NCBI GenBank assembly: GCA_003327425.1
Contig: QOQW01000004.1
Span: 186,001-250,000, forward strand
Reading direction: 5' to 3'
DNA from: Candidatus Ozemibacter sibiricus
Lineage (GTDB): Bacteria > Muiribacteriota > Ozemobacteria > Ozemobacterales > Ozemobacteraceae
DNA length: 64,000 nucleotides
Positions 1 to 64,000 of this stretch are shown here, one piece after another. How positions within the stretch are numbered: the stretch's first letter is position 1; the number at the start of each line of letters is the position of its first letter. A program made the position numbers and the translations under genes. The notes beneath the pieces were generated by a model. That model was not told the origin of the DNA, ran no database searches, and saw only the letters and a program-made list of their open reading frames with translations.

Positions 1-2
1 CG

Positions 3-1475
3 GTCTTCTTCTCCGATCTGGTGCTGGGAGAGGTCGATCCCGGCATCTTCCGCGATAAGATCGTCCTGATCGGCCCCAGCGCCGTGGGGTTGTCCGACAT
101 CAAGCTGACCCCCTACGGCGAGATGCCCGGGGTTCTCATCCACGCCAATGTCTTGCAGAACCTCCTCACCGGCAACTTCCTCCGCGAGCCGGCCCCCCGG
201 GTTCAAGCGCTGCTGCTGGTGCTGCTGGGAACGGCGACGTTCGTGTTCCTCGCCGCCCTGCCGCCGCTCGCCGGGGCGGCCTCCACCCTGGGCCTGATCG
301 TCCTCTACAACGGCGCCGCGATCTGGTTGTTCCTGCGGGCATCGATCGTGCTCGAGATGGTGGCGCCGACCCTCCTGATCATCCTCCAGTATCTGGGAGG
401 CAGGTTCTGGCAGCTGGTCCGGCACCTGCGACTGGCCTACCAGTCGCTCGAACGGCGCCGTCAGGAACTCGAGCAATCCAACCTTCGTCTCGATCAACAG
501 GTTCGCCAGCTATGGAATCTCAACGAAGCCAGCCGTCGCTTCGCCTCCACCCTCGATATGGAGCTGCTGAGCCGCGAGGTGCTGACGACCTTCCTCACCA
601 TCTGGGAGGCCGACGATGGCCTCCTCGCCATGGTCGACACCGAGAGCGACGCCTTGACCGCCCTCCAGCAGAGCGGATTTTCCGGAGAAGACGCCAGCCT
701 GTTCCTGTTCGATCCTGCCGTCGCCCCCCTGGTGGGGCGGCTGCTGGAAGAGCGCCGCATCATCAGCGATCCGACCGGGCGCTGGTTCACCAAATACATT
801 CCCCTGCTCATGGGCCCCAAACTCTGGGGAACCGTCCTCCTGCGCGAGCGCAACCCGCAGACCCGCCCTGAAGAACAGGGCGATTTCTGGTCGACCCTGG
901 CGGGGCTCGCCTCGACCGCCCTCGAGAACGCCCGTCTCTACAATCTCGCCACCGTCGATGCCCTGACCCGCCTGTTCGTCCGCCGGTACTTCCAGGTGCA
1001 GATCGACCAGGAATTCAAGCGGGCCCGCCGTTACCACCACCGCCTGGCCCTGCTGATGACCGACATCGACCATTTCAAGCGGTTCAACGACACCTACGGC
1101 CATCAACAGGGCGATATCGTGCTGCGGGAGGTGGCAGGGGCGGTCAAGCGATCGCTGCGGGAGATCGACATCGCCGCCCGCTTCGGTGGCGAGGAATTCG
1201 GGATCGTCCTGCCCGAGACCGACCTCAACGGGGCCCTGATCGTCGGGGAGCGGATCCGCCGCAACGTCGAAACCCTGATGGTTCCCCGCGCCGGCGGTCT
1301 GGGCGATCCGTTGCGGGTCACCATCAGCATCGGCGCGGCCAGCTTCCCCGACCATGCCGTGACCAATCCCGAAGAGCTGGTCAAACTGGCCGACGACGCC
1401 CTCTACCGCGCCAAGCAAGGCGGGCGCAACCGGGTCGAGGTCGCCCCCCGCACCGAGACCAGCCCCGCCGACTGA
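3..1475 (+). CDS. CHASE2-GAF-GGDEF diguanylate cyclase, 5' end missing
   Basis: The frame is open at the left edge, so the true start lies outside the window. The visible part begins inside a CHASE2-type extracytoplasmic sensor (segment KIVLIGPSAVG), followed by about three hydrophobic spans (roughly residues 68-145), a coiled coil (about 145-175), a GAF-like region (about 175-310) and a GGDEF domain to the end. The active-site motif GGEEF lies near residue 395 of the visible part. REID five residues before it fits the RxxD inhibitory site, so the enzyme is probably active and feedback-inhibited. Family role: c-di-GMP synthesis from GTP at the inner membrane in response to a periplasmic cue. 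CHASE2 more often precedes adenylate cyclases or kinases; the GGDEF pairing is directly visible here. An HD-GYP protein at 35954 could be an opposing activity. The next gene converges on this one. Confidence 0.92.
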   Translation, partial: VFFSDLVLGEVDPGIFRDKIVLIGPSAVGLSDIKLTPYGEMPGVLIHANVLQNLLTGNFLREPAPRVQALLLVLLGTATFVFLAALPPLAGAASTLGLIVLYNGAAIWLFLRASIVLEMVAPTLLIILQYLGGRFWQLVRHLRLAYQSLERRRQELEQSNLRLDQQVRQLWNLNEASRRFASTLDMELLSREVLTTFLTIWEADDGLLAMVDTESDALTALQQSGFSGEDASLFLFDPAVAPLVGRLLEERRIISDPTGRWFTKYIPLLMGPKLWGTVLLRERNPQTRPEEQGDFWSTLAGLASTALENARLYNLATVDALTRLFVRRYFQVQIDQEFKRARRYHHRLALLMTDIDHFKRFNDTYGHQQGDIVLREVAGAVKRSLREIDIAARFGGEEFGIVLPETDLNGALIVGERIRRNVETLMVPRAGGLGDPLRVTISIGAASFPDHAVTNPEELVKLADDALYRAKQGGRNRVEVAPRTETSPAD

Positions 1476-1658
1476 CTCCCGCGACCTCGCCGCTCGGCTG
1501 GCCCCGTCCTGGCCCGGCCTTGCCGCGTTCGCCCGACGCGGGGAGGCCGCTGAACCCTGGACGTGCCATGTCGGAGGAGGCGGCCCCTGCGCCCCGCGCG
1601 GGCAGACGGATGAGCCAGTACGGGCCGCGCGACGCGCGACGCGCGCGCCGCTTCCGGC

Positions 1659-2774
1659 TCAGGGCGCGGCCGGATACCCGGCCGGCGCACTCCCCAGGGC
1701 AGCCCGCCCCGGGGTCCCGATGGTGAACAGCCAGCCGTGCTGCGCGGTCACGCCGGTCCGCTGGTCGCGCAGGTAGATGTCGATGAAATGCTGGCCCTCT
1801 TTCAGCTTGCCTTTGACCGTGGCCGTCAAGCGCCGGGTCGCCGGATCGAACCCGAACGCCAGTCCGCCCCCGGTGATCTTGGCGTTGAGGACATACCGCC
1901 CGGGAGCATAGTCGGCCAGCGCCGGCAGGCGGCAGGTCACGGTGGCCAGGGCGGCCAGCACCTGCCCGGGGCGCGGGTCCCAGTCGGTGACTTCGAGCGG
2001 GCCCATCCCCAGGCGGATCAGGAACTTCTCGCGCGTATCGGTGCGATAGACCACCTGTCGCTTGATCCGGAAGGGGTCGAGACCCGGGTAGCTGGCGCCG
2101 CCATCGACGGTCAGGGCGCCAGCATAGCCGGCCTGCCGGGCGATGGCTTCCGTCTCTTCGGTGTAGATGCCGTACGGCCAGGTGAAGACCCGCACCGGTC
2201 GACCGAGCTTCTCTTCGATGATCTGCTTGGGCCGGATGATCTCCCGTTCGAAGAACGCCTGGCGCGCCCCAGGCACGGTCGGCGCCTTCCAGAGATTGGC
2301 ATGCGTCATCGAGTGGGGCTCGATCGACCACCCGGCGGCCGCCAGCTCGCGGAGCTGCGCCCAGCTCATCCCCCCCTGGGAATCGATAAACTGCGGGTAG
2401 ATGCACGCCACCCCGACGAAGCCGAATTCCTTCATGATCGGAAACGCATGGTCATAAACCGAGCGGTATCCATCATCGAAGGTCAGCAGGACCGGTTTTT
2501 TCAGCGGCTGGAAGCGGCCGGCCAGGATGTCCAGCAATTGCTGGGTCGTGATCGATTCGTAGCCTTGCGCCTTCAGAAGGGCGAGCTGTTCGCGGAAATC
2601 CTCCACCGACAGCTCGAACAGCCCCGTCGCCTTCGGCACGATCTGATGGTAGCAGAGAGCGGCGATGCCGGAAGCGAGGGCAGGCAGGGCGCTCCACCCC
2701 CAGAGAAAGATGATGACCCCGAGGAGGCCGGCTATCCGCCAGCGGTCGGGCCTTCGCGATGCAACACGGAACAT
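1659..2774 (-). CDS. Exported polysaccharide deacetylase (NodB/CE4 family)
   Basis: 371 residues with an N-terminal hydrophobic segment (about 13-35) ending in a signal-peptide-like ALASG. The catalytic domain (about 40-265) carries motif 1 (LTFDDGYRS; the DD pair binds metal and acts as base) and motif 2 (SIEPHSMTHANL, supplying the metal-binding histidines). Known role of the family: removal of N-acetyl groups from extracytoplasmic glycans such as peptidoglycan or exopolysaccharide; the substrate here cannot be told. The C-terminal about 100 residues are a further domain I do not recognise. AGGAG about 11 nt before the ATG supports the start. A strong hairpin plus T-run ends only about 18 nt before the ATG, so readthrough from the hfq side or an unseen promoter must drive it. 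Confidence 0.88.
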   Translation of the reverse strand: MFRVASRRPDRWRIAGLLGVIIFLWGWSALPALASGIAALCYHQIVPKATGLFELSVEDFREQLALLKAQGYESITTQQLLDILAGRFQPLKKPVLLTFDDGYRSVYDHAFPIMKEFGFVGVACIYPQFIDSQGGMSWAQLRELAAAGWSIEPHSMTHANLWKAPTVPGARQAFFEREIIRPKQIIEEKLGRPVRVFTWPYGIYTEETEAIARQAGYAGALTVDGGASYPGLDPFRIKRQVVYRTDTREKFLIRLGMGPLEVTDWDPRPGQVLAALATVTCRLPALADYAPGRYVLNAKITGGGLAFGFDPATRRLTATVKGKLKEGQHFIDIYLRDQRTGVTAQHGWLFTIGTPGRAALGSAPAGYPAAP

Positions 2775-2791
2775 CGAGGTTCAGTCTCCTG

Positions 2792-2821
2792 AAAAAAAAT
2801 GACCGCCGACATTCGGCGGTC
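2792..2821 (-). terminator. Rho-independent terminator or attenuator upstream of the deacetylase
   Basis: A perfect 9-bp stem (GACCGCCGA / TCGGCGGTC, loop CAT, 2801-2821) is followed, reading leftward, by a run of eight T (complement of the A-run at 2792-2799). This is a textbook intrinsic terminator for minus-strand transcription. Its T-run abuts the AGGAG of the deacetylase gene at 1659-2774, so it could act as an attenuator. It also sits four bases past the stop of a possible small gene at 2825. Confidence 0.85.
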
Positions 2822-2824
2822 GAA

Positions 2825-2980
2825 TCAAGGAAAGGAATGATTGAAGACAACTGACGAACAGATCGTGCAGTGCTCGGGCCCTTTAGAGCAAGGACCGTGC
2901 CAGGTCAGCCGGGGGCAATTCTGATCACATTTTGCGCATTCTTTGGCTTCTCGAGCCGTGGATGGCAGGAAAGTCAACAC
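2825..2980 (-). CDS. Possible small cysteine-rich protein
   Basis: A short frame encodes a tail with six cysteines spaced C-x2-C-x3-C-x8-C-x6-C-x2-C (CAKCDQNC ... PC ... CTIC), a pattern typical of small metal-binding or disulfide-rich proteins. Its stop lies four bases before a strong intrinsic terminator, which favours a real gene. The start is uncertain: a GTG at 2980 preceded by AGGGGG gives about 51 residues; ATGs at 3043 or 3076 would give longer forms, the last beginning inside a hairpin. No promoter was seen and I do not recognise a family. The codons look less GC-biased than in neighbouring genes. Confidence 0.35.
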   Translation of the reverse strand: MLTFLPSTAREAKECAKCDQNCPRLTWHGPCSKGPEHCTICSSVVFNHSFP

Positions 2981-3064
2981 CGCGGCCCCCTGGTGCGCAC
3001 GAACTGGGCACCTCCATGCGAAGAAGATCGCCCGACCGCCCATAGCATCGGGCGAAAAGACAAA

Positions 3065-3097
3065 CCCCGGTTCCAATGCAGAAGCTGGAAGCCGGGG
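3065..3097 (-). terminator. Hairpin after hfq, possible terminator
   Basis: An imperfect stem (CCCCGGTTCCA at 3065-3075 against TGGAAGCCGGGG at 3086-3097, one bulged base) lies about 35 nt downstream of the hfq stop. Reading leftward it is followed by TTTGTCTTTT. The T tract is interrupted, so termination may be partial. Confidence 0.45.
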
Positions 3098-3131
3098 TAG
3101 GATGGAGGCGGAGGAAGGGGCGAACCGAGGA

Positions 3132-3365
3132 TCACTCGGCGGCAGTCGCTGCCTTCAGCGAGAAATCATCGGGGAGCTGGATCGTGGAGATGGCGTGCTT
3201 GTAGATCAACTGCTTCTTGCCCTCGGATTCGAGGAGGATGACGAAGGTATCGAAATCCAGGACCGTCCCCTGGATCTGGAAGCCCTTCATCAGGAAGATC
3301 TTGACCGGTTCGGCCTTCCCTTTGAGGACCTGGAGAATGGTGTCCTGGATGTTGATCGCTGGCAT
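3132..3365 (-). CDS. hfq: RNA chaperone Hfq
   Basis: 77 residues, the usual size of a compact Hfq. The Sm1 region (FQIQGTVLDFDTFVILLE) and the diagnostic Sm2 motif YKHAISTI are intact; the N-terminus starts MPAINIQDTIL, like typical Hfq helix 1. The family forms a hexameric ring that binds small RNAs and mRNAs. An upstream in-frame start at 3491 exists, but AGGAGGG just before the ATG at 3365 and the family length fix this start. The Shine-Dalgarno overlaps the end of the TPR gene (10-bp gap), so hfq is probably the tail of the operon starting at 14741. Hfq usually sits with miaA or hflX, so this context is unusual. Confidence 0.95.
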   Translation of the reverse strand: MPAINIQDTILQVLKGKAEPVKIFLMKGFQIQGTVLDFDTFVILLESEGKKQLIYKHAISTIQLPDDFSLKAATAAE

Positions 3366-3375
3366 GACGTCCCTC

Positions 3376-6300
3376 CTATCGTTCCTGTTCGGTCTTGTTC
3401 TGATCGTCCTTCGGTGGGGCCGAAGCCGGTAGACCGGTCTTGTGGTCCCCATCCTGATGAATGGTGCACCGCACCCTGGACTGCTCGTCAAAGAAGAATT
3501 CGCCCCCGGCGGGGCAGGGAGGGATATTGTAATCCATCTGGAACCTCTTGCGCAACTCGTCAGGGGAAAGTTCCTTCAGAATCCGTGGCGAGAGGCGCTG
3601 GAACATCTCGGTCAACCGCCGCCGCGAGTAGGCGCAACGATCCCGGGCCAGGCCAGGCAGGGGAAACAGGGCGAAGCCCTGATGGATCGAGCACTCGAGA
3701 GCTCCGGTCGGCCCATTGACGCTGATCTGGCCTCCCGCGGGACAGATCTTGTCGAGGTCTTCGAGCGGCCCGCCGAAGAACACGCGACGCAGGGCGCAGG
3801 CCCAGGCATCCAATCGACTCTTCAGCAGCAACCGCAGGGGTTGCACCGCCGTCCACCATGCCTGCCACCGCGACGGCAGGCCGCCGTACCCGGCTTCGAG
3901 CTGGATGAGGCCATCTCGGGCCTTGACCTGGATGGAGGGGTTGAAGCCCAGGCGCAGGAGCATCACCTTATAGGCGAACAGATCGCGGGCCAGACTCTGG
4001 AGGAACCCGGGGGTGACGTCCATCCCCGGCACCAGCAGCGAGCTTTCGCGAAATCCTTCGTTCGTCCAGAAGAACCGCGACAGGACGACCTGGAAGGGAG
4101 CCACCGGATTGGGGAGGAACGGGCGAACCAGCCGCGGCAGCGCGTCCAGGCAGGTCGGCCAGTCGAGGAACAGCCCTATCAGGCAATCGGCGGCATACGG
4201 GAAGGTGGCCTCGAGCGCCGCCACATCGATCGCCGGCACCGTCGGCCCGAACCCCATCATCAGATGGCCAGCCTGCTGGATCGCCCAGACCTCGAGCCGC
4301 CCCAGGCGAGCCTGCAGACGACGCCCCTCCGATGCCACCGAGATCGGCACCTCCTCGGCACCCAGCAGCCGGAGCGCATAGCTCACCACCCCGAGGGGAT
4401 CGCGGTTGGCCAGGCCCGGCATCTGCAGGTCGAACCAGGCCGACGCAGCCGGGGCGCCCAGGTCGGGAACGACCAGCGTCAGGGCCAGTTGCTCGAAGCC
4501 AGGGAACGCCAGCAAGTGGGCGGCGATCTGCTCGAACAGGACCGGACCGAGATGCACGGCCAGCCCGGCTTTCACCACCGGCGGCAGCGCGATCGGCATC
4601 GGCGGCTCGGCTTCCTCTTCCCCGCCGCGGGCGACCGCCTCGTCAGCCCCGGCTCCCTCGGTCGGCCGGTCGGCGGGGCGCGCCGTCGGGGCCGCTGTCT
4701 GGCTGCCCACCGCGACCGCGGCCGACGCCGGATCCAATCGGTAGAAATCGAACAGCGGCCGGGCCAGATCGATTTCCCGTCGCTGAATGGCTTCGCAGAG
4801 TTTGGTCAGCCGAATGGCATGCGCATAGAGCCCTTCGCCCTGGTAGACCCCGACGAGGGTCAACAGGATGCGCTTGATCTTGTCGGGATCGACCTGGGCC
4901 CCGAACAGGCGATGGTATTCCTCGAGCGCCCCATACTGGGCTTTGAGGGTGATGGCGAGGTAGAGATCCTGCTCGATGTTGTCGAGCCGCGGATCGACCC
5001 GGTGGGCCTGCTTGATGTAGTCGAGGGCCTGCCCGAACTTGCCCTGTTCGAGGAAGACCTTGCCCAGATGGACCAGGATCTCGCCGACCTCGGGGGTAAG
5101 CTGCAACGCTTTCTGCAGATAGCGCTGGGCTTCATCATAGCGACCTAGCCGGTAATAGACCCAGCCCAGGGTATCGAGGTAGCTGGCATTGGCGGGTTCC
5201 AGCTTGACCGCTTTGGTGGCCATGGCGAGCGCCTTGTCGATGTCCCGATCCAGCTCGGCCAGCAGGTAGGCGAAGTTGTTGAGCGTCTCGGGAGCGTCGG
5301 GCTTGATCTGCAAGGCCTTCTCATAATTGGCGATGGCCAGCTCATACTTCCGGGTCACGTAGTACAAGGTTCCGAGGTGGTAGTAGGGCTCGTAGGCGTC
5401 GGGATTGAGTTCGATCGATTTGCGCAGTTCGGTCTCGGCCTTCTCGTACTGCTGGTTCTTGAAGGCGGCCCAGCCCAGGCTGTCCCGGAAGGAGGCATTG
5501 TCGGGCATGCGGTCGACGGCGCGCTGGCAGAGACTCTGGGCCAGCTCGCGGTGCAGGCCGTACTCGGCGTAGAGGAACCCCAGGTTGTTGAGGGCATGCG
5601 GGTTGTTGGGGAACAGGGTCAAAATCTTCTTGTAGACCGCTTCTTCGAGCCAGAACGGCTCGGGCTTCTTCATCGCCTGATAGCTCTCGTGCAGGCCCAT
5701 GTAGATGCCCAGCAGGGTATTCTGCAGCCGGCCATTGGTCGGCATGAGGGACGCCGCTTTTTCATAGGCGCCAATGGCCAGGTAGAGGCTGTTTTCCTGC
5801 GTGCCCAGCAGCCGCAGCGCCTGCCCGACGACGAAGAAGAAGTGCGCGTCCTGGGCGGGCGCGAGCCCCAGAGCCTTCTTCAGGTCTTCCAGCGGGCGCA
5901 TCGGGCTGAAGAACCCGTTGGGCCGGTGGCGCAGCGCATGGAAGAGCACCCCTTTGACCAGGAAGTATTCCGGCTGCCCCGCCAGGATATCCTCGGCTTT
6001 CAGCAGGAAGTCCTCGAACTCGTGGTCTTTCAGATTCTTGGGATCGGGCTCTTTGTCGGCCGCGAGCAGCAGTCCGCGGATCCAGAGTTCGTTCAACACC
6101 TCCTGGCGGGGGCGCTTGGTCAGATCGCCATTCTTGAAGAGGTCGAGCACGAGCCGACGCAGCGTGGCCGCCTTCTGTTCGTCCGACAGCCGGATCAAGG
6201 CCATCCAGCGCATCAGAGCGGCCAATGGCGCCAGGGTGTTGTTCTCGTTCTCGGACAGATACTTCTTCAGCAAGACGAGGTTGAAATCGGGCGCCTTCTC

Positions 6301-6447
6301 TCGCTCGAGCCGGATTTCCTCGAGCCCGAACAGGGGAAGCCCGAAATCGAGGTCGATCGTCTCGGCCCGCGCGGGAACCGACCAGAGGCATCCCCACGAT
6401 GCCAGCAACACCACCAGCAGACCCACCCAACGCCATCCAGCTTTCAT
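3376..6447 (-). CDS. Exported TPR protein with paired C-x-A-G-G / C-x-I-H motifs
   Basis: 1023 residues. The start at 6447 follows GGAGGGATGAG and gives a signal peptide (about residues 5-28, ending PARAE); longer in-frame starts run into the upstream intergenic DNA and lack such support. Tetratricopeptide repeats fill roughly residues 60-600 and include canonical units (for example NPDAYEPYYHLGTLYY). A Pro/Ala/Glu-rich linker follows, then an unrecognised domain (about 660-890). The C-terminus carries two related modules: CPAGG at 902 with CSIH at 919-922, and CPAGG at 978 with CTIH at 994-997, possible Cys3His-like metal sites resembling tails of some pseudopilin-like proteins. Likely role: extracytoplasmic scaffold partner of the GTPase/vWA/tubulin-like proteins encoded upstream (104-bp gap). 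Function inferred from context only. Confidence 0.85.
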   Translation of the reverse strand: MKAGWRWVGLLVVLLASWGCLWSVPARAETIDLDFGLPLFGLEEIRLEREKAPDFNLVLLKKYLSENENNTLAPLAALMRWMALIRLSDEQKAATLRRLVLDLFKNGDLTKRPRQEVLNELWIRGLLLAADKEPDPKNLKDHEFEDFLLKAEDILAGQPEYFLVKGVLFHALRHRPNGFFSPMRPLEDLKKALGLAPAQDAHFFFVVGQALRLLGTQENSLYLAIGAYEKAASLMPTNGRLQNTLLGIYMGLHESYQAMKKPEPFWLEEAVYKKILTLFPNNPHALNNLGFLYAEYGLHRELAQSLCQRAVDRMPDNASFRDSLGWAAFKNQQYEKAETELRKSIELNPDAYEPYYHLGTLYYVTRKYELAIANYEKALQIKPDAPETLNNFAYLLAELDRDIDKALAMATKAVKLEPANASYLDTLGWVYYRLGRYDEAQRYLQKALQLTPEVGEILVHLGKVFLEQGKFGQALDYIKQAHRVDPRLDNIEQDLYLAITLKAQYGALEEYHRLFGAQVDPDKIKRILLTLVGVYQGEGLYAHAIRLTKLCEAIQRREIDLARPLFDFYRLDPASAAVAVGSQTAAPTARPADRPTEGAGADEAVARGGEEEAEPPMPIALPPVVKAGLAVHLGPVLFEQIAAHLLAFPGFEQLALTLVVPDLGAPAASAWFDLQMPGLANRDPLGVVSYALRLLGAEEVPISVASEGRRLQARLGRLEVWAIQQAGHLMMGFGPTVPAIDVAALEATFPYAADCLIGLFLDWPTCLDALPRLVRPFLPNPVAPFQVVLSRFFWTNEGFRESSLLVPGMDVTPGFLQSLARDLFAYKVMLLRLGFNPSIQVKARDGLIQLEAGYGGLPSRWQAWWTAVQPLRLLLKSRLDAWACALRRVFFGGPLEDLDKICPAGGQISVNGPTGALECSIHQGFALFPLPGLARDRCAYSRRRLTEMFQRLSPRILKELSPDELRKRFQMDYNIPPCPAGGEFFFDEQSRVRCTIHQDGDHKTGLPASAPPKDDQNKTEQER

Positions 6448-6551
6448 CTCATCCCTCCAGACCGGGAAGCCCTGGCGGGGCTCCCTCGACAACCGTTCGC
6501 GATTTCCCCTTGGGGCGACCAAACGCCCCGCCACCATCGTCTCTTTCATGT

Positions 6552-8465
6552 TCATGCCGCCGAGCCACCCGCGGCCGGCGGGAGCGGCGGCGGGATCTTC
6601 CCCACTTCTTCGGCCCAGGCTCGCACCGGCTCGACCATGCCACGTCGCACTTCCTGGACGAACAGATCGGCGATCGTGCGGATGGCCGGCTCGAGCGAGC
6701 CGCCCTTCCGCGGCAGCCAGAAGGTGGCCTGCACGTGGCAGACCACCCACAGGAGCACCGCCCCGCCCAGGAAGATGCCAGCCCCGGGCTCCTGCGCGGC
6801 CAGCAGCGACCAGACGAAATACCGCAGCAGCAGCAGGATGATGACCAGGGGCCCCAGGTTGAGCAGGAAGCCTTCGGCTCCCGAGGTGCGGGGCTCGAAG
6901 ACGAATTCGCTGATCTGCTCCTGGATGCGGCAGCGCACCGCCGGCGCCAGGGCGTCGTCCTGACCCAGCCGCGCCAGCAACGGGCCGCCATCGAGGTCGG
7001 CCCGGTCGGCCCGTTCGGCGAGGGCCCGCCGGAACCGCTGCCGGTGCTCATCGACCACCGGCTGCAGATCGGTCAGCAACCGCTGGGCCATGACTCCCTC
7101 CAGGTCGGAACCGGCCCCCGACAGGAACATCTGGAACCGCCCGGCCAGGGCATCGACCGCCAGCAGCAACCGCACGTACAGCCCGAACGGCCCGCTCAGC
7201 CCTTCGGCCGCGGCCGCTTCGCGCCGGCGCCGGATCTCGGGCGTCAGGCCCCGGAAGGCCTTGCCCATGGCCCGTTCGAGGTCGGCCTGGCACTCCCTGA
7301 CCCGCTCTTCGGCCCAGACGACGAGGCCGGCGGCCAGGTCGCGGGCGGCGGCCAGACGACAGGCGGCGGCCACGTGCTCGGCCGTCTCCCGCCGCATGGC
7401 GGCGATGTTCTCTTCGCTGATGCGCCGCACCAGGGCCTGGTCGAGCCGTTCCCGCAAGAAGGCCTCGAGCGCCGCGAACTGCCCGACCGGCCCGCTGACC
7501 GGGCCGCCGGTCTTCTGCAGGAGGGCATTGCGGGCCGAGACGGTGAACAGCGGCAGGGTCTCGCCGTCGGGGGGGCGCAAGCCCAGAGGAGCGATCTTGG
7601 CCAGCAGATCCCGGCGGATCTTCTCGGAGAAGGGAATGCCTTCATCGATGCGGTTGAACACGAAGACGACCCGCCGGAAGCCCATCTCGCGCCCCAGGAT
7701 CTCGTACAGGATCTGCGAATCGTATTTCTGGGTGGTGACCACGGCCAGGGCGAGGTCGGCCCGCTCCAGCACCTGGCGGAAGACCTCGCGGTGCTCGAGT
7801 TCGATGCCGTCGAGATCGGGGGTATCGACCAGGATGATCCGTTCGAGGGCGGGTTCGGCATGCACCACGACGAGGTCGTCGTCGCGCAGCACCCCGGCCA
7901 GGCGCGTGCGCGCCAGCCCTTCCCGGCGCTGATGGACGAAGACGGCCGGCCGCCTGGTGTAGCAGGCCCGCGCCGAGGCTTCCCCGATCTCGCGGCCGGC
8001 CAGGGCGTTGACCAGGGTGGTCTTGCCGACTTTGGTACCGCCCAGCATGACCACGATCAGACAGTCGGCGATCGCTTTCTCGCGCTGCCGCAGCAGGCCG
8101 AGGCGCCGCTCGACCTCGGCGTCGAGACCGGCGGCCGGCCGCCCCCACAGGCGCCGGGCCTCCCGGACCAGCCGCGCCAGGTCGGCCGCCAGCGACAGCT
8201 CCGACGGCAGTTCGCCGGCCGGTTCGCCAGCCCCGCCCGGTCCCTCGCCTGCCGGGTCGGAGCCCGCTGGGGGAAAGGCCGGCAACCCGTCGGGCGGGCG
8301 GCCCGCTGCGGCCACCCGTGGCACGACCGGCGGCTCCGGCGGCGGCGCGAGGGCTCCCGGCCCTGGCGCTGAGCGGCCTTCCACACCCGAAGGCCCGCCG
8401 GCTCCCGCCCCCGGCTCGCGCCGCAGGACGGCCCCCGCGGCCGTTCGCCCGTTCTCACAGGTCAT
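6552..8465 (-). CDS. Dynamin-like GTPase with C-terminal membrane spans
   Basis: 637 residues. After a Pro/Gly/Ala-rich N-terminus (to about 85) comes a GTPase domain with P-loop GGTKVGKTT (142-150), G3 DTPD (214-217) and G4 NRID (271-274), so nucleotide binding looks intact. A helical region follows, then two hydrophobic segments near residues 555-605, and a conserved-looking amphipathic tail. The ATG at 8465 overlaps the end of the upstream GTPase gene by 11 bp and is preceded by AAGGAGGT, indicating translational coupling. Paired large GTPases with membrane-active C-termini suggest a hetero-oligomer acting at the inner membrane, by analogy with tandem bacterial dynamins. The assignment to the dynamin/Era-like class rests on motifs and architecture only. 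Confidence 0.82.
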   Translation of the reverse strand: MTCENGRTAAGAVLRREPGAGAGGPSGVEGRSAPGPGALAPPPEPPVVPRVAAAGRPPDGLPAFPPAGSDPAGEGPGGAGEPAGELPSELSLAADLARLVREARRLWGRPAAGLDAEVERRLGLLRQREKAIADCLIVVMLGGTKVGKTTLVNALAGREIGEASARACYTRRPAVFVHQRREGLARTRLAGVLRDDDLVVVHAEPALERIILVDTPDLDGIELEHREVFRQVLERADLALAVVTTQKYDSQILYEILGREMGFRRVVFVFNRIDEGIPFSEKIRRDLLAKIAPLGLRPPDGETLPLFTVSARNALLQKTGGPVSGPVGQFAALEAFLRERLDQALVRRISEENIAAMRRETAEHVAAACRLAAARDLAAGLVVWAEERVRECQADLERAMGKAFRGLTPEIRRRREAAAAEGLSGPFGLYVRLLLAVDALAGRFQMFLSGAGSDLEGVMAQRLLTDLQPVVDEHRQRFRRALAERADRADLDGGPLLARLGQDDALAPAVRCRIQEQISEFVFEPRTSGAEGFLLNLGPLVIILLLLRYFVWSLLAAQEPGAGIFLGGAVLLWVVCHVQATFWLPRKGGSLEPAIRTIADLFVQEVRRGMVEPVRAWAEEVGKIPPPLPPAAGGSAA

Positions 8466-10419
8466 GCCGGAAGACCTCCTTCCAGAGATCCTGCAGGCGG
8501 GCGATTTCGAGGCCGACATCCTTCACGCGCAGATCGATCGGGGTGAGCAGGGGGGCGACCGGCGCGTACAGCCAATCGGCCGCCGCCAGGAAGATGGCCC
8601 GCCGGGTCTTGGCGAAATCCTCGCGGGCCCGCTGGATGAAGGGCTCGCGGGCCAGCGATTCGCCGATCTCCAGCAGGTTGGCGGGCAGGATGCTCTTGAG
8701 CCGATCGAAGACGGGCAGGGCCAGACCGCCCAGCAGATACTCGGTGGCGCCGGGCAGGAAGGTCATGGTCTGGATCGACAGCACGGCGGCGGCCAGGCCG
8801 GCCAGGGCGGCGAACCCCGGCACGACCGCCTTCATGGCGGTGATCAGCGCCGGATTGTCGTCGCAGAATCGTTCGAGGTCGGTCTCGAACCGCACGATGA
8901 CGGGCAGCAGCTGCCGTTGCACCGCTTCCCGGAAGTGGCGGTCCAGGCGCTCGGCCAGTTGCTCCGGGGTCGGCAGGTCGATCGCCTTCAGCTCTTGATG
9001 GAATTTGACCAGCAGCGGATGCCCGCTCTCGGCCCGCTCCCGGGCGAACTCCAACAGGTCGTAGCGGGCGTTCTCGAGAATCTGCCGCGCCTGCTGCAGA
9101 TCGCTGTCATCGCGCCGGGCCACCGGGTCGGGGGGCGCTTCGCTCGCCCCGAACAGCCCGCCGATGGACAGCTTCCGGAACGTCCAGGCGAGGGCATCGC
9201 CGGCCGACCGGTTGAGCTGGCTGACCAGATCGCCGACCGGCGTCTGGATCCGCGGCCCCAGCACCCGCATGATCGCCCCCTGCAGCTCGAACGGCGCCTC
9301 GTGTCCGGGCAGCCGCCGCAGCGGATCGAACAACTGCTGTTCGAAGCGCTGCTGGGTGGCGGCGATGACCCGGCGCCATTCCCGCTGGCGATGGACCAGC
9401 GACCGGGCCGCCGTCGCCAGCCGCCCGCCCGCCTGATGGAGGGCGTGCCAGATCCCCTGGGATTTGACCCGGCGCCGGGCGGCCTGCATCTCGACCAGCT
9501 TCTGCCGCAGGCTGGCGAGCTCGGCCGGCGGCAGCAAGCCTTCGCCGTCGCTGAGATCGGGATGCTCGGCGACCCGGAAGATGGTCCGCTCGTTCTCGGG
9601 CCAGCGCTCGCCATACTCGCGCACCATGTCCTCGAGCGCTTCGGTGTGACGGGGCAGGGCCTGGTTGAAGACGTCGAAGCGGCACCGCATCAGGGCCATG
9701 GCCTCGTTCAGGAAGCGGATGCCGGATTCGTCTTTGTACTTCTGCTGGGTGGTCACCCAGATGGCGAAGTCGGCCAGACGCAGCCCGAAGCGGGTCGCCT
9801 CGCGGCAGCGGGTATCGGAGCTGTCGATATCGGGGGTGTCGAGCAGCAGGGGGAGGTCATCGGGCCACTCGCCATGCTCGGTGCGGTAGACGGCGTGCCG
9901 CGGGGAATCGGGCCGCGCCAGGTCGGTGGCCGGCCGCAGAGTGAACGCCGGATGGGCCTGCACCAGCGCTTGGAGCCGCTCGACCGACCCCAGCCCGATC
10001 AACCGCTTGGTCTTGCTGGCGGTGCTGCCCGATTCGCTGACCACCCGTCCGGCCAGCGAGTTGACCAGCGTCGATTTGCCGACATTGGTGCCGCCGCACA
10101 GCAACCCGACCAGCGGCAGCTCGAGGCCGGCCCGCGCTTCGGGGATCAGCCGATCGCGCAGCAGGATCAGCCCCAGTTCGAGCCCGGACAGATCGAGATC
10201 GGCGAAGCGGGCCGGGAACGACTGCACGGTGGCGATCGCCACCTCGACCCAGCGGGCCAGGTCGTCGGCGCGGCTGAGCAGCTCTTCGACCCCGCCCGGG
10301 CCAGGGAACTCAGGCAGATCGGCGCCGCCCCCCTCGCCGGCGTCGCGCTCCTCGGGGCCGTCGCCCATCCCCTTCCCCTTCGCCCATTCTTCGGCCGACC
10401 GTGCCGGTGCCTGTGTCAT
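8455..10419 (-). CDS. Dynamin-like GTPase, partner of the next gene
   Basis: 654 residues. P-loop GGTNVGKST (109-117) and G3 DTPD (194-197) are clear; the G4 position reads VFNQALP rather than NKxD, so base recognition may be altered. The rest is mostly helical, with a hydrophobic stretch near residue 560 (AVVPGFAALAGLAAAVLSI). The chosen ATG follows a GGGAGGG stretch about 13 nt upstream; an extended frame to 10668 would overlap the vWA gene and lacks conservation-like composition. It is 26 bp downstream of the vWA gene and overlaps the following GTPase gene by 11 bp. The two GTPases share overall layout (N-terminal disordered segment, GTPase, helical stalk) and are probably ancient paralogues acting as a pair. 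Confidence 0.8.
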   Translation of the reverse strand: MTQAPARSAEEWAKGKGMGDGPEERDAGEGGGADLPEFPGPGGVEELLSRADDLARWVEVAIATVQSFPARFADLDLSGLELGLILLRDRLIPEARAGLELPLVGLLCGGTNVGKSTLVNSLAGRVVSESGSTASKTKRLIGLGSVERLQALVQAHPAFTLRPATDLARPDSPRHAVYRTEHGEWPDDLPLLLDTPDIDSSDTRCREATRFGLRLADFAIWVTTQQKYKDESGIRFLNEAMALMRCRFDVFNQALPRHTEALEDMVREYGERWPENERTIFRVAEHPDLSDGEGLLPPAELASLRQKLVEMQAARRRVKSQGIWHALHQAGGRLATAARSLVHRQREWRRVIAATQQRFEQQLFDPLRRLPGHEAPFELQGAIMRVLGPRIQTPVGDLVSQLNRSAGDALAWTFRKLSIGGLFGASEAPPDPVARRDDSDLQQARQILENARYDLLEFARERAESGHPLLVKFHQELKAIDLPTPEQLAERLDRHFREAVQRQLLPVIVRFETDLERFCDDNPALITAMKAVVPGFAALAGLAAAVLSIQTMTFLPGATEYLLGGLALPVFDRLKSILPANLLEIGESLAREPFIQRAREDFAKTRRAIFLAAADWLYAPVAPLLTPIDLRVKDVGLEIARLQDLWKEVFRHDL

Positions 10420-10445
10420 GCTCGTCTTCCGCCCTCCCGGGCCCG

Positions 10446-11480
10446 TCAGCGACGGCGCTTGAGGGAGGCCGCCCCGGCCCGCACGGTCAGCTCGAGGCCG
10501 CCCGGGCGGGCGAGATCGAAGGGGGCGCTCACCTCGGCCACCTGGACATTGTTGACGATGCCGGCCAGCCGGGTGAACCAGGTGGCCAGATCGCGACTGT
10601 CGGGCACATAGACGTAGTAGCCGTCGGTCTCTTCGGCGAGACGCTCGAGCACATCGACCTGGACCCACCCGAACCCCAGCACGAAGAGCGAGACCTCATG
10701 CAGGCGGGCGCGCTTGATGACATCTTCGAGCGTGGCCCCGCCGACATTGTCCATACCATCGGTGGTGACCATCTGGAACCGCAGCCAGGGAGCTTTCTGG
10801 ATCGGCTGCAGGGCGGTGTCGATGGCGGCATAGAGGGCGGTGCTGCCCTGGGGGATGTCTTGCCGAACGGCATTCTCGAGCGCCACCGCATCGGAGGACA
10901 GCCCGATGATCTGCCGCACGTCGGTCTGGAATTTGTACACCGCGCCGGCGTACGGCAGGGTGAGGGCTTTCAGGAAGCTGCTGTAGTTGTCTTTCAGCGC
11001 CTGCAGGTCGTCGGCGAACATGCTGCCCGACCAGTCGAGCACGCAGGAGAAGTGGGCCCGCTCGCCCCAGGAGGCCATCTGGTGCAACGGCGTGACCCGC
11101 TCGACCGTGACCGGTTGCAGCCGCCCGGTGGGATCGGCCAGGGCGACCTGCACATCGCCCGGCGGCACCACGACGAGGGGCGCGCCCTGGGCATCGGTGA
11201 CCGAGAACAGCACGGCGAACCGCTTCTCGGCCAGCCGCAACACCCGATGGAGACGCAGCGTCTGATTCAGGTTGTCGACCGGCTTGGCGCCGCTCGGAGC
11301 CCGGGCCCCGCCAGCCAGGTAGGGGCGCCAGGATTCGATCGTGCTGTTCCCCGCCCCCCATGGCGACCGCAGCGCCCACCACAGCCAGAGCAGGCCCGCC
11401 CCCCCCACCACGGCCAGGAAGGCGAGGTAATGCCAGTAGCGGATCGAGATGGGCGCGCTGCGCGGCGGAACCTCAACCAT
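10446..11480 (-). CDS. Membrane-anchored vWA-domain protein
   Basis: 344 residues with one N-terminal membrane span (about 17-37) and a von Willebrand A domain (about 140-320). The MIDAS first loop is DWSGSM (149-154, DxSxS pattern); later loops GSTALY and TTDGMDN supply the remaining metal-coordinating positions, so Mg-dependent ligand binding is plausible. A short beta-like region lies between the span and the vWA domain, with a basic tail SLKRRR. It lies in the same operon as the tubulin-like protein (135-bp gap) and the GTPases. In the family context described for tubulin-like FtsZl-1 systems, a vWA protein is one of the fixed partners. The Shine-Dalgarno is weak (AGGGGGC). Confidence 0.85.
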   Translation of the reverse strand: MVEVPPRSAPISIRYWHYLAFLAVVGGAGLLWLWWALRSPWGAGNSTIESWRPYLAGGARAPSGAKPVDNLNQTLRLHRVLRLAEKRFAVLFSVTDAQGAPLVVVPPGDVQVALADPTGRLQPVTVERVTPLHQMASWGERAHFSCVLDWSGSMFADDLQALKDNYSSFLKALTLPYAGAVYKFQTDVRQIIGLSSDAVALENAVRQDIPQGSTALYAAIDTALQPIQKAPWLRFQMVTTDGMDNVGGATLEDVIKRARLHEVSLFVLGFGWVQVDVLERLAEETDGYYVYVPDSRDLATWFTRLAGIVNNVQVAEVSAPFDLARPGGLELTVRAGAASLKRRR

Positions 11481-11615
11481 GGCAGGCCCCCTGGCCCGGC
11501 CGCCCGACGCTCAACCCGGCGACGGGCCGCCGCGCCGCCCACCGGCGCGCTCGCCATCGCCGCCGGCCAGCGATCCCGGGAAAGGCAAGGCGGAAGCGCA
11601 TCGCTCGGGCTCCGC

Positions 11616-14600
11616 TCACGCCGGGCCGGCGGGCCGCTGGCTGAGGATGCGATCGAACGATTCGTCGAGATCGGTCAGGATGCGCAGGATGCCGCTCTTG
11701 ATCGACAGCAGCTCGTCGCTGGCCGGCGACACCTCATGGTTGGCGCGGATCTCCTGCTCGATGGCGGCCTCGATGGCGCGCACCTTGTCGACGAACATCG
11801 GCCGGTATTTCTTGACGATGGCGCTCTGCTGCGGCAGGGGCAGGCCGAGCCAGAATTCCTTGTAGACGGTGTTGATCAGGTAGATGCCCATCGTGTTGTT
11901 CTTCAGGTAGTCGAACAGCTCGGCGACGGTGCGCCCGATCGGTTGCGGCTTGTCCTGCTGGTAATGCAATTCGAACTGGACCAGTTCGTCGTTGTACTCG
12001 ATGCCATGGCGCGTCTTCTCGGCATCGGCGAACAGCTCGTAGCGCAGCAGCACATAGACGAGGTAGAGCTGTTCGAGGGTCTTGGCCGGAATCAGCCCGT
12101 AGCTCGACCACAGGATCGGATAGGCGTCATTGGCCAGCACGGCATGGCAGTTGATGCGGGCGTTGTTCTTGCGATAGAGCCCGTGCCATTGCGTGATGGC
12201 GCTGAGGTTGTAGGGGCAGATGCCATGCAGGGTCTGCATCAGCGTGATCGAGAAGGGGTTGCGGGTCGGGGCGATGGTCACGCCGAGGCCGGCCTTGAGC
12301 AGGGTCTCCTTGATCTCGGCGGCCAGCGGACTGGTCTCGTCGGCGATGCCGAGGGTGATGATGTTCATGCGGGCCGGCTGATTGTTGCCGCGATCGTTGA
12401 TGGTCAGCAGCGGCGCCGACTGGTTCATCATGCTCTCGATCAGGCTCTTCTTGAACCCCTTGCGGACCGAGTCCTTCCATTGGATGAACTCTTCGATGCC
12501 GCCGAACATGCGGCGGGCCACCACCTTGCGGCAGTAGGTGACGATGTCGTTCTCGAGGGAATCGCTCTCGGGGTTGGTGTAGGCGTCCCAGTTGCGGCCC
12601 AGGTTGATCTCGACCAGGAAGGCCCGCTCGATGTCATTGTTGGTCAGTTCGCCGAGCAGATACTTGTAGAACGGATCGATGTCGCGCTCTTCGAAGATGA
12701 AGGTGCCGACGAACTTCTGGATGTTGGAATAGGGCTTGATGCGGTCGAGACAGGCTTCATAGGACCGTTCGATGAAGCCGTTCTTGCTGATGGTATCGAG
12801 CTTGCGCGCGAACTCCTCGACCTGCCGTTTGATGTTGCCCACCTGCACGCCGAGGAACTTCAGGAAATCGGACGTCGCGCCCAGGCAGAACCGCTCGTAT
12901 TCGAGCTCGACCGCCTCGAGGGCCTTCTTCTCGAGCTTCTTGAATTCTTCATGGATGTTGGTCAGCGAGAACAGGGTGCCCAGCTCGAGCAGCTTGCCGC
13001 CCAGCCCGTACATCGAGCTGAGGCGGGCCACCAGCGCATCCTTCATCACGGTGAATTCGCGCTGCTCTTTGAGCAGCCGGTTCTTGATCTCTTCTTCCTT
13101 GCGGAAGGCGACCTCGCGCGGGAAGCGGTTGAGGAACTTCTCGAAGGCGGCCAGGAAGTCGATGGCGATCAGCGCCCCCATGTCGGGATCGTTGATGATC
13201 TCGAGCACCCGCTCCTTGAGGAACTTGCCGGCTTCGATGGCCGCCTTCTCGAACCCGACCTTGACCCGGGCCCGGATGTCGTCCTTCTTGACCTTGTTGC
13301 GCTCCATCTCGTCGATCTTGCGCAGGATGTAGGCGGTGGCCGACTCGCCGGGCAGCTGGGCCGCTTCGGTGCGCATCGTATGGAACTGGGGGTTGTCCCA
13401 GTACTGGGCCCGCGGGATCGTCTTCTTGGCCAGTTCGAGCAGGCCTTCCGGGGTGAGATCGAGCCGGTTGGGATCGCTCTCGACGAACGTGTTGACCAGC
13501 TGGTCGATGCTGATCTTGCCGGCCGACAGCTTCAGCCAGTAGGTGAGATCCATCGACAGCTTGTAGGTATAGAGGTCGAGAATGACGTCGAGCGGGTAGT
13601 GGAAGCTCTTGAGACCGGCGGTCGAGAAGCACTTCAACTGCTTGCCTTCCAGGTCGGAGCTGACCTGGCCGAGGATCTGGCTGGCGTTGTCGAGCATCGA
13701 GTTCTGGGCCTGGCGCAGGTTGGTGGCCAGCTTGGTGAAGATGAACTCGGCGGCGATCGCATTGTAGGTCGGGATGTCATCGAGGCCGGTCGTGCCCAGC
13801 AGGTAGCACTGATCGAAGGGCGGCTCTTCGCAGACGGTGCCGAAGGTGGTGGGATCATGGCTCTTGCCCAGGGGGCCGTAGTTGACCATGAACTTGTTGC
13901 GGCGATCCTGGGCCAGGATGTCTTTGGCGCTGCGCGACGGCGGGAACTTCTCTTTCGACATGAAATAGAAGATCTCGACCAGCGACGCGTAGCCGTTGGC
14001 CTCGAGCCGGCCGGTGGCGTTGACGTTGGGATCGATGGCGATCTGGTTGAAGGCTTCGGGGGTCAGCTGGATGCCGACCATGACCGGCTTGCCCTTGCCG
14101 CCCGACAACTGGTAGTAGGCCATCTTGGCCAGATAGGCGACGTCGAGGACCATGCCCGCCCCGGAGCCGCCGCACAGCGAGCCGACCACGTAGAATTCGG
14201 GGGTCAGGATCTGGCCCTGCTTGTTGGTCAACGGCACGATCAGATCGTCCTGGTTGACGTTCTTGCGTGCCATGATCTTGCTGACCTTCGACTTGATCAG
14301 CTGGTAGATCTTCTGGATATCGACGAACAGCCCGAATCGGCCCGTGAAGCGAAACTGGTGGGCCCCCTGACTGATCTGGCCGATGTGGTGCTTCAGTTTC
14401 ACGGGGAACCACTCCTGGAGATAGGAGTAGGTATCGGTGTCGAGGTTGCCCGTGATCTGATTGGCGTTCTGGATGTTGATCTGGTGGTATTCCTCTTCGC
14501 GCAGGCGCGCCCCTTCGACCTTTTCGTGCTCGCGCGCGTCGAACAGATCGGTATCGATGCAGAGCAGATCGATGAAATCGGGGAGGGCCGGCGTCTGATT

Positions 14601-14741
14601 GACCTGGGCGAAGGCCCGGCGAATCTGCGGACTGTTGAGGAAGGTCTCCTTGAAATTCATCAGGACCTTCTTGCCCGTGCCGCCCAGACCGATGATCAAG
14701 GCCGGATTCAGCGCAATGCGTTGCTCGAAATTGATGCTCAT
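11616..14741 (-). CDS. Large tubulin/FtsZ-like GTPase
   Basis: 1041 residues. The N-terminal domain starts with an ALIIGLGGTGKK nucleotide-binding loop (18-25) and contains SLCGGSGAGMVLD (188-200), which corresponds to the tubulin signature G-G-x-x-G-[ST/A]-G that contacts GTP phosphates. This is the layout of the tubulin-like family (FtsZl-1 type) rather than of cell-division FtsZ, and the protein is about 2.5 times as long as FtsZ. The C-terminal about 600 residues are helical with charged coiled-coil stretches. The ATG at 14741 is favoured because an optimal promoter lies just upstream; the frame continues to 18014 but that part is antisense to another gene. It is the first gene of the 14741-to-3132 operon. 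Probable role: filament or scaffold in membrane remodelling (inference). Confidence 0.85.
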   Translation of the reverse strand: MSINFEQRIALNPALIIGLGGTGKKVLMNFKETFLNSPQIRRAFAQVNQTPALPDFIDLLCIDTDLFDAREHEKVEGARLREEEYHQINIQNANQITGNLDTDTYSYLQEWFPVKLKHHIGQISQGAHQFRFTGRFGLFVDIQKIYQLIKSKVSKIMARKNVNQDDLIVPLTNKQGQILTPEFYVVGSLCGGSGAGMVLDVAYLAKMAYYQLSGGKGKPVMVGIQLTPEAFNQIAIDPNVNATGRLEANGYASLVEIFYFMSKEKFPPSRSAKDILAQDRRNKFMVNYGPLGKSHDPTTFGTVCEEPPFDQCYLLGTTGLDDIPTYNAIAAEFIFTKLATNLRQAQNSMLDNASQILGQVSSDLEGKQLKCFSTAGLKSFHYPLDVILDLYTYKLSMDLTYWLKLSAGKISIDQLVNTFVESDPNRLDLTPEGLLELAKKTIPRAQYWDNPQFHTMRTEAAQLPGESATAYILRKIDEMERNKVKKDDIRARVKVGFEKAAIEAGKFLKERVLEIINDPDMGALIAIDFLAAFEKFLNRFPREVAFRKEEEIKNRLLKEQREFTVMKDALVARLSSMYGLGGKLLELGTLFSLTNIHEEFKKLEKKALEAVELEYERFCLGATSDFLKFLGVQVGNIKRQVEEFARKLDTISKNGFIERSYEACLDRIKPYSNIQKFVGTFIFEERDIDPFYKYLLGELTNNDIERAFLVEINLGRNWDAYTNPESDSLENDIVTYCRKVVARRMFGGIEEFIQWKDSVRKGFKKSLIESMMNQSAPLLTINDRGNNQPARMNIITLGIADETSPLAAEIKETLLKAGLGVTIAPTRNPFSITLMQTLHGICPYNLSAITQWHGLYRKNNARINCHAVLANDAYPILWSSYGLIPAKTLEQLYLVYVLLRYELFADAEKTRHGIEYNDELVQFELHYQQDKPQPIGRTVAELFDYLKNNTMGIYLINTVYKEFWLGLPLPQQSAIVKKYRPMFVDKVRAIEAAIEQEIRANHEVSPASDELLSIKSGILRILTDLDESFDRILSQRPAGPA

Positions 14742-14774
14742 GGCGTCCCCCGATTCCTGGTGGGTAGTGGGGGA

Positions 14775-14804
14775 AGTATAGTCAGGCCCGGAAAAGGGTG
14801 TCAA
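14775..14804 (-). promoter_or_regulatory. Sigma70-type promoter of the tubulin-like/vWA/GTPase operon
   Basis: On the minus strand TTGACA (14804-14799), an 18-bp spacer and TATACT (14780-14775). The predicted start of transcription, near 14768, leaves a leader of about 27 nt before the ATG at 14741. This is among the best promoter matches in the window. Confidence 0.8.
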
Positions 14805-14969
14805 GGAAAACCCCCGGGTCACCGCCCACCCACCGCCGACCCACCGACCACCCGAGCCTCTTCGCCGGGCCACCATGACGCATCGGTTTGGGCGCCGCGA
14901 CACCGCCGAACGGCCCGCCCTGTCCGCACGGTTGCGGAACGCAGACGGGCAGGCTAGACTGGAGCGACC

Positions 14970-17942
14970 ATGACCAGCCCCCCTGGCCCCTCTCTGACGG
15001 GGCCGACCGCTCCCCCACCCCGCCCGTGGGGAATGGTGATATTGCTGGCGATCCCGGCCCTGCTGGCCGTGGGGGGGCTGTCCATCCTGCGGCAGGGCCG
15101 CCCTGATCCCCGCCGCCAGGCGGCCGAACTGGCGATGGAGGCCGCTCTGAACCAGGTCGAAGCCGGCAAAGAGCCCCTGACCCATTTCTCCACCGTGTTC
15201 CGGCGCGTCGAAGCCCGGGTCTTCCGCCGCGTGGGCAGCCCCGCGACGGCCTGGCCGCAGGAGAAAGCCCGGCTCGATCGCCGGTATCCCGGCCTGATCG
15301 ACGGCTTGCTGCTGGATGCCGACGGCCTGCCCGTCGCGGCCGCCGACGGGTCGGCCCTGCCCCGCCGCCTGACCCAGAAGTTCGCCCAGGCCATCCGGGA
15401 TCTGCATGAGCGCCGGCAGCCCCTCCCACCGGTGGTGACCTCGTTCATCCGCTCGACCTTCGGCCCGGCGGTGGCCACCGACCTGCTGGTCCCCGGGCAA
15501 CTGGTCTACGCCGCCCCGCCCCCCGCCGCTCGCTACCTCTACATCTCCCGGCCGCGCCCGGCCGGTCTGCTGGTGCTGCGGCTGTCGCCGCCCGGCCATC
15601 TCCACGATCTCGCCTTGCGCGATGTGGTGGCCGCCGTGAACCGGAACCTCGCGGCCGCCTCGCCGCCAGAGCCCTCTCACGCTGGCCCCCTGCGCCTGGC
15701 CATCGCCTGGGCCGGCCACAGCGGCCGGGCCCTGCTGCACCGGCTGCAGATGCCGGCGGAACGGTTCGGCGAGGTCTGGCCGGCGATGATCCGCTCGCCG
15801 ACCGGCATGGTCTGGATCGGCTCGCGGCTGCTCGCCCGCCGCCTCCTCCATCCTTCGGCCTGGGTCGTCGGCCGTCTCGATCTGCCGCCGGCCAGCGACC
15901 TGCCGCTCGCCTGGCCCCTGGCAGCCTATCTGGGCCTGCTCGCGATCCTCGGCTGGCTCCGCCATCCCTGGCTGACCGGCCTGTCCGCCGCGCTGACCGG
16001 CTCGGTCCGGATCCGCCTGGCGGCCACCTTCCTGTATGCGCTGCTGGTCCCCGTCCTGGGCATGGGGCTGATCGCCGGAGCGTTCGTGGCGAATCGCCGC
16101 GACGCCCTGGAAGCGGCCGTGCACGAACAGCGGGAGCGGGCCCTCCGCAGCTTCGACCTGCGCTTCCGCACCCACCTGCACCACCTGGGCGCCCGTCTCC
16201 GCCGCCGCCTCTTCCCGCCGGGAGACCCGCCCCCCGATGGCCTGCAGGCCTTCCTCGACCGTTTCGCCAGCTGGCGCGACGAGTTCCGCTTCGATTTCTG
16301 CCGGGTCTACGACCGCCACGGGATGCGGGTGTTCGGCTATGACGACCCCGCCGCGTCCTTCCTGCCGCGCAACGCCGAGATCTTCTTCGGACGGCTGGCC
16401 AGAAGCATCCTGCTGCAGACCGAGGTCGAAGCCGCCCGGCCCGGGCAGCCGCCCCGCCGCCGCGCCGAACTCCCCATCCCCCTGGAGGCGGTCTATTTCG
16501 ACGAACTGGAGACCGGGCCCTTCCACAATTTCCTTTTCTACTGGCCGCTGGGCACCCAGGCCGACCAGCCCACCCACATGGCGTTCCTGGTCTGGAACCG
16601 CAAGCGCATGGAACGCAACTACGTGCAGAGCGAACTGCCTCGCCTGGCCCGTCAGCTCGGAGAGGGCGAGATCTTCGCCTGGTCGCCGACCGGGAAAGGC
16701 CCGAGCTGGCCGCCCGCCTTCCGGCAGGCGCGTCTGGTGGCGCCGTTCCTGCGCGAGGTCACCACCAGCTCGCCCAGCTACCGGCGGCGGGTGCCGGGCG
16801 GCGAAGGGCAGAGCTGGCTCTTGACCGGAGTGCGCGGCACCAACCTCGCCAACTATTCCCTGCTCAGCCTGATCACCGACCGGGAAATCCAGGCCACGCT
16901 CGCCGATCTGGCCTGGTATTTCCGGTTCGTGGCGGGATCGCTGCTGCTGCTGGGGGCGCTGATCGCCTCGCTGGTGGCCAGAACGTTCCTGGTCCCGCTG
17001 CAGCGCCTGACCGGAGCGGTGACCGCCGTCGCCGCCCGTCGCTTCGACCATCGCCTGCCCCCGGGCGGGGATGACGAGCTGGGCCGGCTGGGCGAGCTGT
17101 TCAATACCGCGCTCGCCAGCCTGTCCGACCTGGAGGTGGCGCGGACCGTCCAGGCCCATCTGTTCCCCGCCGCGCCGCTGGCTCGCCCCCACTTCGTGGT
17201 GGTCGGCTCGACCCGCACGGCGGCCCAGGTCGGCGGCGATTTCTACGACTACGGCCCCGACCGCGCGGGAACGGGGTGGCGTCTGTTGATCGGCGATGTG
17301 GCGGGTCACGGCGTCGGGGCGGCTCTGGTGGTGGCCCTGGCCAAGACCGTGCTGGGGCATCCGGGCACCCCGCCCGAACCGACCGCGGCCCTGCGCTGCC
17401 TGCACGAGCGACTGCTGGCCATCCTGCAGCGCCGCAAGATGCTGACCTGCCTGCTCGGCTGGCTGTCGGCCGAAGGCGACCGCCTGCATCTGGCGGCCGC
17501 CGGCCAGACCTGGCCGCTGGTGGTCCGGGCGGGAACGGCGAACTACCTTCCCCTCTCCAGCCTGCCGCTCGGCAGCCGGGCCCGCTGGACCCCGGGCACC
17601 GCCACGCTCGACCTCCAGCCTGGCGATGCCGTCGTCCTGTATTCGGACGGCCTGGTGGAAGCGGCCGACCAGAACGGGAACCCGATCGGATATGAACGGT
17701 GGCGACGGGACCTGCCCGGCCTGCTCCGCGAGAACGCCGTCGCCACCGAAGCCGCCATCAGCGCCTGGCATCGCGCCCTGGCCCCGGCCGATCCGCCGGC
17801 CGACGACGTGACGGTGGTCGTGCTGCAACGGCCGGCCGCGCCCACGCCAGCAGCTGATTCCCAGCCGGCCGGCAGCCCGGGTGACCAGCCGACCGCCACG
17901 GCGGGCCCCCGGCCTGAGCCGCCTGCCCAGGAGCGCCGATGA
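14970..17942 (+). CDS. Receptor-type SpoIIE/RsbU PP2C phosphatase A1
   Basis: 990 residues. Hydrophobic spans at about 20-40, 309-330, 343-374 and 649-674 define two extracytoplasmic regions. A HAMP-like segment (about 675-725) leads to the PP2C-type phosphatase domain (about 735-955). Metal-binding motifs are intact: VGGDFYDY (near 754), GDVAGHG (775), SDGLVEA (892) and ADDVTVV (945). Family role: dephosphorylation of anti-sigma-factor antagonists or similar serine/threonine phosphoproteins in response to a signal; no STAS or anti-sigma gene is nearby, so the substrate is unknown. The C-terminus has a Pro/Ala-rich tail. The stop overlaps the next start (ATGA at 17939). It lies divergent from the tubulin-like operon. 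Confidence 0.88.
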   Translation: MTSPPGPSLTGPTAPPPRPWGMVILLAIPALLAVGGLSILRQGRPDPRRQAAELAMEAALNQVEAGKEPLTHFSTVFRRVEARVFRRVGSPATAWPQEKARLDRRYPGLIDGLLLDADGLPVAAADGSALPRRLTQKFAQAIRDLHERRQPLPPVVTSFIRSTFGPAVATDLLVPGQLVYAAPPPAARYLYISRPRPAGLLVLRLSPPGHLHDLALRDVVAAVNRNLAAASPPEPSHAGPLRLAIAWAGHSGRALLHRLQMPAERFGEVWPAMIRSPTGMVWIGSRLLARRLLHPSAWVVGRLDLPPASDLPLAWPLAAYLGLLAILGWLRHPWLTGLSAALTGSVRIRLAATFLYALLVPVLGMGLIAGAFVANRRDALEAAVHEQRERALRSFDLRFRTHLHHLGARLRRRLFPPGDPPPDGLQAFLDRFASWRDEFRFDFCRVYDRHGMRVFGYDDPAASFLPRNAEIFFGRLARSILLQTEVEAARPGQPPRRRAELPIPLEAVYFDELETGPFHNFLFYWPLGTQADQPTHMAFLVWNRKRMERNYVQSELPRLARQLGEGEIFAWSPTGKGPSWPPAFRQARLVAPFLREVTTSSPSYRRRVPGGEGQSWLLTGVRGTNLANYSLLSLITDREIQATLADLAWYFRFVAGSLLLLGALIASLVARTFLVPLQRLTGAVTAVAARRFDHRLPPGGDDELGRLGELFNTALASLSDLEVARTVQAHLFPAAPLARPHFVVVGSTRTAAQVGGDFYDYGPDRAGTGWRLLIGDVAGHGVGAALVVALAKTVLGHPGTPPEPTAALRCLHERLLAILQRRKMLTCLLGWLSAEGDRLHLAAAGQTWPLVVRAGTANYLPLSSLPLGSRARWTPGTATLDLQPGDAVVLYSDGLVEAADQNGNPIGYERWRRDLPGLLRENAVATEAAISAWHRALAPADPPADDVTVVVLQRPAAPTPAADSQPAGSPGDQPTATAGPRPEPPAQERR

Positions 17943-20932
17943 ACCAGCCTCATCCGGATGGCAGGGCGTTCTGGCTCGAGGCGGTCGGCGCGAGCCGGCT
18001 GGCCCGCCTGGCACGGGAGGCGGGACGCTGGCTGGCGGCGGCCATCCTGGCGGGCATTCCGCTGCTCTTCCTCAATCTCGGCTGGCAGCGGGAAGCCGAC
18101 CGCCTCCGCCAGCGCGAACAGGAGGAGGGCGAGCGGGTCCTGCGCCTCCTGCACAACCGGCTTCTCACCCAGGCCGGCCTGGAAGGCACGCTCTCGCTGG
18201 CGCTCGACACGCTGCATTGCCTTTGTCGGGGCAGGCCGGACGGCACCGCCATCCTGACCACCTGGCTGGACCGGCTGCGCCAGGACTTTCCGGGGGTCTT
18301 CGAGACGGCCATCTTCGCCCCTGATGGCCAACTGCTGATCGACCGATCCGATCTTCCCGAGTTCCATCCCGCGCTGGCCTCGTTCGGACGCGACATGCGC
18401 ACCTTCCTGGACGGAGACAGCCAGCCGCTGGAGCGGAACCTCCCCGCCTATCGACCGTTTCTGGGCCCGTTCCGGAAGGGGCAGGCCCGGCATCTGCAGA
18501 GCCTCGCCACCGTCCTGTCCTCCCTGTCGCGACGGCGGGCCCTGTCGTATGCCCAGGGCTGCCAGAAAGGCGATCCGTGGTTCCTGGCCTGGGTGACCAT
18601 TCCCGAGGATCCCATCGCTCTGGATCTACGCCTGCGGCAATGGTGGCTGCTCCTCGAGCGCCCCGACGGCTCGACCCGCGCCGCCGCGCTCGACCTGCGC
18701 CAGCCCCTCCTGCCCCAGCTGGCCTCCCTGGGACCGGCTGCCCGCGGCGCCGAACGGGCGTTGGCCGTGCTGGGCGACGATGAAGACCGGATCATCGCCC
18801 TCGATGATCACCTCTGGACCCAGGTGCTCGGCTCACGGCAGCATCGTCTGCTGCTGTGCCATCCGGACCCGGGCGGGGTCGCCTGGCGCCAGACCGTCGC
18901 CCGGGTCCGGGGGTGGCTGCTCATCGCCTTCCTGGTCAGCTTGAGCGGGGTGCGCTGGCTGCTGGGGCGAGGGGCGGGCCTGTCGCTGCGGTGGCGGCTC
19001 ACCGCGCTGTTCCTGTACTGCGCCGCCATTCCGCTCGGTCTGCTGGGCCTGGCGGCGCAGAGCCTGCTGAGCGACCGCGAGGCCGCCCTGGTCCGACAGC
19101 GCTTCCTGATCCAGGAGGCGATCCTGCAGGAAACGGCGCGCCGTCATGTCGAACAACTGGGCGTGATCGAGACCCGATTGCGGCGCACCTTCCAGCCGGC
19201 GGTGCCGGCCGGCGAAGCGGGGCCGCGGCGGGCCGCCGCGCTGATGCAGGCGCTGACCCGCCGCCTGCTGCCCAGCTACGCCGCCGTCATCGACACCGAG
19301 GGCCGGGTGCTCTTCCAGCGGCTGGAAGGCTTTCAAGACACCCTCGGCCCGCTGATCCCCTATCTGGCGCTGCAGTCGCGCCGCCGGCTGGCCGAGATCA
19401 ACGGCGAGACCATCCCGCCCGCCCTGGCCACCCGCGAACAGGCCGTGCTGGCTTCCATGGAGACCTTCGGCCTCAATCTGGCCGAAGTGGGAGCCATGCT
19501 GGAAGGGAGCGGCGAGCGGTTCGTCCCGTTCCGCATGGGCAAGTCGGCTGCCTACATCTTGCTGGCCCTCGTCCGGAACGTGACCGGACGGGCGGTCGCC
19601 AGCGCCCAGTTCCTGCTGGGCCGCGACCGCTTCCGCGATCGGCTGCCCGCGCTGCTGCGCGCCCTGCAGCAACGGCTGCCCGAGGGGCAACTCGTCGGCG
19701 GCTACCCCTGGGGCCCGCCGGGGGCGACCGAAGCCGCGCTGCTGCCGCTGACCGACGAGGTGAGCAGCGCCATCGACCGCTGGGGCGTGCCCGCCCACCG
19801 GGTTCTCGGAGCCCGGGACCGCGTCTATCTGATCTCGGGCCTGTTCAGCCCCGCATTGCACAGCCAGAAGGTCTTCATCGTCTCCGATGATGCGCGGCTG
19901 CGAGCCGATCTGGCCGCCACCCGCCGGCGACTGGCCCTGCTGGGCGCCGCGCTGGCCCTGCTGGGCGCCGCGCTCGGCTGGCTGGTCGGCGGCACCTTCC
20001 TGCGGCCGATCGCCGAATTCACCACCGGCCTGGCGGCCATCCAGGAGCGACGATTCGATCACCGGCTGGCGATCGAAGGGAACGACGAGTTCGGACAGCT
20101 CGGCGGCCTGTTCAACGACGTGATCGCCGGCCTGGCCGACCTCGAAGTGGCCAGCATCGTCCAGGATACCTTCTTGCCGCAGAGCCCGTTGTCCGATGCC
20201 GGCTGGGAGATCAGCGGCGCCACCCGGTGCGCCAGCCGGGTCGGCGGCGATTACTACGACTATTTCCCCCGGCCTGACGGCCGGTGGGTCCTGGTCGTCG
20301 GCGATGTCACCGGGCACGGGGTCGCCGCCGCCCTGGGGGTGGCCGTGGCCAAGGCCGCCTTCACCCACCCCGCCAACCCCGCCTCGCCCGCCGCCCTCCT
20401 CGATTTGATGAACCGGCTCGTGGGCAGCACCCTGGCCGGATCGCGGGCGATCACCTGCTTCCTGGCGGTGTTCGATCCGCGCGACGGCCGGTTGGTGGCG
20501 GCCAACGCCGGTCACCCCTTCCCGTTCCTGATCCGGCGGTCTCCGCCCCGGCCGTCGGCGACCGCCAACACCGGCACTCTCACGGGCGCCATCGATCCGG
20601 ACCATCACATCGAAGAACTCCAATTGCGGCATCCGCCGTTGGGCTTCGCCACCCGCCGCCCCTTCGAGGAGCGGGAATGGCGCCTGGGTCCCGAAGATTG
20701 GGTATGCTTCTATACCGATGGCCTCATCGAAGCTCCCGATCCATACGGCCTGCCCCTGGGCTTCGACCGCTGCCGGGCGATCCTGCCCGGCTGCCGACGC
20801 GCGTCGGCCGTGGCCACCCGCGAGGCCATCGCCGCGTGGCATCGGCAGGCCATGGGGCCGGCCGGCCCCACCGACGACATCACCCTGCTGGTGCTGCAGG
20901 GGTCCCAGCGGCCTTCCCCGCCCTCGGCGTGA
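17939..20932 (+). CDS. Receptor-type SpoIIE/RsbU PP2C phosphatase B1
   Basis: 997 residues with the same plan as its upstream partner: spans at about 31-50, 324-343, 352-377 and 664-688, a HAMP-like segment, then a PP2C domain with VGGDYYDY, GDVTGHGVAAAL, TDGLIEA (near 926) and TDDITLLVL. All expected metal-binding aspartates are present. It is closer in sequence to B2 (24158-27073) than to its immediate neighbour A1: both B proteins share TGHG in place of AGHG and an EREW/EDREI stretch before the DGLIEA motif. The 4-bp overlap with A1 implies coupled translation, suggesting an A/B heterodimer. The N-terminal extracytoplasmic region (about 50-320) is not recognised. Confidence 0.87.
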   Translation: MNQPHPDGRAFWLEAVGASRLARLAREAGRWLAAAILAGIPLLFLNLGWQREADRLRQREQEEGERVLRLLHNRLLTQAGLEGTLSLALDTLHCLCRGRPDGTAILTTWLDRLRQDFPGVFETAIFAPDGQLLIDRSDLPEFHPALASFGRDMRTFLDGDSQPLERNLPAYRPFLGPFRKGQARHLQSLATVLSSLSRRRALSYAQGCQKGDPWFLAWVTIPEDPIALDLRLRQWWLLLERPDGSTRAAALDLRQPLLPQLASLGPAARGAERALAVLGDDEDRIIALDDHLWTQVLGSRQHRLLLCHPDPGGVAWRQTVARVRGWLLIAFLVSLSGVRWLLGRGAGLSLRWRLTALFLYCAAIPLGLLGLAAQSLLSDREAALVRQRFLIQEAILQETARRHVEQLGVIETRLRRTFQPAVPAGEAGPRRAAALMQALTRRLLPSYAAVIDTEGRVLFQRLEGFQDTLGPLIPYLALQSRRRLAEINGETIPPALATREQAVLASMETFGLNLAEVGAMLEGSGERFVPFRMGKSAAYILLALVRNVTGRAVASAQFLLGRDRFRDRLPALLRALQQRLPEGQLVGGYPWGPPGATEAALLPLTDEVSSAIDRWGVPAHRVLGARDRVYLISGLFSPALHSQKVFIVSDDARLRADLAATRRRLALLGAALALLGAALGWLVGGTFLRPIAEFTTGLAAIQERRFDHRLAIEGNDEFGQLGGLFNDVIAGLADLEVASIVQDTFLPQSPLSDAGWEISGATRCASRVGGDYYDYFPRPDGRWVLVVGDVTGHGVAAALGVAVAKAAFTHPANPASPAALLDLMNRLVGSTLAGSRAITCFLAVFDPRDGRLVAANAGHPFPFLIRRSPPRPSATANTGTLTGAIDPDHHIEELQLRHPPLGFATRRPFEEREWRLGPEDWVCFYTDGLIEAPDPYGLPLGFDRCRAILPGCRRASAVATREAIAAWHRQAMGPAGPTDDITLLVLQGSQRPSPPSA

Positions 20933-21212
20933 CCTCCGGGTGGGGGCGGGCCGCCGACCGCTGGCCGTAGAACGCGCCCCCCCGCCCCCGCGCGTCAGGC
21001 GGAACGGAACCGCCGACGAAAGGAGGCCCGGCCCCGCCACCGCCTGATCTGAGCGGCGCATGGCGGCCGGCGACTGCCAGCGGCGCGCCGCGAAGGGATG
21101 CGCGAGCGCGCCGAATCCTGTACACTGGGGCCACGGTGGTCTGCCATGCCCCGGGAGCGACCCGGGCGCGCCGGCAGGCGTCACCGCAGACGAAGGAACG
21201 ACCAGAGGGGCG
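20933..21212 (+). other. Spacer between the two phosphatase pairs
   Basis: About 280 bp separate B1 from A2. A TACACT at 21121-21126 could be a -10 element, but no convincing -35 sequence is present at 16-18 bp. I see no gene, terminator or repeat here. The second pair may therefore either be cotranscribed with the first or have its own weak promoter. Confidence 0.4.
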
Positions 21213-24161
21213 ATGACCCAGCGACGCTCAGACGAACCGCAGATCGCCGCAGCAGGCCCACCGCGAACGACGCGCGCCATCCTGGTGGGCCTGGTCCTGT
21301 TCCCCTTTCTGCTGGCGGTGGCCGGGCGCGCCATCCTGTCGACCGGGGCCGACGAACAAGCCCGGGTCGATCTCCTCGCCCGCCTCGAGACCACCCTGAG
21401 CACGATCGAGGCCGGCAAGAGCCACCAGGAGCATTTTTCCCGCTTCTTCCAGCGCCTCGAGCGCCAGGTCTTCGCGGCCTCCGCCCCTGTCGCGGTCTGG
21501 AGCCGGATCATGCCCGCCCTCAAGGCCCGCTACCCGGGCCAGATCCAGGGGGTGCTGCTCGACGGCGAAGGGAATCCCCTCCCCGATTGGACCGATCGTC
21601 CGACCGCGCGCGCCCTGACCCGCAAGTTCGTCGCGGCCTACCGGCGGTTCCTCGACACGCAAGAGCCCATGCCCAGCCTGGTGGAGGGCTTCCTCAAGAC
21701 GTACTTCGGCCCCTTCACCGTGCCGGGCGTCCGCATCCACCGCCGTCTGTTCTTCGCCGCCGGTCAGCCGAACCGACGCTTCGTCTACCTGTCGGCGCCC
21801 CATCCCCAGGGGATGTTCTTCCTGTTCTTCAACCCGCGCGACGACATCCGGGTCCTGGCGCTCGAAGAGGCCGCGGCCGCCCTGCGCCGCCGGGGCGAAC
21901 CGGGGCGGCTGGCGGTGGCGCGGCGGGGCGAGCGCGGCGCGCGGGTCTGGCGCCGCCTGGGGCTGTCGCCGCACGACTTCGCCCGGCATTGGCAGGCGCT
22001 CCACCAGGCGACCGAAGGGCATATCTGGATCGGCTCGACCCTGCTGGCCCGCCGCCTGCTCTTTCCCGACCTGTGGATCGTCGGTCGGGCCGACCTGCCG
22101 ACCAGCGCCGCCCCCTATGAGCTGGTCCGGCCTCTGCTGTGGGGCCTGGCCGCTCTGCTGCTCGTCCTGGGCCGTCCGGGGCCGCTGGGCACCCTGCTCG
22201 ACTGGCTGGGCGGGTCGGTGCGCGGCAAGCTGATGGCCGCCTTCCTGTACTCGGCCGCCGTGCCATTGCTGGTCATGGGGTTGACCGCCCAGACCTACCT
22301 GCACAACCGGCGGGCCGTCCTCGAAGCCGAGTCGCACCAGGCCATGGAGGAGACGCTGCAAGGCTTCGACCGCCGGTTCCGGGTGCATATCGCCGAGCTG
22401 GAAGGCGATCTGCGCCAGTTCGTGTTCTCGCGCGAGCGCGCCCCCGCCGATGGGTTCCGCGACTTCCTCGATCGCTTCGCGGAGATGCGGACCCGCTTCG
22501 GCTTCAACACCTGCCGGATCTACGACCGCACCGGCGAACCCGTCTACGTCTGGAACGATCCGGCCGCTCCCGGCATCGGCCCCGCCACCGTCCGGGCGCT
22601 GGGCCGCATGGTCCGCCAGTTCTTCGTCCAGCTCGAGCGGGAGCGGCTGGCGGGCACCGCCAGCGAGGCCCGGCCGGTGGTCGTCAAGGGCGCCGATGAA
22701 TTCGCCGAGACCAGCATCAACATTCAAATGCTGTTCTTCAACGAGATGGAATCGGGACCCTTCCGCTATTTCCTGTTCACCGCCCCCCTCGGCACCGCCG
22801 AGCACCGCATCACCCATTTCGTGACCCTGGTCTGGGACAGCCGGCACATGGAGGTCAACTACCTGCGCCGCCACCTGCCGCGCCTGGCCCGACGGGCCGG
22901 TCGCGGCGAGTATTTCGTCTGGTCGCCCCTCGAGCCCGATCTCGCCTTCCCGCCCGATTTCCCCCATCGCCGCCTGGTCGCCACCACCCTGCGCCGGGTG
23001 TCATCGGCGACGCGCAGCCACCGGGCCACCCTGACGGGGCCGCGCGGTACCTGGCTGGTCACGGGGTTGCGCGGCACCGCCCTGCGGGGGTTCTCGCTGC
23101 TGGGCATGGTTTCGGATCAGCCCCTGGTCGCTGAGATCTCCAGCCTGCGCTGGAACCTGGGGTTCATCGCCCTGGTGATCGTCGGCGCCTGCATCATCAT
23201 CGGCGTGCTCCTGGCCGGGTTCTTCCTGGTGCCGGTGCGCACCCTGGCGGCCGGCATGACCGCCCTGGCCGACCGCCGCTTCGACACCCGCCTGCCGGTG
23301 GTCTCGAACGACGAGCTGGGAGGTCTGGCCAGCCTGCTCAACGACGCCCTGGGCGACCTGCAGGACCTGGAGGTGGCGCGCGCGGTGCAGGAGCTGCTCT
23401 TTCCCGGGCAGCCCCTGACAGCGGGGGCCTGGGGCATCGCCGGGCGCTGCCGCACCGCCAGCCAGGTCGGCGGCGATTTCCACGATTACAGCCGGCAGGG
23501 TGACGGCACGCTGCGGGTGGTGCTGGGCGATGTGGCTGGCCACGGCGTCGGCGCCGCCCTGGTGGTGGGGTTGGTCAAGGCGGCGCTCGGCCACCCGGGC
23601 TGCCCGACCGCCCCGGACGGCGCGCTGTCTTGCTTGAACAGTCTGCTGGGGTCGATTTTGCAACGCAAAAAGATGATGGGATGCAACCTGGCCGCCTTCG
23701 ACCCTGAAACCGCCATCCTGACCCTGGCCAACGCTGGGCAGACCTTCCCCATCCTGGTGCGGGGCGGGCGGGCCAGCTTCCTCGAACTCAAGGGGTATCC
23801 CCTGGGAAGCACCCGGAGATGGCAGGCCGCCTGCCGCCAGGAGAAGCTGCACGAGCACGATGCGGTGATCTTCTATACCGACGGCCTAGTGGAGGCCCTC
23901 GATGCTGATGGTCAGCCGATCGGATTCGATCGGCTGCTGGCCGTTCTGCCGGCTTTGTGTCGCCCGACGGCCGAGGCCACAGTGGAAGCCATCGAAGCTT
24001 GGCATCACGCCATGTCGCCGCAAGAACCGCCGGCAGATGACATCACGGTGGTCGTCCTGCAATGGCAGGGACTCGCCGCCACCGCCCTTCCCGCCTCCTG
24101 CCAGCTACCGGCAGCCGATTCCGACCAGCCGGGCCTGCCCGGCCCCGCCGAGCAGCCATGA
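21213..24161 (+). CDS. Receptor-type SpoIIE/RsbU PP2C phosphatase A2
   Basis: 982 residues. Spans at about 23-42, 307-322, 340-363 and 647-673, a HAMP-like segment, and a PP2C domain with VGGDFHDYS (near 752), GDVAGHGVGAAL, TDGLVEA and ADDITVVVL. It is clearly paralogous to A1 (14970-17942): the first extracytoplasmic regions align through EAGKxxxxHFSxxFxRxE and RYPGxIxGxLLD, and both have an xYFGPF/TFGP motif. The start at 21213 follows AGAGGGG; a longer frame from 21060 lacks a Shine-Dalgarno and reads through spacer-like sequence. The stop overlaps the next start by ATGA. One short stretch (23656-23670) uses AT-rich synonymous codons that create a palindrome also found upstream of the ABC1-kinase gene. 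Confidence 0.88.
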   Translation: MTQRRSDEPQIAAAGPPRTTRAILVGLVLFPFLLAVAGRAILSTGADEQARVDLLARLETTLSTIEAGKSHQEHFSRFFQRLERQVFAASAPVAVWSRIMPALKARYPGQIQGVLLDGEGNPLPDWTDRPTARALTRKFVAAYRRFLDTQEPMPSLVEGFLKTYFGPFTVPGVRIHRRLFFAAGQPNRRFVYLSAPHPQGMFFLFFNPRDDIRVLALEEAAAALRRRGEPGRLAVARRGERGARVWRRLGLSPHDFARHWQALHQATEGHIWIGSTLLARRLLFPDLWIVGRADLPTSAAPYELVRPLLWGLAALLLVLGRPGPLGTLLDWLGGSVRGKLMAAFLYSAAVPLLVMGLTAQTYLHNRRAVLEAESHQAMEETLQGFDRRFRVHIAELEGDLRQFVFSRERAPADGFRDFLDRFAEMRTRFGFNTCRIYDRTGEPVYVWNDPAAPGIGPATVRALGRMVRQFFVQLERERLAGTASEARPVVVKGADEFAETSINIQMLFFNEMESGPFRYFLFTAPLGTAEHRITHFVTLVWDSRHMEVNYLRRHLPRLARRAGRGEYFVWSPLEPDLAFPPDFPHRRLVATTLRRVSSATRSHRATLTGPRGTWLVTGLRGTALRGFSLLGMVSDQPLVAEISSLRWNLGFIALVIVGACIIIGVLLAGFFLVPVRTLAAGMTALADRRFDTRLPVVSNDELGGLASLLNDALGDLQDLEVARAVQELLFPGQPLTAGAWGIAGRCRTASQVGGDFHDYSRQGDGTLRVVLGDVAGHGVGAALVVGLVKAALGHPGCPTAPDGALSCLNSLLGSILQRKKMMGCNLAAFDPETAILTLANAGQTFPILVRGGRASFLELKGYPLGSTRRWQAACRQEKLHEHDAVIFYTDGLVEALDADGQPIGFDRLLAVLPALCRPTAEATVEAIEAWHHAMSPQEPPADDITVVVLQWQGLAATALPASCQLPAADSDQPGLPGPAEQP
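23656..23670. repeat. Palindromic element TTTTGCAACGCAAAA inside A2
   Basis: A 15-bp inverted repeat (TTTTGC / GCAAAA around AAC) inside the phosphatase coding sequence. The paralogue A1 encodes nearly the same peptide at this point with GC-rich codons (ATCCTGCAGCGCCGCAAG), so the AT-rich choice here is striking. It differs by one base from TTTTGCGACGCAAAA at 34638-34652. Confidence 0.5.
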
Positions 24162-27073
24162 ACGACGCCTCGCCGGTGCTTCCGACTCGTCCAGGCTGGC
24201 AGCTTTGGCTCACCGACCGCCGGTGGCACGGGGTGGGGCACCGGCTGCCGCTCTGGCTGGCCGCCGCATTGCTGGCCGGTCTGCCGGTGGTCCTGCTGTT
24301 CCTGGCCGGCGACCGGACGCTCGCCCGCGAGTTCCAGCGCGCCCGGGACGAGGCGGTCGTTCCCCTCGAGGAATTCCGCAGCCATCTCCAGATCGGCACC
24401 CGCTTCGAACCGATCCTCGAGGGTCTCGGCGAGAAGATCATGACCGGGGCCCGCCACAGCCGCGACCCCCTGATGCACCTCCATCAGGAGCTGACCGCCC
24501 TCCAGCGCGCGATCCCCGACACGTTCGAATTCGTGCTTTTCGACCACGACAGCCGTCTGGTCGCCAGCCTGTCCGATCTCCCCGAGCACCACGACGCCCT
24601 GGCCCGCTTCGGGCTCGCCCGCCGGCAGCTCTGGGAAAACGTGCCCGAGCCCATGGCCCGGCAGTTCCATGCATTTCGCGCCTTCCTCGGGCCTTTCATG
24701 AGCTACCGGCTCGACCTCTTCCATCGGCACCACGGCACGCCCAGCGCCTTCGAACGTCGGCGCGGGTTCGTCTACCTGAGCAGCCCGCGGCTGGACGGCC
24801 CCTGGTTCATGCTGTGGGTCAGCTTCCCGAACGACGTGCGCGAACTCAGCTTCCGTCTGCGCACGCTCCTGCGCGATCTGCCCACCCCCGATGCCGTGCT
24901 CGGCAGCATCGATCTGCGACAGCCGCTCGACCGCCAGATCGCCGCCATGGCGAGCGCCCCGCCTTCGCTCGAACGGGCTCTGCGGCTGATGGGCAATGAA
25001 GAAGACGACTGCCTATTCCACGAGGGTTGGATCTGGACCCAGGCCGCGATGTCACCGACCCGCCGGCTGGTGATCGGACGTCCCGATCACGCGCTGGCCG
25101 CCTGGGAACGCGGCCGGCGCCGCCTGATGGCCGCGCTGCTCGCCCTTTTCGGGGCGGTCACCATCCTGTGGCGTTGGTGGCTGGCCCAGGCCGGGGCCTG
25201 GTCGCTGCGCACCAAGCTGATCGTGCTGTTCCTCTATACTTCGGGGATGCCCCTCGGCCTGCTCGCCGTGGCGGCCCGCGGCTTGCTGGAAGATCGACAG
25301 GCCCTGCTCGTCCGGCAACGGTTCGAACGCCACGAGGCGACCCTGCGCGAGTTCCCCCGCACCGTCGCCCACCGTCTCAGCCTCTATGAAGCGGTCATCG
25401 ACCGCTCCCTGGCCGGCCCCCTCCCCGCCGGACCGGCCGCCCACGCGACGGCGGTCCGGCGCGCCCGCCGGCTGCTGCGTCGAGTCCAGCCCGACCTGTG
25501 CGCCCTGTTCGACGATCGCGGCCACAACCTGGTCCGCCACGTGAGCGGCTACGACCGGGAGGTGGAACCGATCATCCCCATATTCGGCATGCACGCCCGG
25601 CGGCGGGCGGCCCAGATCAACGGCGTGGAGCCCGATCTGCAGGATTCGACCCGCGACCAGGCCATGCGTGCCACCCTCGAAGCGATGGGCATCGATCTGG
25701 AGCCGTTCACCGCCAGCCTCGAGGAGCATCCGGGCCATTTCACCTGGACCGCGTTCGCCAAATCGGTCGCCTACTACCTGGGCTTCCCCCTCTGGGACCA
25801 GGCCGGCAAGCTGCGCGGCAGCGTCTTCGTGCTGTGGGGCCGCGATTACATCTTCAAGCGGCTGCCGCAGATGCTGGCCGCTTTCGCCCGCCGGACGCGG
25901 GAGATCACCATCGGCACCTACTACTTCAAAGGGTGGCTGCCGCCGGACTTTCCGTGTCAAAGCAAGGCCGAATCGCTGACGCCCCTGGCCTGGCGCCAGT
26001 CGACCGCGGTTCATGGCGCCCAGCCGACGGGCAGTGCCACGGTGCTGCTGACGGCCATCCTGGTTCCTGAACTGGAAGACCAGATCATGCTGGCGGCGTC
26101 GGACGACACCGGTATCCGGGCCGGGCTGCGCCGGCTGGCCGGCCGGTTCGGGCTGGCCGCGCTGGCCATGGCCCTGCTGGGCCTGGGCCTGGGGCTCTGG
26201 CTCACCCAGCACTTCCTGCGCCCGCTCGGCCGGTTCGGGGAAGGCCTGGCGGCCATCCGCCGTCGCGATTTCCGGATCCGGCTGCCGGTCGAGAGCGACG
26301 ATGAATTCGGTCGCCTGGCCAGCACCTTCAACACCGTGCTGGAGGGGATGGCGGACCTCGAGGTGGCCCGCATCGTGCAGGAGACGTTCTTCCCGCGCAC
26401 CGGCCTGCTCGCCCACGGCTGCTCGGTCTTCGGATCGACCCTCTCGGCCAGCCGGGTCGGGGGCGATTACTTCGACTACCTGGCCCTGCCCGACGGACGC
26501 TGGCTGCTGGTCATCGGCGACGTCACCGGGCACGGCGTCGCGGCGTCGCTGGGAGTGGCCATGGCCAAGGCGATCATCTGCCACCCGGCCACCCCCCTCG
26601 AACGCCCCTCGGCCATGCTGGCCCTCCTCAACGACATGGTGATCCGTACCATCGCCGCCAAGCGCATGATGACCTGCTTCCTGGCCATCTTCGATCCCGC
26701 CACCCGCCGCCTGATCGCCAGCAACGCCGCGCACAACTTCCCCTGGCTCGTGCGCGCCGGGGCCGGCGCCGAGCATCTCGCCATCCGCCACCCCATGCTC
26801 GGCATCAAGACCCGCCTCCCCTTCGAAGACCGGGAGATCGTGCTCGACCCCGGGGACTGGCTCTGCCTCTATACGGACGGCCTGATCGAAGCCGCCGGCC
26901 ACGACGGGCAGCCGATCGGCTATGAGGCCTTCCGCGACGCCCTGCCTGGCCTGTGGCGAGGCGACGCCCGCGCCACCCACGACGCCATTCGGGCCTGGCA
27001 TGCCGCCCGCCGCGCCGACCCCGCCCTCGCCGACGACGCCACCCTGGTCGTCCTGGCCGTTCCCCCGGCGTGA
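24158..27073 (+). CDS. Receptor-type SpoIIE/RsbU PP2C phosphatase B2
   Basis: 971 residues. Spans at about 30-51, 323-343, 352-377 and 666-690, a HAMP-like segment, then a PP2C domain with VGGDYFDYL, GDVTGHGVAASL, TDGLIEA and ADDATLVVL. Metal-binding residues are intact. It pairs with A2 through a 4-bp ATGA overlap and is the paralogue of B1: both share the MxALTRRLLPSYAAV/RRLLRRVQPDLCAL region and the REQAxxASMETFGLNL/RDQAMRATLEAMGIDL region. Expected role as for the other three: a membrane receptor that dephosphorylates a Ser/Thr phosphoprotein. It is the last gene of the array; the next gene is convergent 60 bp away. Confidence 0.87.
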   Translation: MNDASPVLPTRPGWQLWLTDRRWHGVGHRLPLWLAAALLAGLPVVLLFLAGDRTLAREFQRARDEAVVPLEEFRSHLQIGTRFEPILEGLGEKIMTGARHSRDPLMHLHQELTALQRAIPDTFEFVLFDHDSRLVASLSDLPEHHDALARFGLARRQLWENVPEPMARQFHAFRAFLGPFMSYRLDLFHRHHGTPSAFERRRGFVYLSSPRLDGPWFMLWVSFPNDVRELSFRLRTLLRDLPTPDAVLGSIDLRQPLDRQIAAMASAPPSLERALRLMGNEEDDCLFHEGWIWTQAAMSPTRRLVIGRPDHALAAWERGRRRLMAALLALFGAVTILWRWWLAQAGAWSLRTKLIVLFLYTSGMPLGLLAVAARGLLEDRQALLVRQRFERHEATLREFPRTVAHRLSLYEAVIDRSLAGPLPAGPAAHATAVRRARRLLRRVQPDLCALFDDRGHNLVRHVSGYDREVEPIIPIFGMHARRRAAQINGVEPDLQDSTRDQAMRATLEAMGIDLEPFTASLEEHPGHFTWTAFAKSVAYYLGFPLWDQAGKLRGSVFVLWGRDYIFKRLPQMLAAFARRTREITIGTYYFKGWLPPDFPCQSKAESLTPLAWRQSTAVHGAQPTGSATVLLTAILVPELEDQIMLAASDDTGIRAGLRRLAGRFGLAALAMALLGLGLGLWLTQHFLRPLGRFGEGLAAIRRRDFRIRLPVESDDEFGRLASTFNTVLEGMADLEVARIVQETFFPRTGLLAHGCSVFGSTLSASRVGGDYFDYLALPDGRWLLVIGDVTGHGVAASLGVAMAKAIICHPATPLERPSAMLALLNDMVIRTIAAKRMMTCFLAIFDPATRRLIASNAAHNFPWLVRAGAGAEHLAIRHPMLGIKTRLPFEDREIVLDPGDWLCLYTDGLIEAAGHDGQPIGYEAFRDALPGLWRGDARATHDAIRAWHAARRADPALADDATLVVLAVPPA

Positions 27074-27133
27074 GCGGCCGGTTGGATGCGTGGCGTCAGT
27101 CGAGGTGACCCCGCGACCTGGCGCCTGCCTTGA

Positions 27134-28384
27134 TCAGGTTTTGCGCTTCTTGACCTTGGCCGAGGGGAACAGGACGTTGTTGAGGATGAGGCGGAAGCCG
27201 GGCGCTTCGCGGCGGTAATCTTCGACCGTGCGGCCGGGGGTGTGGCCGCCGTAGAACGAGAAGAACCCCTTGCCGAGGTAGCCCATCAGATACCTGACCG
27301 AGACTCCATCGTTGTTCTCGGCCAGGATGACCACGCTCTTCTTGATCAACGATCGCCGGAAGGACGTGGTTTCCCCGTCGAACCCGGGCAGGGTGCGCAC
27401 ATGGTTCTGATTGAGCAGACAGGGGATGGGATCGACCTGGGCCGAGAAATCGAACAGCGAGAAGGTAGTGCCGCGACCGGCCCCTGGCACATCGATGTCG
27501 GAATATTCGGAGAGGGCGCCGGTCATCACGGTGAAATCGGTGAAGGCGAAGGTATTGGCGTAGTTCAGCTTCTGGTTGGCCTGCGGATCGGCCGCATCGC
27601 CGTCGAAGAGGCTGGGCACGATGTCGATCCCTTGGGCGGCCAGGGCGATATCGACCGTCTCGGCCGCCGAGCACATGGCGAAGACGAAACCCCCGCCCTC
27701 GACGAACTCCCGCAGCGTTTGGGCGACCCGCTGTTTCATCATCCAGGTCTTGGCGAATCCGAGCTGCCGGGCCAGCTCGCGATCGTCGTCGCCGCCGGCC
27801 TGCTTGTGCCCCTGGCCGGTGAAATCCTTGTGGTGGATGTGGATCCAATCGAAGGCGGACAGGCCGCCCCGCAGGATGCCATCATCATAGATCACTTGGA
27901 ACGGGATGCCGGCATAGCGCAGCACCCCGGCCACCACGTCGGGGCTGTGCGGCGACGGCAGGTAGAGGCCGATGCGAGGCGCCATCTCGAGAGGAACCAC
28001 ATCCATGTTCTCTTCGGTGATCAAGGCCAGGATGGCCCCGACCTCGTCGGCCGACAGCCGTTCGACGGCGACGCCGGCCTGCCGTGCGCCATCGATGATG
28101 CCTTCGTCGTCAGGCAGCAGGAAGCTGCCGCCGCGATAGTTCAACAGCCAGAAGATGTTGGGGGTCGATTTCTCGAGCAGCCGATAGACCAGCCCGTAGG
28201 CCCGGCAATGGTCGGTCTGCACGTTGTCCATCGGCACCAGGAGGGCGGGGGCCCCGCCCTGGGCCCCGACCGGGCCAGAACCGCTCGCCAGCAGCGACCA
28301 GAGCAGACCAGCGACCAGCAGCCCCAGCCGCAGCCGCGGCGCAGCCCCCTGCCCACCAGGCAGGTGGCGCGTTCGTGGTTCCAT
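27134..28384 (-). CDS. Exported protein of a family often labelled asparagine synthetase B
   Basis: 416 residues with a signal-peptide-like segment (about 18-41, ending VGAQG). The body begins ALLVPMDNVQTDHCRAYGLVY and contains WLLNYRGGSF, HHKDFTGQ and GGGFVFAMCSAAETVD. These are hallmarks, as I recall, of secreted proteins common in Bacteroidota that databases call asparagine synthetase B although they lack both its synthetase and N-terminal amidotransferase domains. A glutamine-amidotransferase-like fold is possible, with the Cys of AMCSA at the nucleophile-elbow position, but that is inference. The ATG at 28384 follows GGGAGGCAGGGC. A TTGACA/TACCGT promoter lies at 28495-28523. True function unknown; the trehalose operon lies divergent to it. 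Confidence 0.75.
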   Translation of the reverse strand: MEPRTRHLPGGQGAAPRLRLGLLVAGLLWSLLASGSGPVGAQGGAPALLVPMDNVQTDHCRAYGLVYRLLEKSTPNIFWLLNYRGGSFLLPDDEGIIDGARQAGVAVERLSADEVGAILALITEENMDVVPLEMAPRIGLYLPSPHSPDVVAGVLRYAGIPFQVIYDDGILRGGLSAFDWIHIHHKDFTGQGHKQAGGDDDRELARQLGFAKTWMMKQRVAQTLREFVEGGGFVFAMCSAAETVDIALAAQGIDIVPSLFDGDAADPQANQKLNYANTFAFTDFTVMTGALSEYSDIDVPGAGRGTTFSLFDFSAQVDPIPCLLNQNHVRTLPGFDGETTSFRRSLIKKSVVILAENNDGVSVRYLMGYLGKGFFSFYGGHTPGRTVEDYRREAPGFRLILNNVLFPSAKVKKRKT

Positions 28385-28494
28385 GCCCTGCCTCCCTTCG
28401 GTGGTTCGTGCGAACCCGCTGGCCCGCTCGTGAACCGCCCGACCGCCCCCTGGCGCGTCGATCTGGCGAGGATCACCACCGACGCCACGTCCTC

Positions 28495-28523
28495 ACGGTA
28501 CCCCGCCTCCTGCTTCTTGTCAA
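28495..28523 (-). promoter_or_regulatory. Promoter of the exported protein gene
   Basis: Minus strand TTGACA (28523-28518), 17-bp spacer, TACCGT (28500-28495). The -35 is perfect, the -10 weak. The leader would be about 100 nt. Confidence 0.5.
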
Positions 28524-28560
28524 TCGCCCGCAGTTCGACTCGCCAGCTGGCTGGCTCGCA

Positions 28561-28589
28561 TTGACTCTTCTCGGAAGGAACGGTAGCAT
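28561..28589 (+). promoter_or_regulatory. Promoter of the trehalose operon
   Basis: TTGACT (28561-28566), 17-bp spacer, TAGCAT (28584-28589), giving a start near 28596 and a leader of about 100 nt before the gene at 28700. Confidence 0.6.
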
Positions 28590-28699
28590 GAACCAGGAGA
28601 TCCGGCTTTCCAGGCCCGAGGGAGCCTTATTTCCGGCGACAGCCCTGGGCCGATAGGGCTCGATCGCGTGGTTTCCCAACTTTCCAGGAGAGGAGCGCT

Positions 28700-31010
28700 A
28701 TGGCCGAAGCCCGCGTGCTCATCGTCTCGAACCGACTGCCCGTGACCGTCCGGCTGGAACACGGCAAAGTGCAGGTCTCGCCGTCGGCGGGCGGCCTGGC
28801 CACGGCCATGCGCGGCCCGCACTCCCAGGCCGACTCGCTGTGGATCGGCTGGCCGGGCGATACCTCACGCTTCGGACCAGCCGAGCGGCAGGCCACCGAG
28901 CGGCGCCTGGCCGAGCTGCGGTGCCGTCCGCTCTACCTGACCCCCGGCGAAGTGGCCCATTTCTATGACGGGTTTTCCAACGGGGTGCTGTGGCCGCTCT
29001 ACCACTACCTGACCGACAAGGTCGAACGCGAGGCCTGGACCAACTGGAAGACCTTCGTCGAGGTCAACCAGAAGTTCGCCGATGCGGTGCTGCAAGCCTA
29101 CCAGCCGGGCGACCTCATCTGGATCCACGACTATCAGCTGTCGCTGGTGCCGGGCATGATCCGCAAGCGGGCGCCCGAGGCCACCATCGGGTTCTTCCTG
29201 CACATTCCCTTCCCCTCGTCGGAGGTCTTCCGCATCCTGCCCTGGCGGGTCGAGATCCTGCAGGGCATGATCGGCGCCGATCTGATCGGGTTCCACACCT
29301 ATTCGTATCTGCACCATTTCTCGCGAGCCCTGCTCCATCTGCTCGAACTTCCGACCGTCGACGGCGTGGTGGCCTTGGGCCATCGGCAGGCCATGCTGGG
29401 GGTGTTCCCGATCGGCATCGACACCCCGGCCTTCGAGAAGCTGGCCGCCCAGCCGGAGATCCAGCAGGAGGCCGCCCAGATCAAAGCCGAAAGCGGCGGC
29501 CGCCACCTGATCCTGGGCGTCGATCGACTGGACTACACCAAGGGGCTGCCCCGCCGCCTGCTGGCCATCGAGCGCTTGCTCGAACGCGAGCCCGCCCTGC
29601 GCGACCGCATCCGGTTCGTGCAATTGATCGTTCCCTCGCGCGAAAAGGTCGACACCTACGCGGCCCTGCGCCGGGAACTCGACGAACTGGCCGGCCGCAT
29701 CAACGCCACCTGGGGCACCCTGTCGGCGGTGCCGGTCCATTACCTGTACCGGGGCGTGCCGCTCGAGAAGCTGGTGGCGATATATGCCGCCGCGGATGTC
29801 ATGCTGGTCACGCCCTTGCGCGACGGCATGAACCTCGTCGCCAAGGAATTCATCGCCTGCCAGCCCCACGCGTCGGGCGTGCTCATCCTCAGCGAGTTCG
29901 CGGGGGCGGCCGCCGAGCTGGTCGAGGCCCTGCTGGTCAACCCCTATGACGTCGACCGGCTCGCCTTGCAGATCAAACGGGCCATCCAGATGCCGGCCGA
30001 GGAACGGCAGACCCGCATGGCCAGCCTGCGAGCCCGGGTGCGCGGCTTCGACGCGCACGTCTGGGCGGCCGCCTTCCTCGAGGCGCTGCAGGCCGCGGCC
30101 CACCGCCGGGTGATCCCCGGCGCCGCTCCGCGGGTTTCTGATGAGGCCGAGGTCGAGCGGCTGCTGGGCCGCGTCAGCGGCTTCGACCCGCTGCATGTCG
30201 TCCTCGATTACGACGGCACCCTGGTGCCTTTCGCACCCACGCCCGACCTCGCCCGCCCCGACCCCGAGCTGCTCGATCTGCTCCGCGCCCTGGCCGCCCG
30301 TCCCCGCACCCAGGTCCATCTGCTCAGCGGCCGCACCCGCGACAGCCTGGAGCGCTGGTTCGGCCAGCTCCCGATCCACCTCCACGCCGAGCATGGCTTC
30401 TGGTCCCGCGTGGCTGGCGGCACCGGCGCCTGGCGGGCCTTGTTGCCGACCACGCCCGCCTGGCTGCCGCGGGTTCGCGCCTTCCTCGAGCAATGGACCC
30501 GCGATACCCCCGGCTCGATGATCGAAGAGAAGACCAACGGCATCGTCTGGCATTACCGGCTGGTGGTTGCCGATTTCGGACCGCTGCGGGCCCGCGCCCT
30601 GCTGCAGGCCTTGCGCGACAACTTCGCCGAGCCCGATCTCGAAGTGCTCGAGGGGGAAAAAGCCGTCGAGATCCGGCGGCGCGGCGTCCACAAAGGCGTG
30701 GTCATCCAGCGCCTGATCGAAGAATCGGCTGGCGCCGCCCAGTTCCTGGCCATGGGCGACGACCGCACCGACGAGGACATGTTCCAGACCATCGGGGCCG
30801 CCGGCGTGGCCATCCATGTCGGTCCGGGCCCCTCGCTGGCCACGCACCGCCTCGAAGACCACGACGCCGCCCGTCGCTTCCTGCAAGCCCTGCTGGCTCG
30901 CGAACCGGCCAGACCTGCCGATCGTCACCCGGCCCTTTCTTCTCCAGCGCCCGGCCACCACGACCCCGGGGCGGCGACGGTTCATTCCCGCCAGGAGGTC
31001 TCTCCGAACG

Positions 31011-31021
<11 letters not shown>
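28700..31021 (+). CDS. otsAB: Trehalose-6-phosphate synthase/phosphatase fusion (OtsA-OtsB)
   Basis: 773 residues. The N-terminal GT20 synthase (about 1-470) has [47 protein letters not shown] and [12 protein letters not shown], the expected UDP-glucose and glucose-6-phosphate contacts. The C-terminal HAD phosphatase (about 490-745) has LDYDGTLVP with the catalytic aspartates, LSGRTRDSL and [11 protein letters not shown]. Together they convert UDP-glucose plus glucose-6-phosphate to trehalose through trehalose-6-phosphate. Fused forms occur in several bacterial phyla. The start follows AGGAGAGGAG. The stop overlaps the next gene by 11 bp, so synthesis and interconversion enzymes are cotranslated, suggesting an osmolyte or stress role. 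Confidence 0.95.
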
Positions 31022-32642
<1,621 letters not shown>

Positions 32643-32819
32643 CCGCCCTGACCGGCCGCCAGACGAGGTCGATCAGACCGTCCGCGGGGGTTTGATGCCG
32701 CGGCCCGCGCGGGCCGACCGGCCCTTTCCGGCTCCTCGGCCGCAGGACAGGCGGGCGCCCCCCCGGCCAGCCCGCCAGCCGTCCATCGCTGACTGCCGCC
32801 GACCGAGGCCGCCGCCCGG

Positions 32820-34583
32820 TCACCGCATGAGTGGCGAGGGGAGCAGAAGCGGAGGCGGGAAGGTGCGGGCGAACCCGCGCCAGGCGTGCTGCCACGCCGA
32901 CCGCCCGAGACGGGCCCAGACGAGCGACAGATCGAGGTTCGACAGCAGGGTCCGGTAGCGGGCGGGGCGATCCCACCAGGGGGTGGCCAGGTCGAGCCAG
33001 CGCCCAGGCAGCTCGTCGAGCAGCAGACCGGCGAGGAAACGCCCCAGCTCGACATCGGCATCGAAAGCGGGGTCGAGATCGAGCAGCACGCCGTCGAGCG
33101 TGAACAAGGCCTTGCGGAACAGGAGCAGGTCGCGGGGGAAGACCACGCCGCGGCGCAGCAGCCCATCGACCAGCTCGACGGCCCGCCCCAGCCACGACAT
33201 CCGCCGTGCTCCCGCCTCCGCCGGGATTGCGCCGCCCGATTCCCCGCTGCTTTCGGCCATGAGCGCGGCGACCAGCTCGGCCGCCAGGGCGGGCGCGCCC
33301 GCGGTCGGCCGGGCCAGACGCTGCAGGCAGACCGTGGCCCGGCTGGCATCTTCGGTCATCACCGCCAAAGCGAGCTGCACCAGGGCTTCCCGCTGGGGGC
33401 GGGTCAGCCGACCGGTCTGGCTCCAATCGAGGAAGCCCCACCGCCCGTGGCCGTCGACCGACTCGTGCCAGAGCATGTTCCCCGCATGCGGATCGCCATG
33501 GAACACCGTCGCCTCGCCTTCGTCGAACAGCGGCTCCAGAATCAGCAAACGGAAGAGTTGTCGTGCCTGATCAGCGCGGAGCCGGCTGGAGAACTGACCC
33601 GGATCGGCCTCGGAGTCTTCGGGGTGGACTGATCCCGGCGCTCCTTTGGGCCCCGGCAGACGGGACATGACGGTCATCTCGGCGGTCGAGAACGGCAGAA
33701 CGACGGGCACCGCCCCCGGGGCGCGGCCGGCATAGAAGGCGGCCGCCTCGCGCAGATGGCCTTGCTCGCCAGCCAGATCGAGTTCGCGCGCCAGGCCGTC
33801 GCGCACCTCGCCGAACAGCGCGGGGAAATCCACGCGGCCGATGGCATAGCCGGTCTGGCGCGCCTGCAGGCGGCGGGCCACCTCGGCGAGCAGCGCCATC
33901 TCTTCAGGCAGGCGGCGGGCGGCTTCCGGCTTGACCAGCTTGGCCACCGCCTCGTGCCAGGGTTCAGCGCGCCCGCGCCGGCGCCAGCGCAACGGCATCA
34001 CCAGACCGACGCTGCCTTCGGCCAACACGGTCTCGGCGATCTCGAACTCATACTGGTCGCGCCAAGGGGCGAGACCGGCCTCGACCCGGCGCCGGCCGAC
34101 CGCAGCCTCGGTCTGGCGGATGCCGTCCTCGAGCCGCCGCAGCAGCCGGCTCAGCGCGGGATCGAGCCCCGACCGCCGGGCGATCATCTGGCCCAGCTTC
34201 CACAGGGTGGGCAGCCCGGTCGCCAGCGCGACCAGCCGCTCCCCGGGCGGGATGTCGGGAGGCAGCAGCCATTGCGCCACCAGCAGATCATGCAGTCGCT
34301 CTTGGGGCAACCGCTCGAGCAGGAAGGTCACGCCGTCGGCGACCACCGGCCGGAAGGCGGCATGCCGCTCGGGAATCGCCTGGTCCAGACGGCATTCGCG
34401 CAACAGGCCGGCGATGATCCGGGCCCGCCAGGGGTCGAGGTCGACCTGGGCGAGCTGCGCGCGCAGACGGGCCTCCTGCTCGGCGGGCGACTCCTCCCAC
34501 AGGCCGGGAAGGGCGATGGCCATCCAGGTGCGTTGCGTCGCCAGCGGCAGATCGGCCAGCATTTCAAGCAGAGCAGAATCCAT
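32820..34583 (-). CDS. ABC1/UbiB-like atypical protein kinase
   Basis: 587 residues. The kinase-like core has an Ala/Gly-rich loop (VLAEGSVGLVMPL), an invariant Lys in AVAKLVKPEA, the ABC1 ExD-type helix (ARELDLAGEQGHL), HGDPHAGNML as catalytic loop and FLDWSQTGRL in place of DFG. These are the signatures of the ABC1/ADCK/UbiB family, linked to lipid or quinone metabolism. The N-terminal about 190 residues and C-terminal about 150 residues are helical and family-variable. No ubiquinone or menaquinone genes are nearby. The start at 34583 follows GGAGGAC. A good promoter (34602-34630) and two copies of a palindrome lie upstream, implying specific regulation. Confidence 0.8.
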   Translation of the reverse strand: MDSALLEMLADLPLATQRTWMAIALPGLWEESPAEQEARLRAQLAQVDLDPWRARIIAGLLRECRLDQAIPERHAAFRPVVADGVTFLLERLPQERLHDLLVAQWLLPPDIPPGERLVALATGLPTLWKLGQMIARRSGLDPALSRLLRRLEDGIRQTEAAVGRRRVEAGLAPWRDQYEFEIAETVLAEGSVGLVMPLRWRRRGRAEPWHEAVAKLVKPEAARRLPEEMALLAEVARRLQARQTGYAIGRVDFPALFGEVRDGLARELDLAGEQGHLREAAAFYAGRAPGAVPVVLPFSTAEMTVMSRLPGPKGAPGSVHPEDSEADPGQFSSRLRADQARQLFRLLILEPLFDEGEATVFHGDPHAGNMLWHESVDGHGRWGFLDWSQTGRLTRPQREALVQLALAVMTEDASRATVCLQRLARPTAGAPALAAELVAALMAESSGESGGAIPAEAGARRMSWLGRAVELVDGLLRRGVVFPRDLLLFRKALFTLDGVLLDLDPAFDADVELGRFLAGLLLDELPGRWLDLATPWWDRPARYRTLLSNLDLSLVWARLGRSAWQHAWRGFARTFPPPLLLPSPLMR

Positions 34584-34601
34584 CGGGCGTCCTCCGGCCG
34601 C

Positions 34602-34630
34602 AGGATACCAGATTCGCCGCCCGGTCGCAA
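34602..34630 (-). promoter_or_regulatory. Promoter of the ABC1-like kinase gene
   Basis: Minus strand TTGCGA (34630-34625), 17-bp spacer ending TGG, TATCCT (34607-34602), so it is also an extended -10 (TGGTATCCT). The start would be near 34595, leaving a 12-nt leader that contains GGAGGA. Confidence 0.65.
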
Positions 34631-34637
34631 GCCCTGA

Positions 34638-34652
34638 TTTTGCGACGCAAAA
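34638..34652. promoter_or_regulatory. Palindromic operator candidate, copy 1
   Basis: TTTTGCGACGCAAAA is a perfect 7-1-7 inverted repeat (extended by A and T on either side). It lies just upstream of the -35 element of the ABC1-like kinase promoter, where an activator or repressor would bind. Confidence 0.55.
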
Positions 34653-34728
34653 TGCGCGCCCTTCGATCGCCGTCGTCGCAAAGATGATACTTTCCCAGCG
34701 ACCTCAGCCCTTCGCCCGCGGCGTAGTT

Positions 34729-34743
34729 TTTTGCGACACAAAA
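34729..34743. promoter_or_regulatory. Palindromic operator candidate, copy 2
   Basis: TTTTGCGACACAAAA matches copy 1 in 14 of 15 positions and lies 91 bp from it, between the ABC1-like kinase gene and the end of the EamA gene. Confidence 0.5.
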
Positions 34744-34778
34744 CCGGTCGAATCCGCCTGAGTGGGCGGGCCCGCGGG

Positions 34779-35207
34779 TCACCAGAACAGCAGCAGGCTG
34801 CCCAGGAAGATGAGGCCGCCGCCCAGGCCGGCCCGCCAGCCGATCGGCTCGCCGAGGATGGCCCAGGCCAGGCCCATGGTCAGCACCGGCGCTCCGCCGA
34901 ACAGGAAGGGGAACAGGGTCGCCACCGACCGGTCGCGCAACGCCACGTAGTAGCAGTATTGCGCCAGAAGCAGGGAAATGACGCCGCTGACCCCAAACGC
35001 CAGCCACTCCCGGCCCCCCAGCTCGGCCAGCCCTTCCCGCAGGGCCGGCGAGCAGGCCAGCCCCGGCAGCAGGACGACCGCCGCCACCAGCAGGCGTGCG
35101 ACCACTCCGGCCGGAGGGGCCGGCCGCCCGGCCAGGGCGAGCTTGTCGACGATCGGAATGATCGCCCACAGCACGAACGTCACCCCGACGGCCAGCCGCC
35201 CGCTCAT
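34779..35207 (-). CDS. Small EamA/DMT-superfamily membrane transporter
   Basis: 142 residues with four to five hydrophobic spans (about 5-25, 32-55, 68-90, 96-115, 122-142). It is half the usual 300 residues of two-repeat EamA exporters and corresponds to a single EamA repeat (RDRSVATLFPFLFGGAPVLTMGLAWAILGEPIGW is the characteristic second half, shown here as two runs: RDRSVATLFPF and APVLTMGLAWAILGEP). Single-repeat members exist and act as dimers. It starts 4 bp after the csoR stop, so both are one operon; the substrate could be a metal or a metabolite controlled by the CsoR-type regulator, which is inference. Confidence 0.75.
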   Translation of the reverse strand: MSGRLAVGVTFVLWAIIPIVDKLALAGRPAPPAGVVARLLVAAVVLLPGLACSPALREGLAELGGREWLAFGVSGVISLLLAQYCYYVALRDRSVATLFPFLFGGAPVLTMGLAWAILGEPIGWRAGLGGGLIFLGSLLLFW

Positions 35208-35211
35208 GGCC

Positions 35212-35493
35212 TCACCAGAGCTGGGTCAGCAGGTGCTCGATCTCTTCGACGGCGGCCGTCGCCTGCTTCTGCCGGATGGCATCGCCGATGCAATGGTGGA
35301 CGTGATCCATCAGCACGATCCGCCGGGTGTTCTCGAGGGCGACGAGCACCGCCTTCATCTGCTGCAGGATCTCGTGGCAGGGCTTCTCGGCGGCCAGCAT
35401 CCGCCGGATGGCCTCGACGTGCCCGGCGATCCGCGCCAGTCGTCGATCGACATCGGGATGGGATGGGTGCGCGGGACGGGTCGGCTGCGACAT
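35212..35493 (-). CDS. csoR: CsoR-family metal-sensing repressor
   Basis: 93 residues, an all-helical DUF156 protein. It carries RLARIAGHVEAIRRML (the DNA-contacting helix region), Cys in KPCHEIL and the H-x3-C set in DHVHHC, which together form the Cys-His-Cys copper(I) site of CsoR. RcnR and FrmR relatives differ at these positions, so a copper-type sensor is favoured. AGGAGGTGGCCC precedes the chosen ATG; a longer in-frame start at 35577 has no Shine-Dalgarno. The partner gene is an EamA transporter rather than CopA. A G-tract palindrome at 35647-35662 is a candidate operator. Confidence 0.85.
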   Translation of the reverse strand: MSQPTRPAHPSHPDVDRRLARIAGHVEAIRRMLAAEKPCHEILQQMKAVLVALENTRRIVLMDHVHHCIGDAIRQKQATAAVEEIEHLLTQLW

Positions 35494-35646
35494 GGGCCAC
35501 CTCCTGATATGGCATCTCCTGATTCGGCATATCCCCCCCCCGCCATGGTTCGGTGGCACAGACACTTCCAGAGACATATTGCGCCATGCCGAAGCTAACT
35601 ATGCCCATGGAATGGTAGTTCCGATGAGAGGGCGATGCGCCTTATC

Positions 35647-35662
35647 CTATCCCCCAGGATAG
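35647..35662. promoter_or_regulatory. Candidate CsoR operator
   Basis: CTATCCCCCAGGATAG is a 6-4-6 inverted repeat with a central C/G tract, the general layout recognised by CsoR/RcnR/FrmR proteins. It lies about 155 bp upstream of csoR. Confidence 0.45.
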
Positions 35663-35915
35663 CATAGAACATCCCAGCTGCCAACCCGGCCGGCCGATGC
35701 CCCGTGGCCAACACCGAGCGCCTGGCAGAGACCCCCAAACAGGAAGAGCCCCCCGGTGTCCGCTGGGATCGCCCAGGGCCGCCGCCCCCGGACCTCCTCA
35801 GCCCCTTTGCCACGGCGAGGCGAGCCGGCCCGAGCGCGTTTCCCGCCTCACAAGCCGCCCCCAAGACCCCAGCCCCGGCCTGACGTGGCGGCATTCCGCC
35901 CCGACGGGAAAATTC

Positions 35916-35924
35916 TGGTATAGT
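35916..35924 (+). promoter_or_regulatory. Extended -10 promoter of the HD-GYP gene
   Basis: TGGTATAGT with no good -35 element. The start would be near 35931, with AGGAGG in the short leader before the ATG at 35954. Confidence 0.5.
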
Positions 35925-35953
35925 ACCGGGGAACGCGGACAAAGGAGGATGCC

Positions 35954-36913
35954 ATGAAACCATTGGAGCTGAGTTCCATCGCCGAGGTCTGGCGATCCGC
36001 CCTGACCATCCTCGAGGACAGCCTCCGGCCCTATGGCAGCGACCTCCAGATCTGGTTCCCCTGGGGAAAGACCTGGCGTGGCCACGACCGCAAAGGCATG
36101 CTCCCGCCCACCGACCTTCCCCACGACCTGGGCCAGGCCAAGGGCGCCCGCTTCGGCGGCCGCCTCTGGACCTGTCTGCCCGCCGGCCAGGTGAGCTGGC
36201 TGCTCTGCCTGAAACCGGCCTCGCCCCCCGGCCCCGATCTGGCGGGCTGGACCCCCGGCCCGCGCGAGTCGGCTCCCCTGGCCCTCCTTGCCGAATTCCT
36301 GCGCCTGGAAGGGTTGCTCGGCCTCACCATCAAGGTGCTGGAGCACCGCGCCAGCGAACGCGCCGGCCACTGGGATCGCGTCCGCCACCTGGCGGTCGCC
36401 GTCGGCCGCCAGCTCGGCCTTTCCCCGGCCGAACTGGTCGATCTCGAGCTGACCGCCCTCCTGCACGATCTGGGCAAAGTGGCCCTGCCCGCCGACATCC
36501 TCGAAGAGACCCGGCCCCTGACACCCGCCGAACGCCGCCAGGTCGAGAGCCATTCCCTGGTCGGGGCCGGCATGATCCGCGAGATTCCAGGCCTGGAGCG
36601 GGTGGCCGACTACGTCCAGTCCCACCATGAAGCCCCCGATGGCTCTGGGTATCCCCGCGGTCTCGCCGGCGCCGATATTCCCCTGATCTCCCTGATCGTC
36701 GGCGCCGTCGATGCGTTCGACGCCATGACGCATTACCGGCCGTACGCCTCGGAACGCACGTACAAGGAATCGATCCAGGAGATGATCGCCCAGACCGGCA
36801 AGTACGACGACCGGGTGCTCTGGGCCCTGCAGGATGTGCTGCGCCGCCTGGGCATCCTCGATACCCATCCGATGGTCAATCCGCCGGCGGCCGACCAGGA
36901 AGCCCGCCCATGA
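35954..36913 (+). CDS. HD-GYP-type phosphodiesterase, soluble
   Basis: 319 residues. The N-terminal about 120 residues are an unrecognised domain, possibly a degenerate GAF-like sensor. The HD-GYP domain (about 120-305) has HDLGK at 171-175, SHSLVGAGMI, HH at 224-225, DGSGYP at 229-234 and GAVDAFDAMTHYRPY. The family degrades c-di-GMP (or cGAMP) to linear products using a di-iron or tri-iron site; these ligands appear present, with GYP itself conserved. No membrane span or receiver domain. AGGAGG precedes the ATG. It may counteract the GGDEF protein at the left edge, though the two are not linked. Confidence 0.88.
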   Translation: MKPLELSSIAEVWRSALTILEDSLRPYGSDLQIWFPWGKTWRGHDRKGMLPPTDLPHDLGQAKGARFGGRLWTCLPAGQVSWLLCLKPASPPGPDLAGWTPGPRESAPLALLAEFLRLEGLLGLTIKVLEHRASERAGHWDRVRHLAVAVGRQLGLSPAELVDLELTALLHDLGKVALPADILEETRPLTPAERRQVESHSLVGAGMIREIPGLERVADYVQSHHEAPDGSGYPRGLAGADIPLISLIVGAVDAFDAMTHYRPYASERTYKESIQEMIAQTGKYDDRVLWALQDVLRRLGILDTHPMVNPPAADQEARP

Positions 36914-37085
36914 CCGCGCCTGGCCTGGGCCGCGCCAGCCCGCCCCGCTGGACCGCCCCATGTCTCCCGTTTGCCGCATTCGACGCCATCGTCTTAGCCA
37001 CCAGCCTCTGGCGGCGCCCCCGCTCACGCCCCGCGGGGCGAGCCGCCCCTTCCCGCCTCGACACCACCCCCGGAGGTCTCCCTGC

Positions 37086-38081
37086 ATGATGCCTCGCTCC
37101 CGCGCTTCGCTCCTGGTGACCGTTCTCGCCCTGGCCATCGCCGTCCTGCCGGCCGGGTCCATCGCCCGGGCCGAACCCCGGACCGAACCCCGGCCCGCTC
37201 TCCGGATCGGTGTCGTGCTGTCGATCGGCGGGCTCCAGGACCATGCCTACAACGACGCCACCTATGCGGGCGTCCAGAACCTCCGGCAGCGGCCGGGCTG
37301 TCTGGTCGACGTGATCGAACCCGGCGATGCCGCGGCCATCGAACCCGCGCTCGAGCATTTCGCCCGCCAGGGCCACGACCTCATCGTCGGGGTGGGCATC
37401 TTCGCCAACGAGCCCATCCGCCGCGTGGCCGAACGCCATCCCGATCGCGCGTTCGCCCTCTTCGACTCGGTCGTCACCCTGCCCAATGTCCTGTCGATCC
37501 TGTTCAACGAAGAAGAGGGCTCGTTCTACGCCGGTGCGGTCGCCGGCCTGCTCACGCGCAGCCAGACCGTCGGGTTCCTCGGCGGCATGGTATCGCCCAT
37601 CATCAAATGCTTCGAGAGCGGATTCCAGAAGGGGGTGACCTTCGTCAATCCCAAAGCCCGAGTGCTCGTCCGCTACGCCGGCGACACCCCCGCCGCCTTC
37701 CACTCCCCCGAGATCGGCAGCCGCCTGGGCCGCGAACTGGCCGAGGCCGGCGCCGACCTGATCTTCCACGCCGCCGGGCGCACCGGATTGGGACTGATCC
37801 AGGCCGCCCGCCAGGGCCGCTTCCTGGTGATCGGCGTCGATGGCGACCAGACGACCCTGGCCCCCGGCAAAATCGTGGCCAGCCTGGTCAAACGGCTCGA
37901 TGTGGCCCTCGACCGCGCCTTCCGCACGGTGGCCGAAGGTCGATTCAAAGGCGGAGTGCTGACGCTCGGCCTGGCCGACGCCGGGATCGAACTGGTGCTC
38001 TCCCGGTTCAATAAAGACCGATTCACCTCGCTGGTGCAGGACCGCCTGCGCGAGGTGGAAGCCTTCCTGCTGCACAAGTGA
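37086..38081 (+). CDS. BMP-family substrate-binding lipoprotein-like protein
   Basis: 331 residues with a signal peptide (about 5-30, ending ARAEP; no lipobox cysteine). The body matches the Bmp/Med/PnrA fold: IGVVLSIGGLQDHAYNDATYAG near the N-terminus, GVGIFANEPI, NEEEGSFYAGAVAGLLT, VGFLGGM, FESGFQKG and IGVDGDQT. This family binds nucleosides or similar ligands for ABC importers. The permease and ATPase genes are not adjacent, so they lie elsewhere or the protein serves as a sensor. Two consecutive ATGs (37086 and 37089) follow GGAGGT; the first is used here. The 172-bp gap upstream holds nothing clear. Confidence 0.87.
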   Translation: MMPRSRASLLVTVLALAIAVLPAGSIARAEPRTEPRPALRIGVVLSIGGLQDHAYNDATYAGVQNLRQRPGCLVDVIEPGDAAAIEPALEHFARQGHDLIVGVGIFANEPIRRVAERHPDRAFALFDSVVTLPNVLSILFNEEEGSFYAGAVAGLLTRSQTVGFLGGMVSPIIKCFESGFQKGVTFVNPKARVLVRYAGDTPAAFHSPEIGSRLGRELAEAGADLIFHAAGRTGLGLIQAARQGRFLVIGVDGDQTTLAPGKIVASLVKRLDVALDRAFRTVAEGRFKGGVLTLGLADAGIELVLSRFNKDRFTSLVQDRLREVEAFLLHK

Positions 38082-38110
38082 TGATCCGATCCACCCTGGA
38101 GGTGCTCGCG

Positions 38111-38989
38111 ATGTCCAAGATCCGCTCGCTGCTCGTCCTGGTCCTGCTGTCGACCTGGCCGGCCCTGGTCGGCGCCGCCGACCTCAACGCCCGCATCAGC
38201 CTCGATTTCCGCGATGCCGACATCCGCGACCTCTTCAAGATCGCCGCCGAAAAGGGCGGGTTCGGCCTCGTCGTCGACAAGAACGTGCGCGGCACCATCA
38301 CCCTCCGACTCCTCGACGTTCCCCTGATCAAGGCGTTCGACACCGTGGCCATGGCGGCCGGCTATGAGTGGTATCTGGTCAATGACAACATCGTCCTCAC
38401 CGATGCCGCCCGCCTGCCGGTCAGCTCGACGGTGCGACCGCTCGCCCATCTCGCCGCCGCCGAGGCGGCCCGCATCCTGCTCCAGACCCTCAAGAAGGAC
38501 ATCCGGATCGCCACGACCGAGACCGGCAACGCCCTGGTCATGACCGCCCGCCAGCCCACGCTGAAGGAAGCCGAGCGGATCCTGGCCGGCCTCGACCAGC
38601 CTCGCCGCTCCTTCACCCTGACCCTCCAGGTCATGGAAGGAGGCAAACCCAGCCAGACCATCGAAAGCAAAGGACGGCCCGGGAGCCCCATCAAATTCCA
38701 GCAAGGCCGCCAGATCCTGTCGCCGGGCGGGGCCGATCAGCCCCCTCGCCCCCACGAGGTCGGCTTGTGCGGGGTGGTGGAGACCGCCGACCGCCCCGGC
38801 TCCGACCGCCTGGAAGGTCGGATCGACCTCGACCTGACCTGGCTCGAGACCACCGATGGCCCCCTCCCCCTCCTGGGCCGCCAGAAGCTGGAGACCTCCT
38901 GGCAGGCCGCCCCCGGCAAGACCGTCAAGATCGGCAGCCTGGGCGGCGGCCAGCGCGACATCCTGCTGACCTTCACCTGGGATTCCTGA
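38111..38989 (+). CDS. Secretin-like protein with N-domains but almost no barrel
   Basis: 292 residues with a signal peptide (about 5-24). Residues about 30-100 form an STN/N0-like domain (ISLDFRDADIRDLFKIAAEK ... GTITLRLLDVPL), and about 105-170 an N1-type secretin domain (VRPLAHLAAAEAARIL ... LVMTARQPTLKEAERILAGL). Only about 110 residues follow, resembling the last strands of a secretin (LPLLGRQKLETSW and GKTVKIGSLGG) without room for a full outer-membrane barrel. It may be an accessory periplasmic ring protein or a natural shortening. GGAGGTGCTCGCG precedes the ATG. The preceding gene is 29 bp upstream, so cotranscription is likely. Confidence 0.72.
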   Translation: MSKIRSLLVLVLLSTWPALVGAADLNARISLDFRDADIRDLFKIAAEKGGFGLVVDKNVRGTITLRLLDVPLIKAFDTVAMAAGYEWYLVNDNIVLTDAARLPVSSTVRPLAHLAAAEAARILLQTLKKDIRIATTETGNALVMTARQPTLKEAERILAGLDQPRRSFTLTLQVMEGGKPSQTIESKGRPGSPIKFQQGRQILSPGGADQPPRPHEVGLCGVVETADRPGSDRLEGRIDLDLTWLETTDGPLPLLGRQKLETSWQAAPGKTVKIGSLGGGQRDILLTFTWDS

Positions 38990-39070
38990 ACCCGCCAGCA
39001 TCTTTCCCGGCGCCGATCCCGCGTCTGGCCCCGGTCCGTCCGAAGAGGGGCCGGCGAGGGTACCCCGGCC

Positions 39071-39100
39071 TTGCGGGGGGCCAGGGCCGATGCGTATAAT
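39071..39100 (+). promoter_or_regulatory. Promoter of the glycine-zipper protein gene
   Basis: TTGCGG (39071-39076), 18-bp spacer, perfect TATAAT (39095-39100). The start near 39107 gives a leader of about 42 nt. Confidence 0.7.
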
Positions 39101-39148
39101 TGGAGTAACTTGATCGATGCACGTGCGTCCGCACAGGAGGGACCGACC

Positions 39149-39880
39149 ATGAAGACTCTGACCTTCCGCCACCGCCGGGAACTCTCTGTCTTCCTCGTCC
39201 TGGGCATGGTCCTGTCGCTGTCGACCGTGACGGTGCCCAAGGTCCAGGCCGGCATCCTGCAGACCGCCGGCTCGCTGCTCAAGACCGTCGTCATCAACGG
39301 CGGCGCGCTGGCCGCCGGTTATATGGGCGGCGTGCTCGGCATCGCCCTCGGCGGCGGGCCCATCGGCATGGTGGCCGGCGCCGTCGGCGGCTTCATCATC
39401 GGCAAGAAAGTCCTGACCTGGACGACCGCCAGCGTCGCCAACGCCGCCACCGTGGGCGGCGCCATCGCCGGCGGCCTGCTGTGCGCCGGCATGGGCTTCC
39501 CCCTGCTGGCGGCCGGTGTGGTCGGCGGCGCCCTCGTGGCCCGCTTCGGCGCCCAGATGATCAGCAAGCTGTTCCAGAAGGTCACCGGCAAACCCGCGCC
39601 GGTGGTCGACCTCAAGGCCCAGGATGCCAAAGCCCAGGCCTTCATCGACCAGCTCACCAAGCCCGCGCCCGCCGCGGCCGCCCCGGCCCCGGCGCCGGTC
39701 GCCAAGGCCATCGAGCCCGATCGGGTCGATCCCTCGCAGGGGGCCTACGAAAAATACCTGGCCGCCTACAAAGCCTACATGACCGCCACCCAGAACGGCA
39801 ACGCCGCCGAGGCGCAGAAGGCCTACGCCGAATACAAGAAATACCTCGACCTCTACAACGCCTCCCTCGGCAAGAAGTAA
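39149..39880 (+). CDS. Exported glycine-zipper protein
   Basis: 243 residues. A signal peptide (about 12-34, ending KVQAG) is followed by a long Gly/Ala-rich hydrophobic stretch (about 50-140) with repeated GxxxG steps such as AGGLLCAGMGFPLLAAGVVGGAL, here broken as AGGLLCAGMG and AAGVVGGAL; this is typical of glycine-zipper membrane or outer-membrane inserted proteins. An Ala/Pro linker (about 175-190) leads to a Tyr/Lys/Ala-rich helical tail (AYEKYLAAYKAYMTA, KAYAEYKKYLDLYNAS). GGAGGG precedes the ATG. It stands alone with its own strong promoter and a terminator. Function unknown; high expression is likely. Confidence 0.75.
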   Translation: MKTLTFRHRRELSVFLVLGMVLSLSTVTVPKVQAGILQTAGSLLKTVVINGGALAAGYMGGVLGIALGGGPIGMVAGAVGGFIIGKKVLTWTTASVANAATVGGAIAGGLLCAGMGFPLLAAGVVGGALVARFGAQMISKLFQKVTGKPAPVVDLKAQDAKAQAFIDQLTKPAPAAAAPAPAPVAKAIEPDRVDPSQGAYEKYLAAYKAYMTATQNGNAAEAQKAYAEYKKYLDLYNASLGKK

Positions 39881-39916
39881 GCTCTCTCCCCTCGCGCCCA
39901 GCACCAAGATCCTCCC

Positions 39917-39948
39917 ATCCCCCGCCGCACCGGCGGGGGATCGCTTTT
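39917..39948 (+). terminator. Intrinsic terminator of the glycine-zipper gene
   Basis: An 11-bp perfect stem (ATCCCCCGCCG / CGGCGGGGGAT, loop CAC, 39917-39941) followed by CGCTTTTCT, 36 nt after the stop codon. Confidence 0.8.
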
Positions 39949-40118
39949 CTGGCAGATCCTGGCCAGGGGGGCCGGGGCGGCCGGCGGCCCCAGTGCGATC
40001 ATCGAAGGTTCTTCCGCTCCAGCGGCCCGGCCGGGGGTGGCGACACCCCTGACCCCGCTTTCTCCTGGGGGCGGCATCGGGTAGAATGGGTCCATCACCC
40101 CATCCAGGAGGCAGACCC

Positions 40119-40928
40119 ATGCACCAGACCACCCATCGCGCCGACATCGGCGTGTTCGGCGGCAGCGGCTTCTACTCGTTCGTCACCAAGACCGAGGAAG
40201 TCAAGATCAACACTCCCTACGGTCCTCCCAGCGACAGCGTCTCGATCGGCGAGGTCGACGGGGTACGGGTCGCGTTCATTCCGCGCCATGGTCGAGGTCA
40301 CGGGATTCCACCGCATCGCATCAACTACCGGGCCAACCTCTGGGCCATGCACGCCCTCGGCGTCACCCGCATCATTTCGCCGTGCGCCTGCGGGTCGCTG
40401 CAAGCCCACATCAAACCCGGCGATTTCGTGGTATCCGATCAGTTCGTCGACCGGACGCACGGCCGCCCCGACACCTTCTTCGACGGCCCGTCGGTCGCCC
40501 ACATCGCCGCCGCCGACCCCTACTGCCCGGAGCTGCGCCGGCTGGCCTGCGAGGTCATCCGGGAGCACGGCATCACGGTCCATGACGGCGGCACCATCGT
40601 GGTCATCCAGGGGCCCCGCTTCTCGAGCCGGGCCGAGAGCCAGTGGTTCACCAAGATGGGCTGGCACACCATCAACATGACCCAGTATCCCGAAGTGGTG
40701 CTGGCCCAGGAGCTGGGCATCTGCATCGTCAATATCGCCCTGGTCACCGATTTCGACTGCGGGCTGGTCGGCAACGTGCCGGAGGTGACCGCCGCCGAGG
40801 TCATCGCCACCTTCGGCCGCAACGCCGAGAACCTGCGCCGCATCATGCAGCCGCTGCTGACCAGGATTCCCCGCCAACGGCAGGCCTGCCGCTGCGGCGA
40901 GAAGATCAAAGAGGCCATCATCAGCTGA
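40119..40928 (+). CDS. mtnP: S-methyl-5'-thioadenosine phosphorylase-like enzyme
   Basis: 269 residues of the MTAP/PNP family 2: phosphate and ribose contacts GGSGFY, RHGRGH, NYRAN, GPRFSSRAES, NMTQYPE and TDFDCG are present. The family splits methylthioadenosine (or methylthioinosine or purine nucleosides) with phosphate, in methionine salvage. NMT before xxPE and the Asp in TDFD favour an adenine-type substrate, but specificity is not certain. The start at 40119 follows AGGAGG; a TAGAAT at 40082-40087 may be its -10. A convergent PfkB-type kinase gene lies 284 bp downstream. Confidence 0.88.
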   Translation: MHQTTHRADIGVFGGSGFYSFVTKTEEVKINTPYGPPSDSVSIGEVDGVRVAFIPRHGRGHGIPPHRINYRANLWAMHALGVTRIISPCACGSLQAHIKPGDFVVSDQFVDRTHGRPDTFFDGPSVAHIAAADPYCPELRRLACEVIREHGITVHDGGTIVVIQGPRFSSRAESQWFTKMGWHTINMTQYPEVVLAQELGICIVNIALVTDFDCGLVGNVPEVTAAEVIATFGRNAENLRRIMQPLLTRIPRQRQACRCGEKIKEAIIS

Positions 40929-41212
40929 AGGGTTCGCCAACGCCAGAGACCGTCGGCCGATCTCTGGTCCGTAAGACTGGCCAGCGGTCCAGCCGATCGC
41001 GGGCTAGCGAGCCAGCGCCCCCATCCTTGAGCGCAGGCAGGGAATTCGTCTCGAACGATCGCCCCGCCGCCGTGTGACGCCCGGCGCCACATCGCAGCCG
41101 CCCGCCAACGCCGGCTCGCCCGTTCGGCCAGCGGGGCCCCGCCCCGGCCCCCGGCGATGCCCCGCCCGCCGCGGCCCCCGCCGAACCCTCGCCGGTCGCC
41201 CCCCCGTCGACG

Positions 41213-42121
41213 TCAGACCACCTTCAGCATCGCCTTGAGGGCTTTGAACCGGGCCTCGATCTTGGCTCTGGTCAAGGTCTTGTAGGTGTCGAGGCTGAAT
41301 TTCTCGCAGGTGAAGGCCCCCATCGCGCTGCCGTAGAGCATGGCCCGCCGGAAGCCGTTCTCGGTGAGGTCCCCCGTTCTGGCCAGGGTCCCCATGAACC
41401 CGCCGGCGAAGCTGTCGCCGGCCCCGGTCGGATCGGTGATCGAAGACAACGGGAAGGCGGGCGTGAAGAACCGGGTCCTGGCGGTGGCAGTGAGGGCGCC
41501 CAGTTCCCCCATCTTGATGACGAGCCGCTGGGGCCCCATCTTCAGCAGCGCCGGCACCGCCGAATTGAGCTTCTTCTCGCCGCTCAGCATCAGTGCTTCC
41601 TGGTGGTTGAGGAACAGGACGTCGACCTTCTTGAGCACCTTCTTCAGCGCCGGCAGGGCGCTGGTGATCCAGAAATTCATGGTGTCGAGGCCGATCAGAC
41701 GCGGCTTCTTGACCCGCTGGATGACCTTCATCTGCAACGCCGGATGGATGTTGGCCAGGAACAGGAACTCGACCTGCTGGTAGGCGGGCGGCAGCTTGGG
41801 ATCGAACGATTCGAACACGTTCAGACAGGTGCTGTGGGTCGTGGCGTCGCCGAAATCCTCGCCATAGGAGCCGCTCCAGTGGAAGGTCTGGCCGGGCACC
41901 TGCTCGAAACCCGCCAGATCGACCCCGTGCTTTTTCAGGAAATTGATATGGGCGGCCTCGAAATCCTCCCCGGCCACCCCGACGAGCCCGACCTTGGTGA
42001 AGTAGCTGGCCACCGTCGCGAAATAGGTCGCCGAACCACCGAGCGCCCGTTCCCGAGTGCCTTTCGGAGTCTTGAGGGTATCATAGGCCACCGAACCAAC
42101 CACGATCATCTTGACGGTCAT
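41213..42121 (-). CDS. PfkB-family carbohydrate/nucleoside kinase
   Basis: 302 residues with the family signatures GGSATYFATVAS near the N-terminus and DPTGAGDSFAGGFMG (about 225-240) forming the anion hole with the catalytic Asp. It also has VGSVAYDT at the start strand. The family phosphorylates sugars or nucleosides using ATP; the closest general type is the short ribokinase/adenosine-kinase-like group found in many phyla, substrate unknown. The convergent MTA phosphorylase makes a link to purine or methylthioribose salvage tempting but unproven. AAGGAG lies 12 nt before the ATG at 42121. A TGGTATCAT extended -10 lies at 42174-42182. Confidence 0.87.
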   Translation of the reverse strand: MTVKMIVVGSVAYDTLKTPKGTRERALGGSATYFATVASYFTKVGLVGVAGEDFEAAHINFLKKHGVDLAGFEQVPGQTFHWSGSYGEDFGDATTHSTCLNVFESFDPKLPPAYQQVEFLFLANIHPALQMKVIQRVKKPRLIGLDTMNFWITSALPALKKVLKKVDVLFLNHQEALMLSGEKKLNSAVPALLKMGPQRLVIKMGELGALTATARTRFFTPAFPLSSITDPTGAGDSFAGGFMGTLARTGDLTENGFRRAMLYGSAMGAFTCEKFSLDTYKTLTRAKIEARFKALKAMLKVV

Positions 42122-42173
42122 CGTCGCGCACGTCTCCTTGCGGATGCATGTCTCGGGTCTCCGACCCGGCAGC

Positions 42174-42182
42174 ATGATACCA
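42174..42182 (-). promoter_or_regulatory. Extended -10 promoter of the PfkB gene
   Basis: Minus strand TGGTATCAT (42182-42174) without a good -35. It gives a leader of about 46 nt. Confidence 0.45.
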
Positions 42183-42262
42183 GGGAACACACATGAAGCG
42201 ATACGCTTTTCTTCACCAGCGGCGTTGTTCCTGCAGGCGTTCCCCCGAAGGTGCGATCGCCA

Positions 42263-42292
42263 TTTCCGCTCCGATCAGGGTTCTGTTATCAT
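42263..42292 (+). promoter_or_regulatory. Possible promoter of the kinase/Hsp70 cluster
   Basis: TTTCCG (42263-42268), 18-bp spacer, TATCAT (42287-42292). The start would be near 42299, just before GGAGGAG and the ATG at 42315. Confidence 0.4.
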
Positions 42293-42314
42293 GGAGCCGG
42301 GGAGGAGAAACACC

Positions 42315-43559
42315 ATGGAACGCGCGCCGGTGCTGCGCAAGATCAGACGCCTGGGCCAGGGCGGCTACGCCGAGACCTGGCTGGCCGAGGTGCTCGATCG
42401 CGATCTGGCGGCCGAATGGCAGACGGCGCGCGTGGCCATCAAGATTCCCTACCCTGAATACGAGCGCACCTTCAAGAAGGAGATTCAGCTGGCGGGGGCG
42501 CTGTTGCTGCAACTGACCGAGGCCGAACAGCGGAATGTCGTGCGCTACCTCGGCTTCGAGCTGCTGGATGGGGTCCATGTCATGGTCATGGAATACGTCC
42601 CCGATGGCAGCCTGCGCGACCGGTTGGGTCTTTCTCCCCACGCCCGACCGCTCCCCGTGCCCGACGCCCTGGCCCTTGCCTTCGGCGTGCTCAACGGGCT
42701 GGCGGTGGTGCATGCCCACCGCATCCACCATCGCGACATCAAACCCGAGAACATCCTGCTCGATGGGCCGGTGCCCAAGTTGTCCGATCTCGGCCTGGCC
42801 CGGATGGCGCGCACCCATGAACTGTCCTCGACCCGAGCCGGAACCCCCTGGTATGCGGCTCCCGAAGTGGTGGCCGGCACCGGCGCCGACACCCGAGCCG
42901 ATCTGTGGTCGTTCGGCATGACCCTCTACGAATGCCTCTACGGACGATTGCCGTTCGACCTGCAGGCCCTCGGCTCGCCGCTGGCAGTGGCCCGCCGTCT
43001 GGCCGACGGCACCGACCCCGTCGCCTTCCCGGCGCCCGGCCCCGGCCTGCCCGAGATCCCGGCCGGGCTGCGGTCCATCCTGGCGCGCTGCCTGAGCCGC
43101 GACCCGGCCGCCCGCTACCCCGAAGCCGCCGCCATCCGGGCCGATCTGCGCGCCTTGCTGCAGCCCGACGACACCGTGGTGGCCGGTCTCGCCCGCAAGC
43201 TCCTCGCCCAGGGGCGGCACCCGGCCGAGCGGCCGGCGGTGCTGACCGGGCTGCAAGACCTGGTGCGTCGATATCCGTACTCCCCGCTCAGCCACTACCA
43301 CCTCGGCGAGTTCCTGCAGGCGGCCGGCGAGCCGGCCGCGGCGTTCGCGGCCTTCCAGCGCGGCCTCGGCCTGCATCCCGACGACCCCCACCTGAACTGG
43401 GGCCTGGGCGTGGCCCTGCACCAGCGCGGCGAGCCGCGGGCCGCCGCCGCCGCGCTCGACCGCGCCCTGCGGGCCGGGCTGCCCCCCGACCTCGCGCGCG
43501 GCGCCCGGCTGCTGCTGGCCCGACTGGCCGTGCCCGCCGGCCGGCCGACTCCCACCTGA
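42315..43559 (+). CDS. Ser/Thr protein kinase with C-terminal TPRs
   Basis: 414 residues. A eukaryotic-type kinase domain (about 1-270) has GQGGYAETWLA (Gly loop), VAIKIPY (Lys), HHRDIKPENILL (catalytic loop), SDLGLAR (a DLG in place of DFG), GTPWYAAPEV (P+1 loop) and ADLWSFGMTLYE. All catalytic residues are present. Two to three TPR units follow (about 310-410: SHYHLGEFLQAAGEPAAAF). There is no membrane span. GGAGGAG supports the ATG. It is first in a run with GrpE, Hsp70 and J-like genes (15-bp gap to the next), so its likely substrates are these chaperone-like proteins, which is inference. Confidence 0.9.
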   Translation: MERAPVLRKIRRLGQGGYAETWLAEVLDRDLAAEWQTARVAIKIPYPEYERTFKKEIQLAGALLLQLTEAEQRNVVRYLGFELLDGVHVMVMEYVPDGSLRDRLGLSPHARPLPVPDALALAFGVLNGLAVVHAHRIHHRDIKPENILLDGPVPKLSDLGLARMARTHELSSTRAGTPWYAAPEVVAGTGADTRADLWSFGMTLYECLYGRLPFDLQALGSPLAVARRLADGTDPVAFPAPGPGLPEIPAGLRSILARCLSRDPAARYPEAAAIRADLRALLQPDDTVVAGLARKLLAQGRHPAERPAVLTGLQDLVRRYPYSPLSHYHLGEFLQAAGEPAAAFAAFQRGLGLHPDDPHLNWGLGVALHQRGEPRAAAAALDRALRAGLPPDLARGARLLLARLAVPAGRPTPT

Positions 43560-43574
43560 CGGAGACTCACCGCC

Positions 43575-44036
43575 ATGGCCGATCTGCCTCCTTCTCCTCT
43601 CGCCGCCCTCGAGGCCGACCTGCGCACCCTGATCGCCCGCGCCGCCACCCTCGAGAAAGAGAAGGCCGCCGCCCTCGATGAGGGGAAGACCCGCACGCGC
43701 CGTTTGCTGCTCGAATTCATCGAGGTGGCCGACACCTTCGAGACGCTGTTCCGCCAGTTCGAGGCCGAACCCGCCCCCGCCCCCGAGACGGCGGCCTGGG
43801 TAGCCAACTTCCGCACCCTGTACAAGATTCATCTGCGCGCTCTCAAGCGGCACGGCGCCACCCCGCTGCCTTCGCCGGTCGGCCAGAAGGTCGACCCCCA
43901 TCGGCACCAGGTGGCCGAAGCGGTCGCCGCTCCCGGCCACCCGCCGGAAACCATCATCGAACAGCTCAAACCCGGCTGGGTGTGGCATGACGAACTGCTG
44001 CGCCCCGCCGAAGTCAAAGCGACACCGGCCGGGTGA
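43575..44036 (+). CDS. GrpE-like nucleotide exchange factor
   Basis: 153 residues, somewhat shorter than typical GrpE. The N-terminal helix is short; the core helices contain LLLEFIEVADTFETLF and NFRTLYKIHLRALKRHG, and the C-terminal beta domain contains VGQKVDPHRHQVAEAV and GWVWHDELLRPAEVKV-like sequence, matching the GrpE beta-wing that inserts into the Hsp70 nucleotide cleft. Expected role: ADP release from the Hsp70 encoded 52 bp downstream. Divergence suggests a dedicated partner for the unusual Hsp70 rather than the general GrpE of the cell. Confidence 0.78.
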   Translation: MADLPPSPLAALEADLRTLIARAATLEKEKAAALDEGKTRTRRLLLEFIEVADTFETLFRQFEAEPAPAPETAAWVANFRTLYKIHLRALKRHGATPLPSPVGQKVDPHRHQVAEAVAAPGHPPETIIEQLKPGWVWHDELLRPAEVKATPAG

Positions 44037-44088
44037 CACCGGCCGACCGACCACAGCGACCGGGCCAAGCCCGGCCAAGGAGGGATCC

Positions 44089-46530
44089 ATGGGAAGAGTC
44101 GTCGGCATCGACCTGGGCACCACCAACTCGGTGGTCGCCGTCCTCGAGATGAAGGGCTGCCAGATCCTGCACAATGCCGAGAACGAGCTGCAGACCCGCT
44201 CGGTCGTCGGCTACCACAACGGCGGCTTTCTGGTCGGCACCCCGGCCATGCGCCGCTGGCCGCTGGCGCCCAAGGAGACCATCATCTCGATCAAGCGCCT
44301 GATGGGGCGCGCTGTCTCTGACCCCGAGGTGACCAAGGTCAAGGGCCGGTATCTCTACGAGATCGTCGAGCCCTCCGACGGCACCCAGGACAGCGTCCGG
44401 GTCAAGCTCGGCGGCAAGGAACTGTCGCCCATCGACGTCTCGGCGAAGATCTTGAGCAAGTTGAAGGCCGACGCGGAAAAAGTGCTGGGCGAGCCGGTGA
44501 CCCACGCCGTCATCACCGTTCCCGCCTATTTCAGCGACAAGCAGCGGCACGCCACTCGTACCGCCGGCCAGCTGGCCGGGCTGCAGGTGATGAAGATCCT
44601 CGACGAGCCGACCGCCGCCGCCATCGCTTACGGGCTCACCACCACCGATACCGAGGCTCGCACCATCCTGGTCTACGACCTGGGCGGCGGCACCTTCGAC
44701 GTTTCGGTGCTGATGAAGGCCGCCGGTACCTTCGCTCAGCTCAACCTCGAGGGCGACATGTGGCTGGGCGGCGACGACTTCGACAACGTCCTGGTCGAAG
44801 AGGTCTGCACCCAGATCATGAGCGCCCACGGCGTCGACCCCAAGGCCAGCCCCGCCTTCATGGCCGTGCTCAAGACCGAGGCCCAGAAAGCGAAAGAGGC
44901 GCTGAGTTCCAGCGACAGCGCCGACATTCTGATCACCGGCCAGCTCAAAGACAAGCGGGGCCAGTTCATCAACGTCGAGGCCGAGATCACCCGGGCCCGT
45001 TTCGAGGAGCTGATCCGGCCCCTGGTCGACCGCTCGCTCGAACTGGTGCGCAAGGCGGTCGCCAACGCCAACCTCACCATCGCCGAGATCGATCACGTGC
45101 TGCTGGCCGGCAACGCCACCGCCGTTCCCCTCGTCCAGCGGGCCCTCGAAGGCGTATTCGGGAAGGAGAAGATCCTGCGCTCGATCCATCCCAAGCATGC
45201 GGTGGCCATCGGCGCCGCCATCGCCGGCGCCTCGCTGAAGGGCCCCGAATGCCCCAAATGCCTGCACGTCAACGACTTCGCCGCCACCGTCTGCGAACGC
45301 TGCCAGACCGAGCTGGCCAACGAGGTCAGAACCCGCCGCTGCTCGTCGTGCGGGCAGGAGAGCGACCTCGAAGCCGAAGTCTGCGCCCACTGCCAGCTGC
45401 CGTTCCTCAACGTGGCCAGCATCAAGGGCGGTATCGCCCCGTTCTCCTATGGCATCCAGACCGCCGGCGACAAATTCCACGTCTTCATCAACAAGGGCGA
45501 CGGCTTCCCCACCATTCCCGACCGGATCCTCGTGCAGACCTTCTACACCTCCCGGCCCAACCAGCGCATGATCGCCATTCCCGTCTACGGCGGCGACCGC
45601 TACGAAGCCGCCAGCCGCAACGACAAGCAGGGCGACGTGCTGGCCGTGCTGCCCGCCGACTGTCCCGAAGGCACCCCGATCAAGCTCAAGCTGTTCCTCG
45701 ATCGCGACGGCGCCTTCCTGGTCCAGGCCTTCCTCGAGAATGGCACCAGCCTTCACCCCCTGATCCTGCGCGGCGAAACCGACCAGAAGGCCGTCAATCT
45801 CTTCATCCGGGCCGAAGAGGAGCTGGCCCGCAAGAAGCTGGCCCTCAAGCCCGACGACCTCGGCCAGGTCGAGGAATACCGTGAAAAAGCGCTGCTGGCC
45901 ATCGCCGGCAAGGATTTCGATGCGGCGGTGCGCGCGTCCCGCGACTACCTCAACCTGGTCGAAAACGTCGAGAAGGGCGGCGACCCCGTGCTGATGAAAG
46001 CCGAAGCCGTGCTGAGCTGGTCGGAGTTCGTCGCCTCGCACTACGACTGGCTGATCTCGGATGACCACCTCCGGCGCCTCCATACCATGTGCCAGGAGCT
46101 GAAAGCCGCCCTGGCCCGCCGCGATCTGCCCGAGATCAAGCGGCTCAGCGAGCAGCTCGACATCCTGGGCGATCAGCTCTGCGAGGTCCGGAAGGGGAAA
46201 GAGCGCGACCTGACCCTGCTGGGCCTGTTCATGGGACTGCGCAACATCATCTGGCGCATCTCGCAGAAGGATCTCACCGCCAGCGACCAGCTCAAAACCG
46301 AGCTGGCCCGCGTCGAAGAGGCGGTCCGCACCGATCCCCGCCACTCGCACGACCTGTTCAACCGCTTCGTCGACCAGGTGCTCGCAGCCCGCGACCGGAT
46401 CCTCGGCGCCGGCCTCCGCTGCCACGCCTGCGGCGCGTCCAACCCGCCCGACGTCGCGCGCTGCACCTCGTGCGGCGCCAGCCTGCTGGTGCTGAGCGCC
46501 GACCGCCGTTCGATCCCCTCGAAATTCTGA
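44089..46530 (+). CDS. Hsp70-type chaperone with inserted zinc ribbons
   Basis: 813 residues, against about 630 for DnaK. The ATPase domain (1 to about 383) has IDLGTTNS, DLGGGTFDVS and LAGNATAVPLVQ, so it looks active. Instead of the usual short hydrophobic linker there are two cysteine modules: C388-x2-C391...C402-x2-C405 and C418-x2-C421...C432-x2-C435. A substrate-binding beta domain follows (about 440-565: PFSYGIQTAG ... FLDRDGAFLVQAF), then a helical region and a third zinc ribbon at the extreme C-terminus (C778, C781, C792, C795). AAGGAGGG supports the start. It lies between a GrpE-like and a J-like gene. Zinc binding and the substrate are inferred, not shown. Confidence 0.9.
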   Translation: MGRVVGIDLGTTNSVVAVLEMKGCQILHNAENELQTRSVVGYHNGGFLVGTPAMRRWPLAPKETIISIKRLMGRAVSDPEVTKVKGRYLYEIVEPSDGTQDSVRVKLGGKELSPIDVSAKILSKLKADAEKVLGEPVTHAVITVPAYFSDKQRHATRTAGQLAGLQVMKILDEPTAAAIAYGLTTTDTEARTILVYDLGGGTFDVSVLMKAAGTFAQLNLEGDMWLGGDDFDNVLVEEVCTQIMSAHGVDPKASPAFMAVLKTEAQKAKEALSSSDSADILITGQLKDKRGQFINVEAEITRARFEELIRPLVDRSLELVRKAVANANLTIAEIDHVLLAGNATAVPLVQRALEGVFGKEKILRSIHPKHAVAIGAAIAGASLKGPECPKCLHVNDFAATVCERCQTELANEVRTRRCSSCGQESDLEAEVCAHCQLPFLNVASIKGGIAPFSYGIQTAGDKFHVFINKGDGFPTIPDRILVQTFYTSRPNQRMIAIPVYGGDRYEAASRNDKQGDVLAVLPADCPEGTPIKLKLFLDRDGAFLVQAFLENGTSLHPLILRGETDQKAVNLFIRAEEELARKKLALKPDDLGQVEEYREKALLAIAGKDFDAAVRASRDYLNLVENVEKGGDPVLMKAEAVLSWSEFVASHYDWLISDDHLRRLHTMCQELKAALARRDLPEIKRLSEQLDILGDQLCEVRKGKERDLTLLGLFMGLRNIIWRISQKDLTASDQLKTELARVEEAVRTDPRHSHDLFNRFVDQVLAARDRILGAGLRCHACGASNPPDVARCTSCGASLLVLSADRRSIPSKF

Positions 46531-46537
46531 GGGAGCT

Positions 46538-48544
46538 GTGCGCGATCCGCTGCTGGCGGGCGACAGCCCGTATCAGGTGCTGAGGGTGCCGGAGAACGCC
46601 ACCAAGCAGGCCATCGATGCCGCCTTCAAGAAGCTCCTGGCCAAGGGCAAACAGGTGGCCCGCCTGCGGGAGGCCTGGAACACCCTCAGCAAGCCGGTCG
46701 ACCGCACGTTCGAGAACATCTTCCTCTACAACGACCACTTCGCCAAGGTCCAGCCCCGCAAGCTGCTGCAACAACGGCTCGAAACCGCCGACGCCTTCGG
46801 CCGGATCGAACGGCAGCTGTTCCCGCACATCCCGTCGATCCACTCCCTGGCCATCCTCTGGCTGCGCTGGGCCACCTACGGCGAGGACGAGCGCCTGGCC
46901 GGCCTGACCGGGGCGACGTTCACCCGAGTCGCCGAGTTCCCGCCCGAGACCCCACCGGTCGAAACGCGCTGGCACCAGGCCATCATCCGCTGGGCGATGC
47001 TCTTCCCTTCTCCCCAGTTCTGGGCCGACTGGCTCGAGTTCGGCCGCCAGACCGGCCTCGAACTGTCGCCCGAGGAGCTCGAGAGCCTTAAACAGCGACT
47101 CCGTGGCTATTTCACCAGCCTCCTGTACGGCTACCAGGAGAAGTATCGCCGCCTCGACCGCGCCTCGGAAGCGGCCGCCTTCCAGAACTACGAAGCCCTC
47201 TTCGCGTCGGAGCTGAAGCTGACCGAGCTGATGGACCGGATCGGCGTGACGGTGACCATCGGGAAGCGGACGGCCCGGGTGGCCGCCGGCAAGGCCTTCC
47301 TGGCCCATCTCGGTCTGCTCGAGGCGGTCCAGGCCACCGTGGCCGAGCGCCGCCGGGCCGACCCCGCGAATGCCGAGGTGCAGGCGCTGCAGACCGCCCT
47401 CTCCCCCCTCGGCGAGGTCCAGGAGCTGCTCGATCACAAGAAGTTCGCCGCCGTGCTGACCGCCTGCGAGGCCCTGCCCGCTCCCCAGCGGCAGACGCCG
47501 GAAGTCCGCCGTTTGCAGGGCCAGGCCCTGCTGGGCCTGGGTCACGAGAAGGCCCAGGCCGGTCAGCTCGAAGAGGCCTTCGCCCTGTGGCAGAAGGGCA
47601 TGGTTGGGGGTGGCCCCCTCGCCGCCGATTGCCAGGCCGCCATCGTCGCCGCCACGCGCGAGCGGGCCAGCGCCCTGCAGCAGCACGACCTGGAAGGCGC
47701 CCTGCGGCTGGTCGAACGCAGCCTCGCCCTGGTCAAGAGCCCCGAGCTCGACGAAGTCCGATCTTCGCTGCTCGCCGCTCGCGGCATCCGGCTCGTCGAC
47801 GAGGGCTTCACCAAAACCAAGGAGGCGCGCGGCCCGACGGGCGAGGCCTTGCGGCGCGAAGGCAAGGCCCTGATCGAACGCGGTCTGAACGATCTGAAAC
47901 TCGCTCTCGAGGCCAATCCGAAGAACGAGCGGGCGCGCGAACAGTTCGAACTAGCCCGCCACCTGCTCGCCGACCTCGATCTCTTCCCCATCATCGACGA
48001 TCTCGAAGCCAAGCGCTACGATCAGGCCGTGCCCAAGCTCAAGGCCTTCCTGTTGAAGAACCCGCAGCACCAGAAGGCCCGCGAGATGCTCGAATTCTGC
48101 CGCCAGTTCCAGTGCTGGTTCTGCGACAGTCCTACCGCCACCGATGCCTCCGCCGCCGAACAGCCGATGCACCTGGTCGAGGGGCGCGAAGGCAACACCG
48201 TCTACATCAAAGTCGTCAAAGTCCCCATCCCACGCTGTGCCACCTGTCAGGCGATCCATGCCAAGGTCACGTGGGTGACCATCGGTTCCTTCCTGGTCTT
48301 CGCCGCCCTCTGGCTGGCCGGCGTTTTCCACGCCAGTTGGGCCTCCCGCGAGCCTGGCCCCTTCATGGCGATGGCCGGCGTTATCGCCCTCGCCCTCTGG
48401 TTCCTGACCAGTTACACCTTCGAGCAGATGATCACCTCGAAAGCCGGTATCAAGCCTGAAAGCGAAGGGAAGGAGCATCCCCGCTGCCTTGCCCTCGTCA
48501 GCCAGGGCTGGGCCTACGGCGAAAAGCCACCCAATACCCGCTGA
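46538..48544 (+). CDS. J-domain-like protein without HPD, TPR region and membrane anchor
   Basis: 668 residues with a GTG start at 46538, preceded by GAGGGAG and 7 bp after the Hsp70 stop. Residues 10-58 resemble a J domain (SPYQVLRVPENATKQAIDAAFKK and LREAWNTLSKPVDR, shown as pieces) but the HPD tripeptide that activates Hsp70 is absent: the loop reads LAKGKQVARL. A long helical, TPR-like region (about 80-520) follows. Near the C-terminus are CWFC and CATC pairs (a probable zinc ribbon) and two membrane spans (about 583-605 and 612-632). It probably anchors the neighbouring Hsp70 system to the membrane; whether it can stimulate ATPase activity is doubtful. Confidence 0.75.
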   Translation: MRDPLLAGDSPYQVLRVPENATKQAIDAAFKKLLAKGKQVARLREAWNTLSKPVDRTFENIFLYNDHFAKVQPRKLLQQRLETADAFGRIERQLFPHIPSIHSLAILWLRWATYGEDERLAGLTGATFTRVAEFPPETPPVETRWHQAIIRWAMLFPSPQFWADWLEFGRQTGLELSPEELESLKQRLRGYFTSLLYGYQEKYRRLDRASEAAAFQNYEALFASELKLTELMDRIGVTVTIGKRTARVAAGKAFLAHLGLLEAVQATVAERRRADPANAEVQALQTALSPLGEVQELLDHKKFAAVLTACEALPAPQRQTPEVRRLQGQALLGLGHEKAQAGQLEEAFALWQKGMVGGGPLAADCQAAIVAATRERASALQQHDLEGALRLVERSLALVKSPELDEVRSSLLAARGIRLVDEGFTKTKEARGPTGEALRREGKALIERGLNDLKLALEANPKNERAREQFELARHLLADLDLFPIIDDLEAKRYDQAVPKLKAFLLKNPQHQKAREMLEFCRQFQCWFCDSPTATDASAAEQPMHLVEGREGNTVYIKVVKVPIPRCATCQAIHAKVTWVTIGSFLVFAALWLAGVFHASWASREPGPFMAMAGVIALALWFLTSYTFEQMITSKAGIKPESEGKEHPRCLALVSQGWAYGEKPPNTR

Positions 48545-48683
48545 GGTTGCCCATGGCCGACTGCCGCCGACCGCGCCGCACCGACCATCGCCCCGTCGTT
48601 GCGCCAACCCGCCACCCCCGCCGGGAGGCCGGAACCGCGCGTCCTGCCCCCGATCGTTGATGACGAGAGGAGAACCACCCGCC

Positions 48684-49175
48684 ATGCCCCCCACCGTCGA
48701 CTGCCCCTGTGGGTTCGGAAAGGACATCCCCCCCGAAGCAGGCCGCTGCCATGCCTGCGGCGCCGATCTCGGCCCGCTCCACCGCCTGGCCGGACTGCCG
48801 GCTCGCCTGCTGGCCGACGGCGAGCGCCTGGCCGCCGAGCACCGGCCGGAAGCGCTGCTGCCCCTCGCCATGGCCGCGGCTTGCACCCCGGGGTCCCCGC
48901 CGGCCTGCCTCGCCCTCGGCCGCTTCCTCGAAGCGATGGACCCCGCGGCCCTGGCCCGCGCCTGCTATGAATGCGTCCTGGCCCGCGACCCCGAGAACGC
49001 CGAGGCCCGGGAAGCCGTCGCCCGCCTGGCCGGACGCCACCGGGCCCGCCGCCGCCACCGGCTGACCCGCGGCATGATCCGCCGCTACAAGATCCGCCAG
49101 ACCTTCTTCGCCTGGACCATCTACGGCCTGCTGCTCGGCCTGCTGCTCGGCTTCGCCATCGCCGCCATCTCCTGA
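48684..49175 (+). CDS. Zinc-ribbon, TPR-like, C-terminal membrane protein
   Basis: 163 residues. The N-terminus has C7-x-C9 and C22-x2-C25, a compact zinc ribbon of the type also seen in the Hsp70 two genes upstream. A short helical repeat region (about 35-115) is followed by a basic patch (RHRARRRHRLTRGMIRRYK) and one membrane span (about 140-160), so it is tail-anchored with the ribbon in the cytoplasm. AGGAG about 12 nt upstream favours the ATG at 48684; a longer frame from 48489 overlaps the previous gene. No family recognised; probably part of the same cluster. Confidence 0.65.
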   Translation: MPPTVDCPCGFGKDIPPEAGRCHACGADLGPLHRLAGLPARLLADGERLAAEHRPEALLPLAMAAACTPGSPPACLALGRFLEAMDPAALARACYECVLARDPENAEAREAVARLAGRHRARRRHRLTRGMIRRYKIRQTFFAWTIYGLLLGLLLGFAIAAIS

Positions 49176-49545
49176 ATGCGACCACCTCGACGCCCACGCC
49201 ACGCCTCGGCCCTTTACCCGAGGACGAACGCCCCCCCATTAACAGCAACCCTCGCCAGGGGCCACCGGCCCCTGGACCCCCTTGTTCCTGTCCACCGAAC
49301 CTCTTGGGTTCGCCCGCCCTGGAACCGCGACGCGGTTCCAGGGCCAGTCCGAGGGTCCAGGGCCTTCGGCCCTGGTGGGGTCAAGGGGCGACGCCCCTGG
49401 CCTTGCCTTGCCTAGACGTTCCTGGCCATTCAGAGCCGGTCCTGGCCTGACCGCGGCTTGCCTTGCCTGGGCCGGTCCTGGCCTGGTTTGGCCAGGCGTT
49501 GGCTTGGCTTGGGCGTTTCTGGGCTGGGCGCGCGCAGCAGCAGCC
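49176..49545. other. Intergenic region between convergent genes, rich in hairpins and direct repeats
   Basis: About 370 bp without a gene. The middle holds three perfect inverted repeats (49317-49398). The right part has short direct repeats: CTTGCCTTGCCT at about 49402 and 49457, and GCCGGTCCTGGCCTG at 49435-49449 and 49471-49485. The region may terminate both converging transcripts. Confidence 0.6.
49317..49398. repeat. Cluster of three perfect inverted repeats
   Basis: 49317-49343: 13-bp arms CCCTGGAACCGCG / CGCGGTTCCAGGG around one base. 49357-49375: CCAGGGCC-TTC-GGCCCTGG. 49384-49398: AGGGGCG-A-CGCCCCT. Such GC-rich palindrome strings resemble REP-like intergenic elements of GC-rich genomes. 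Confidence 0.65.
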
Positions 49546-50061
49546 TCAGAACACTGCCAGCAGACCCCCGAGCAGGATCGCCGCCAACAGAGCTTCGAGG
49601 GCGAAGAGCAGCCGCGCCACCCCCGGCGGACGGCCGGCCGCCCACCGCTGCACGAAGGCCTGCCCCGCCTCGCCGCTCAGGAATTCGGCGGGGGCGATGG
49701 CCAGCAGGCCGCAGGTGGTCATCAGCCAGGCCAGCAGGCCCATGACGAGGGCCCCCAGGCCCGCCAGCGCGAGGGCGCCGACGGTCGCCCCGCGTTGGGC
49801 GAGGCGAACCGCCAGCCCGAGACCGACCAGGATTCCGACCCCGCCCATGAGCCAGCGCAGCCGCTGCAGGCGCGTCAGCACCGGGTGATCGGCCAGCTTG
49901 CCGCGCAAGGCCTGCATCCAGCGGGTCATGCCCACGGCGGGGCGAGGCGTTCCCCCCGCCGCCCCGCCGGCGGCCGCGCCCGCCGAAACCGAAGGCACCG
50001 GCGGCACCGCGGAAAGGTCAGGGGTGGCGCCCGGGGCGCCCTCTTTCGTCAAGCGGCCCAT
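49546..50061 (-). CDS. Small multi-span membrane protein of unknown function
   Basis: 171 residues. An Ala/Gly/Pro-rich cytoplasmic N-terminus (about 1-45) is followed by about four hydrophobic spans (about 70-88, 92-112, 115-128 and 148-171). I recognise no family. It overlaps the end of the ClpA-like gene by 13 bp, with GGAG just before its ATG at 50061, so the two are translationally coupled and may work together at the membrane. Confidence 0.6.
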   Translation of the reverse strand: MGRLTKEGAPGATPDLSAVPPVPSVSAGAAAGGAAGGTPRPAVGMTRWMQALRGKLADHPVLTRLQRLRWLMGGVGILVGLGLAVRLAQRGATVGALALAGLGALVMGLLAWLMTTCGLLAIAPAEFLSGEAGQAFVQRWAAGRPPGVARLLFALEALLAAILLGGLLAVF

Positions 50062-52514
50062 GTGAACTCCAAGCGCCCCTCGCGGACATCGAGATGGATG
50101 GCCCGTGCCGCCGCGCCGGCCTCCCCCCGAGCGGCGCCCTGCTCCGGCGCCTGCAGCAGCAGACGGGCCAGGGGCTCATTGACCAGCCGCATGAAGGTTC
50201 GCTCCAGCTCGCGGGCCCCGTAGCGGGCGCTGAACCCCTGGTCGAGCAGCAGGTCGAGCGCGGCGGCGGTCGGCACCAGCTCCAGCCGACGCTCGGCCAG
50301 CCGGCGATTGGCCCCGGCCACGATCCGGTCCAGGATGCGGCGGGCGGTCTCGCGCCCCAGCGCATGGAAGAGCACGATCTTGCCCAGCCGGTTGAGGAAC
50401 TCCGGTCGGAAATGCTTGCGCAGGGCCTCCTGCACCTGCCGGGCCAGCGCCTGCCGGGCCGACGGCGAATCGGGCGCCGGCGCCGCTCCGACCTTCAGCC
50501 CGATCTGCCGTTCGGGGTCGGGCAGGTCGGCACCGAGGTTGCTGGTGAACACGAGAATCGCCTCGCTGAACGAGACCGTCCGCCCCTGGGCATCGGTCAG
50601 CCGGCCGTCGTCGAGCACTTGCAGCAGCAGATCGAACACGGCCGGGTGGGCCTTCTCGAGCTCGTCGAACAGCACCACCGCATAGGGCTGGCTCCGCACG
50701 CGACCGGTGAGCTGCCCTTCCTCGTGGTAGCCGACGTAGCCGGGCGGCGAACCGACCAGACGGGCGATGGCATGCGCCTCCTGGTATTCCGACATGTCGA
50801 ACCGCAGCAGCCGCCGCGGGTCATGGAACAGCAGCTCGGCCAGCACCCGCGCCGTCTCGGTCTTGCCGGTGCCGGTCGGCCCGGCGAACAGGAAGACGGC
50901 GGCCGGCCGCCGCGGGTCGCGCAAGCCGAGCCGGGCGGCCCGGATGGCCTCGGCCACCGCCTGCATCGCCTCGTCCTGGCCGATGATGCGTTCGCGCAGA
51001 TCGGTTTCGAGCCGCAGCAACCGTTCGTTCTCGTCGACAGTCAGATCGGCGACCGGAAGGCGGCACCGCGCCGCGACCACGGCCGCCAGATCGGCGGCCG
51101 CCAGTTCCGGTCGATCGCCGGCCGGCCCACCACCCCCGCCGCCCCCCGCCCCGCGCAGGGCCAGGTTCGACAAGGCCTGCTCGAGCAGGTCGATCGCCTT
51201 GTCGGGAAATCGAGCGTCGGGCAGATGGCGCGCCGCCAGGTGCACCGCCTGCTCGAGCCGGGCATCGGGGATCCTGGCCCCGTAGTGCCGTTCGAGCCGG
51301 GGCCGCAGCCCCTGCAGAATCTGCAGGGTCAGGGCGGGCGAAGGCTCTTCGACCCAGATCACCTGGAACCGCCGCTCCAACGCCGCATCCTTCTCGAGGT
51401 AGCGTCGGTATTCGGCCGTCGTCGTCGCCCCGATGCAGCGCACCTCGCCCCGGGCCAGCGCCGGCTTCAGCAGGTTCGCCGCGTCCATCGCCTCGCCGCT
51501 GCCCCCGCTGCCGGCGCCCATCACCGTATGAATTTCGTCGATGAACAAAACGATCCGCGGGTCGGCGGCCGCCTCGCGCAGAATGCCCTGCAGCCGTTCC
51601 TCGAAGTCGCCCCGGAAGCGCGTGCCCGCCACCAACGCCCCCATCCGGATCTCGACAATCCGCAGGTCAGCCAGCCGTTCGGGCAGCTGCCCGCCCACCA
51701 CCGCCTGGGCCAGCCCCTCGACGAGGCAGGTCTTGCCCACCCCGGCGTCGCCGACCAGCAACGGATTGCTCTTCTTCTGCCGCAGCAGCACCCCCGCCAG
51801 TTGCCGGATCTCGTCGTCGCGCCCGAAGACCGGATCGAGGCGCCCCTGCCCCGCCAGCCAGGTCAGATCGCGACCCAACTGATCGAGGAAGGGGGTCCGC
51901 CCCGTCGCGGGCGGCGAGCCGACCGGCCGCGCCTCCCGCCCCGCTCGCTCGTCGCCCCGGCCCTCCGGGCCGTCGGGACGGGTCAGCTGCCCGACCTGCG
52001 TCTCCCGCTGCGGCGCCGCCGGGCCGCCCCGCGCCCCTCCGTCGGTGGCATCCCGGCGCTGCTCGCGACACAGCTGCTCGATGGCCGGAATGTCGGCAGC
52101 GAGCAGCGCCTCCAGCAGGTGCCGCAGGCGCGGGGCCGGGGCGCCTTCGCTCTCGGCCAGGGCGCGGGCCCGCCCCAACGCTGCCGTCGCCCGCGCCGTC
52201 CGCTCGCCGGTGAACGGCTGCGGGCCGCCCCCCAGATCGAGGATCAGCCGGCGCAGCCGCCGCCGGGCCGCCACCGGCTCGAGGCCCTGCCGCCCCAGCC
52301 GCTCGAGCAGTTCCTCGATCTCTTCGCGCACTGCCGGCCACTGCGCCGCCGTCACCGGCAGGCTGGCGTCGCCCGCCGCGGGACGACGCAGCGCCTCGCA
52401 CTTGCACAGGGCCACGAACAGATGGGTCGCATCGAGCCGGGCGCTGGGCAGGTCCCGCGCCTCCGACTCGGCCAGCGCCACCACCAGACTGAGGCCCGGC
52501 GGCCACTCCGCCAT
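50049..52514 (-). CDS. ClpA/ClpC-like double AAA+ unfoldase
   Basis: 821 residues. A divergent Clp N-domain (about 1-145), a Pro/Gly/Arg-rich linker, then AAA-1 with GDAGVGKT and VLFIDEIHTVMGAG, and AAA-2 with GPTGTGKTE, VVLFDELEKAHP, SPPGYVGY and the arginine-finger region FRPEFLNRLGKI. The coiled-coil middle domain of ClpB is absent. AAA-2 has an IGL tripeptide (RQIGLKVG) at the place of the ClpP-docking loop of ClpA, so a protease-partnered unfoldase is plausible; no clpP is nearby. It lies 17 bp after the PilN-like gene and overlaps a small membrane protein gene. GGGAGAAGG precedes the ATG. Association with the convergent chaperone cluster is suggestive only. Confidence 0.88.
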   Translation of the reverse strand: MAEWPPGLSLVVALAESEARDLPSARLDATHLFVALCKCEALRRPAAGDASLPVTAAQWPAVREEIEELLERLGRQGLEPVAARRRLRRLILDLGGGPQPFTGERTARATAALGRARALAESEGAPAPRLRHLLEALLAADIPAIEQLCREQRRDATDGGARGGPAAPQRETQVGQLTRPDGPEGRGDERAGREARPVGSPPATGRTPFLDQLGRDLTWLAGQGRLDPVFGRDDEIRQLAGVLLRQKKSNPLLVGDAGVGKTCLVEGLAQAVVGGQLPERLADLRIVEIRMGALVAGTRFRGDFEERLQGILREAAADPRIVLFIDEIHTVMGAGSGGSGEAMDAANLLKPALARGEVRCIGATTTAEYRRYLEKDAALERRFQVIWVEEPSPALTLQILQGLRPRLERHYGARIPDARLEQAVHLAARHLPDARFPDKAIDLLEQALSNLALRGAGGGGGGGPAGDRPELAAADLAAVVAARCRLPVADLTVDENERLLRLETDLRERIIGQDEAMQAVAEAIRAARLGLRDPRRPAAVFLFAGPTGTGKTETARVLAELLFHDPRRLLRFDMSEYQEAHAIARLVGSPPGYVGYHEEGQLTGRVRSQPYAVVLFDELEKAHPAVFDLLLQVLDDGRLTDAQGRTVSFSEAILVFTSNLGADLPDPERQIGLKVGAAPAPDSPSARQALARQVQEALRKHFRPEFLNRLGKIVLFHALGRETARRILDRIVAGANRRLAERRLELVPTAAALDLLLDQGFSARYGARELERTFMRLVNEPLARLLLQAPEQGAARGEAGAAARAIHLDVREGRLEFTWAA

Positions 52515-52531
52515 CGCCTTCTCCCTTCCCG

Positions 52532-53293
52532 TCAGGGTTCGGCGGCGACCGCCACCAGGTCGAACCGCCAGACCGGCACCTTCTCGTAGGTGTTGCGATG
52601 AAGGGCGGTCAGGAAGACCTCCCGGACGGCCCCGGTCTTGTACAGGCTCTCGCCCAGCGCCGTCGCCCCCTTGAACGACAGGGCATACCCCGTGAGCTGC
52701 AGCCGCCCATCGCTGTCGACCCGCACGTTGGTGATCCAGGTCTCCCGGCCCGGCTCCGTCACGGCTTTCCGCTCTTTGACCAGCGGCTCGAAGCCGGTCG
52801 CCTTCGCCAAAGCCTCCCAGACCCTGATCAGACGGCGATTCCAGGCATCGACATGGGGCCGGCCGGCCGGCTCCCCGACCACCAGGGCCTGGTTGAGCGT
52901 CACCACCAGCAACGGCCCGCCATCGACCCGCTCGGCCGAGACCGAGACCGCTAACGCTCGGTTGACCAGACGGGCCTCGGCGAATCGGAACTCCTGGATC
53001 TTCTTCAGCAACGGCGCCAGGTGCTCCCCCAGCGCCATGACCCCGACCTCGAGCGGCAGCTCATACCCGTTCTCCCAGCGCACGATCGGCGACATCCGCA
53101 GCTCCTGGAAATGCACCCCCGGCGCGGCGAACGTCTCATCGAGGAAATCCAGGCCGGCCTTGATGATCTTGTAGGTTCCCGCCCCGCTCTCGGACGAAAC
53201 CTCGGCCACCGCCGGCAGAACCAGACATAGCGCCCCCAAGAGCACCGCCGCTCCCGCCAGCCACCACCATCGTTCGACGCATCTTCGGTTCAT
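52532..53293 (-). CDS. PilN-like periplasmic protein with N-terminal anchor
   Basis: 253 residues with one hydrophobic N-terminal segment (about 9-30; it could be a cleaved signal, ending AVAEV). The C-terminal part (about 180-250: LQLTGYALSFKGATALGESLYKT, given in part, then VREVFLTALHRNTYEKVPVWRFDL) resembles the PilN/fimbrial assembly ferredoxin-like domain of type IV pilus inner-membrane complexes. No pilM, pilO or pilQ genes are adjacent. AGGAGGGG before the ATG at 53293 is strong. It heads the minus-strand set with the ClpA-like gene. Confidence 0.6.
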   Translation of the reverse strand: MNRRCVERWWWLAGAAVLLGALCLVLPAVAEVSSESGAGTYKIIKAGLDFLDETFAAPGVHFQELRMSPIVRWENGYELPLEVGVMALGEHLAPLLKKIQEFRFAEARLVNRALAVSVSAERVDGGPLLVVTLNQALVVGEPAGRPHVDAWNRRLIRVWEALAKATGFEPLVKERKAVTEPGRETWITNVRVDSDGRLQLTGYALSFKGATALGESLYKTGAVREVFLTALHRNTYEKVPVWRFDLVAVAAEP

Positions 53294-53609
53294 GGGCCAT
53301 CCCCTCCTGATTATCTGCTCGCCAGGATTCTACCACGGCCTCGTTCCGTCTCTCATCCCCGAGGCCAGCGCCTGTCTGACAGCCCCCCGCGTCCGCCAGG
53401 ATGCCTCGGCCTGACCACCCTCGCCACCGGCGATCCAGCCTGCGAACCGCCCCATCGTCGGCTGGCCTCTCCCAGACATCCAGGGGTCCAGGGGCCTGTG
53501 GTATCTGGAAGGGCCACCAGGTATCTGGGCTCTCCTCACCCTCCTGGGCGGTCCTGGCGTCGCCCGGCCCTCCATTATCCGGGCCCGCAGGTGATGGTAT
53601 CATGGTCTC
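53294..53609. other. Divergent intergenic region
   Basis: About 316 bp between the PilN-like and HEAT-repeat genes. It contains a short duplicated motif (GGTATCTGG twice, near 53501 and 53521) and, at the right end, a TGGTATCAT element directly before the next ATG. Nothing else was recognised. Confidence 0.5.
53595..53603 (+). promoter_or_regulatory. Extended -10 element directly before the HEAT-repeat gene
   Basis: TGGTATCAT ends 6 nt before the ATG at 53610, so a transcript starting at the usual distance would begin at the start codon itself. There is no Shine-Dalgarno. Confidence 0.45.
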
Positions 53610-56327
53610 ATGACCAAAACCGTCGCCGACCTGCTGGGATCCCCGCTCGAACCGGAGCGCCGCGAGGGACTGCTGTTCGCCGCGCGCGAGCCCTCCCGCG
53701 ACATCATGCGGCGCGTCGCCGAGCTCGCCGACAGCGACGAATCGCTCGAGATCCGGTTCCTCGCCCGCAAATGCCTGCACCAATGGAAGCGGGACCAGGG
53801 CGCCGCCCCGCCCACCCCAGGCGGGCTCGGCAAGGTCACCGCCGACCAGATCCGGGCCTACTTCCAAGGCCCCGAAGAGAACAAGACCGCCATCATCGAC
53901 TTCGCCGTCAGCCACCAATGCCTGGTGGCGCTCCCCGTCTTCGTCGAACAGGTCTTCCAGGAGACCGAACCCCATCTCATCGCCTCGCTCCTGATCGCCA
54001 TCGGGCGCCTGGGCAGCGAACCCGAGATCCGCACGCTCGTCCCCTTCCTGAGCCACGAGTCGCCCCGCGTCCGCGCCAATGCCGTCGAAGCCCTCGAATA
54101 CCTGGGCACCGTCAAGGCCTACCCCTTCATCCTGTCGATGCTCAAGGATCCCGACAACCGGGTCAAGGCCAATGCCGTCAAGGCCGTGCGCGGCCTCAGC
54201 CCGACCAGCACCATCCGCATCCTCCGACAGATGGTGGCCTCGAACTACCACAGCATGCAGGCTTCGGCCGCCTTCGCCCTGGCCTATTTCCCGGCCGAAG
54301 AGAACGTCGATCTGCTGGCCGGCCTGCTCGCCTCCCCCGAAGAGGCGGTGCGCGACAATGCCGCCCGCACCCTGGCCCTCTACGCGCAGAAGCAGGTGCC
54401 CGGCGCCCGCGAACGGCTGGCCGAACTGGCCCCCCAGGTGCTGGCCCACCTCGACGCGCTGGCCCGCCCGGCCGAGGCCGCCGAACCCCCCGCCAAGCCC
54501 TCGCTCTTGGCGGAGGCCCTGGCCGACGCCGACCCGCAACGCCGCCTAGCCGCGGTGCAAGAGGCGGTGGCCGCCGGCGACCAGTCGGTGGCCCGCCTGC
54601 TGCTGCGACACCTGCAACAGGGCGAACCCGACAAACGGGTGGTCGCCACCATCCTGCTCGGCTTCGGCCGCCTGCAGATCCGCTCGGCCGCCCCGCTTTT
54701 GATCAAAGGCCTGGGCTCGGCCGATGCCCGCACCCGCGCCAACTGCGTCGAAGCCCTTCGCCTGCTGAACCTGCCCGAAACCCTCGACCACCTCGTTCCC
54801 CTCCTGGAAGATCCCAACAACCGCGTGCGCGCCAACGCCATCATCGCCCTCAAGGAGCGCTCCGACGTCGACGTGCTGACGCCGTTGCGCGCGCTGCTGG
54901 CCGATCCCGATCCCCGTCCCCAGAAATCGGCGATCTACGCCATCATGGAGGTGAAGACCGCCGCCGCCTGGCGCCTGCTGCACGACGCCGCCGCCTCGCC
55001 GCTGCCCGAGATCGCCGACCTGGCCCGCCACTGCCTGGACGAACTGGCCGCGCAAGGACACAAGGTCCCACCGCCGCGCCACCCCGCCGCGCCACCGCCA
55101 TCAGCGCCCCCCGATGCCGCCCCACCGGCTCGGCCTTCGACACCCCCTGAGGCTCTGGAGCCGGCCACGCCCACCACCACGCCCTCGCCCCGGCCCGCCC
55201 CCCCTGCGCCACCGCTTCCGGCCTCGGCCGAGGCGCCCGCACCCATCCCCGAGGCTACGCCCTCCGATCTCGTGGCCAGCCTGCCGGCCGACCCTGCCCT
55301 GCGAGGCTGGCAGGCGTTCGCCATCGAGCATCTGGTCCTGCCCTTGCCCGCCGGCTGGGTAGCCCGGCCTGGCAAGCCCTCCCTGCAGTTCCTGCCACCC
55401 GATGGTGGCGAGATCCGCCTGGCCGGCTCGCAACGAGCTGTCCCCGAGGCCAGCCTGACCGTGACCTTCGGTACCACCCCCAACCCCACCGTCGATGCGG
55501 TGGCCGTTCTGGAACGCCGCCTGCAGGACATCCCCCGCTTTTTCGAAGGCTACGCCCTCCGCGCCCGGCGGGATGGCCCACTGCCCGACGGCGGGCGGTT
55601 CCTGGCGCTCACCTTCGACCACCGGCTGGAAGGCCAGCCGTTCACCACCACCGCCGTGGCCTTGCTCATGGGAAACACGCTGATCGCCCTCGATGCCATC
55701 GTCGCCCGGCCCCGGGTCGACCTCCTGCGCCCTATCCTCCAGATCGCGTTGGGGCGACTCCATCTGGGGCCCCGCCCGTGCGACCCCGACCTGGCTCAGA
55801 TCGCGCTGGCCCCTCACGCCGACTCGGGCGAGGCGCCACCCCAGGGCCAAAGCAGCCGGGCGCCTTCCGACCGCCCTCTCACGGCGACCGCCGGCCCCTC
55901 CTCTCCAACCGGCGACGTCGGTCGCGGCTCATCCTCCCCCTCCGATGCGGCGGCTTCCCTCGAGCCGTTCGCCCAAGATGGCCGGTGGGGCTACCGCCAG
56001 CGCAACAACGGCGCCATCGTCATCCCGCCGACCTTCGACGAGGCCTCCCCCTTCCGCGGCGGGTGGGCCCGCGTCGTCGATGCCGACGGCCCCCGCTACC
56101 TCGACGCCCGCGGCCGCCTCGCGCTCGCCCCGACCTTCACCCTGGCCGGCGAGTTCACCGAAAGCCTGGCCATGGTCCGCATCGGCGACGAGTGGGGCTA
56201 CATCGACCTCGACGGCAATATCGTGGTCAAGCCGCTCTTCCCCCAGATCGCCCTGATGCTCTTCCTGTTCGATGCCGAAATGAACTGGGAGATCCGCTGC
56301 CTCGAGCCCCGCCCCGCCCGCCCCTGA
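53610..56327 (+). CDS. HEAT-repeat protein with DcrB-like and WG-repeat regions
   Basis: 905 residues. Two blocks of HEAT/PBS-lyase-type repeats span about 60-255 and 300-480 (for example ESPRVRANAVEALEYLGT and DPNNRVRANAIIALKE). A Pro/Ala-rich linker (about 485-555) leads to a domain of about 160 residues resembling DcrB/DUF1795 folds (LPLPAGW ... LTVTFGT ... GRFLALTFDHRLEG). The C-terminus (about 790-890) has WG repeats (GRWGYRQRNNGAIVIPPTFDEA, in part, and EWGYIDLDGNIVVKP). No signal peptide, so cytoplasmic; a scaffold role is likely. The 3' end carries one copy of a 30-bp sequence repeated beyond the hicBA pair. Confidence 0.85.
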   Translation: MTKTVADLLGSPLEPERREGLLFAAREPSRDIMRRVAELADSDESLEIRFLARKCLHQWKRDQGAAPPTPGGLGKVTADQIRAYFQGPEENKTAIIDFAVSHQCLVALPVFVEQVFQETEPHLIASLLIAIGRLGSEPEIRTLVPFLSHESPRVRANAVEALEYLGTVKAYPFILSMLKDPDNRVKANAVKAVRGLSPTSTIRILRQMVASNYHSMQASAAFALAYFPAEENVDLLAGLLASPEEAVRDNAARTLALYAQKQVPGARERLAELAPQVLAHLDALARPAEAAEPPAKPSLLAEALADADPQRRLAAVQEAVAAGDQSVARLLLRHLQQGEPDKRVVATILLGFGRLQIRSAAPLLIKGLGSADARTRANCVEALRLLNLPETLDHLVPLLEDPNNRVRANAIIALKERSDVDVLTPLRALLADPDPRPQKSAIYAIMEVKTAAAWRLLHDAAASPLPEIADLARHCLDELAAQGHKVPPPRHPAAPPPSAPPDAAPPARPSTPPEALEPATPTTTPSPRPAPPAPPLPASAEAPAPIPEATPSDLVASLPADPALRGWQAFAIEHLVLPLPAGWVARPGKPSLQFLPPDGGEIRLAGSQRAVPEASLTVTFGTTPNPTVDAVAVLERRLQDIPRFFEGYALRARRDGPLPDGGRFLALTFDHRLEGQPFTTTAVALLMGNTLIALDAIVARPRVDLLRPILQIALGRLHLGPRPCDPDLAQIALAPHADSGEAPPQGQSSRAPSDRPLTATAGPSSPTGDVGRGSSSPSDAAASLEPFAQDGRWGYRQRNNGAIVIPPTFDEASPFRGGWARVVDADGPRYLDARGRLALAPTFTLAGEFTESLAMVRIGDEWGYIDLDGNIVVKPLFPQIALMLFLFDAEMNWEIRCLEPRPARP
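56291..56320 (+). repeat. 30-bp direct repeat, copy 1 (inside the end of the HEAT-repeat gene)
   Basis: Begins GATCCGCTGCCTCGAGCCCC. It matches 56939-56968 in 29 of 30 positions and brackets the hicBA pair. Confidence 0.75.
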
Positions 56328-56445
56328 GCACCAGAGTCGTCGACAATCCTGGCCTTGCGTCCGAATCAGGCCAGAGGTTCGCGCAGATCGTGGGCCAGAG
56401 CGGAAAACCTGTTCAGATCCAAAACTCCGCCATCGTCCTCCGGCG

Positions 56446-56652
56446 TCACTTCACCCGAAAGATCTTTTTGGGATCGGGAACCCCAAGATCCTGGCAGATT
56501 TTCCTGGCCAGGTCATCGTCGATTTCTCCATGGCGAGGCACGGCGCTGCGACGATGAAGGGAGGGATTTTCCCACCAGGAGTGCCGCGCTCCTTCCCTGA
56601 GAAGATGGCACCCCAACGCCTTCAAGTGGCGCAGCAGGGCGCCTCGTTTCAT
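56446..56652 (-). CDS. hicA: HicA-type mRNA interferase toxin
   Basis: 68 residues, typical HicA length. It has MKRGALLRHLKALGCHLLRE (in part), the catalytic-type His in EGARHSWW and AVPRHGEIDDDLARKICQDLG. The family is a small double-stranded-RNA-binding-fold RNase that cleaves mRNA when free of HicB. The start overlaps the end of hicB (ATGA). Here the antitoxin gene is first, the reverse of the more common order. The pair lies opposite the flanking HEAT-repeat gene. Confidence 0.9.
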   Translation of the reverse strand: MKRGALLRHLKALGCHLLREGARHSWWENPSLHRRSAVPRHGEIDDDLARKICQDLGVPDPKKIFRVK

Positions 56653-56861
56653 ACGGCGATCTTCTCTTCCTGGTAGCCTTCTCCTGCCGCCGCGACCGCC
56701 GCCCGACGATTGTCCTCCAGCGCCTCGCGCAGGGTGATCCGCAAGGTCTCGAGCAATTCCTCACGGGTGGCCTCCTGACAGTTCACGCCCGGAACCTCCG
56801 CAATCCACCCGATCCACCATTTCGGCGTCTGTTTGACAATGGCCGTGTATTTCGCTGGCAC
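56649..56861 (-). CDS. hicB: HicB-type antitoxin, short form
   Basis: 70 residues: KYTAIVKQTPKWWIGWIAEVPGVNCQEATREELLETL is the HicB partial RNase-H-like fold (in pieces: WWIGWIAEVPGVNCQ and EATREELLETLRITL). There is no C-terminal DNA-binding domain, so the pair may lack classic autorepression. The GTG at 56861 is preferred because GAGGAGGAGGG lies just upstream; a TTG at 56888 would fall on the predicted transcription start. Promoter at 56894-56902. Confidence 0.85.
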   Translation of the reverse strand: MPAKYTAIVKQTPKWWIGWIAEVPGVNCQEATREELLETLRITLREALEDNRRAAVAAAGEGYQEEKIAV

Positions 56862-56893
56862 GGTGCCCTCCTCCTCGATACTTTCCAACCTCG

Positions 56894-56902
56894 ATTATAC
56901 CA
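56894..56902 (-). promoter_or_regulatory. Extended -10 promoter of hicBA
   Basis: Minus strand TGGTATAAT (56902-56894) with a perfect -10 and no clear -35. The start is near 56887. Confidence 0.6.
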
Positions 56903-56938
56903 TCCGTTGTTCTTCGCCATCCCACCCACCACAGGGCT

Positions 56939-56968
56939 GATCCGCTGCCTCGAGCCCCGCCTCGCCCG
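56939..56968 (+). repeat. 30-bp direct repeat, copy 2
   Basis: Second copy of the sequence at 56291-56320 (one mismatch, C to T). Here it is not part of a gene. It ends about 210 bp from the end of the NTT-like carrier gene. Confidence 0.75.
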
Positions 56969-57177
56969 TTTGTGAGGGCGTTTTCGGAATCTGTAACGCG
57001 GAACCACGGTTGTTCGTATTCAAGGTGGAAAGCGATCCGAACCTTGGTTCTTCCGGCTGGCGGGCGGCCGACCCCGCCCCTCAGCCTCCCCCCCTCCCTC
57101 TGACGCCTCAGGAACCCCGCCCCGACGCCTCCCCCCCCCGGCCTCGGAGCGGGGTTCCCATTTATGGCCGGTGGCGG

Positions 57178-58725
57178 TCACTCGGCGGCCGACACCTGCA
57201 ACGAGGCCTTGAACCGAATCGCCAGAGCGACGATCGCCCCCGCCGACACGGCCATCACGCCGATGATCGTGGCGTCGATCCAGCCGCCGGGGCCGTAGCC
57301 GTGCAGCCCCCAGAGCAGGAAGCCCGAAGCCAGCCCATCGCCCGCCCGGAACACCAGCGTATCGATGAACCCCTTCCCCTGGTATTTCTCTTCGCGCGTG
57401 ACCAGGGTGAACATCAGCTCGCGCAGGGCCCGCCCGGTCGAATAATTGGTCGCATAGCGGAAGACGACCACGGTCGCCGCCACCACCAGAGAGGCCTCGG
57501 TGCTCAGCCACAGCGAGCCGAGGATCTGGCTGACCGGCAGCACCAGCAAACCCCAGACCGGCACCGTCAGCCGCATGAACCCCCAGGTCAGGGTGAACTG
57601 GGTCAGCAGCGACACGCCATTGATGGCGTTGTAGAGGTTGGCCCAGTAGACGGTGCGCAGATCGCGCGAGGGCAGGGTCTCCTCGACCAGGGCGTTGACC
57701 TGATACGAGAACAGGCTGCTGGCGAACGTGTAGCAGAACATCTCCAGCGCCAGCAGCAGCAGCAGGGAAGACCTGAACGTGCAGGTCAGTCCGTCCCAGG
57801 GGCGCGGCTCCGCCGGCCGAGAATGGGCGACGGTTGTTCCGTCCTCATCTCTCGGGCGAGGCAGCCACGCCGGCAGCCAGGCCGTCGGCATCAGCAGGGC
57901 GGCCGCCACCAGCAATAGATGGGTCGTCCCGACCGCCGACGCCAGCCAGGCCGTCAACAGCCCGCCGGCCAATCCGCCGACCAACCCCCCATAGCCGATC
58001 ATGCCGTAGAGTCGTTTGCCCTGAGCCGTCGTGAAGACATCGTTCACGTATGACCAGAACATGCTGATCGAAAACAACGCGAACAGGTTGACCCAGACGA
58101 AATACCCGGCGATCATCACCACCCCCGCCCAGGTCACCAGCCGCCCCGACCCCGGCATGACCGGCGCCGGCTCGGCCCGGGCGGCAGGTCTGCCACCTTC
58201 CTCGAGGCGCATCACCTCGACCGCCTCCCGAACGGTGGGGGAAGCCAGCCTCGCCTCGCTCCGACCAGCCGAGGCCGCCTCCCCCTCCAGTCGCCCCCCG
58301 GCGCCCCCGGCTTCCGCCGAGGCGACCGCCGGAACCGCGGCCGGGAGCGACGACGATGCCTTCTCCATCCTGCTTTCCCCGCCCGCGCGGTGCAGCGATA
58401 TGACCTGGAACCCGCCCCAGAAGCCCAGCAAGCAGACCACGAACACCCAGGTGATGCCAGGGATGAACCGTTCAGGCCGGAACCGCCCGACGATCCAGGT
58501 GTAGAGCGCATTGCCGCCGATCAGCGAGAGCATCGACAGAATGTTCAAGGCCGGGATCGTCTGCGATCCCAGCTCGATCGCCAGGCTTTCCCGGATCGGT
58601 TTCAGCACATAGTAGGTCATGATCAGGAAGCCGAACCCGACCACGGCCACCCAGGCCATCCGGCGCTCGCCGACAGGTCGATCCGCCATGACGGCGACCG
58701 CGTGCTCTGACGTTCCTTCCGGCAT
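57178..58725 (-). CDS. NTT (ATP/ADP-carrier)-like major facilitator membrane protein
   Basis: 515 residues with about 12 hydrophobic spans. The first span ends LIMTYYVLKPIRESLAIELGS, the hallmark of the TLC/NTT-like carriers (YYxLKPxRDSL), here given in part as YYVLKPIRESL. A charged cytoplasmic loop of about 90 residues (about 110-200) interrupts the spans after the third. Free-living bacteria carry such Npt1/Npt2-like proteins, where transport of nucleotides is unproven and some are fused to HEAT or cyclic-nucleotide domains. The start at 58725 follows GGAGGGATA; a frame from 58764 lacks such a site. It is separate from the HEAT-repeat gene upstream on the other strand. Confidence 0.82.
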   Translation of the reverse strand: MPEGTSEHAVAVMADRPVGERRMAWVAVVGFGFLIMTYYVLKPIRESLAIELGSQTIPALNILSMLSLIGGNALYTWIVGRFRPERFIPGITWVFVVCLLGFWGGFQVISLHRAGGESRMEKASSSLPAAVPAVASAEAGGAGGRLEGEAASAGRSEARLASPTVREAVEVMRLEEGGRPAARAEPAPVMPGSGRLVTWAGVVMIAGYFVWVNLFALFSISMFWSYVNDVFTTAQGKRLYGMIGYGGLVGGLAGGLLTAWLASAVGTTHLLLVAAALLMPTAWLPAWLPRPRDEDGTTVAHSRPAEPRPWDGLTCTFRSSLLLLLALEMFCYTFASSLFSYQVNALVEETLPSRDLRTVYWANLYNAINGVSLLTQFTLTWGFMRLTVPVWGLLVLPVSQILGSLWLSTEASLVVAATVVVFRYATNYSTGRALRELMFTLVTREEKYQGKGFIDTLVFRAGDGLASGFLLWGLHGYGPGGWIDATIIGVMAVSAGAIVALAIRFKASLQVSAAE

Positions 58726-58786
58726 TATCCCTCCATCTGCCTTGGCACGGTCTCGCCGGGGCACCGGCGCCGCCGACGTGCGCCCA

Positions 58787-58795
58787 TGGTATCAT
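58787..58795 (+). promoter_or_regulatory. Extended -10 element before the HepT-like remnant
   Basis: TGGTATCAT ends 8 nt before the ATG at 58804, the same geometry as at 53595-53603. Confidence 0.4.
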
Positions 58796-58803
58796 GGAAT
58801 GGC

Positions 58804-58974
58804 ATGAGCCTTCTCGATCTGACATCCCTGGAGAAAGCCCTCGCTGCCCTGCACAGGGGGCTGCAGCGCGCCCAGGGCGCCCCCGACGATGAAGAACTCA
58901 GAGATGCCGTCATTCAGCGCTTCGAGTTCACCATGGACCTCTGCTGGAAGATGATCCAACGATGGACCGCCTAA
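58804..58974 (+). pseudogene. Truncated HI0074/HepT-like nucleotidyltransferase-partner protein
   Basis: 56 residues: LTSLEKALAALHRGLQ and LRDAVIQRFEFTMDLCWKMIQR are the start of the nucleotidyltransferase substrate-binding (HI0074/HepT-like) family, which is normally about 120-140 residues. The frame stops at the point where helix 3 should begin, 22 bp before the end of an antisense ATPase gene. A matching fragment of the cognate nucleotidyltransferase is found beyond that ATPase gene (60350-60433). I read this as one broken toxin-antitoxin-like pair. Confidence 0.75.
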
Positions 58975-58996
58975 ACCGGTGATAAGCTTCCACCTC

Positions 58997-60253
58997 TCAG
59001 AGCATCTGCCAAGGAATGGCCAAAATGTTCTCCGCCAGACGCAAGGGACGCGGACATCGACAGATCACCCACCCCGTCTCCGCGCGACCTGGATGATCGG
59101 CCAGGAACCGCCGCAGATGACGGGTATCGCTGCCCCCTGGCCGCTCGGTCCATTTCACTTCGATCGGAATCAGGCGCTCTCCATCCTCGATCACGTAATC
59201 GATCTCGGCCCCATCGGCTGAGCGCAGAAACAACAGCCGCCCTCGCCCGAGGTACTGGAGACGGCGCCACAGTTCAAGGCCCACGAACTGCTCGAACAGG
59301 GGGCCTGGGTTGGCCAGAACGGTTTCTCGCGAGGGCGGCAGTCCGGCCGCTGCATGCCGAACTCCCAGATCGAAGAACAAGAAGCGCGGCGATGTCAAAA
59401 GGTTCTTGCGAGGAGAAGAAGTGAACGCCGGGAGATGGATGCCGATGAACATGTCTTCGAGCAGTTGATAGTAGTTTTTGACCGTCGGCACCGAGACGCC
59501 GGCCTCGCGCGCGATGGATGAATGGTTGATGATCTCACCTGAAGCTTGAGCAGCGAACTGCAAGAACCGGAGAAAGGCTCCCCAGTCTTTGACCGCCGCC
59601 TCACGACGGATTTCCTCTTCCAGATAGGCGGTGACATACGAGGCCAATAGCTCGGCCCGATCCTCGGCCTCGGCCAGGACGATTCCTGGCAGCGCCCCAA
59701 CCGCCAGCCTGGTTTCAAGATCGAAGGACGGAAAAGGGCCACGCCCCTCTGCATCATGCGTTGGTGGAAAGGGCAGCGGCGTCAAGACAGCCCCCTTGGT
59801 CTCCCCCATCCGTGGTGCGGGAGGCTGTTCCGACAAGGTCAGAGGCCATAATCGGTGCAAGAAACTTCGGCCTGGCAGCAGGTTGGCCCCCGAACGCCGC
59901 AGCTTGCGAGCCGAGCTGCCGCACAGGATGAATCGCCATCTGGTTCGGTCGCGATCGAACAAATGCTGGACCGCATCGAACAGGGCCGGCACCGCCTGAG
60001 CTTCGTCGACGATGATCGTCCAGGCGGAAGAGCGAGCGGGCAACGCTTCGCACAGGTCGACGAACTCTTCGGGGCGGGCGGCCAGGCGAGCCCGCTCCCC
60101 AGGATGGGAAAGATCGAGGCGAATGGCATCCGGCGGCGCGACCAGATCGATCAGGGTCGATTTCCCGGTCTGGCGAGCCCCGAACAAGATATGCACCCAA
60201 GGCCGGGCGAGCTTGGCCCGAAATTCTGGGAGGTACCACCGATGGCAGGACAT
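58997..60253 (-). CDS. AAA_14/DUF4143 ATPase
   Basis: 418 residues. ATPase domain with Walker A GARQTGKST (near 26-34), Walker B TIIVDEAQ and sensor ILCGSSARKL, followed by a winged-helix region (about 240-290) and the DUF4143 C-terminal domain with GAEIDYVIEDGERLIPIEVKW, a PD-(D/E)xK-like nuclease pattern. Members are common accessory genes, often near mobile or toxin-antitoxin loci, with poorly known function. The ATG at 60253 has no Shine-Dalgarno, only an AT-rich leader. Promoter TTGTCT-17-TAAAAT at 60288-60316. It lies between two remnants of another gene pair, in the opposite orientation. Confidence 0.88.
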   Translation of the reverse strand: MSCHRWYLPEFRAKLARPWVHILFGARQTGKSTLIDLVAPPDAIRLDLSHPGERARLAARPEEFVDLCEALPARSSAWTIIVDEAQAVPALFDAVQHLFDRDRTRWRFILCGSSARKLRRSGANLLPGRSFLHRLWPLTLSEQPPAPRMGETKGAVLTPLPFPPTHDAEGRGPFPSFDLETRLAVGALPGIVLAEAEDRAELLASYVTAYLEEEIRREAAVKDWGAFLRFLQFAAQASGEIINHSSIAREAGVSVPTVKNYYQLLEDMFIGIHLPAFTSSPRKNLLTSPRFLFFDLGVRHAAAGLPPSRETVLANPGPLFEQFVGLELWRRLQYLGRGRLLFLRSADGAEIDYVIEDGERLIPIEVKWTERPGGSDTRHLRRFLADHPGRAETGWVICRCPRPLRLAENILAIPWQML

Positions 60254-60287
60254 GATTTTCTAAACACTACTTTAAATTTTCGGCTAT

Positions 60288-60316
60288 ATTTTAATCTATT
60301 CGCCCGTATTAGACAA
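60288..60316 (-). promoter_or_regulatory. Promoter of the AAA_14/DUF4143 gene
   Basis: Minus strand TTGTCT (60316-60311), 17-bp spacer, TAAAAT (60293-60288) in a markedly AT-rich stretch (60255-60316) unlike its surroundings. The leader is about 28 nt. Confidence 0.6.
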
Positions 60317-60349
60317 GACACCTTCCATCCCCTCGAGATCGAACCCTGA

Positions 60350-60433
60350 AACCGAGTCGACCTGGTCGACTGGGCGACCATCGATCCTGCCTTTCGCGCC
60401 ATCATCGCCGCCCAGAGCGTCCCCCTCGCCTGA
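60350..60433 (+). pseudogene. C-terminal remnant of a MNT/HI0073-like nucleotidyltransferase
   Basis: The frame reads NRVDLVDWATIDPAFRAII followed by AAQSVPLA and a stop. VDxVDWATxxxxFRxII is the characteristic end of small HI0073/MntA-type nucleotidyltransferases. A TGA lies immediately upstream in frame, and no catalytic GSRxxG part is present. It is the expected partner of the HepT-like remnant at 58804-58974, now separated by about 1.4 kb containing the antisense ATPase gene. Confidence 0.6.
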
Positions 60434-60483
60434 CCGCCCGATCGCCTCCCCCTCGCTTCGCCAGGGGGCAGACCTTCCCGAAG

Positions 60484-60514
60484 ACGAAAACTCCTCCCTT
60501 TTCCGAGGGAGGAG
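60484..60514 (-). terminator. Intrinsic terminator of the basic exported protein gene
   Basis: Perfect 8-bp arms CTCCTCCC / GGGAGGAG (60491-60514). Reading leftward they are followed by TTTTCGTC, 24 nt beyond the stop at 60538. Confidence 0.75.
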
Positions 60515-60537
60515 ATATCGAACGACCGTGGTTGGAT

Positions 60538-61092
60538 TCAGCGGCGAGAGCGCTTCACCCGGCGCTTGTAGGATTTGGATTGCGCGGGCAACGTCGGATC
60601 GACGGGAGGCAGCGGAGCACCGCCCGCGATGGCCCCCGGATTGTCGGCCGGCAGCGGGGCGAAGCCCTGGGACGGCCCCTGGCCGGGAGCCTGCCCACCG
60701 CCCTGACCGGGATTGGCGCCGCCCTTGCCGCCCTTCTTGCGGGTGTTGCGCCGCCAGTGCCCATTGGTCAGGGTCTTGTTGCCCTTCTTGTAGTGGCCGC
60801 AGACCCAGACGCGCTTGGGCCGCTTGCCGGTGATCCGCGATTTGATCTTCACGCCGGTATCCATGATGCGGTTCTGGATGCGCGCCCCCGTGAGCACGAT
60901 GCCGCGCTTGATCTTCTTGCAGACGCGCTTGATCTTGCGCTTGATCTTGCGATAGGTGCGCGTGAAGAAGCCGACTTTCTTGTAGTGCTTGTGCTTGCCC
61001 TTGGCTTCGGCCTGACGGCTCTCACCACCCGCGAGGAACAGGCTCAGGGCCAGCATGACCACCATCACCCACCGGTAGCTGCGAACCAACAT
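60538..61092 (-). CDS. Exported, strongly basic protein
   Basis: 184 residues. A signal peptide (about 5-30, ending QAEAK) precedes a Lys/Arg-rich region (about 31-120: KHKHYKKVGFF, RKIKRKIKRVCKKIKRG) with two cysteines. A Gly/Pro/Gln-rich stretch (about 122-165: GQGGGQAPGQGPSQG) and a basic tail (SYKRRVKRSRR) follow. GGAGGT before the ATG at 61092 fixes the start. It may bind nucleic acid or anionic surface polymers outside the membrane; no family recognised. Confidence 0.7.
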   Translation of the reverse strand: MLVRSYRWVMVVMLALSLFLAGGESRQAEAKGKHKHYKKVGFFTRTYRKIKRKIKRVCKKIKRGIVLTGARIQNRIMDTGVKIKSRITGKRPKRVWVCGHYKKGNKTLTNGHWRRNTRKKGGKGGANPGQGGGQAPGQGPSQGFAPLPADNPGAIAGGAPLPPVDPTLPAQSKSYKRRVKRSRR

Positions 61093-61512
61093 ATCGGGAC
61101 CTCCGCATTGCATTTCAGACGTATGCAATTATTTTATCCGCCAACCCCACCCCCCCGGAAGGGGTACCCCCAAAAAAGATCCAGCAGCGTCCTTTCCGTA
61201 AGTATGACCAACTTGTGTGAGGTAAACGCGGGACCTTTTCTCCATCATGATAATGGAAGTGACAATTGTGACCCGCATCCCCCCCTCCCTCACCTCAGGG
61301 CCCCTTGCCCGAGAAGGTGAGAACCGCGTTCGATCGTTGCCGGGCGACCACTCCGATCCATCTGCGCCGCATCCCTGAAGACTGTGGCAGATGGCTGCCG
61401 AACTGGCCGCAGCGACTTCGGTGACGGCCACGGCTCGGTGGTGAGGTTTGGCATCCAAGAAACTGACCAAGCAGGTGGTTCGCCGGTATGGACGGTTTGG
61501 TTGGAATCCTAG

Positions 61513-61722
61513 TGTTCAGGTTGGGAAGCCTTCCTCGACGGGATCAATGTACCAATCCATCGTGCTAACACCGTTTTCATGGCACTGGCCCTCCCTCCCG
61601 GAGCACATCTGATGGAATGGCGGTATCGCCCATGCGGGTATCCTTGGCTCCTTTTACCTTCTGCCTTGGCGGCATTGGCCTTGCTTGGCATCCTCAGCTT
61701 CCGAGCCGTTGGTCGACTCTTT
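61513..61722 (+). pseudogene. YfhO-family membrane protein remnant (C-terminus only)
   Basis: The frame reads SGWEAFLDGINVPIHRAN, then PPGAHLMEWRYRP, then a hydrophobic span LLLPSALAALALLGIL. This is the end of YfhO-type glycosyltransferase-like membrane proteins (pattern GWxAxxDGxxxPIxxAN ... xPxGxHxxxxxYxP plus last span). A TAG lies three codons before GWEAF in the same frame and nothing recognisable precedes it. The frame has no stop before the pseudopilin ATG at 61774, so the two are now continuous in frame. Confidence 0.55.
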
Positions 61723-61749
61723 ACAGGTCCGGGCCCGGTGGGTTATAAT
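61721..61749 (+). promoter_or_regulatory. Promoter of the giant pseudopilin gene
   Basis: TTACAG (61721-61726), 17-bp spacer, perfect TATAAT (61744-61749). The start near 61756 leaves an 18-nt leader containing AAAGGA. Confidence 0.7.
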
Positions 61750-61773
61750 GGTGAAGGGGAAAGGATCTTCCAA

Positions 61774-64000
61774 ATGACGAAACGTGGGTTTACTCTAGTC
61801 GAGGCCATGGTCATGATCCTCATGGCTGCCATCTTGATCGTTCCAGTGGTCGGGGTCATGACCAATACTGGCACCAGCATTCGGGCAGCTGAACTGCGCA
61901 ACTTTATGCAGAACCTCGCCGAGGCGAAAATGGCTCAGCTCTTCCATGATGCCATGTTCTCCCAGCAAATGCCGGTCTCTCAGACGGCTTATCCTGTTCC
62001 CTATCCCAGTGTTGATCCCGAATTCAACATCATGGTTTCCACCGAAGTTTCCGAACCGATCACCATCAGCGGCCAAACCTCATCCACCTACGACTTCCTC
62101 GAGGGACCGCAGCCCGCAGGGCTCATGGCGGTTTCTGTCCAAGTCTGGCTGGCCGAACCTGAACCCGAAATCGCCACCATCACCCTCTTTTCGCTCATCA
62201 GCCCTCCCACTCCTCCTCCCGACCTGATCTACCTGTGCGCTCCTGTCGCCAAGCAGATTCTGGTTGTCCACCCCATCAGCCACGAGACACTCAAAACTTA
62301 CGATCTGCCTTTTCCTCCGATGTATGCCGCCGTCCACCCCAATCGAGAGTATCTTGCGGTTAAATGCCCTAAACACATCCTTCTTGTTAAAATTCAAGAA
62401 CCCAACGAAGGAACCGTCTATATCGCGTATGATGCCGGCGCAGGCGACATCTGCCTGTCGAATGTCGCCGCCACCGGAGACAATAATGCCCGCCTAGACC
62501 GCGGTCTTGTTTTCCGCTCCGACGGAAAATATCTGTATTTCACGCACGCCAGTCTCAACTGTTTAATGATGCTCACTGTCCCCTCAAACCTCCCAGGATG
62601 CCCCTGGTCTTCCACCCCTCTCTCCCCCGTTCTTAGCTCCAATCGCACCACCGACATGGAGCTTTTGCAAAACGGCATGATCGCCATTACCAGCAAACCT
62701 GGCGTCACCAACAACGAAGTACGATTTTTCAACACCCATAACCATACTATGGTTTCCAAGTTTATTGGGGCAACCACCGCCAAAGAAACCGTCACTGGGT
62801 CCCGCGACGGGCGCTATGTCTACTATCGGGAAGGGTCTGACACAATAACCGAAGGGCTGTACGACGCCCCTACCCTTCAATATTCTGGCGATTTCACTGG
62901 ATCAACTTTCGGAGGCGCCAACGAAAAATTCGACATGGTCGTCACCCCCGACAACATGTGGTTGGTTATCGCCGGCATCAGATCTGGCAATCAAGAGCAC
63001 CTGTTCGCTTTCAAGCGGCCACTTGAGGCATTTCAAAATCCAATCAACCTAGCCCTGCTAGGTGGTAGTGCCACCCCTGGCTCACGACGCTTTGCCAAAT
63101 CAAAAAACCTGGACGGCATCATAACCCTCTATGTTTCCCCTTATTCTAAGGAACTCGTGGGCATTAGCCAATCCTCAAAGGTTTTCTACCCCAATATCGA
63201 AAAACTGGCCAAAGGCTCCTACGAATCCACCCTTATGCCTTACAAGGAATATTCCGAAACCATGTCCGACGCTGCTTGCCGCGAACCAGAGCTGGTCTGG
63301 ATCGCCTGCTCTGATGGGTCCACCAAACACCAGGTTGAATGTGTCGACATTTATCGATCTCCAGGAATGTTCCTCGATAAGAACCGTCAAATTCCCCTGA
63401 CTGCCAGGCCTCGCTTCATCTATCCTACTGCCGGCGCCGACCAGATAGAAATCTGCCTCGATGGCACCAATGCCCCCCGACCGCTTGACCCCGTCACCTG
63501 CTACCTAGCCGATCATACTCCCGCACTGGTTATGCCCACTTCGGGCAACCCCGTCAAAGCGTACCGCCTTCTCGACCGCAGCATGCTGGTGCTGCTCGAG
63601 AACAGCGCCAGCACCTGGAACGGCGACTTTCCCGGCACCATTACAAATGTCAACAACATCACCAATGGATTTTTGCTTTTCCGAGCCGACAGCACGGGCA
63701 ACCTCGAGTCGACCGCCTGGCTAGGGTACAATCTTCCTGGCACGGAAGGGTATAAAATCCGCCATGCGGAGCCCCTGCGACGCCACGACGGTGCTTATGT
63801 CCTGATCAGCAAAGACGCCAATGCCCAAGACGGAGTGCTGTTTTGGATCGAAAAAAGCGCGAGCGGCGGCTTGACCGGCGCCGAAGGAACCAACGTCTAC
63901 CGCATCATGAATATGTGGCAGACCAAATTTGACGGCTTTCCCGAAGGCAATCCGACCCATTTTGCCTTATCATATGACGACGGCTTGATGGTGATTCACG
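61774..64000 (+). CDS. Giant pseudopilin with propeller-like body, 3' end missing
   Basis: At least 742 residues, open at the right edge. The N-terminus is a prepilin leader: MTKR-GFTLVEAMVMILMAA, with the cleavage site G-F, the Glu at position +5 of the mature protein and a hydrophobic helix, so it should be cut by a PilD-type peptidase. Ordinary pseudopilins have 120-250 residues. The long body contains beta-rich repeats such as KQILVVHPISHETLKTYDLP, AAVHPNREYLAVK and VFRSDGKYLYFTHA, resembling YVTN/WD-type propeller blades. Codons are visibly less GC-biased than in the rest of the window. AAAGGA and a strong promoter support the ATG. Probably a minor pilin or adhesin at a pilus or type II-like pseudopilus tip (inference). 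Confidence 0.8.
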   Translation, partial: MTKRGFTLVEAMVMILMAAILIVPVVGVMTNTGTSIRAAELRNFMQNLAEAKMAQLFHDAMFSQQMPVSQTAYPVPYPSVDPEFNIMVSTEVSEPITISGQTSSTYDFLEGPQPAGLMAVSVQVWLAEPEPEIATITLFSLISPPTPPPDLIYLCAPVAKQILVVHPISHETLKTYDLPFPPMYAAVHPNREYLAVKCPKHILLVKIQEPNEGTVYIAYDAGAGDICLSNVAATGDNNARLDRGLVFRSDGKYLYFTHASLNCLMMLTVPSNLPGCPWSSTPLSPVLSSNRTTDMELLQNGMIAITSKPGVTNNEVRFFNTHNHTMVSKFIGATTAKETVTGSRDGRYVYYREGSDTITEGLYDAPTLQYSGDFTGSTFGGANEKFDMVVTPDNMWLVIAGIRSGNQEHLFAFKRPLEAFQNPINLALLGGSATPGSRRFAKSKNLDGIITLYVSPYSKELVGISQSSKVFYPNIEKLAKGSYESTLMPYKEYSETMSDAACREPELVWIACSDGSTKHQVECVDIYRSPGMFLDKNRQIPLTARPRFIYPTAGADQIEICLDGTNAPRPLDPVTCYLADHTPALVMPTSGNPVKAYRLLDRSMLVLLENSASTWNGDFPGTITNVNNITNGFLLFRADSTGNLESTAWLGYNLPGTEGYKIRHAEPLRRHDGAYVLISKDANAQDGVLFWIEKSASGGLTGAEGTNVYRIMNMWQTKFDGFPEGNPTHFALSYDDGLMVIH

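Follow-up and report, generated by a model that had tools for sequence, protein, structure and literature searches.

A tubulin-superfamily protein (TUB), a membrane vWA protein and two adjacent dynamin-like GTPases (GTP1 and GTP2) are encoded side by side in the genome of Candidatus Ozemibacter sibiricus, a member of Candidatus Riflebacteria, family Ozemobacteraceae (genome G000, 5.7 Mb, contig 35), within a 64,000-nucleotide stretch of DNA referred to here as the window. The best explanation of this locus, held tentatively and with a confidence slightly below even, is that it represents a variant of the FtsZl1-vWA-GTPase membrane-remodelling system predicted by Makarova and Koonin in 2010 (PMC2875224), in which a heteropair of dynamin-like proteins (DLPs) of the BDLP/mitofusin type, encoded in tandem, fills the GTPase role and would remodel the membrane together with TUB and the vWA protein. 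That the tubulin-superfamily protein and the dynamin-superfamily heteropair act as one machine, with vWA providing the link through the inner membrane, is possible and rather doubtful. Paired DLP genes are ordinary in bacteria, but finding them beside a tubulin-like protein and a vWA protein is unusual. With the linked GTPases being recognisable dynamin-like membrane proteins, the vague prediction of 2010 becomes directly testable. Whereas that prediction concerned membrane remodelling, later work has put related loci among conflict systems (Kaur et al., 2020; PMC7159879).

Locus layout and transcription unit

The original prediction for this DNA described one strong promoter driving five genes, ending with an exported TPR protein. 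All five are present on the minus strand, in the order TUB (1041 amino acids, 11616–14741), vWA protein (344 amino acids, 10446–11480), GTP1 (654 amino acids, 8455–10419), GTP2 (637 amino acids, 6552–8465) and TPR protein (1023 amino acids, 3376–6447). Overlooked at that stage was hfq (3132–3365, same strand), which starts 10 nt past the TPR stop. The gaps between successive genes from TUB to hfq are 135, 26, −11, 104 and 10 nt, the negative value being the overlap between the two GTPase genes, which is exactly the 11 bp claimed at the outset (8455–8465). The GTPase starts used here are ATG 10419 and ATG 8465, because the mechanically listed open reading frames extend 5′ of the likely starts. 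Downstream of hfq, an intrinsic-terminator-like hairpin with a T run (2801–2821, minus strand) likely marks the end of the unit, which probably counts six genes, hfq included; the arrangement suggests that TUB through hfq are co-transcribed. A polysaccharide deacetylase gene (1659–2774) is the next conserved neighbour past hfq.

The promoter, identified by motif scan and by its conservation upstream of the TUB start, is a near-consensus sigma-70 element, TTGACA-N18-TATACT (14775–14804, minus strand), sitting 33 nt 5′ of the TUB ATG. It is the sole promoter-like match across 13.7 kb and, taken alone, is no more than chance, with 1.5 matches expected in shuffled sequence. What speaks for it is conservation, as the element is kept in 11 of the 17 family loci examined, as an 11/12 match located 30–43 nt 5′ of the same TUB ATG.

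Protein families and folds

TUB matches the Pfam family Tubulin_2 (PF13809) with an E-value of 6.9e-53 and a score of 180.6 bits (cut-off 27), confirming that the gene at 11616–14741 encodes a tubulin-like protein. The two glycine motifs noted originally are found at residues 18–23 (GLGGTG) and 191–197 (GGSGAGM), within a tubulin-like N-terminal region of ca. 400 amino acids, which is followed by a long coiled coil (ca. 486–652) and an alpha/beta and helical C-terminus. The AlphaFold2 model (pLDDT 75, pTM 0.63) likewise contains long helices at 486–652 and a C-terminus that is chiefly helical but includes some strands. A Foldseek comparison with the PDB ranked TubZ (E=5e-4), FtsZ and CetZ highest, with low global TM-scores, query-based at most 0.17 and target-based at most 0.49. 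The tubulin fold expected in the N-terminal 350 residues is recovered, the N-terminal domain of the model being TubZ/FtsZ-like. The Pfam match, this N-terminal fold and the coiled coil with a helical C-terminus together place TUB in the Tubulin_2/FtsZl1 family.

Across the family the GLGGTG and GGSGAG loops are nearly unchanged wherever the residues are present, as is N249, a residue taken as belonging to the T6/H7 region. A standard T7 catalytic loop is not recognisable in TUB, which makes filament formation uncertain. Makarova and Koonin likewise state that this region resists confident alignment (PMC2875224). In sequence searches, neither TUB by itself nor a TUB profile retrieved a tubulin relative from the PDB, so that the TubZ/FtsZ link among PDB structures comes from the structure model only, and a search of NCBIfam gave nothing specific for TUB or for the GTPases. 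The structure models discussed here are single chains built from shallow alignments (32 and 22 sequences).

The vWA protein was described originally as a membrane protein with an intact MIDAS, and both parts of this description are upheld. It matches Pfam PF00092 (E=6e-12), its MIDAS residues D149, S151, S153, T214 and D241 do not vary among 17 family members, and hydropathy places a single N-terminal transmembrane helix at residues 19–37. From this layout, the vWA domain probably faces the periplasm. Topology and signal peptide calls were made here from hydropathy and residue pattern.

The two GTPases are unequal in sequence. In GTP2, Dynamin_N scores above the Pfam cut-off, the G4 motif reads NRID and a hydrophobic C-terminal hairpin is predicted from hydropathy at 533–551 and 564–582. 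Its AlphaFold2 model (pLDDT 78) is helical and includes this hairpin, corresponding to the helical neck/trunk and membrane-inserting element of DLPs. The best PDB fold matches include BDLP (E=2.8e-10), IniA, the Campylobacter DLP pair, Mfn1/2 and LeoA, with low global TM-scores of up to 0.31 (query) and 0.49 (target), and it is these matches that identify GTP2 as dynamin-like. In GTP1, MMR_HSR1 scores above and Dynamin_N below the Pfam cut-off; the P-loop and G3 are intact while FNQALP replaces G4. A GTP1 profile matches GTP2 with E=2.9e-30 across 292 columns and also mitofusin-2 (E=0.002), so a dynamin-type GTPase domain can be assigned to both proteins. By this profile comparison, GTP1 is a paralogue of GTP2 and dynamin-like by extension. 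The original description of twin dynamin-like GTPases thus holds for GTP2 by fold search and for GTP1 by its profile match to GTP2. The altered G4 is also real, but it had been assigned to the second GTPase and belongs to the first, upstream one. FNQxxP is kept in this position in GTP1 of all tubulin-linked homologues, and G4 is TKxD in the homologues of GTP1 linked to ECF transporter genes in genera g4, g8 and g10.

Gene linkage across relatives

Genera, families and genomes among the relatives searched are labelled g, f and G, respectively. Relatives named Candidatus Riflebacteria or Candidatus Ozemobacteraceae reach up to 97% protein identity. Most of the genomes are drafts split over many contigs; a gene missing from an incomplete one is therefore weak evidence, and some family loci contain stop-interrupted or end-cut genes, e.g., in G015 and G022.

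The linkage on which the original prediction depended is seen in g1, g2, g6 and g9, which retain the order TUB-vWA-GTP1-GTP2 at 34–97% identity. This order continues into TPR-hfq in g1, g2 and g9 (in the last spanning contig ends), with g9 adding a small membrane protein after TUB. In g3 (G004) the set is split between two contigs (loci L032 and L107), one carrying TUB, vWA and GTP1, the other GTP2 and TPR-hfq. The small protein that g9 and g3 encode between TUB and vWA looks, by eye, like the N-terminal transmembrane segment of the vWA protein itself. In g6 the four genes are together while TPR-hfq is located elsewhere and the flanks differ, and because of this TUB, vWA, GTP1 and GTP2 constitute the best-supported module. 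Phylogeny is in keeping with this picture. In the TUB tree, the genera whose TUB operon includes DLPs fall into a single clade (support 99/100), and in the GTP2 tree the tubulin-linked type, joined by that of g7, is apart from the unlinked type, with branches within the linked type largely matching those of TUB. The joins of the long rows f8_G038 and f6_G028 (GTP2) and f5_G027c (TUB) are unreliable and were not used as proof.

Other genera lack the complete arrangement. TUB-vWA-TPR-hfq is found in g4 and g8, with unrelated genes separating TUB from vWA in G022, and in g10 and g11 TUB immediately precedes TPR-hfq, neither vWA nor DLP genes lying between. The vWA protein has no match anywhere in the g10 and g11 genomes, though TUB persists in them. 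A diverged tandem DLP pair is unlinked from TUB in all of g4, g8, g10 and g11. In the first three it sits beside ECF transporter genes after rplQ, past the ribosomal cluster; in g11, and in g7, it occupies another location. The pair in g7 is of the linked type and stands alone (L106), TUB not being found in that genus. In g5, where one of two genomes is 93% complete, TUB, vWA and the DLP pair were all not found, a joint absence that counts as a single evolutionary event, and TPR-hfq is nevertheless present.

The unlinked DLP pairs bring forward a competing explanation, an operon of convenience in which an autonomous DLP device for membrane repair or tethering and an unrelated TPR-hfq pair share a promoter with TUB-vWA in this clade and form no common machine. 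It is consistent with the DLP pairs apart from TUB, including the one in g7, with their position beside ECF genes, with TPR-hfq occurring without TUB in g5 and away from it in g6, and with the presence of DLP genes, wherever located, in all family genomes that carry the tubulin gene and are 82% or more complete. The four-gene order is kept over wide divergence in most of the tubulin-linked clade, however, and in g6 these four genes stay together when TPR-hfq does not, which makes this explanation unlikely.

Overall, the linkage pattern indicates that TUB, vWA and the DLP pair make up a clade-specific but cohesive module with TPR-hfq as a separable neighbour pair, given that it occurs in g5, where no TUB was detected, and lies away from TUB in g6. 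The notion of a fixed five-gene operon is not supported, in view of the unlinked DLP pair in four tubulin-bearing genera and the absence of vWA from two; co-occurrence holds for TUB-vWA-GTP1-GTP2 in one clade, with TPR-hfq separable from them. Membership of the TPR protein in the functional module, to which it had been proposed as an added element, is accordingly doubtful.

Known systems and proposed function

The prediction cited in the original account is indeed found in Makarova and Koonin (PMC2875224), where FtsZl1 operons contain vWA, kinase, OmpA-like and GTPase genes, the GTPases sometimes being fused to a DnaJ-type Cys-rich domain. The text of that paper makes no mention of dynamin, TPR or Hfq. 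The window agrees with this system in its Tubulin_2 protein, with the N-terminal domain, coiled coil and helical C-terminus, and in the adjoining vWA gene with an intact MIDAS and GTPase genes in the operon. It differs in having a dynamin-like pair, one member with a membrane hairpin, and apparently not the TxKD GTPase, and in having TPR and hfq downstream without a kinase or OmpA gene. Several Tubulin_2 loci in other phyla also have adjacent vWA genes, and two canonical-type FtsZl1 loci carry a zinc-ribbon GTPase matching DO-GTPase2 (PF19993), which in profile comparison shows no similarity to GTP1 or GTP2 beyond the P-loop. The original assignment to this system therefore holds for FtsZl1 and vWA but is not supported for the “distinct GTPase”, the window's GTPases being of another family than those of the two loci, with the paper's GTPases compared by description. 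Furthermore, no DLP neighbour was detected at E≤0.01 in any of 16 Tubulin_2 loci outside the phylum (12 genome and 4 plasmid loci). Tandem DLP pairs are typical of bacteria, the Campylobacter pair being a membrane-tethering heterotetramer (PMC6104087). Adjacent, overlapping paralogous DLP genes are shared with Campylobacter DLP1/DLP2, Streptomyces DynA/DynB and ETEC LeoABC, and the fold of GTP2 with BDLP, IniA, the Campylobacter pair and LeoA. Unlike such pairs, that of the window lies inside a tubulin-like and vWA operon and has one partner with a degenerate G4. The literature searched held nothing relevant that joins tubulin, dynamin and Riflebacteria, and no experimental test of the FtsZl1 membrane-remodelling prediction.

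The locus content suggests a system that bends or bridges the inner membrane. In the favoured FtsZl1-vWA-DLP reading, the two DLPs would form an asymmetric pair, in which one partner has a near-canonical G4 and a hydrophobic hairpin at its C-terminus and the G4 of the other is degenerate. The pair would gather at the inner membrane on its cytoplasmic side, and GTP-dependent dimerisation could curve or tether the membrane there. TUB, via its nucleotide-binding domain and the coiled coil of ca. 165 residues, may build a scaffold in the cytoplasm on which the DLPs are positioned or clustered, and the single-pass vWA protein, probably facing the periplasm, might use its MIDAS to connect the assembly, across the membrane, with ligands in the envelope. 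From the same unit the cell would also express the exported TPR protein together with Hfq, as a separable neighbour pair. A reviewer of the 2010 paper objected that a cytoplasmic tubulin would not work with periplasmic partners (PMC2875224); the transmembrane helix of vWA and the dynamin-like nature of the linked GTPases make a route from cytoplasm to periplasm at least possible.

This explanation is favoured by the Campylobacter heterotetramer and the commonness of tandem DLP pairs (PMC6104087), and by the joint absence of TUB, vWA and the DLP pair from g5. Counting against it are the lack of a DLP in the 16 loci outside the phylum, the low global TM-scores, the missing vWA in g10 and g11 and the split contigs of G004. 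For a tight machine, the strongest evidence is the four genes standing together apart from TPR-hfq in g6, and the strongest evidence against is the independent DLP pair of the sister genera.

A conflict (anti-phage) function, with TUB as a multimerising effector switched by the GTPases and DLPs replacing DO-GTPases, would follow Kaur et al., who rank loci of tubulin, vWA and DO-GTPase among predicted conflict systems (PMC7159879). The window shares with the DO-GTPase/GAP1-N2 systems a C-terminal coiled-coil tubulin, a membrane-anchored vWA protein and paired GTPases nearby. In addition, vWA-tubulin genes adjoin brxL and helicase genes on Thermus and Meiothermus plasmids and caspase genes in Azospirillum, and GTP2 has weak PADLOC matches to LeoA and LeoBC. 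A recent BREX survey does not mention tubulin. Such a function is a serious competitor, though improbable: the paired GTPases are dynamin-like, PF19993 has no match in G000 and the locus is without a variable effector gene. No window protein had a strong match in PADLOC, the weak ones being of LeoA or TPR type, and inheritance across a family, in which the promoter and the link to hfq are preserved, is not what a mobile defence island would show.

A scaffold for envelope assembly or secretion built around TUB and exported TPR proteins, with vWA and the DLPs as optional accessories, is suggested by the direct TUB-TPR adjacency in g10 and g11 and by family f5, where the gene right after a very divergent TUB encodes a different exported TPR protein, but is very improbable, as this adjacency is weak evidence in genomes with 31–76 TPR matches each and TPR-hfq persists without detected TUB in g5 and separately in g6. 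The TPR protein of the window, assigned through Pfam TPR families and the family alignment, has a hydrophobic N-terminus and an A-x-A site, in line with the export proposed originally. Its NCBIfam match to MamA was rejected as a magnetosome link, being generic TPR similarity. At its C-terminal end are two CPxGG...C[ST]xH modules, which in the family alignment are missing from genus g11, and hfq follows the TPR gene in 21 of the 22 loci where the contig permits a check.

Upstream flank and wider neighbourhood of the operon

The HD-domain gene that related genera carry divergent from the tubulin-like gene is found ca. 21 kb from it in the window (35954-36910), meaning that the operon's upstream flank has been rearranged between genera. 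Divergent from the operon in the window are four large HAMP-SpoIIE phosphatase genes in a row (14970-27070, plus strand). At ca. 30 kb from the operon the window encodes an Hsp70 that has a double zinc ribbon, and also an AAA protein of the ClpB type (43987-46527 and 50052-52514); a canonical-type tubulin locus of the same phylum (L065) also has an Hsp70-like neighbour.

Membrane and exported proteins

The exported TPR protein (window 3376-6447) closes, in its C-terminal part, with two CPxGG...C[ST]xH modules, which possibly bind metal and which are missing in genus g11. At two loci an 84-aa membrane protein, similar by eye to the N-terminal transmembrane segment of the vWA protein itself, is encoded between the tubulin-like and vWA genes (L031, 4622-4873; L032, 3028-3279).

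Related genes in other genomic settings

Family f5 has another tubulin-like gene, after which come a gene for a membrane protein of ca. 425 aa and one for a CHASE2-nucleotide cyclase (L057, 639-6779; also L059 and L062), and it has a second tubulin-like paralogue followed by an exported TPR protein gene (L061, 9274-11070). Sister genera have a diverged pair of dynamin-like GTPases encoded beside apparent EcfA/EcfA/EcfT genes that follow the ribosomal gene cluster (L097, L098, L099, L100, L104 and L109). On plasmids of Thermus and Meiothermus, genes for a vWA protein, a tubulin-like protein and an unknown protein of ca. 680 aa adjoin brxL and helicase genes (L169, 7404-15363; L172, 7375-16467), these neighbours suggesting a defence context.

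Follow-up and report, generated by a model that had tools for sequence, protein, structure and literature searches.

In phosphatases of the RsbU type, activation follows from dimerisation of the phosphatase domains via helices alpha1 and alpha2, which a coiled-coil linker brings about; this mechanism is predicted to extend to HAMP-linked members of the family (PMC12143880). The PP2C domain of SiaA is likewise a dimer, formed via alpha1-alpha3 (PMC7647112), and RssB is a member of the PPM family that has no phosphatase activity and has kept the switch element (PMC12143880). The SpoIIE/RsbU-type phosphatases have been studied as homodimers; matched pairs of non-identical chains, sometimes with a catalytically dead partner, would differ from this arrangement. 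We describe here an array of receptor phosphatase genes in Riflebacteria that appears to be built from such pairs.

The receptor array and its surroundings

The window (the whole stretch of 64,000 nucleotides that was analysed, positions 186001-250000 of its contig) is part of a draft genome of 5.68 Mb in 58 contigs. At 14970-27073 it carries four plus-strand genes for HAMP- and SpoIIE-containing receptors of about 1000 residues, in the order A1-B1-A2-B2 (Table 1). A first-pass annotation, made from the letters of the DNA, had read this region as four SpoIIE-type receptors of 971-997 residues with ATGA overlaps inside each pair and two extracytoplasmic regions in each protein, and all of this was confirmed. 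The open reading frames match, PF07228 (SpoIIE) scored 116-138 bits in the four proteins against a cut-off of 25 (E 1e-33 to 1e-40), and HAMP was above the Pfam cut-off in every one of them. Four predicted transmembrane (TM) helices per protein bound the two extracytoplasmic regions, in a TM-extracytoplasmic domain-TM-HAMP layout. The first-pass annotation suggested from this anatomy that the array could integrate up to eight inputs; what the sequences show is the four TM helices and the two extracytoplasmic domains of each protein. The overlaps of A1 with B1 (17939-17942) and of A2 with B2 (24158-24161) both read ATGA. An in-frame ATG at 21060 would allow a longer A2 of 1033 residues.

Table 1. 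Coordinates of the receptor genes, the adjoining features and a longer array from another genus
Feature	Position	Strand	Description
A1	14970..17942	+	receptor phosphatase, 990 aa; 4 TM; two extracytoplasmic domains; HAMP 668-719; SpoIIE 768-954; metal ligands DDDD
B1	17939..20932	+	receptor phosphatase, 997 aa; HAMP 683-731; SpoIIE 779-987; ligands intact
B1-A2 gap	20933..21212	+	280 nt separating the two pairs
A2	21213..24161	+	receptor phosphatase, 982 aa; HAMP 666-717; SpoIIE 764-951; ligands intact
B2	24158..27073	+	receptor phosphatase, 971 aa; HAMP 681-729; SpoIIE 778-968; ligands intact
Convergent flank gene	27134..28384	-	416 aa, without Pfam match; outside the receptor system
L084-L086	G012:C10:80001-105000		giant SpoIIE receptors, six in a row, forming three tandem A-B pairs

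The aspartates that bind metal in PPM phosphatases (motifs GGD, GD, [TS]DG and DD) are DDDD in A1, B1, A2 and B2, and A1 and A2 themselves look active as phosphatases. In an AlphaFold2 model of A2 (pLDDT 74) the catalytic domain has the PPM fold; its best structural match is the PP2C domain of SiaA (6k4e; Z 24.8, rmsd 3.1, 240 aligned), and RssB is matched at Z 24.4. The second extracytoplasmic domain (model pLDDT 72) resembles Cache/PAS sensors, such as those of TlpB (Z 10.6) and WalK (Z 10.3); the ranked structural matches included none to the first extracytoplasmic domain, and the Pfam search gave no Cache match in the window receptors. The alpha0 and alpha1 motifs of the RsbU-type phosphatases are conserved in these receptors.

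The gap between B1 and A2 has no Rfam match, and neither a sigma70-like promoter nor a terminator was found in it. ARAGORN called a "tRNA-???" with a four-base anticodon between the two genes (20989-21088, minus strand), which was treated as probably spurious, considering that it has no Rfam match and lies in GC-rich DNA. The neighbours of the array, assigned from open reading frames with Pfam support, are Tubulin_2, VWA, dynamin-like GTPase, TPR and amylase genes. A minus-strand cluster at 3376-14741, divergent from the receptors, encodes a TPR protein, two GTPases of the dynamin/MMR_HSR1 type (6552-8519 and 8455-10668), a VWA protein (10446-11480) and a Tubulin_2 protein of 1041 residues (11616-14741), and is possibly a membrane- or cytoskeleton-remodelling operon. 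A near-consensus sigma70 promoter, TTGACA-18-TATACT, lies upstream of the Tubulin_2 gene (14775-14804, minus strand). Unlike that gene, the receptor array showed no sigma70-like promoter, and it may be transcribed via another sigma factor. At the far end of the window (62001-64000) the G+C content is 54%, compared to about 68% in the remainder.

An old duplication of the pair

Separate trees, with relatives, were built for the first extracytoplasmic domain (ECD1), the second (ECD2) and the HAMP plus catalytic domain. A1, A2 and their ortholog in G001, another species of the genus, formed a clade with support of 98/95 (ECD1), 100/99 (ECD2) and 99/99 (HAMP plus catalytic); the corresponding values for B1, B2 and the G001 ortholog were 100/98, 100/100 and 100/99. 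Bootstrap values of 98-100 thus join A1 with A2 and B1 with B2 in all three domain trees, and the resemblance that had been proposed for both the sensor and the catalytic parts holds. A grouping of A1 with B1, which the first-pass annotation had named as the outcome that would speak against it, was seen in none of the trees; A1 and B1 are 28% identical.

Within five of the six clades the G001 gene pairs with A2 or B2 and leaves A1 or B1 as the outer branch; ECD1 of B was unresolved. The A2-B2 pair is nearer to the pair of the other species than to A1-B1, and the pair therefore duplicated before the species split. The duplication of a pair, as originally claimed, stands on these trees. A recent tandem event is ruled out by the 45% identity of A1 and A2 and by the closer match of A2 to its G001 ortholog (57%). 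The pattern is genome-wide, not peculiar to this locus. At the orthologous site G001 has a pair of the A2-B2 type alone, with the same downstream gene (81% identical to the 416-residue flank gene) and without the upstream Tubulin_2 gene of the window. A1-B1 may have been lost from G001 or be missing from an incomplete assembly of it, or the window may have received this pair from a relative that has not been sampled.

Matched pairs across the family

The window array is one case of a genome-wide pattern. The source genome has 61 SpoIIE matches (about 60 domains), and counts per genome run from 13 to 67 in this family versus 3-15 in other families of the phylum. We compared 54 A-B pairs from three Riflebacteria genomes: 17 from the source genome, 21 among the loci fetched from G001, and 16 from G012, which belongs to another genus of the family. 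Gene order is A then B in every one of the 54, and the start codon overlaps the stop codon by 4 nt at 32 of the junctions. G012 has an array of three tandem pairs (Table 1) and another of two. Among named genomes, the Riflebacteria contig L102 (JAAYVD010000172.1, 130,740 bp) carries the gene pair of G001:C77, and a second Riflebacteria genome, L101 (JADFZL01), has an A-B pair as well. About 13 related receptors of the source genome stand alone; one of them, L031, is orthologous to the A partner in a G001 pair (L065), which possibly reflects recent gain or loss of a partner.

In a tree of the sensors of 123 receptors, each A superfamily has its own B superfamily, with the inner order largely matching, and the catalytic tree agrees where it is resolved. 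The A-A and B-B sensor distances were correlated with a Mantel r of 0.92 (52 pairs; permutation maximum 0.17), those of the catalytic domains with an r of 0.44 (permutation maximum 0.21). For 41 of the 52 pairs the nearest A and the nearest B came from one pair, against 1 expected, and among all 54 no partner swap between superfamilies was found. Approximately unbiased (AU) tests rejected a single clade of all A members (p 3e-46) and a single clade of all B members (p 6e-6), which rules out one ancient A/B split for all pairs; pairing therefore arose several times. The stand-alone receptors mostly form clades of their own. After each origin of pairing the pair multiplied as a unit. The mirrored trees show co-inheritance, not contact, because linked genes duplicate together.

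A members that have lost metal ligands

In this genus at least one metal ligand is lost in 14 of 38 A members, whereas all 38 B members and all 18 stand-alone receptors keep the full set (Fisher, A versus B, 3e-5), although the tree needs only about 8 state changes, such that the asymmetry rests on few events; several of the affected A members lack all four ligands. In the G012 locus L087 (G012:C17), which has two tandem pairs, both B members lack the third metal ligand, TDG having changed to GG or SG, so that the loss falls on the side opposite to the usual one. A is accordingly not the regulatory subunit in general. The data are consistent with a rule of at least one active member per pair, but do not exceed chance: both members are altered in 1 of 54 pairs, which is no rarer than chance.

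The retention of other features was followed in 14 A members with two or fewer of the four ligands (12 from this genus and 2 from G012), here called dead. Their conserved columns were retained at 0.24 in the active site, 0.77 in the alpha0 linker, 0.76 in the alpha1 switch helix and 0.64 elsewhere. These figures come from an unselected column set, since hand-picked alpha0 and alpha1 columns overstated the retention; the excess of alpha0 plus alpha1 over the other conserved columns is modest (p = 0.012). Between the G000 and G001 orthologs, the sensor end branches of dead A and partner were 0.73 versus 0.89 (L025/L099) and 0.56 versus 0.54 (L033/L064), whereas those of the catalytic domains were 1.36 versus 0.55 and 1.13 versus 0.25. 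The dead A members are old and common to two species, with their frames of about 1000 residues and their sensors intact. They look maintained rather than decaying, and this maintenance is the strongest hint that A may act through B. Two further proteins, L028 (4300-7257) and L046 (9512-12970), have the double-sensor region without a recognisable SpoIIE domain and adjoin SpoIIE genes; they appear to be extreme sensor-only partners.

STAS proteins as likely targets

The array had been described as having no STAS or anti-sigma partner, which is correct for the window and not for the genome. None of the genome's STAS or HATPase_c_2 matches falls within the window, and the partner-switching operon layout, with STAS and HATPase_c_2 genes beside the phosphatases, does not occur there. 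The suggested search for orphan genes elsewhere turned up, across the genome, 20 STAS domains and about 7 HATPase_c_2 domains with strong matches. The L009 pair on contig C1 and its ortholog in the other species, L067 of G001, are each followed immediately by a same-strand STAS gene (PF01740); at the C1 pair the STAS gene is the only part of that layout beside the phosphatases. A [DN]SxG-type acceptor motif is kept in most of the STAS domains inspected. Because of these 20 genomic STAS domains, the STAS gene beside the L009 and L067 pairs and the kept acceptor motifs, the output of the receptors is likely the dephosphorylation of STAS proteins in trans.

Discussion

We propose that the two products of each A-B unit are subunits of a single receptor phosphatase in the membrane, an A/B heteromer, and assign this reading a rough probability of 0.57. 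A and B would join via HAMP, the linker alpha0 and the switch helix alpha1, the interface through which RsbU is activated and which SiaA also shows; signals from both chains, that is from four sensor domains, would set the geometry of one phosphatase dimer and thereby its activity. The target would be phospho-Ser/Thr on STAS proteins encoded elsewhere, and these would pass the signal to a partner-switching network. In other pairs of this genome the A member would have turned into a pseudophosphatase, left with the roles of sensing and of holding or activating B; in the window pairs both chains still look active. As part of the same model, and held with the same modest preference, the window array would be two receptors derived from the old pair duplication, both sensors of which then diverged. 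The co-evolved A/B heterodimers of the first-pass annotation gain indirect support from the 54 pairs, their mirrored trees, the repeated pairing, the coupled start and stop codons and the dead A members; the heterodimer itself is plausible, and we infer it from sequence comparison.

The heteromer is favoured because the dead A members keep their sensors, linker and switch helix. Consistent with it are the domain trees, the constant A-then-B order, the mirrored trees and repeated origin of pairing, the 4-nt overlaps, the confinement of ligand loss in this genus to A, and dead-A sensors that evolve about as fast as those of their partners, together with a SiaA/RssB-like catalytic fold in a family that is activated by dimerisation through alpha0/alpha1/alpha2 (PMC12143880; for the SiaA PP2C dimer, PMC7647112), the STAS gene that follows one pair in each of two species, and the STAS and HATPase_c_2 domains of the genome. 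Against it, operon linkage would mirror the trees without contact of the products, the few ligand-loss changes and the altered B members of L087 weaken the asymmetry, pairs altered on both sides are not depleted relative to chance, and the modest excess in alpha0 and alpha1 may reflect helices kept for folding. An alternative is that A and B form separate homodimers, sensing different cues and co-transcribed for the same STAS substrate or process; linkage would lead to their joint duplication and would by itself account for the mirrored trees. The four window proteins keep their catalytic ligands, and each could be a self-sufficient homodimer; the stand-alone receptors indicate that one chain suffices in principle; and both the SiaA PP2C domain (PMC7647112) and RsbU (PMC12143880) are homodimers. 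Yet a homodimer of a dead A would have no output, while these proteins have kept full frames and sensors across two species, and the lack of superfamily swaps among 54 pairs and the coupled start and stop codons exceed what shared regulation would need. We regard separate homodimers as unlikely, if a serious contender.

A plain tandem expansion of the receptor family, with pairing devoid of function and dead A members en route to loss, would suit the large number of SpoIIE domains in this family and the arrays of six and four genes in G012. It predicts neighbours of the A-A or B-B kind and odd gene numbers, however, whereas the arrays consist of whole A-B units, and the dead A members are old, common to species and conserved in their sensors; this explanation was already disfavoured and is very improbable. 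An A/B hetero-oligomer might also have an output other than STAS dephosphorylation, acting on another phosphoprotein or mainly as a scaffold. The surroundings of the window array contain no STAS or anti-sigma gene, and RssB of E. coli is an adaptor with an inactive PPM domain (PMC12143880). Among the closest solved relatives, in contrast, SiaA acts on the STAS-type SiaC and others belong to sigma-factor control, and the STAS gene beside another pair in two species and the [DN]SxG-type motifs of most inspected STAS domains point the same way, so that we give a non-STAS output very little weight.

Our literature searches found no paper joining SpoIIE and Riflebacteria, no heterodimeric or pseudo SpoIIE receptors, and nothing relevant on lineage-specific SpoIIE expansion; within the literature searched, there is no earlier description of receptor phosphatases in matched pairs that include pseudophosphatases. 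The broader reading, to which we give even odds, is that Riflebacteria use obligate heterodimeric receptor phosphatases, with dozens of A/B co-receptors that were paired independently several times and have one chain that is able to turn into a pseudophosphatase serving as a sensor only. If true, these would be to phosphatases what pseudokinase co-receptors are to kinases, and many receptors would feed into about 20 STAS switches. Bacteria would then be seen to be capable of large sensing networks made of phosphatases, a role that histidine kinases or chemoreceptors fill in others. The natural set of more than 50 pairs would allow tests of how dimerisation controls activation, what makes the interfaces specific and how pseudoenzyme subunits evolve.

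Comparison with known systems

RetS-GacS offers a functional analogy in that two related membrane sensors pair to modulate one output; these are histidine kinases and are not known to have multiplied as a unit. To our knowledge, RetS-GacS is not a translationally coupled gene pair. RssB of E. coli and Pseudomonas has lost phosphatase activity and kept the switch, as have the dead A members here, but is a soluble response regulator and protease adaptor, not a co-receptor. RsbU and RsbP share with the present receptors a SpoIIE/PPM output under an alpha0 coiled-coil linker and an alpha1/alpha2 switch; they differ in being soluble homodimers, activated by RsbT or RsbQ, without a paired paralogous receptor subunit. 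SiaA of the Pseudomonas aeruginosa SiaABC system is alike in that it is a receptor in the membrane and combines HAMP with a PP2C/SpoIIE output. It differs in that it has 663 residues and two TM helices, and is a homodimer from one gene that is accompanied by the kinase SiaB and the substrate SiaC, whereas the receptors described here, with no kinase or STAS gene alongside, have 971-997 residues, four TM helices, two extracytoplasmic domains and two genes per unit.

Follow-up and report, generated by a model that had tools for sequence, protein, structure and literature searches.

A giant modular pilin with predicted tandem beta-propellers and a nested lectin module in Candidatus Ozemibacter sibiricus

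In the portions of the literature on which we draw here, a complex made up of the minor pilins H, I, J and K starts the type IV filament, stays at its tip and presents the adhesin PilY1/PilC there (PMC9934059, PMC8179133). PilY1/PilC (T4P_PilY1, PF05567) is like the protein analyzed in this work in being a large propeller tip adhesin with variable partner domains (PMC8179133, PMC9934059), but it is not a pilin, whereas the propellers of our giant are part of one, with leader and helix present. Modular pilins, more than 1,200 of which were counted in a 2021 survey (PMC8179133), are exemplified by PilB and PilC of S. sanguinis; these are described as a pilin module with C-terminal grafts, as in the giant, and are thought to lie at the tip (PMC8179133, PMC9934059). 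The grafts include ConA-like lectin, PA14 and vWA modules, and S. sanguinis PilC, a lectin-bearing minor pilin, binds glycans (PMC8179133, PMC9934059). The most extreme multi-domain example of the survey, named for its number of domains and not necessarily the longest, has 860 residues (PMC8179133). Compared with these proteins, the giants have frames of 1,440 to 2,531 residues in the 24 loci examined, far beyond any pilin named in the literature consulted for comparison, and carry three predicted tandem propellers and a binding module that is nested in a propeller and not appended. The accessible text of PMC8179133 and PMC9934059 names no propeller-bearing pilin among the modular ones.

The nearest functional precedent is PilX2 of Saccharibacteria, described in the available part of its report as a minor pilin with a 7-bladed beta-propeller that is needed for full host binding (4.6% versus 10.6% of host cells bound upon its deletion; PMC12206443). 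It differs from the giant in having a single propeller, made of RCC1 repeats, a leader that is not predicted to be cut by PilD, and no lectin insert in the description available (PMC12206443). The Kil pilus of Myxococcus is similar in that minor pilin complexes with variable domains serve as exchangeable tips, and unlike in that it is of the Tad type and has four sets of tip genes; the main text of that report, as available to us, does not use the word 'propeller' (PMC12075869). Our literature search, conducted largely outside subscription journals, found PMC12206443 as the sole paper on propeller-bearing pilins and none on Riflebacteria pilins, nor any experiment on the tip location or binding of the giant; the part of PMC7509429 that was consulted holds nothing on Riflebacteria pili.

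The gene begins near the end of the 64,000-nucleotide stretch that we analyzed (the window; C35:186001-250000 of a 5.68-Mb genome), which cuts it after codon 742 (Table 1). Read on the contig, the frame continues without a stop from ATG 61774 to contig position C35:252828, giving 1,684 codons, so that a previous reading of the window, made from the sequence alone, had covered less than half of the gene. That sequence-only reading had proposed an oversized pilin of more than 700 residues behind a prepilin leader, and both proposals are upheld with the remainder retrieved. The median open frame of the genome's leader matches (n=126, E up to 1) is 247.5 residues, and the giant is about seven times as long as a usual pilin-type subunit. 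Its leader, MTKRG/FTLVEAMVMILMAAILIVPVVG (MTKRG/FTLVE) when translated from ATG 61774, is by eye a canonical class III prepilin leader and falls under the PF07963 cut-off of 21.2 bits, by little in the genome scan (20.6 bits) and by more in the whole-protein scan (13.3 bits); the glutamate at +5 is invariant in 11 of 11 aligned members of the giant family. An alternative ATG at 61579 lies upstream of a promoter-like site that agrees with the consensus at 11 of 12 positions (shuffle mean 0.2), and because this site falls between the two ATGs, 61774 is the likely start.

Table 1. Features of the giant pilin locus (window positions unless a locus is given)
Feature	Position	Strand	Basis or remark
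Exported lysine-rich protein that borders the AT-richer island on the left	60538..61128	-	The paralogue at the right border has the same orientation
Candidate sigma-70-like promoter, TTTACA-18-TATAAT	61720..61749	+	24 bases upstream of the start codon; pattern match only
Giant minor pilin gene, first 742 codons	61774..64000	+	Rest outside the window
Leader; predicted pilin part with an alpha-helix (model residues 8-61) and a beta-sheet of pilin type (strands between 70 and 142)	61774..62202	+	Model of the window's 742 residues
Predicted first propeller, residues 147-506, YVTN-like	62212..63291	+	Predicted structure and structure matching
Predicted start of second propeller, residues 507-742	63292..64000	+	Model of homologue L055, transferred by alignment; approximate boundaries
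Lysine-rich exported paralogue, right border	L003:13839-14405		Same orientation as the left border

The propeller-like repeats that the sequence-only reading had seen in the body reappear in the predicted structure, which is not the repeat-free body that would have contradicted it. The model of the giant's own 742 window residues (pLDDT 74.3, pTM 0.70, 11 sequences) assigns residues 1-145 to the pilin part, followed by a first propeller that, over residues 149-504, matches 1l0q_A, a YVTN propeller from an archaeal surface-layer protein (Z 29.8, rmsd 2.5, 290 aligned); its number of blades, seven, is borrowed from the structural matches and not counted in the model. What follows was modelled on an insert-free homologue, L055 of genome G005, whose residues 512-1453 gave a model of poor overall quality (pLDDT 59.4, pTM 0.51, 8 sequences). 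In this model, residues 17-597 match lactonase-type/YVTN propellers (1ri6, Z 27.0; 1jof_A, 26.9; 1l0q_A, 26.9) and enclose an extra region of poor model quality; residues 603-942 match Kelch propellers (9mez_D, Z 28.6, rmsd 2.9, 295 aligned). Transferred by alignment, the second propeller of the giant would run from residue 507 or 509 to about 1096, with the extra region at about 766-1015, and its Kelch part, which lies outside the window, about 1097-1684; its second (YVTN/lactonase-like) and third (Kelch) propellers would thus be laid out as in L055. In the giant itself, Pfam detects Kelch repeats above cut-off (Kelch_6, 3.5e-13) and a legume lectin domain (PF00139) at residues 1296-1498 (1.7e-8, 34.8 bits against a cut-off of 26.3), which sits ahead of the last Kelch repeats, between the halves of the predicted third propeller. 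The predicted body is therefore one of three tandem beta-propellers with a legume-lectin insert. A phmmer search of the lectin part against solved structures gave no match, and a profile of the region at about 766-1015 gave weak matches to them, the best at E 0.15. By eye this region had seemed PA14-like, an idea that we dropped, as Pfam finds no PA14 domain in any of 17 family proteins.

With the giant as query, matches were obtained in 21 of 56 genomes, of which 18 belong to the same family and three lie outside it, the latter matching through the Kelch part only. The Kelch-only frames of G031 and G038 have no pilin leader at their start and are not giant pilins, and the match in G043 was not counted as one either. 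A profile of the N-terminal 742 residues, with matches listed to about E 1e-4, hit all 39 genomes of the phylum, although in 20 of these the listed matches comprise the leader and pilin part only, as ordinary pilins would give. Among the matches listed, those of 19 of the 24 genomes of the same family reach well into the propellers (some frames are cut by contig ends) and a twentieth, G004, holds the Kelch end, so that the giant or a fragment of it is present in 20 of 24 genomes of its own family and in 0 of 15 genomes of the other families of the phylum. The four family members lacking a listed match (G002, G008, G010 and G016) have completeness values of 91, 64, 67 and 84. A scan of public genomes, from which the window's own record may be missing, returned 16 loci, 11 of them named Candidatus Riflebacteria/Rifleibacterium, one each named Methylomirabilis and Erysipelotrichia, and three named no further than 'uncultured bacterium'.

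The Kelch slot of the giants and its surroundings vary in content. A Pfam scan of 17 giant-family proteins (three of them, L039, L047 and L035:5607-10199, partial) found a legume lectin in two, LamG_3 in four, F5/8C above cut-off in five and an NHL propeller in one, some proteins bearing more than one type of insert. The scores in the homologues were 4.5e-17 for the legume lectin, 4.8e-61 for LamG_3, 2.6e-16 for F5/8C and 1.5e-52 for NHL. Two proteins, L034 and L036, have an insert-free slot in the alignment, and no inserted module above the Pfam cut-off was found in L040, L042, L044, L048, L050 and the partial L047. The alignment places the inserts in neighbouring loops around a TPYGI...GG motif. 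Against its three nearest alignment rows the giant has 29% identity in the first Kelch part and 42-43% in the last, and the lectin copy of G001 is the sole row with whose insert its own aligns well (36% over 218). The giant is a member of a conserved family with a variable head, and not a one-off. G001 also holds a third giant (L035:5607-11968), with a Kelch part bearing LamG and F5/8C modules, which is scattered across several frames and thus either broken or misassembled.

Downstream of the giant, a 249-residue protein of the K kind starts 9 bases past the stop, with no terminator-like site in the gap; it lacks the +5 glutamate, and its assignment was made by look and context, with GspK matched in 2 of 13 members (best 0.086). 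The best matches of the K-family profile among solved structures, proteins called 'Fiber' (E 7.6e-5), do not suit a pilin-type neighbour and were taken as chance or composition, so we claim no structural identity for K. Next come two large genes, for a TPR-repeat membrane protein and for a weakly YfhO-like one (E 0.0059, below cut-off), and then, on the other strand, P0006, assigned to H (GspH, 6.1e-8, 32.9 bits against a cut-off of 80), and P0005, a J-like pilin by context. As H and J lie on the opposite strand past two membrane-protein genes, they share no operon with the giant. The giant's own pilin part weakly matches PilV (3.4e-4, 21.1 bits against a cut-off of 52.2), a profile found in 3 of 10 members at scores above 1e-4; GspI is also matched weakly, in 4 of 10 (best 1.6e-3), and ComGE in 7 of 10 (best 2.6e-5).

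The H, J and K profiles all hit alongside a full-length giant in nine of 24 loci (L003, which is this genome, L034, L036, L037, L038, L040, L041, L042 and L045) and alongside contig-cut giants in two more of the 24 (L039 and L046), hits that are partly by construction because the profiles were built from members including these loci; the first evidence for these neighbours had come from plain BLAST with the locus of this genome. At L035, H and J lie beside one giant, with K across the border of the stretch, and K, H and J lie beside the broken one; L043 has K alone, and L047 and L053 have no clear giant. At L044, L048-L052 and L143-L145, where some of the stretches are short, the profiles gave no hit to H, J or K next to the giants. 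L044, L048-L052 and L145 represent genus g11, among whose relatives are reindeer and goat gut records.

The N_methyl profile has 126 matches in the genome at E up to 1, of which 83 are flagged over cut-off. The genome also has 10 genes of the PilT family that pass the cut-off, five secretins and two prepilin peptidases, and the PilT/secretion-ATPase profile matches it 28 times. The leader matches form 68 groups at a 3-kb gap, 47 of them pairs, a large stock of pilins for a genome of 5.7 Mb. PilY1 (PF05567) was found in 0 of the 39 genomes of the phylum by a search that was silent in the controls too; a second search matched 26 of 189 genomes (20 over cut-off), all related to this genome at the domain level only, and this shows that the search works. 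The 17 giant-family proteins scanned likewise gave no match to this domain (E up to 1 or up to 0.1, depending on the scan).

Codon use in the giant had been read from the window as less GC-rich than elsewhere, and it is so. Its GC3 of 0.61, outside the norm of the genome, compares with a mean of 0.855 (sd 0.044) for 30 window genes and of 0.814 (sd 0.055) for 238 genes in 20 other stretches, none of which is lower, in a comparison whose gene filter (GC3-GC2 > 0.12) disfavours low-GC3 genes and whose stretches were picked around pilin leaders, not randomly. The other genes of the island have values of 0.66 (K), 0.71 (TPR), 0.67 (YfhO-like), 0.53 (J) and 0.57 (H). Copies of the giant in the same genus have ordinary GC3 (0.82 and 0.89), and the giants of relatives (11 loci) are near the GC of their own loci, which makes the low value a peculiarity of this genome. 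The two border genes enclose 12.7 kb with a GC of 0.554, and the stretch to the right has 0.690. The border genes are paralogues (54% identity over 106 aa; 69% over 263 bases), probably too diverged to be easy recombination sites today. A minus-strand gene at 58997-60253 in the window, ATPase-like by eye, also has a GC3 (0.70) below that of its neighbours; no match to it was found in the stretch of G001 that was searched, and the two genes flanking it are about as far apart there.

In G001, a genome of the same genus, its own giant cluster comes directly after relatives of window 57178-58764 (61-71%) and of the left border gene (69%), which means that the giant locus occupies the same chromosomal site there and that the site is old. 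A single place in the searched G001 stretch matches both border paralogues. The giants of the two genomes at this shared site are 29-30% identical in long matches and differ in composition, and the single window gene compared, 8455-10668, shares 74% identity with its counterpart in G001 and 81% with that in G002. A fixed, old site with diverged giants fits replacement or very fast turnover, as far as can be read from these sequences, and transfer of the cluster is possible, as is the different selection that the sequence-only reading had offered as an alternative. We considered transfer from a lower-GC relative, but the tree of the N-terminal 742 residues places the giant with G005 (low GC) and two G001 copies with the nearest relative not resolved, and we therefore claim no donor.

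The giant has a leader and predicted pilin helix and, in the same chain, an extra non-pilin module, which are two marks of a modular type IV pilin. We consider it probable that it is a modular minor pilin that provides a retractable type IV pilus with a built-in tip adhesin. Its short leader would be removed by prepilin peptidase, and the pilin part would fill the I (GspI/PilV) place of an H-I-J-K priming complex; as that complex starts the filament, we propose that it ends up at the tip. The propellers could then be a long arm doing the job of PilY1, covalently attached, and the module in the Kelch loops (in the giant a legume lectin, in relatives LamG, F5/8C, NHL or none) would contact the ligand, probably a polysaccharide. 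Swapping of this module over evolution could have changed specificity, and motors of the PilT type would pull the attached cell or substrate in. Display at the pilus tip is suggested indirectly by the H, J and K genes at the locus, by the PilT, secretin and prepilin-peptidase genes and by the failure to find PilY1. Tip location, leader processing, ligand, glycan binding and force are what we infer, and PilX2 (PMC12206443) and S. sanguinis PilC (PMC9934059), as far as their reports were available, are the precedents on which a tip adhesin with an exchangeable head is proposed.

The composition of the island raises the question of whether the giant might be cargo that serves no role at present, either acquired horizontally or in decay, its low GC3 marking a recent arrival. 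Such an origin would account for a GC3 of 0.61 where the means are 0.81-0.86, for the still lower values of H and J, for 12.7 kb at 55.4% GC lying between two paralogous border genes, for the ordinary composition of the copies in the same genus, and for the third G001 copy being spread over several frames. However, the frame is intact across its 1,684 codons, the site is identical in G001, with left-flank genes 61-71% identical, and at least a fragment of the family is present, among the matches listed, in 20 of 24 genomes, so that we regard a role as mere cargo as very unlikely.

Two further explanations accept a functional protein and place it elsewhere. The giant could belong to a type II-like secretion pseudopilus, in which H-I-J-K would prime a short piston and the propellers and lectin would bind exported enzymes or capture surface polysaccharide. 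LamG, F5/8C and lectin modules are also frequent in polysaccharide capture; H resembles GspH, if below cut-off (6.1e-8), some I members weakly resemble GspI, and the five secretins and 28 PilT/secretion-ATPase matches indicate that several machines may exist. We nevertheless find this unlikely, given that the 10 PilT-family genes passing the cut-off speak for pili that retract, that pilus genes are present yet PilY1 was not found, and that a subunit of 1,400-2,500 residues would fit extracellular display better than a piston. It could also be a surface lectin anchored in the inner membrane by its pilin helix and never polymerised, with the propellers as a periplasmic or surface scaffold or sensor. 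The genes that follow K seem by eye to encode two large membrane proteins (TPR, weakly YfhO-like), not further pilins; yet a leader glutamate at +5 that is invariant in 11 aligned members and the recurrence of H, J and K as neighbours argue for a filament subunit and make a mere anchor highly improbable.

Other large frames with pilin leaders were observed in the phylum. In G026 (contig G026:C17; L135:1804-20000 and L136:1-2101), an open frame of about 6,765 residues starts with a prepilin leader and contains Kelch repeats (1.3e-64) and PKD-like repeats; it is possibly among the largest pilin-type proteins. The same genome has a 3,778-residue frame (L137:4459-15792) that contains PD40 propeller repeats and a beta-helix and, on an assumed GTG start, a pilin leader, and G034 has a contig-cut frame of 1,828 residues (L138:3-5486) with a BNR match below cut-off. 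As read from sequence, the G026 frames would extend the pattern of large, repeat-bearing pilins to another family of the phylum. In the genome studied here, the longest frame with a leader match, C21:30759 (1,935 aa), is not counted as a giant pilin because the match is at residue 763 and a longer frame lies on the opposite strand. C47:64767 (L103:9765-11642) is a 626-residue pilin in which we had seen, by eye, two tandem F5/8C-type domains; Pfam finds none at E 0.01.

Modular pilins are already known as a class. Within the literature searched, what looks new is the size of the giants, the three tandem propellers, the nesting of a binding module in a propeller and its exchange across the family, and so does the coincidence of giants with the apparent absence of PilY1. 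Beyond the tip adhesin itself, we put forward, tentatively and as a somewhat doubtful extension, that Riflebacteria, being without PilY1, have fused a propeller adhesin onto an I-type minor pilin; that the Kelch propeller is a cassette slot in which glycan-binding modules are exchanged at a fixed site; and that the same invention was made again elsewhere in the phylum, in the 6,765-residue frame.

If the reading of the giant as a built-in tip adhesin is true, it would show that a pilus tip can be given its propeller adhesin in a second way, by covalent attachment, and this in a phylum in which the search found no PilY1. A nested, exchangeable module makes a direct test possible, since the same arm with a different head should have a different target. 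The giant suggests how this uncultured group may choose its partners or polysaccharides.
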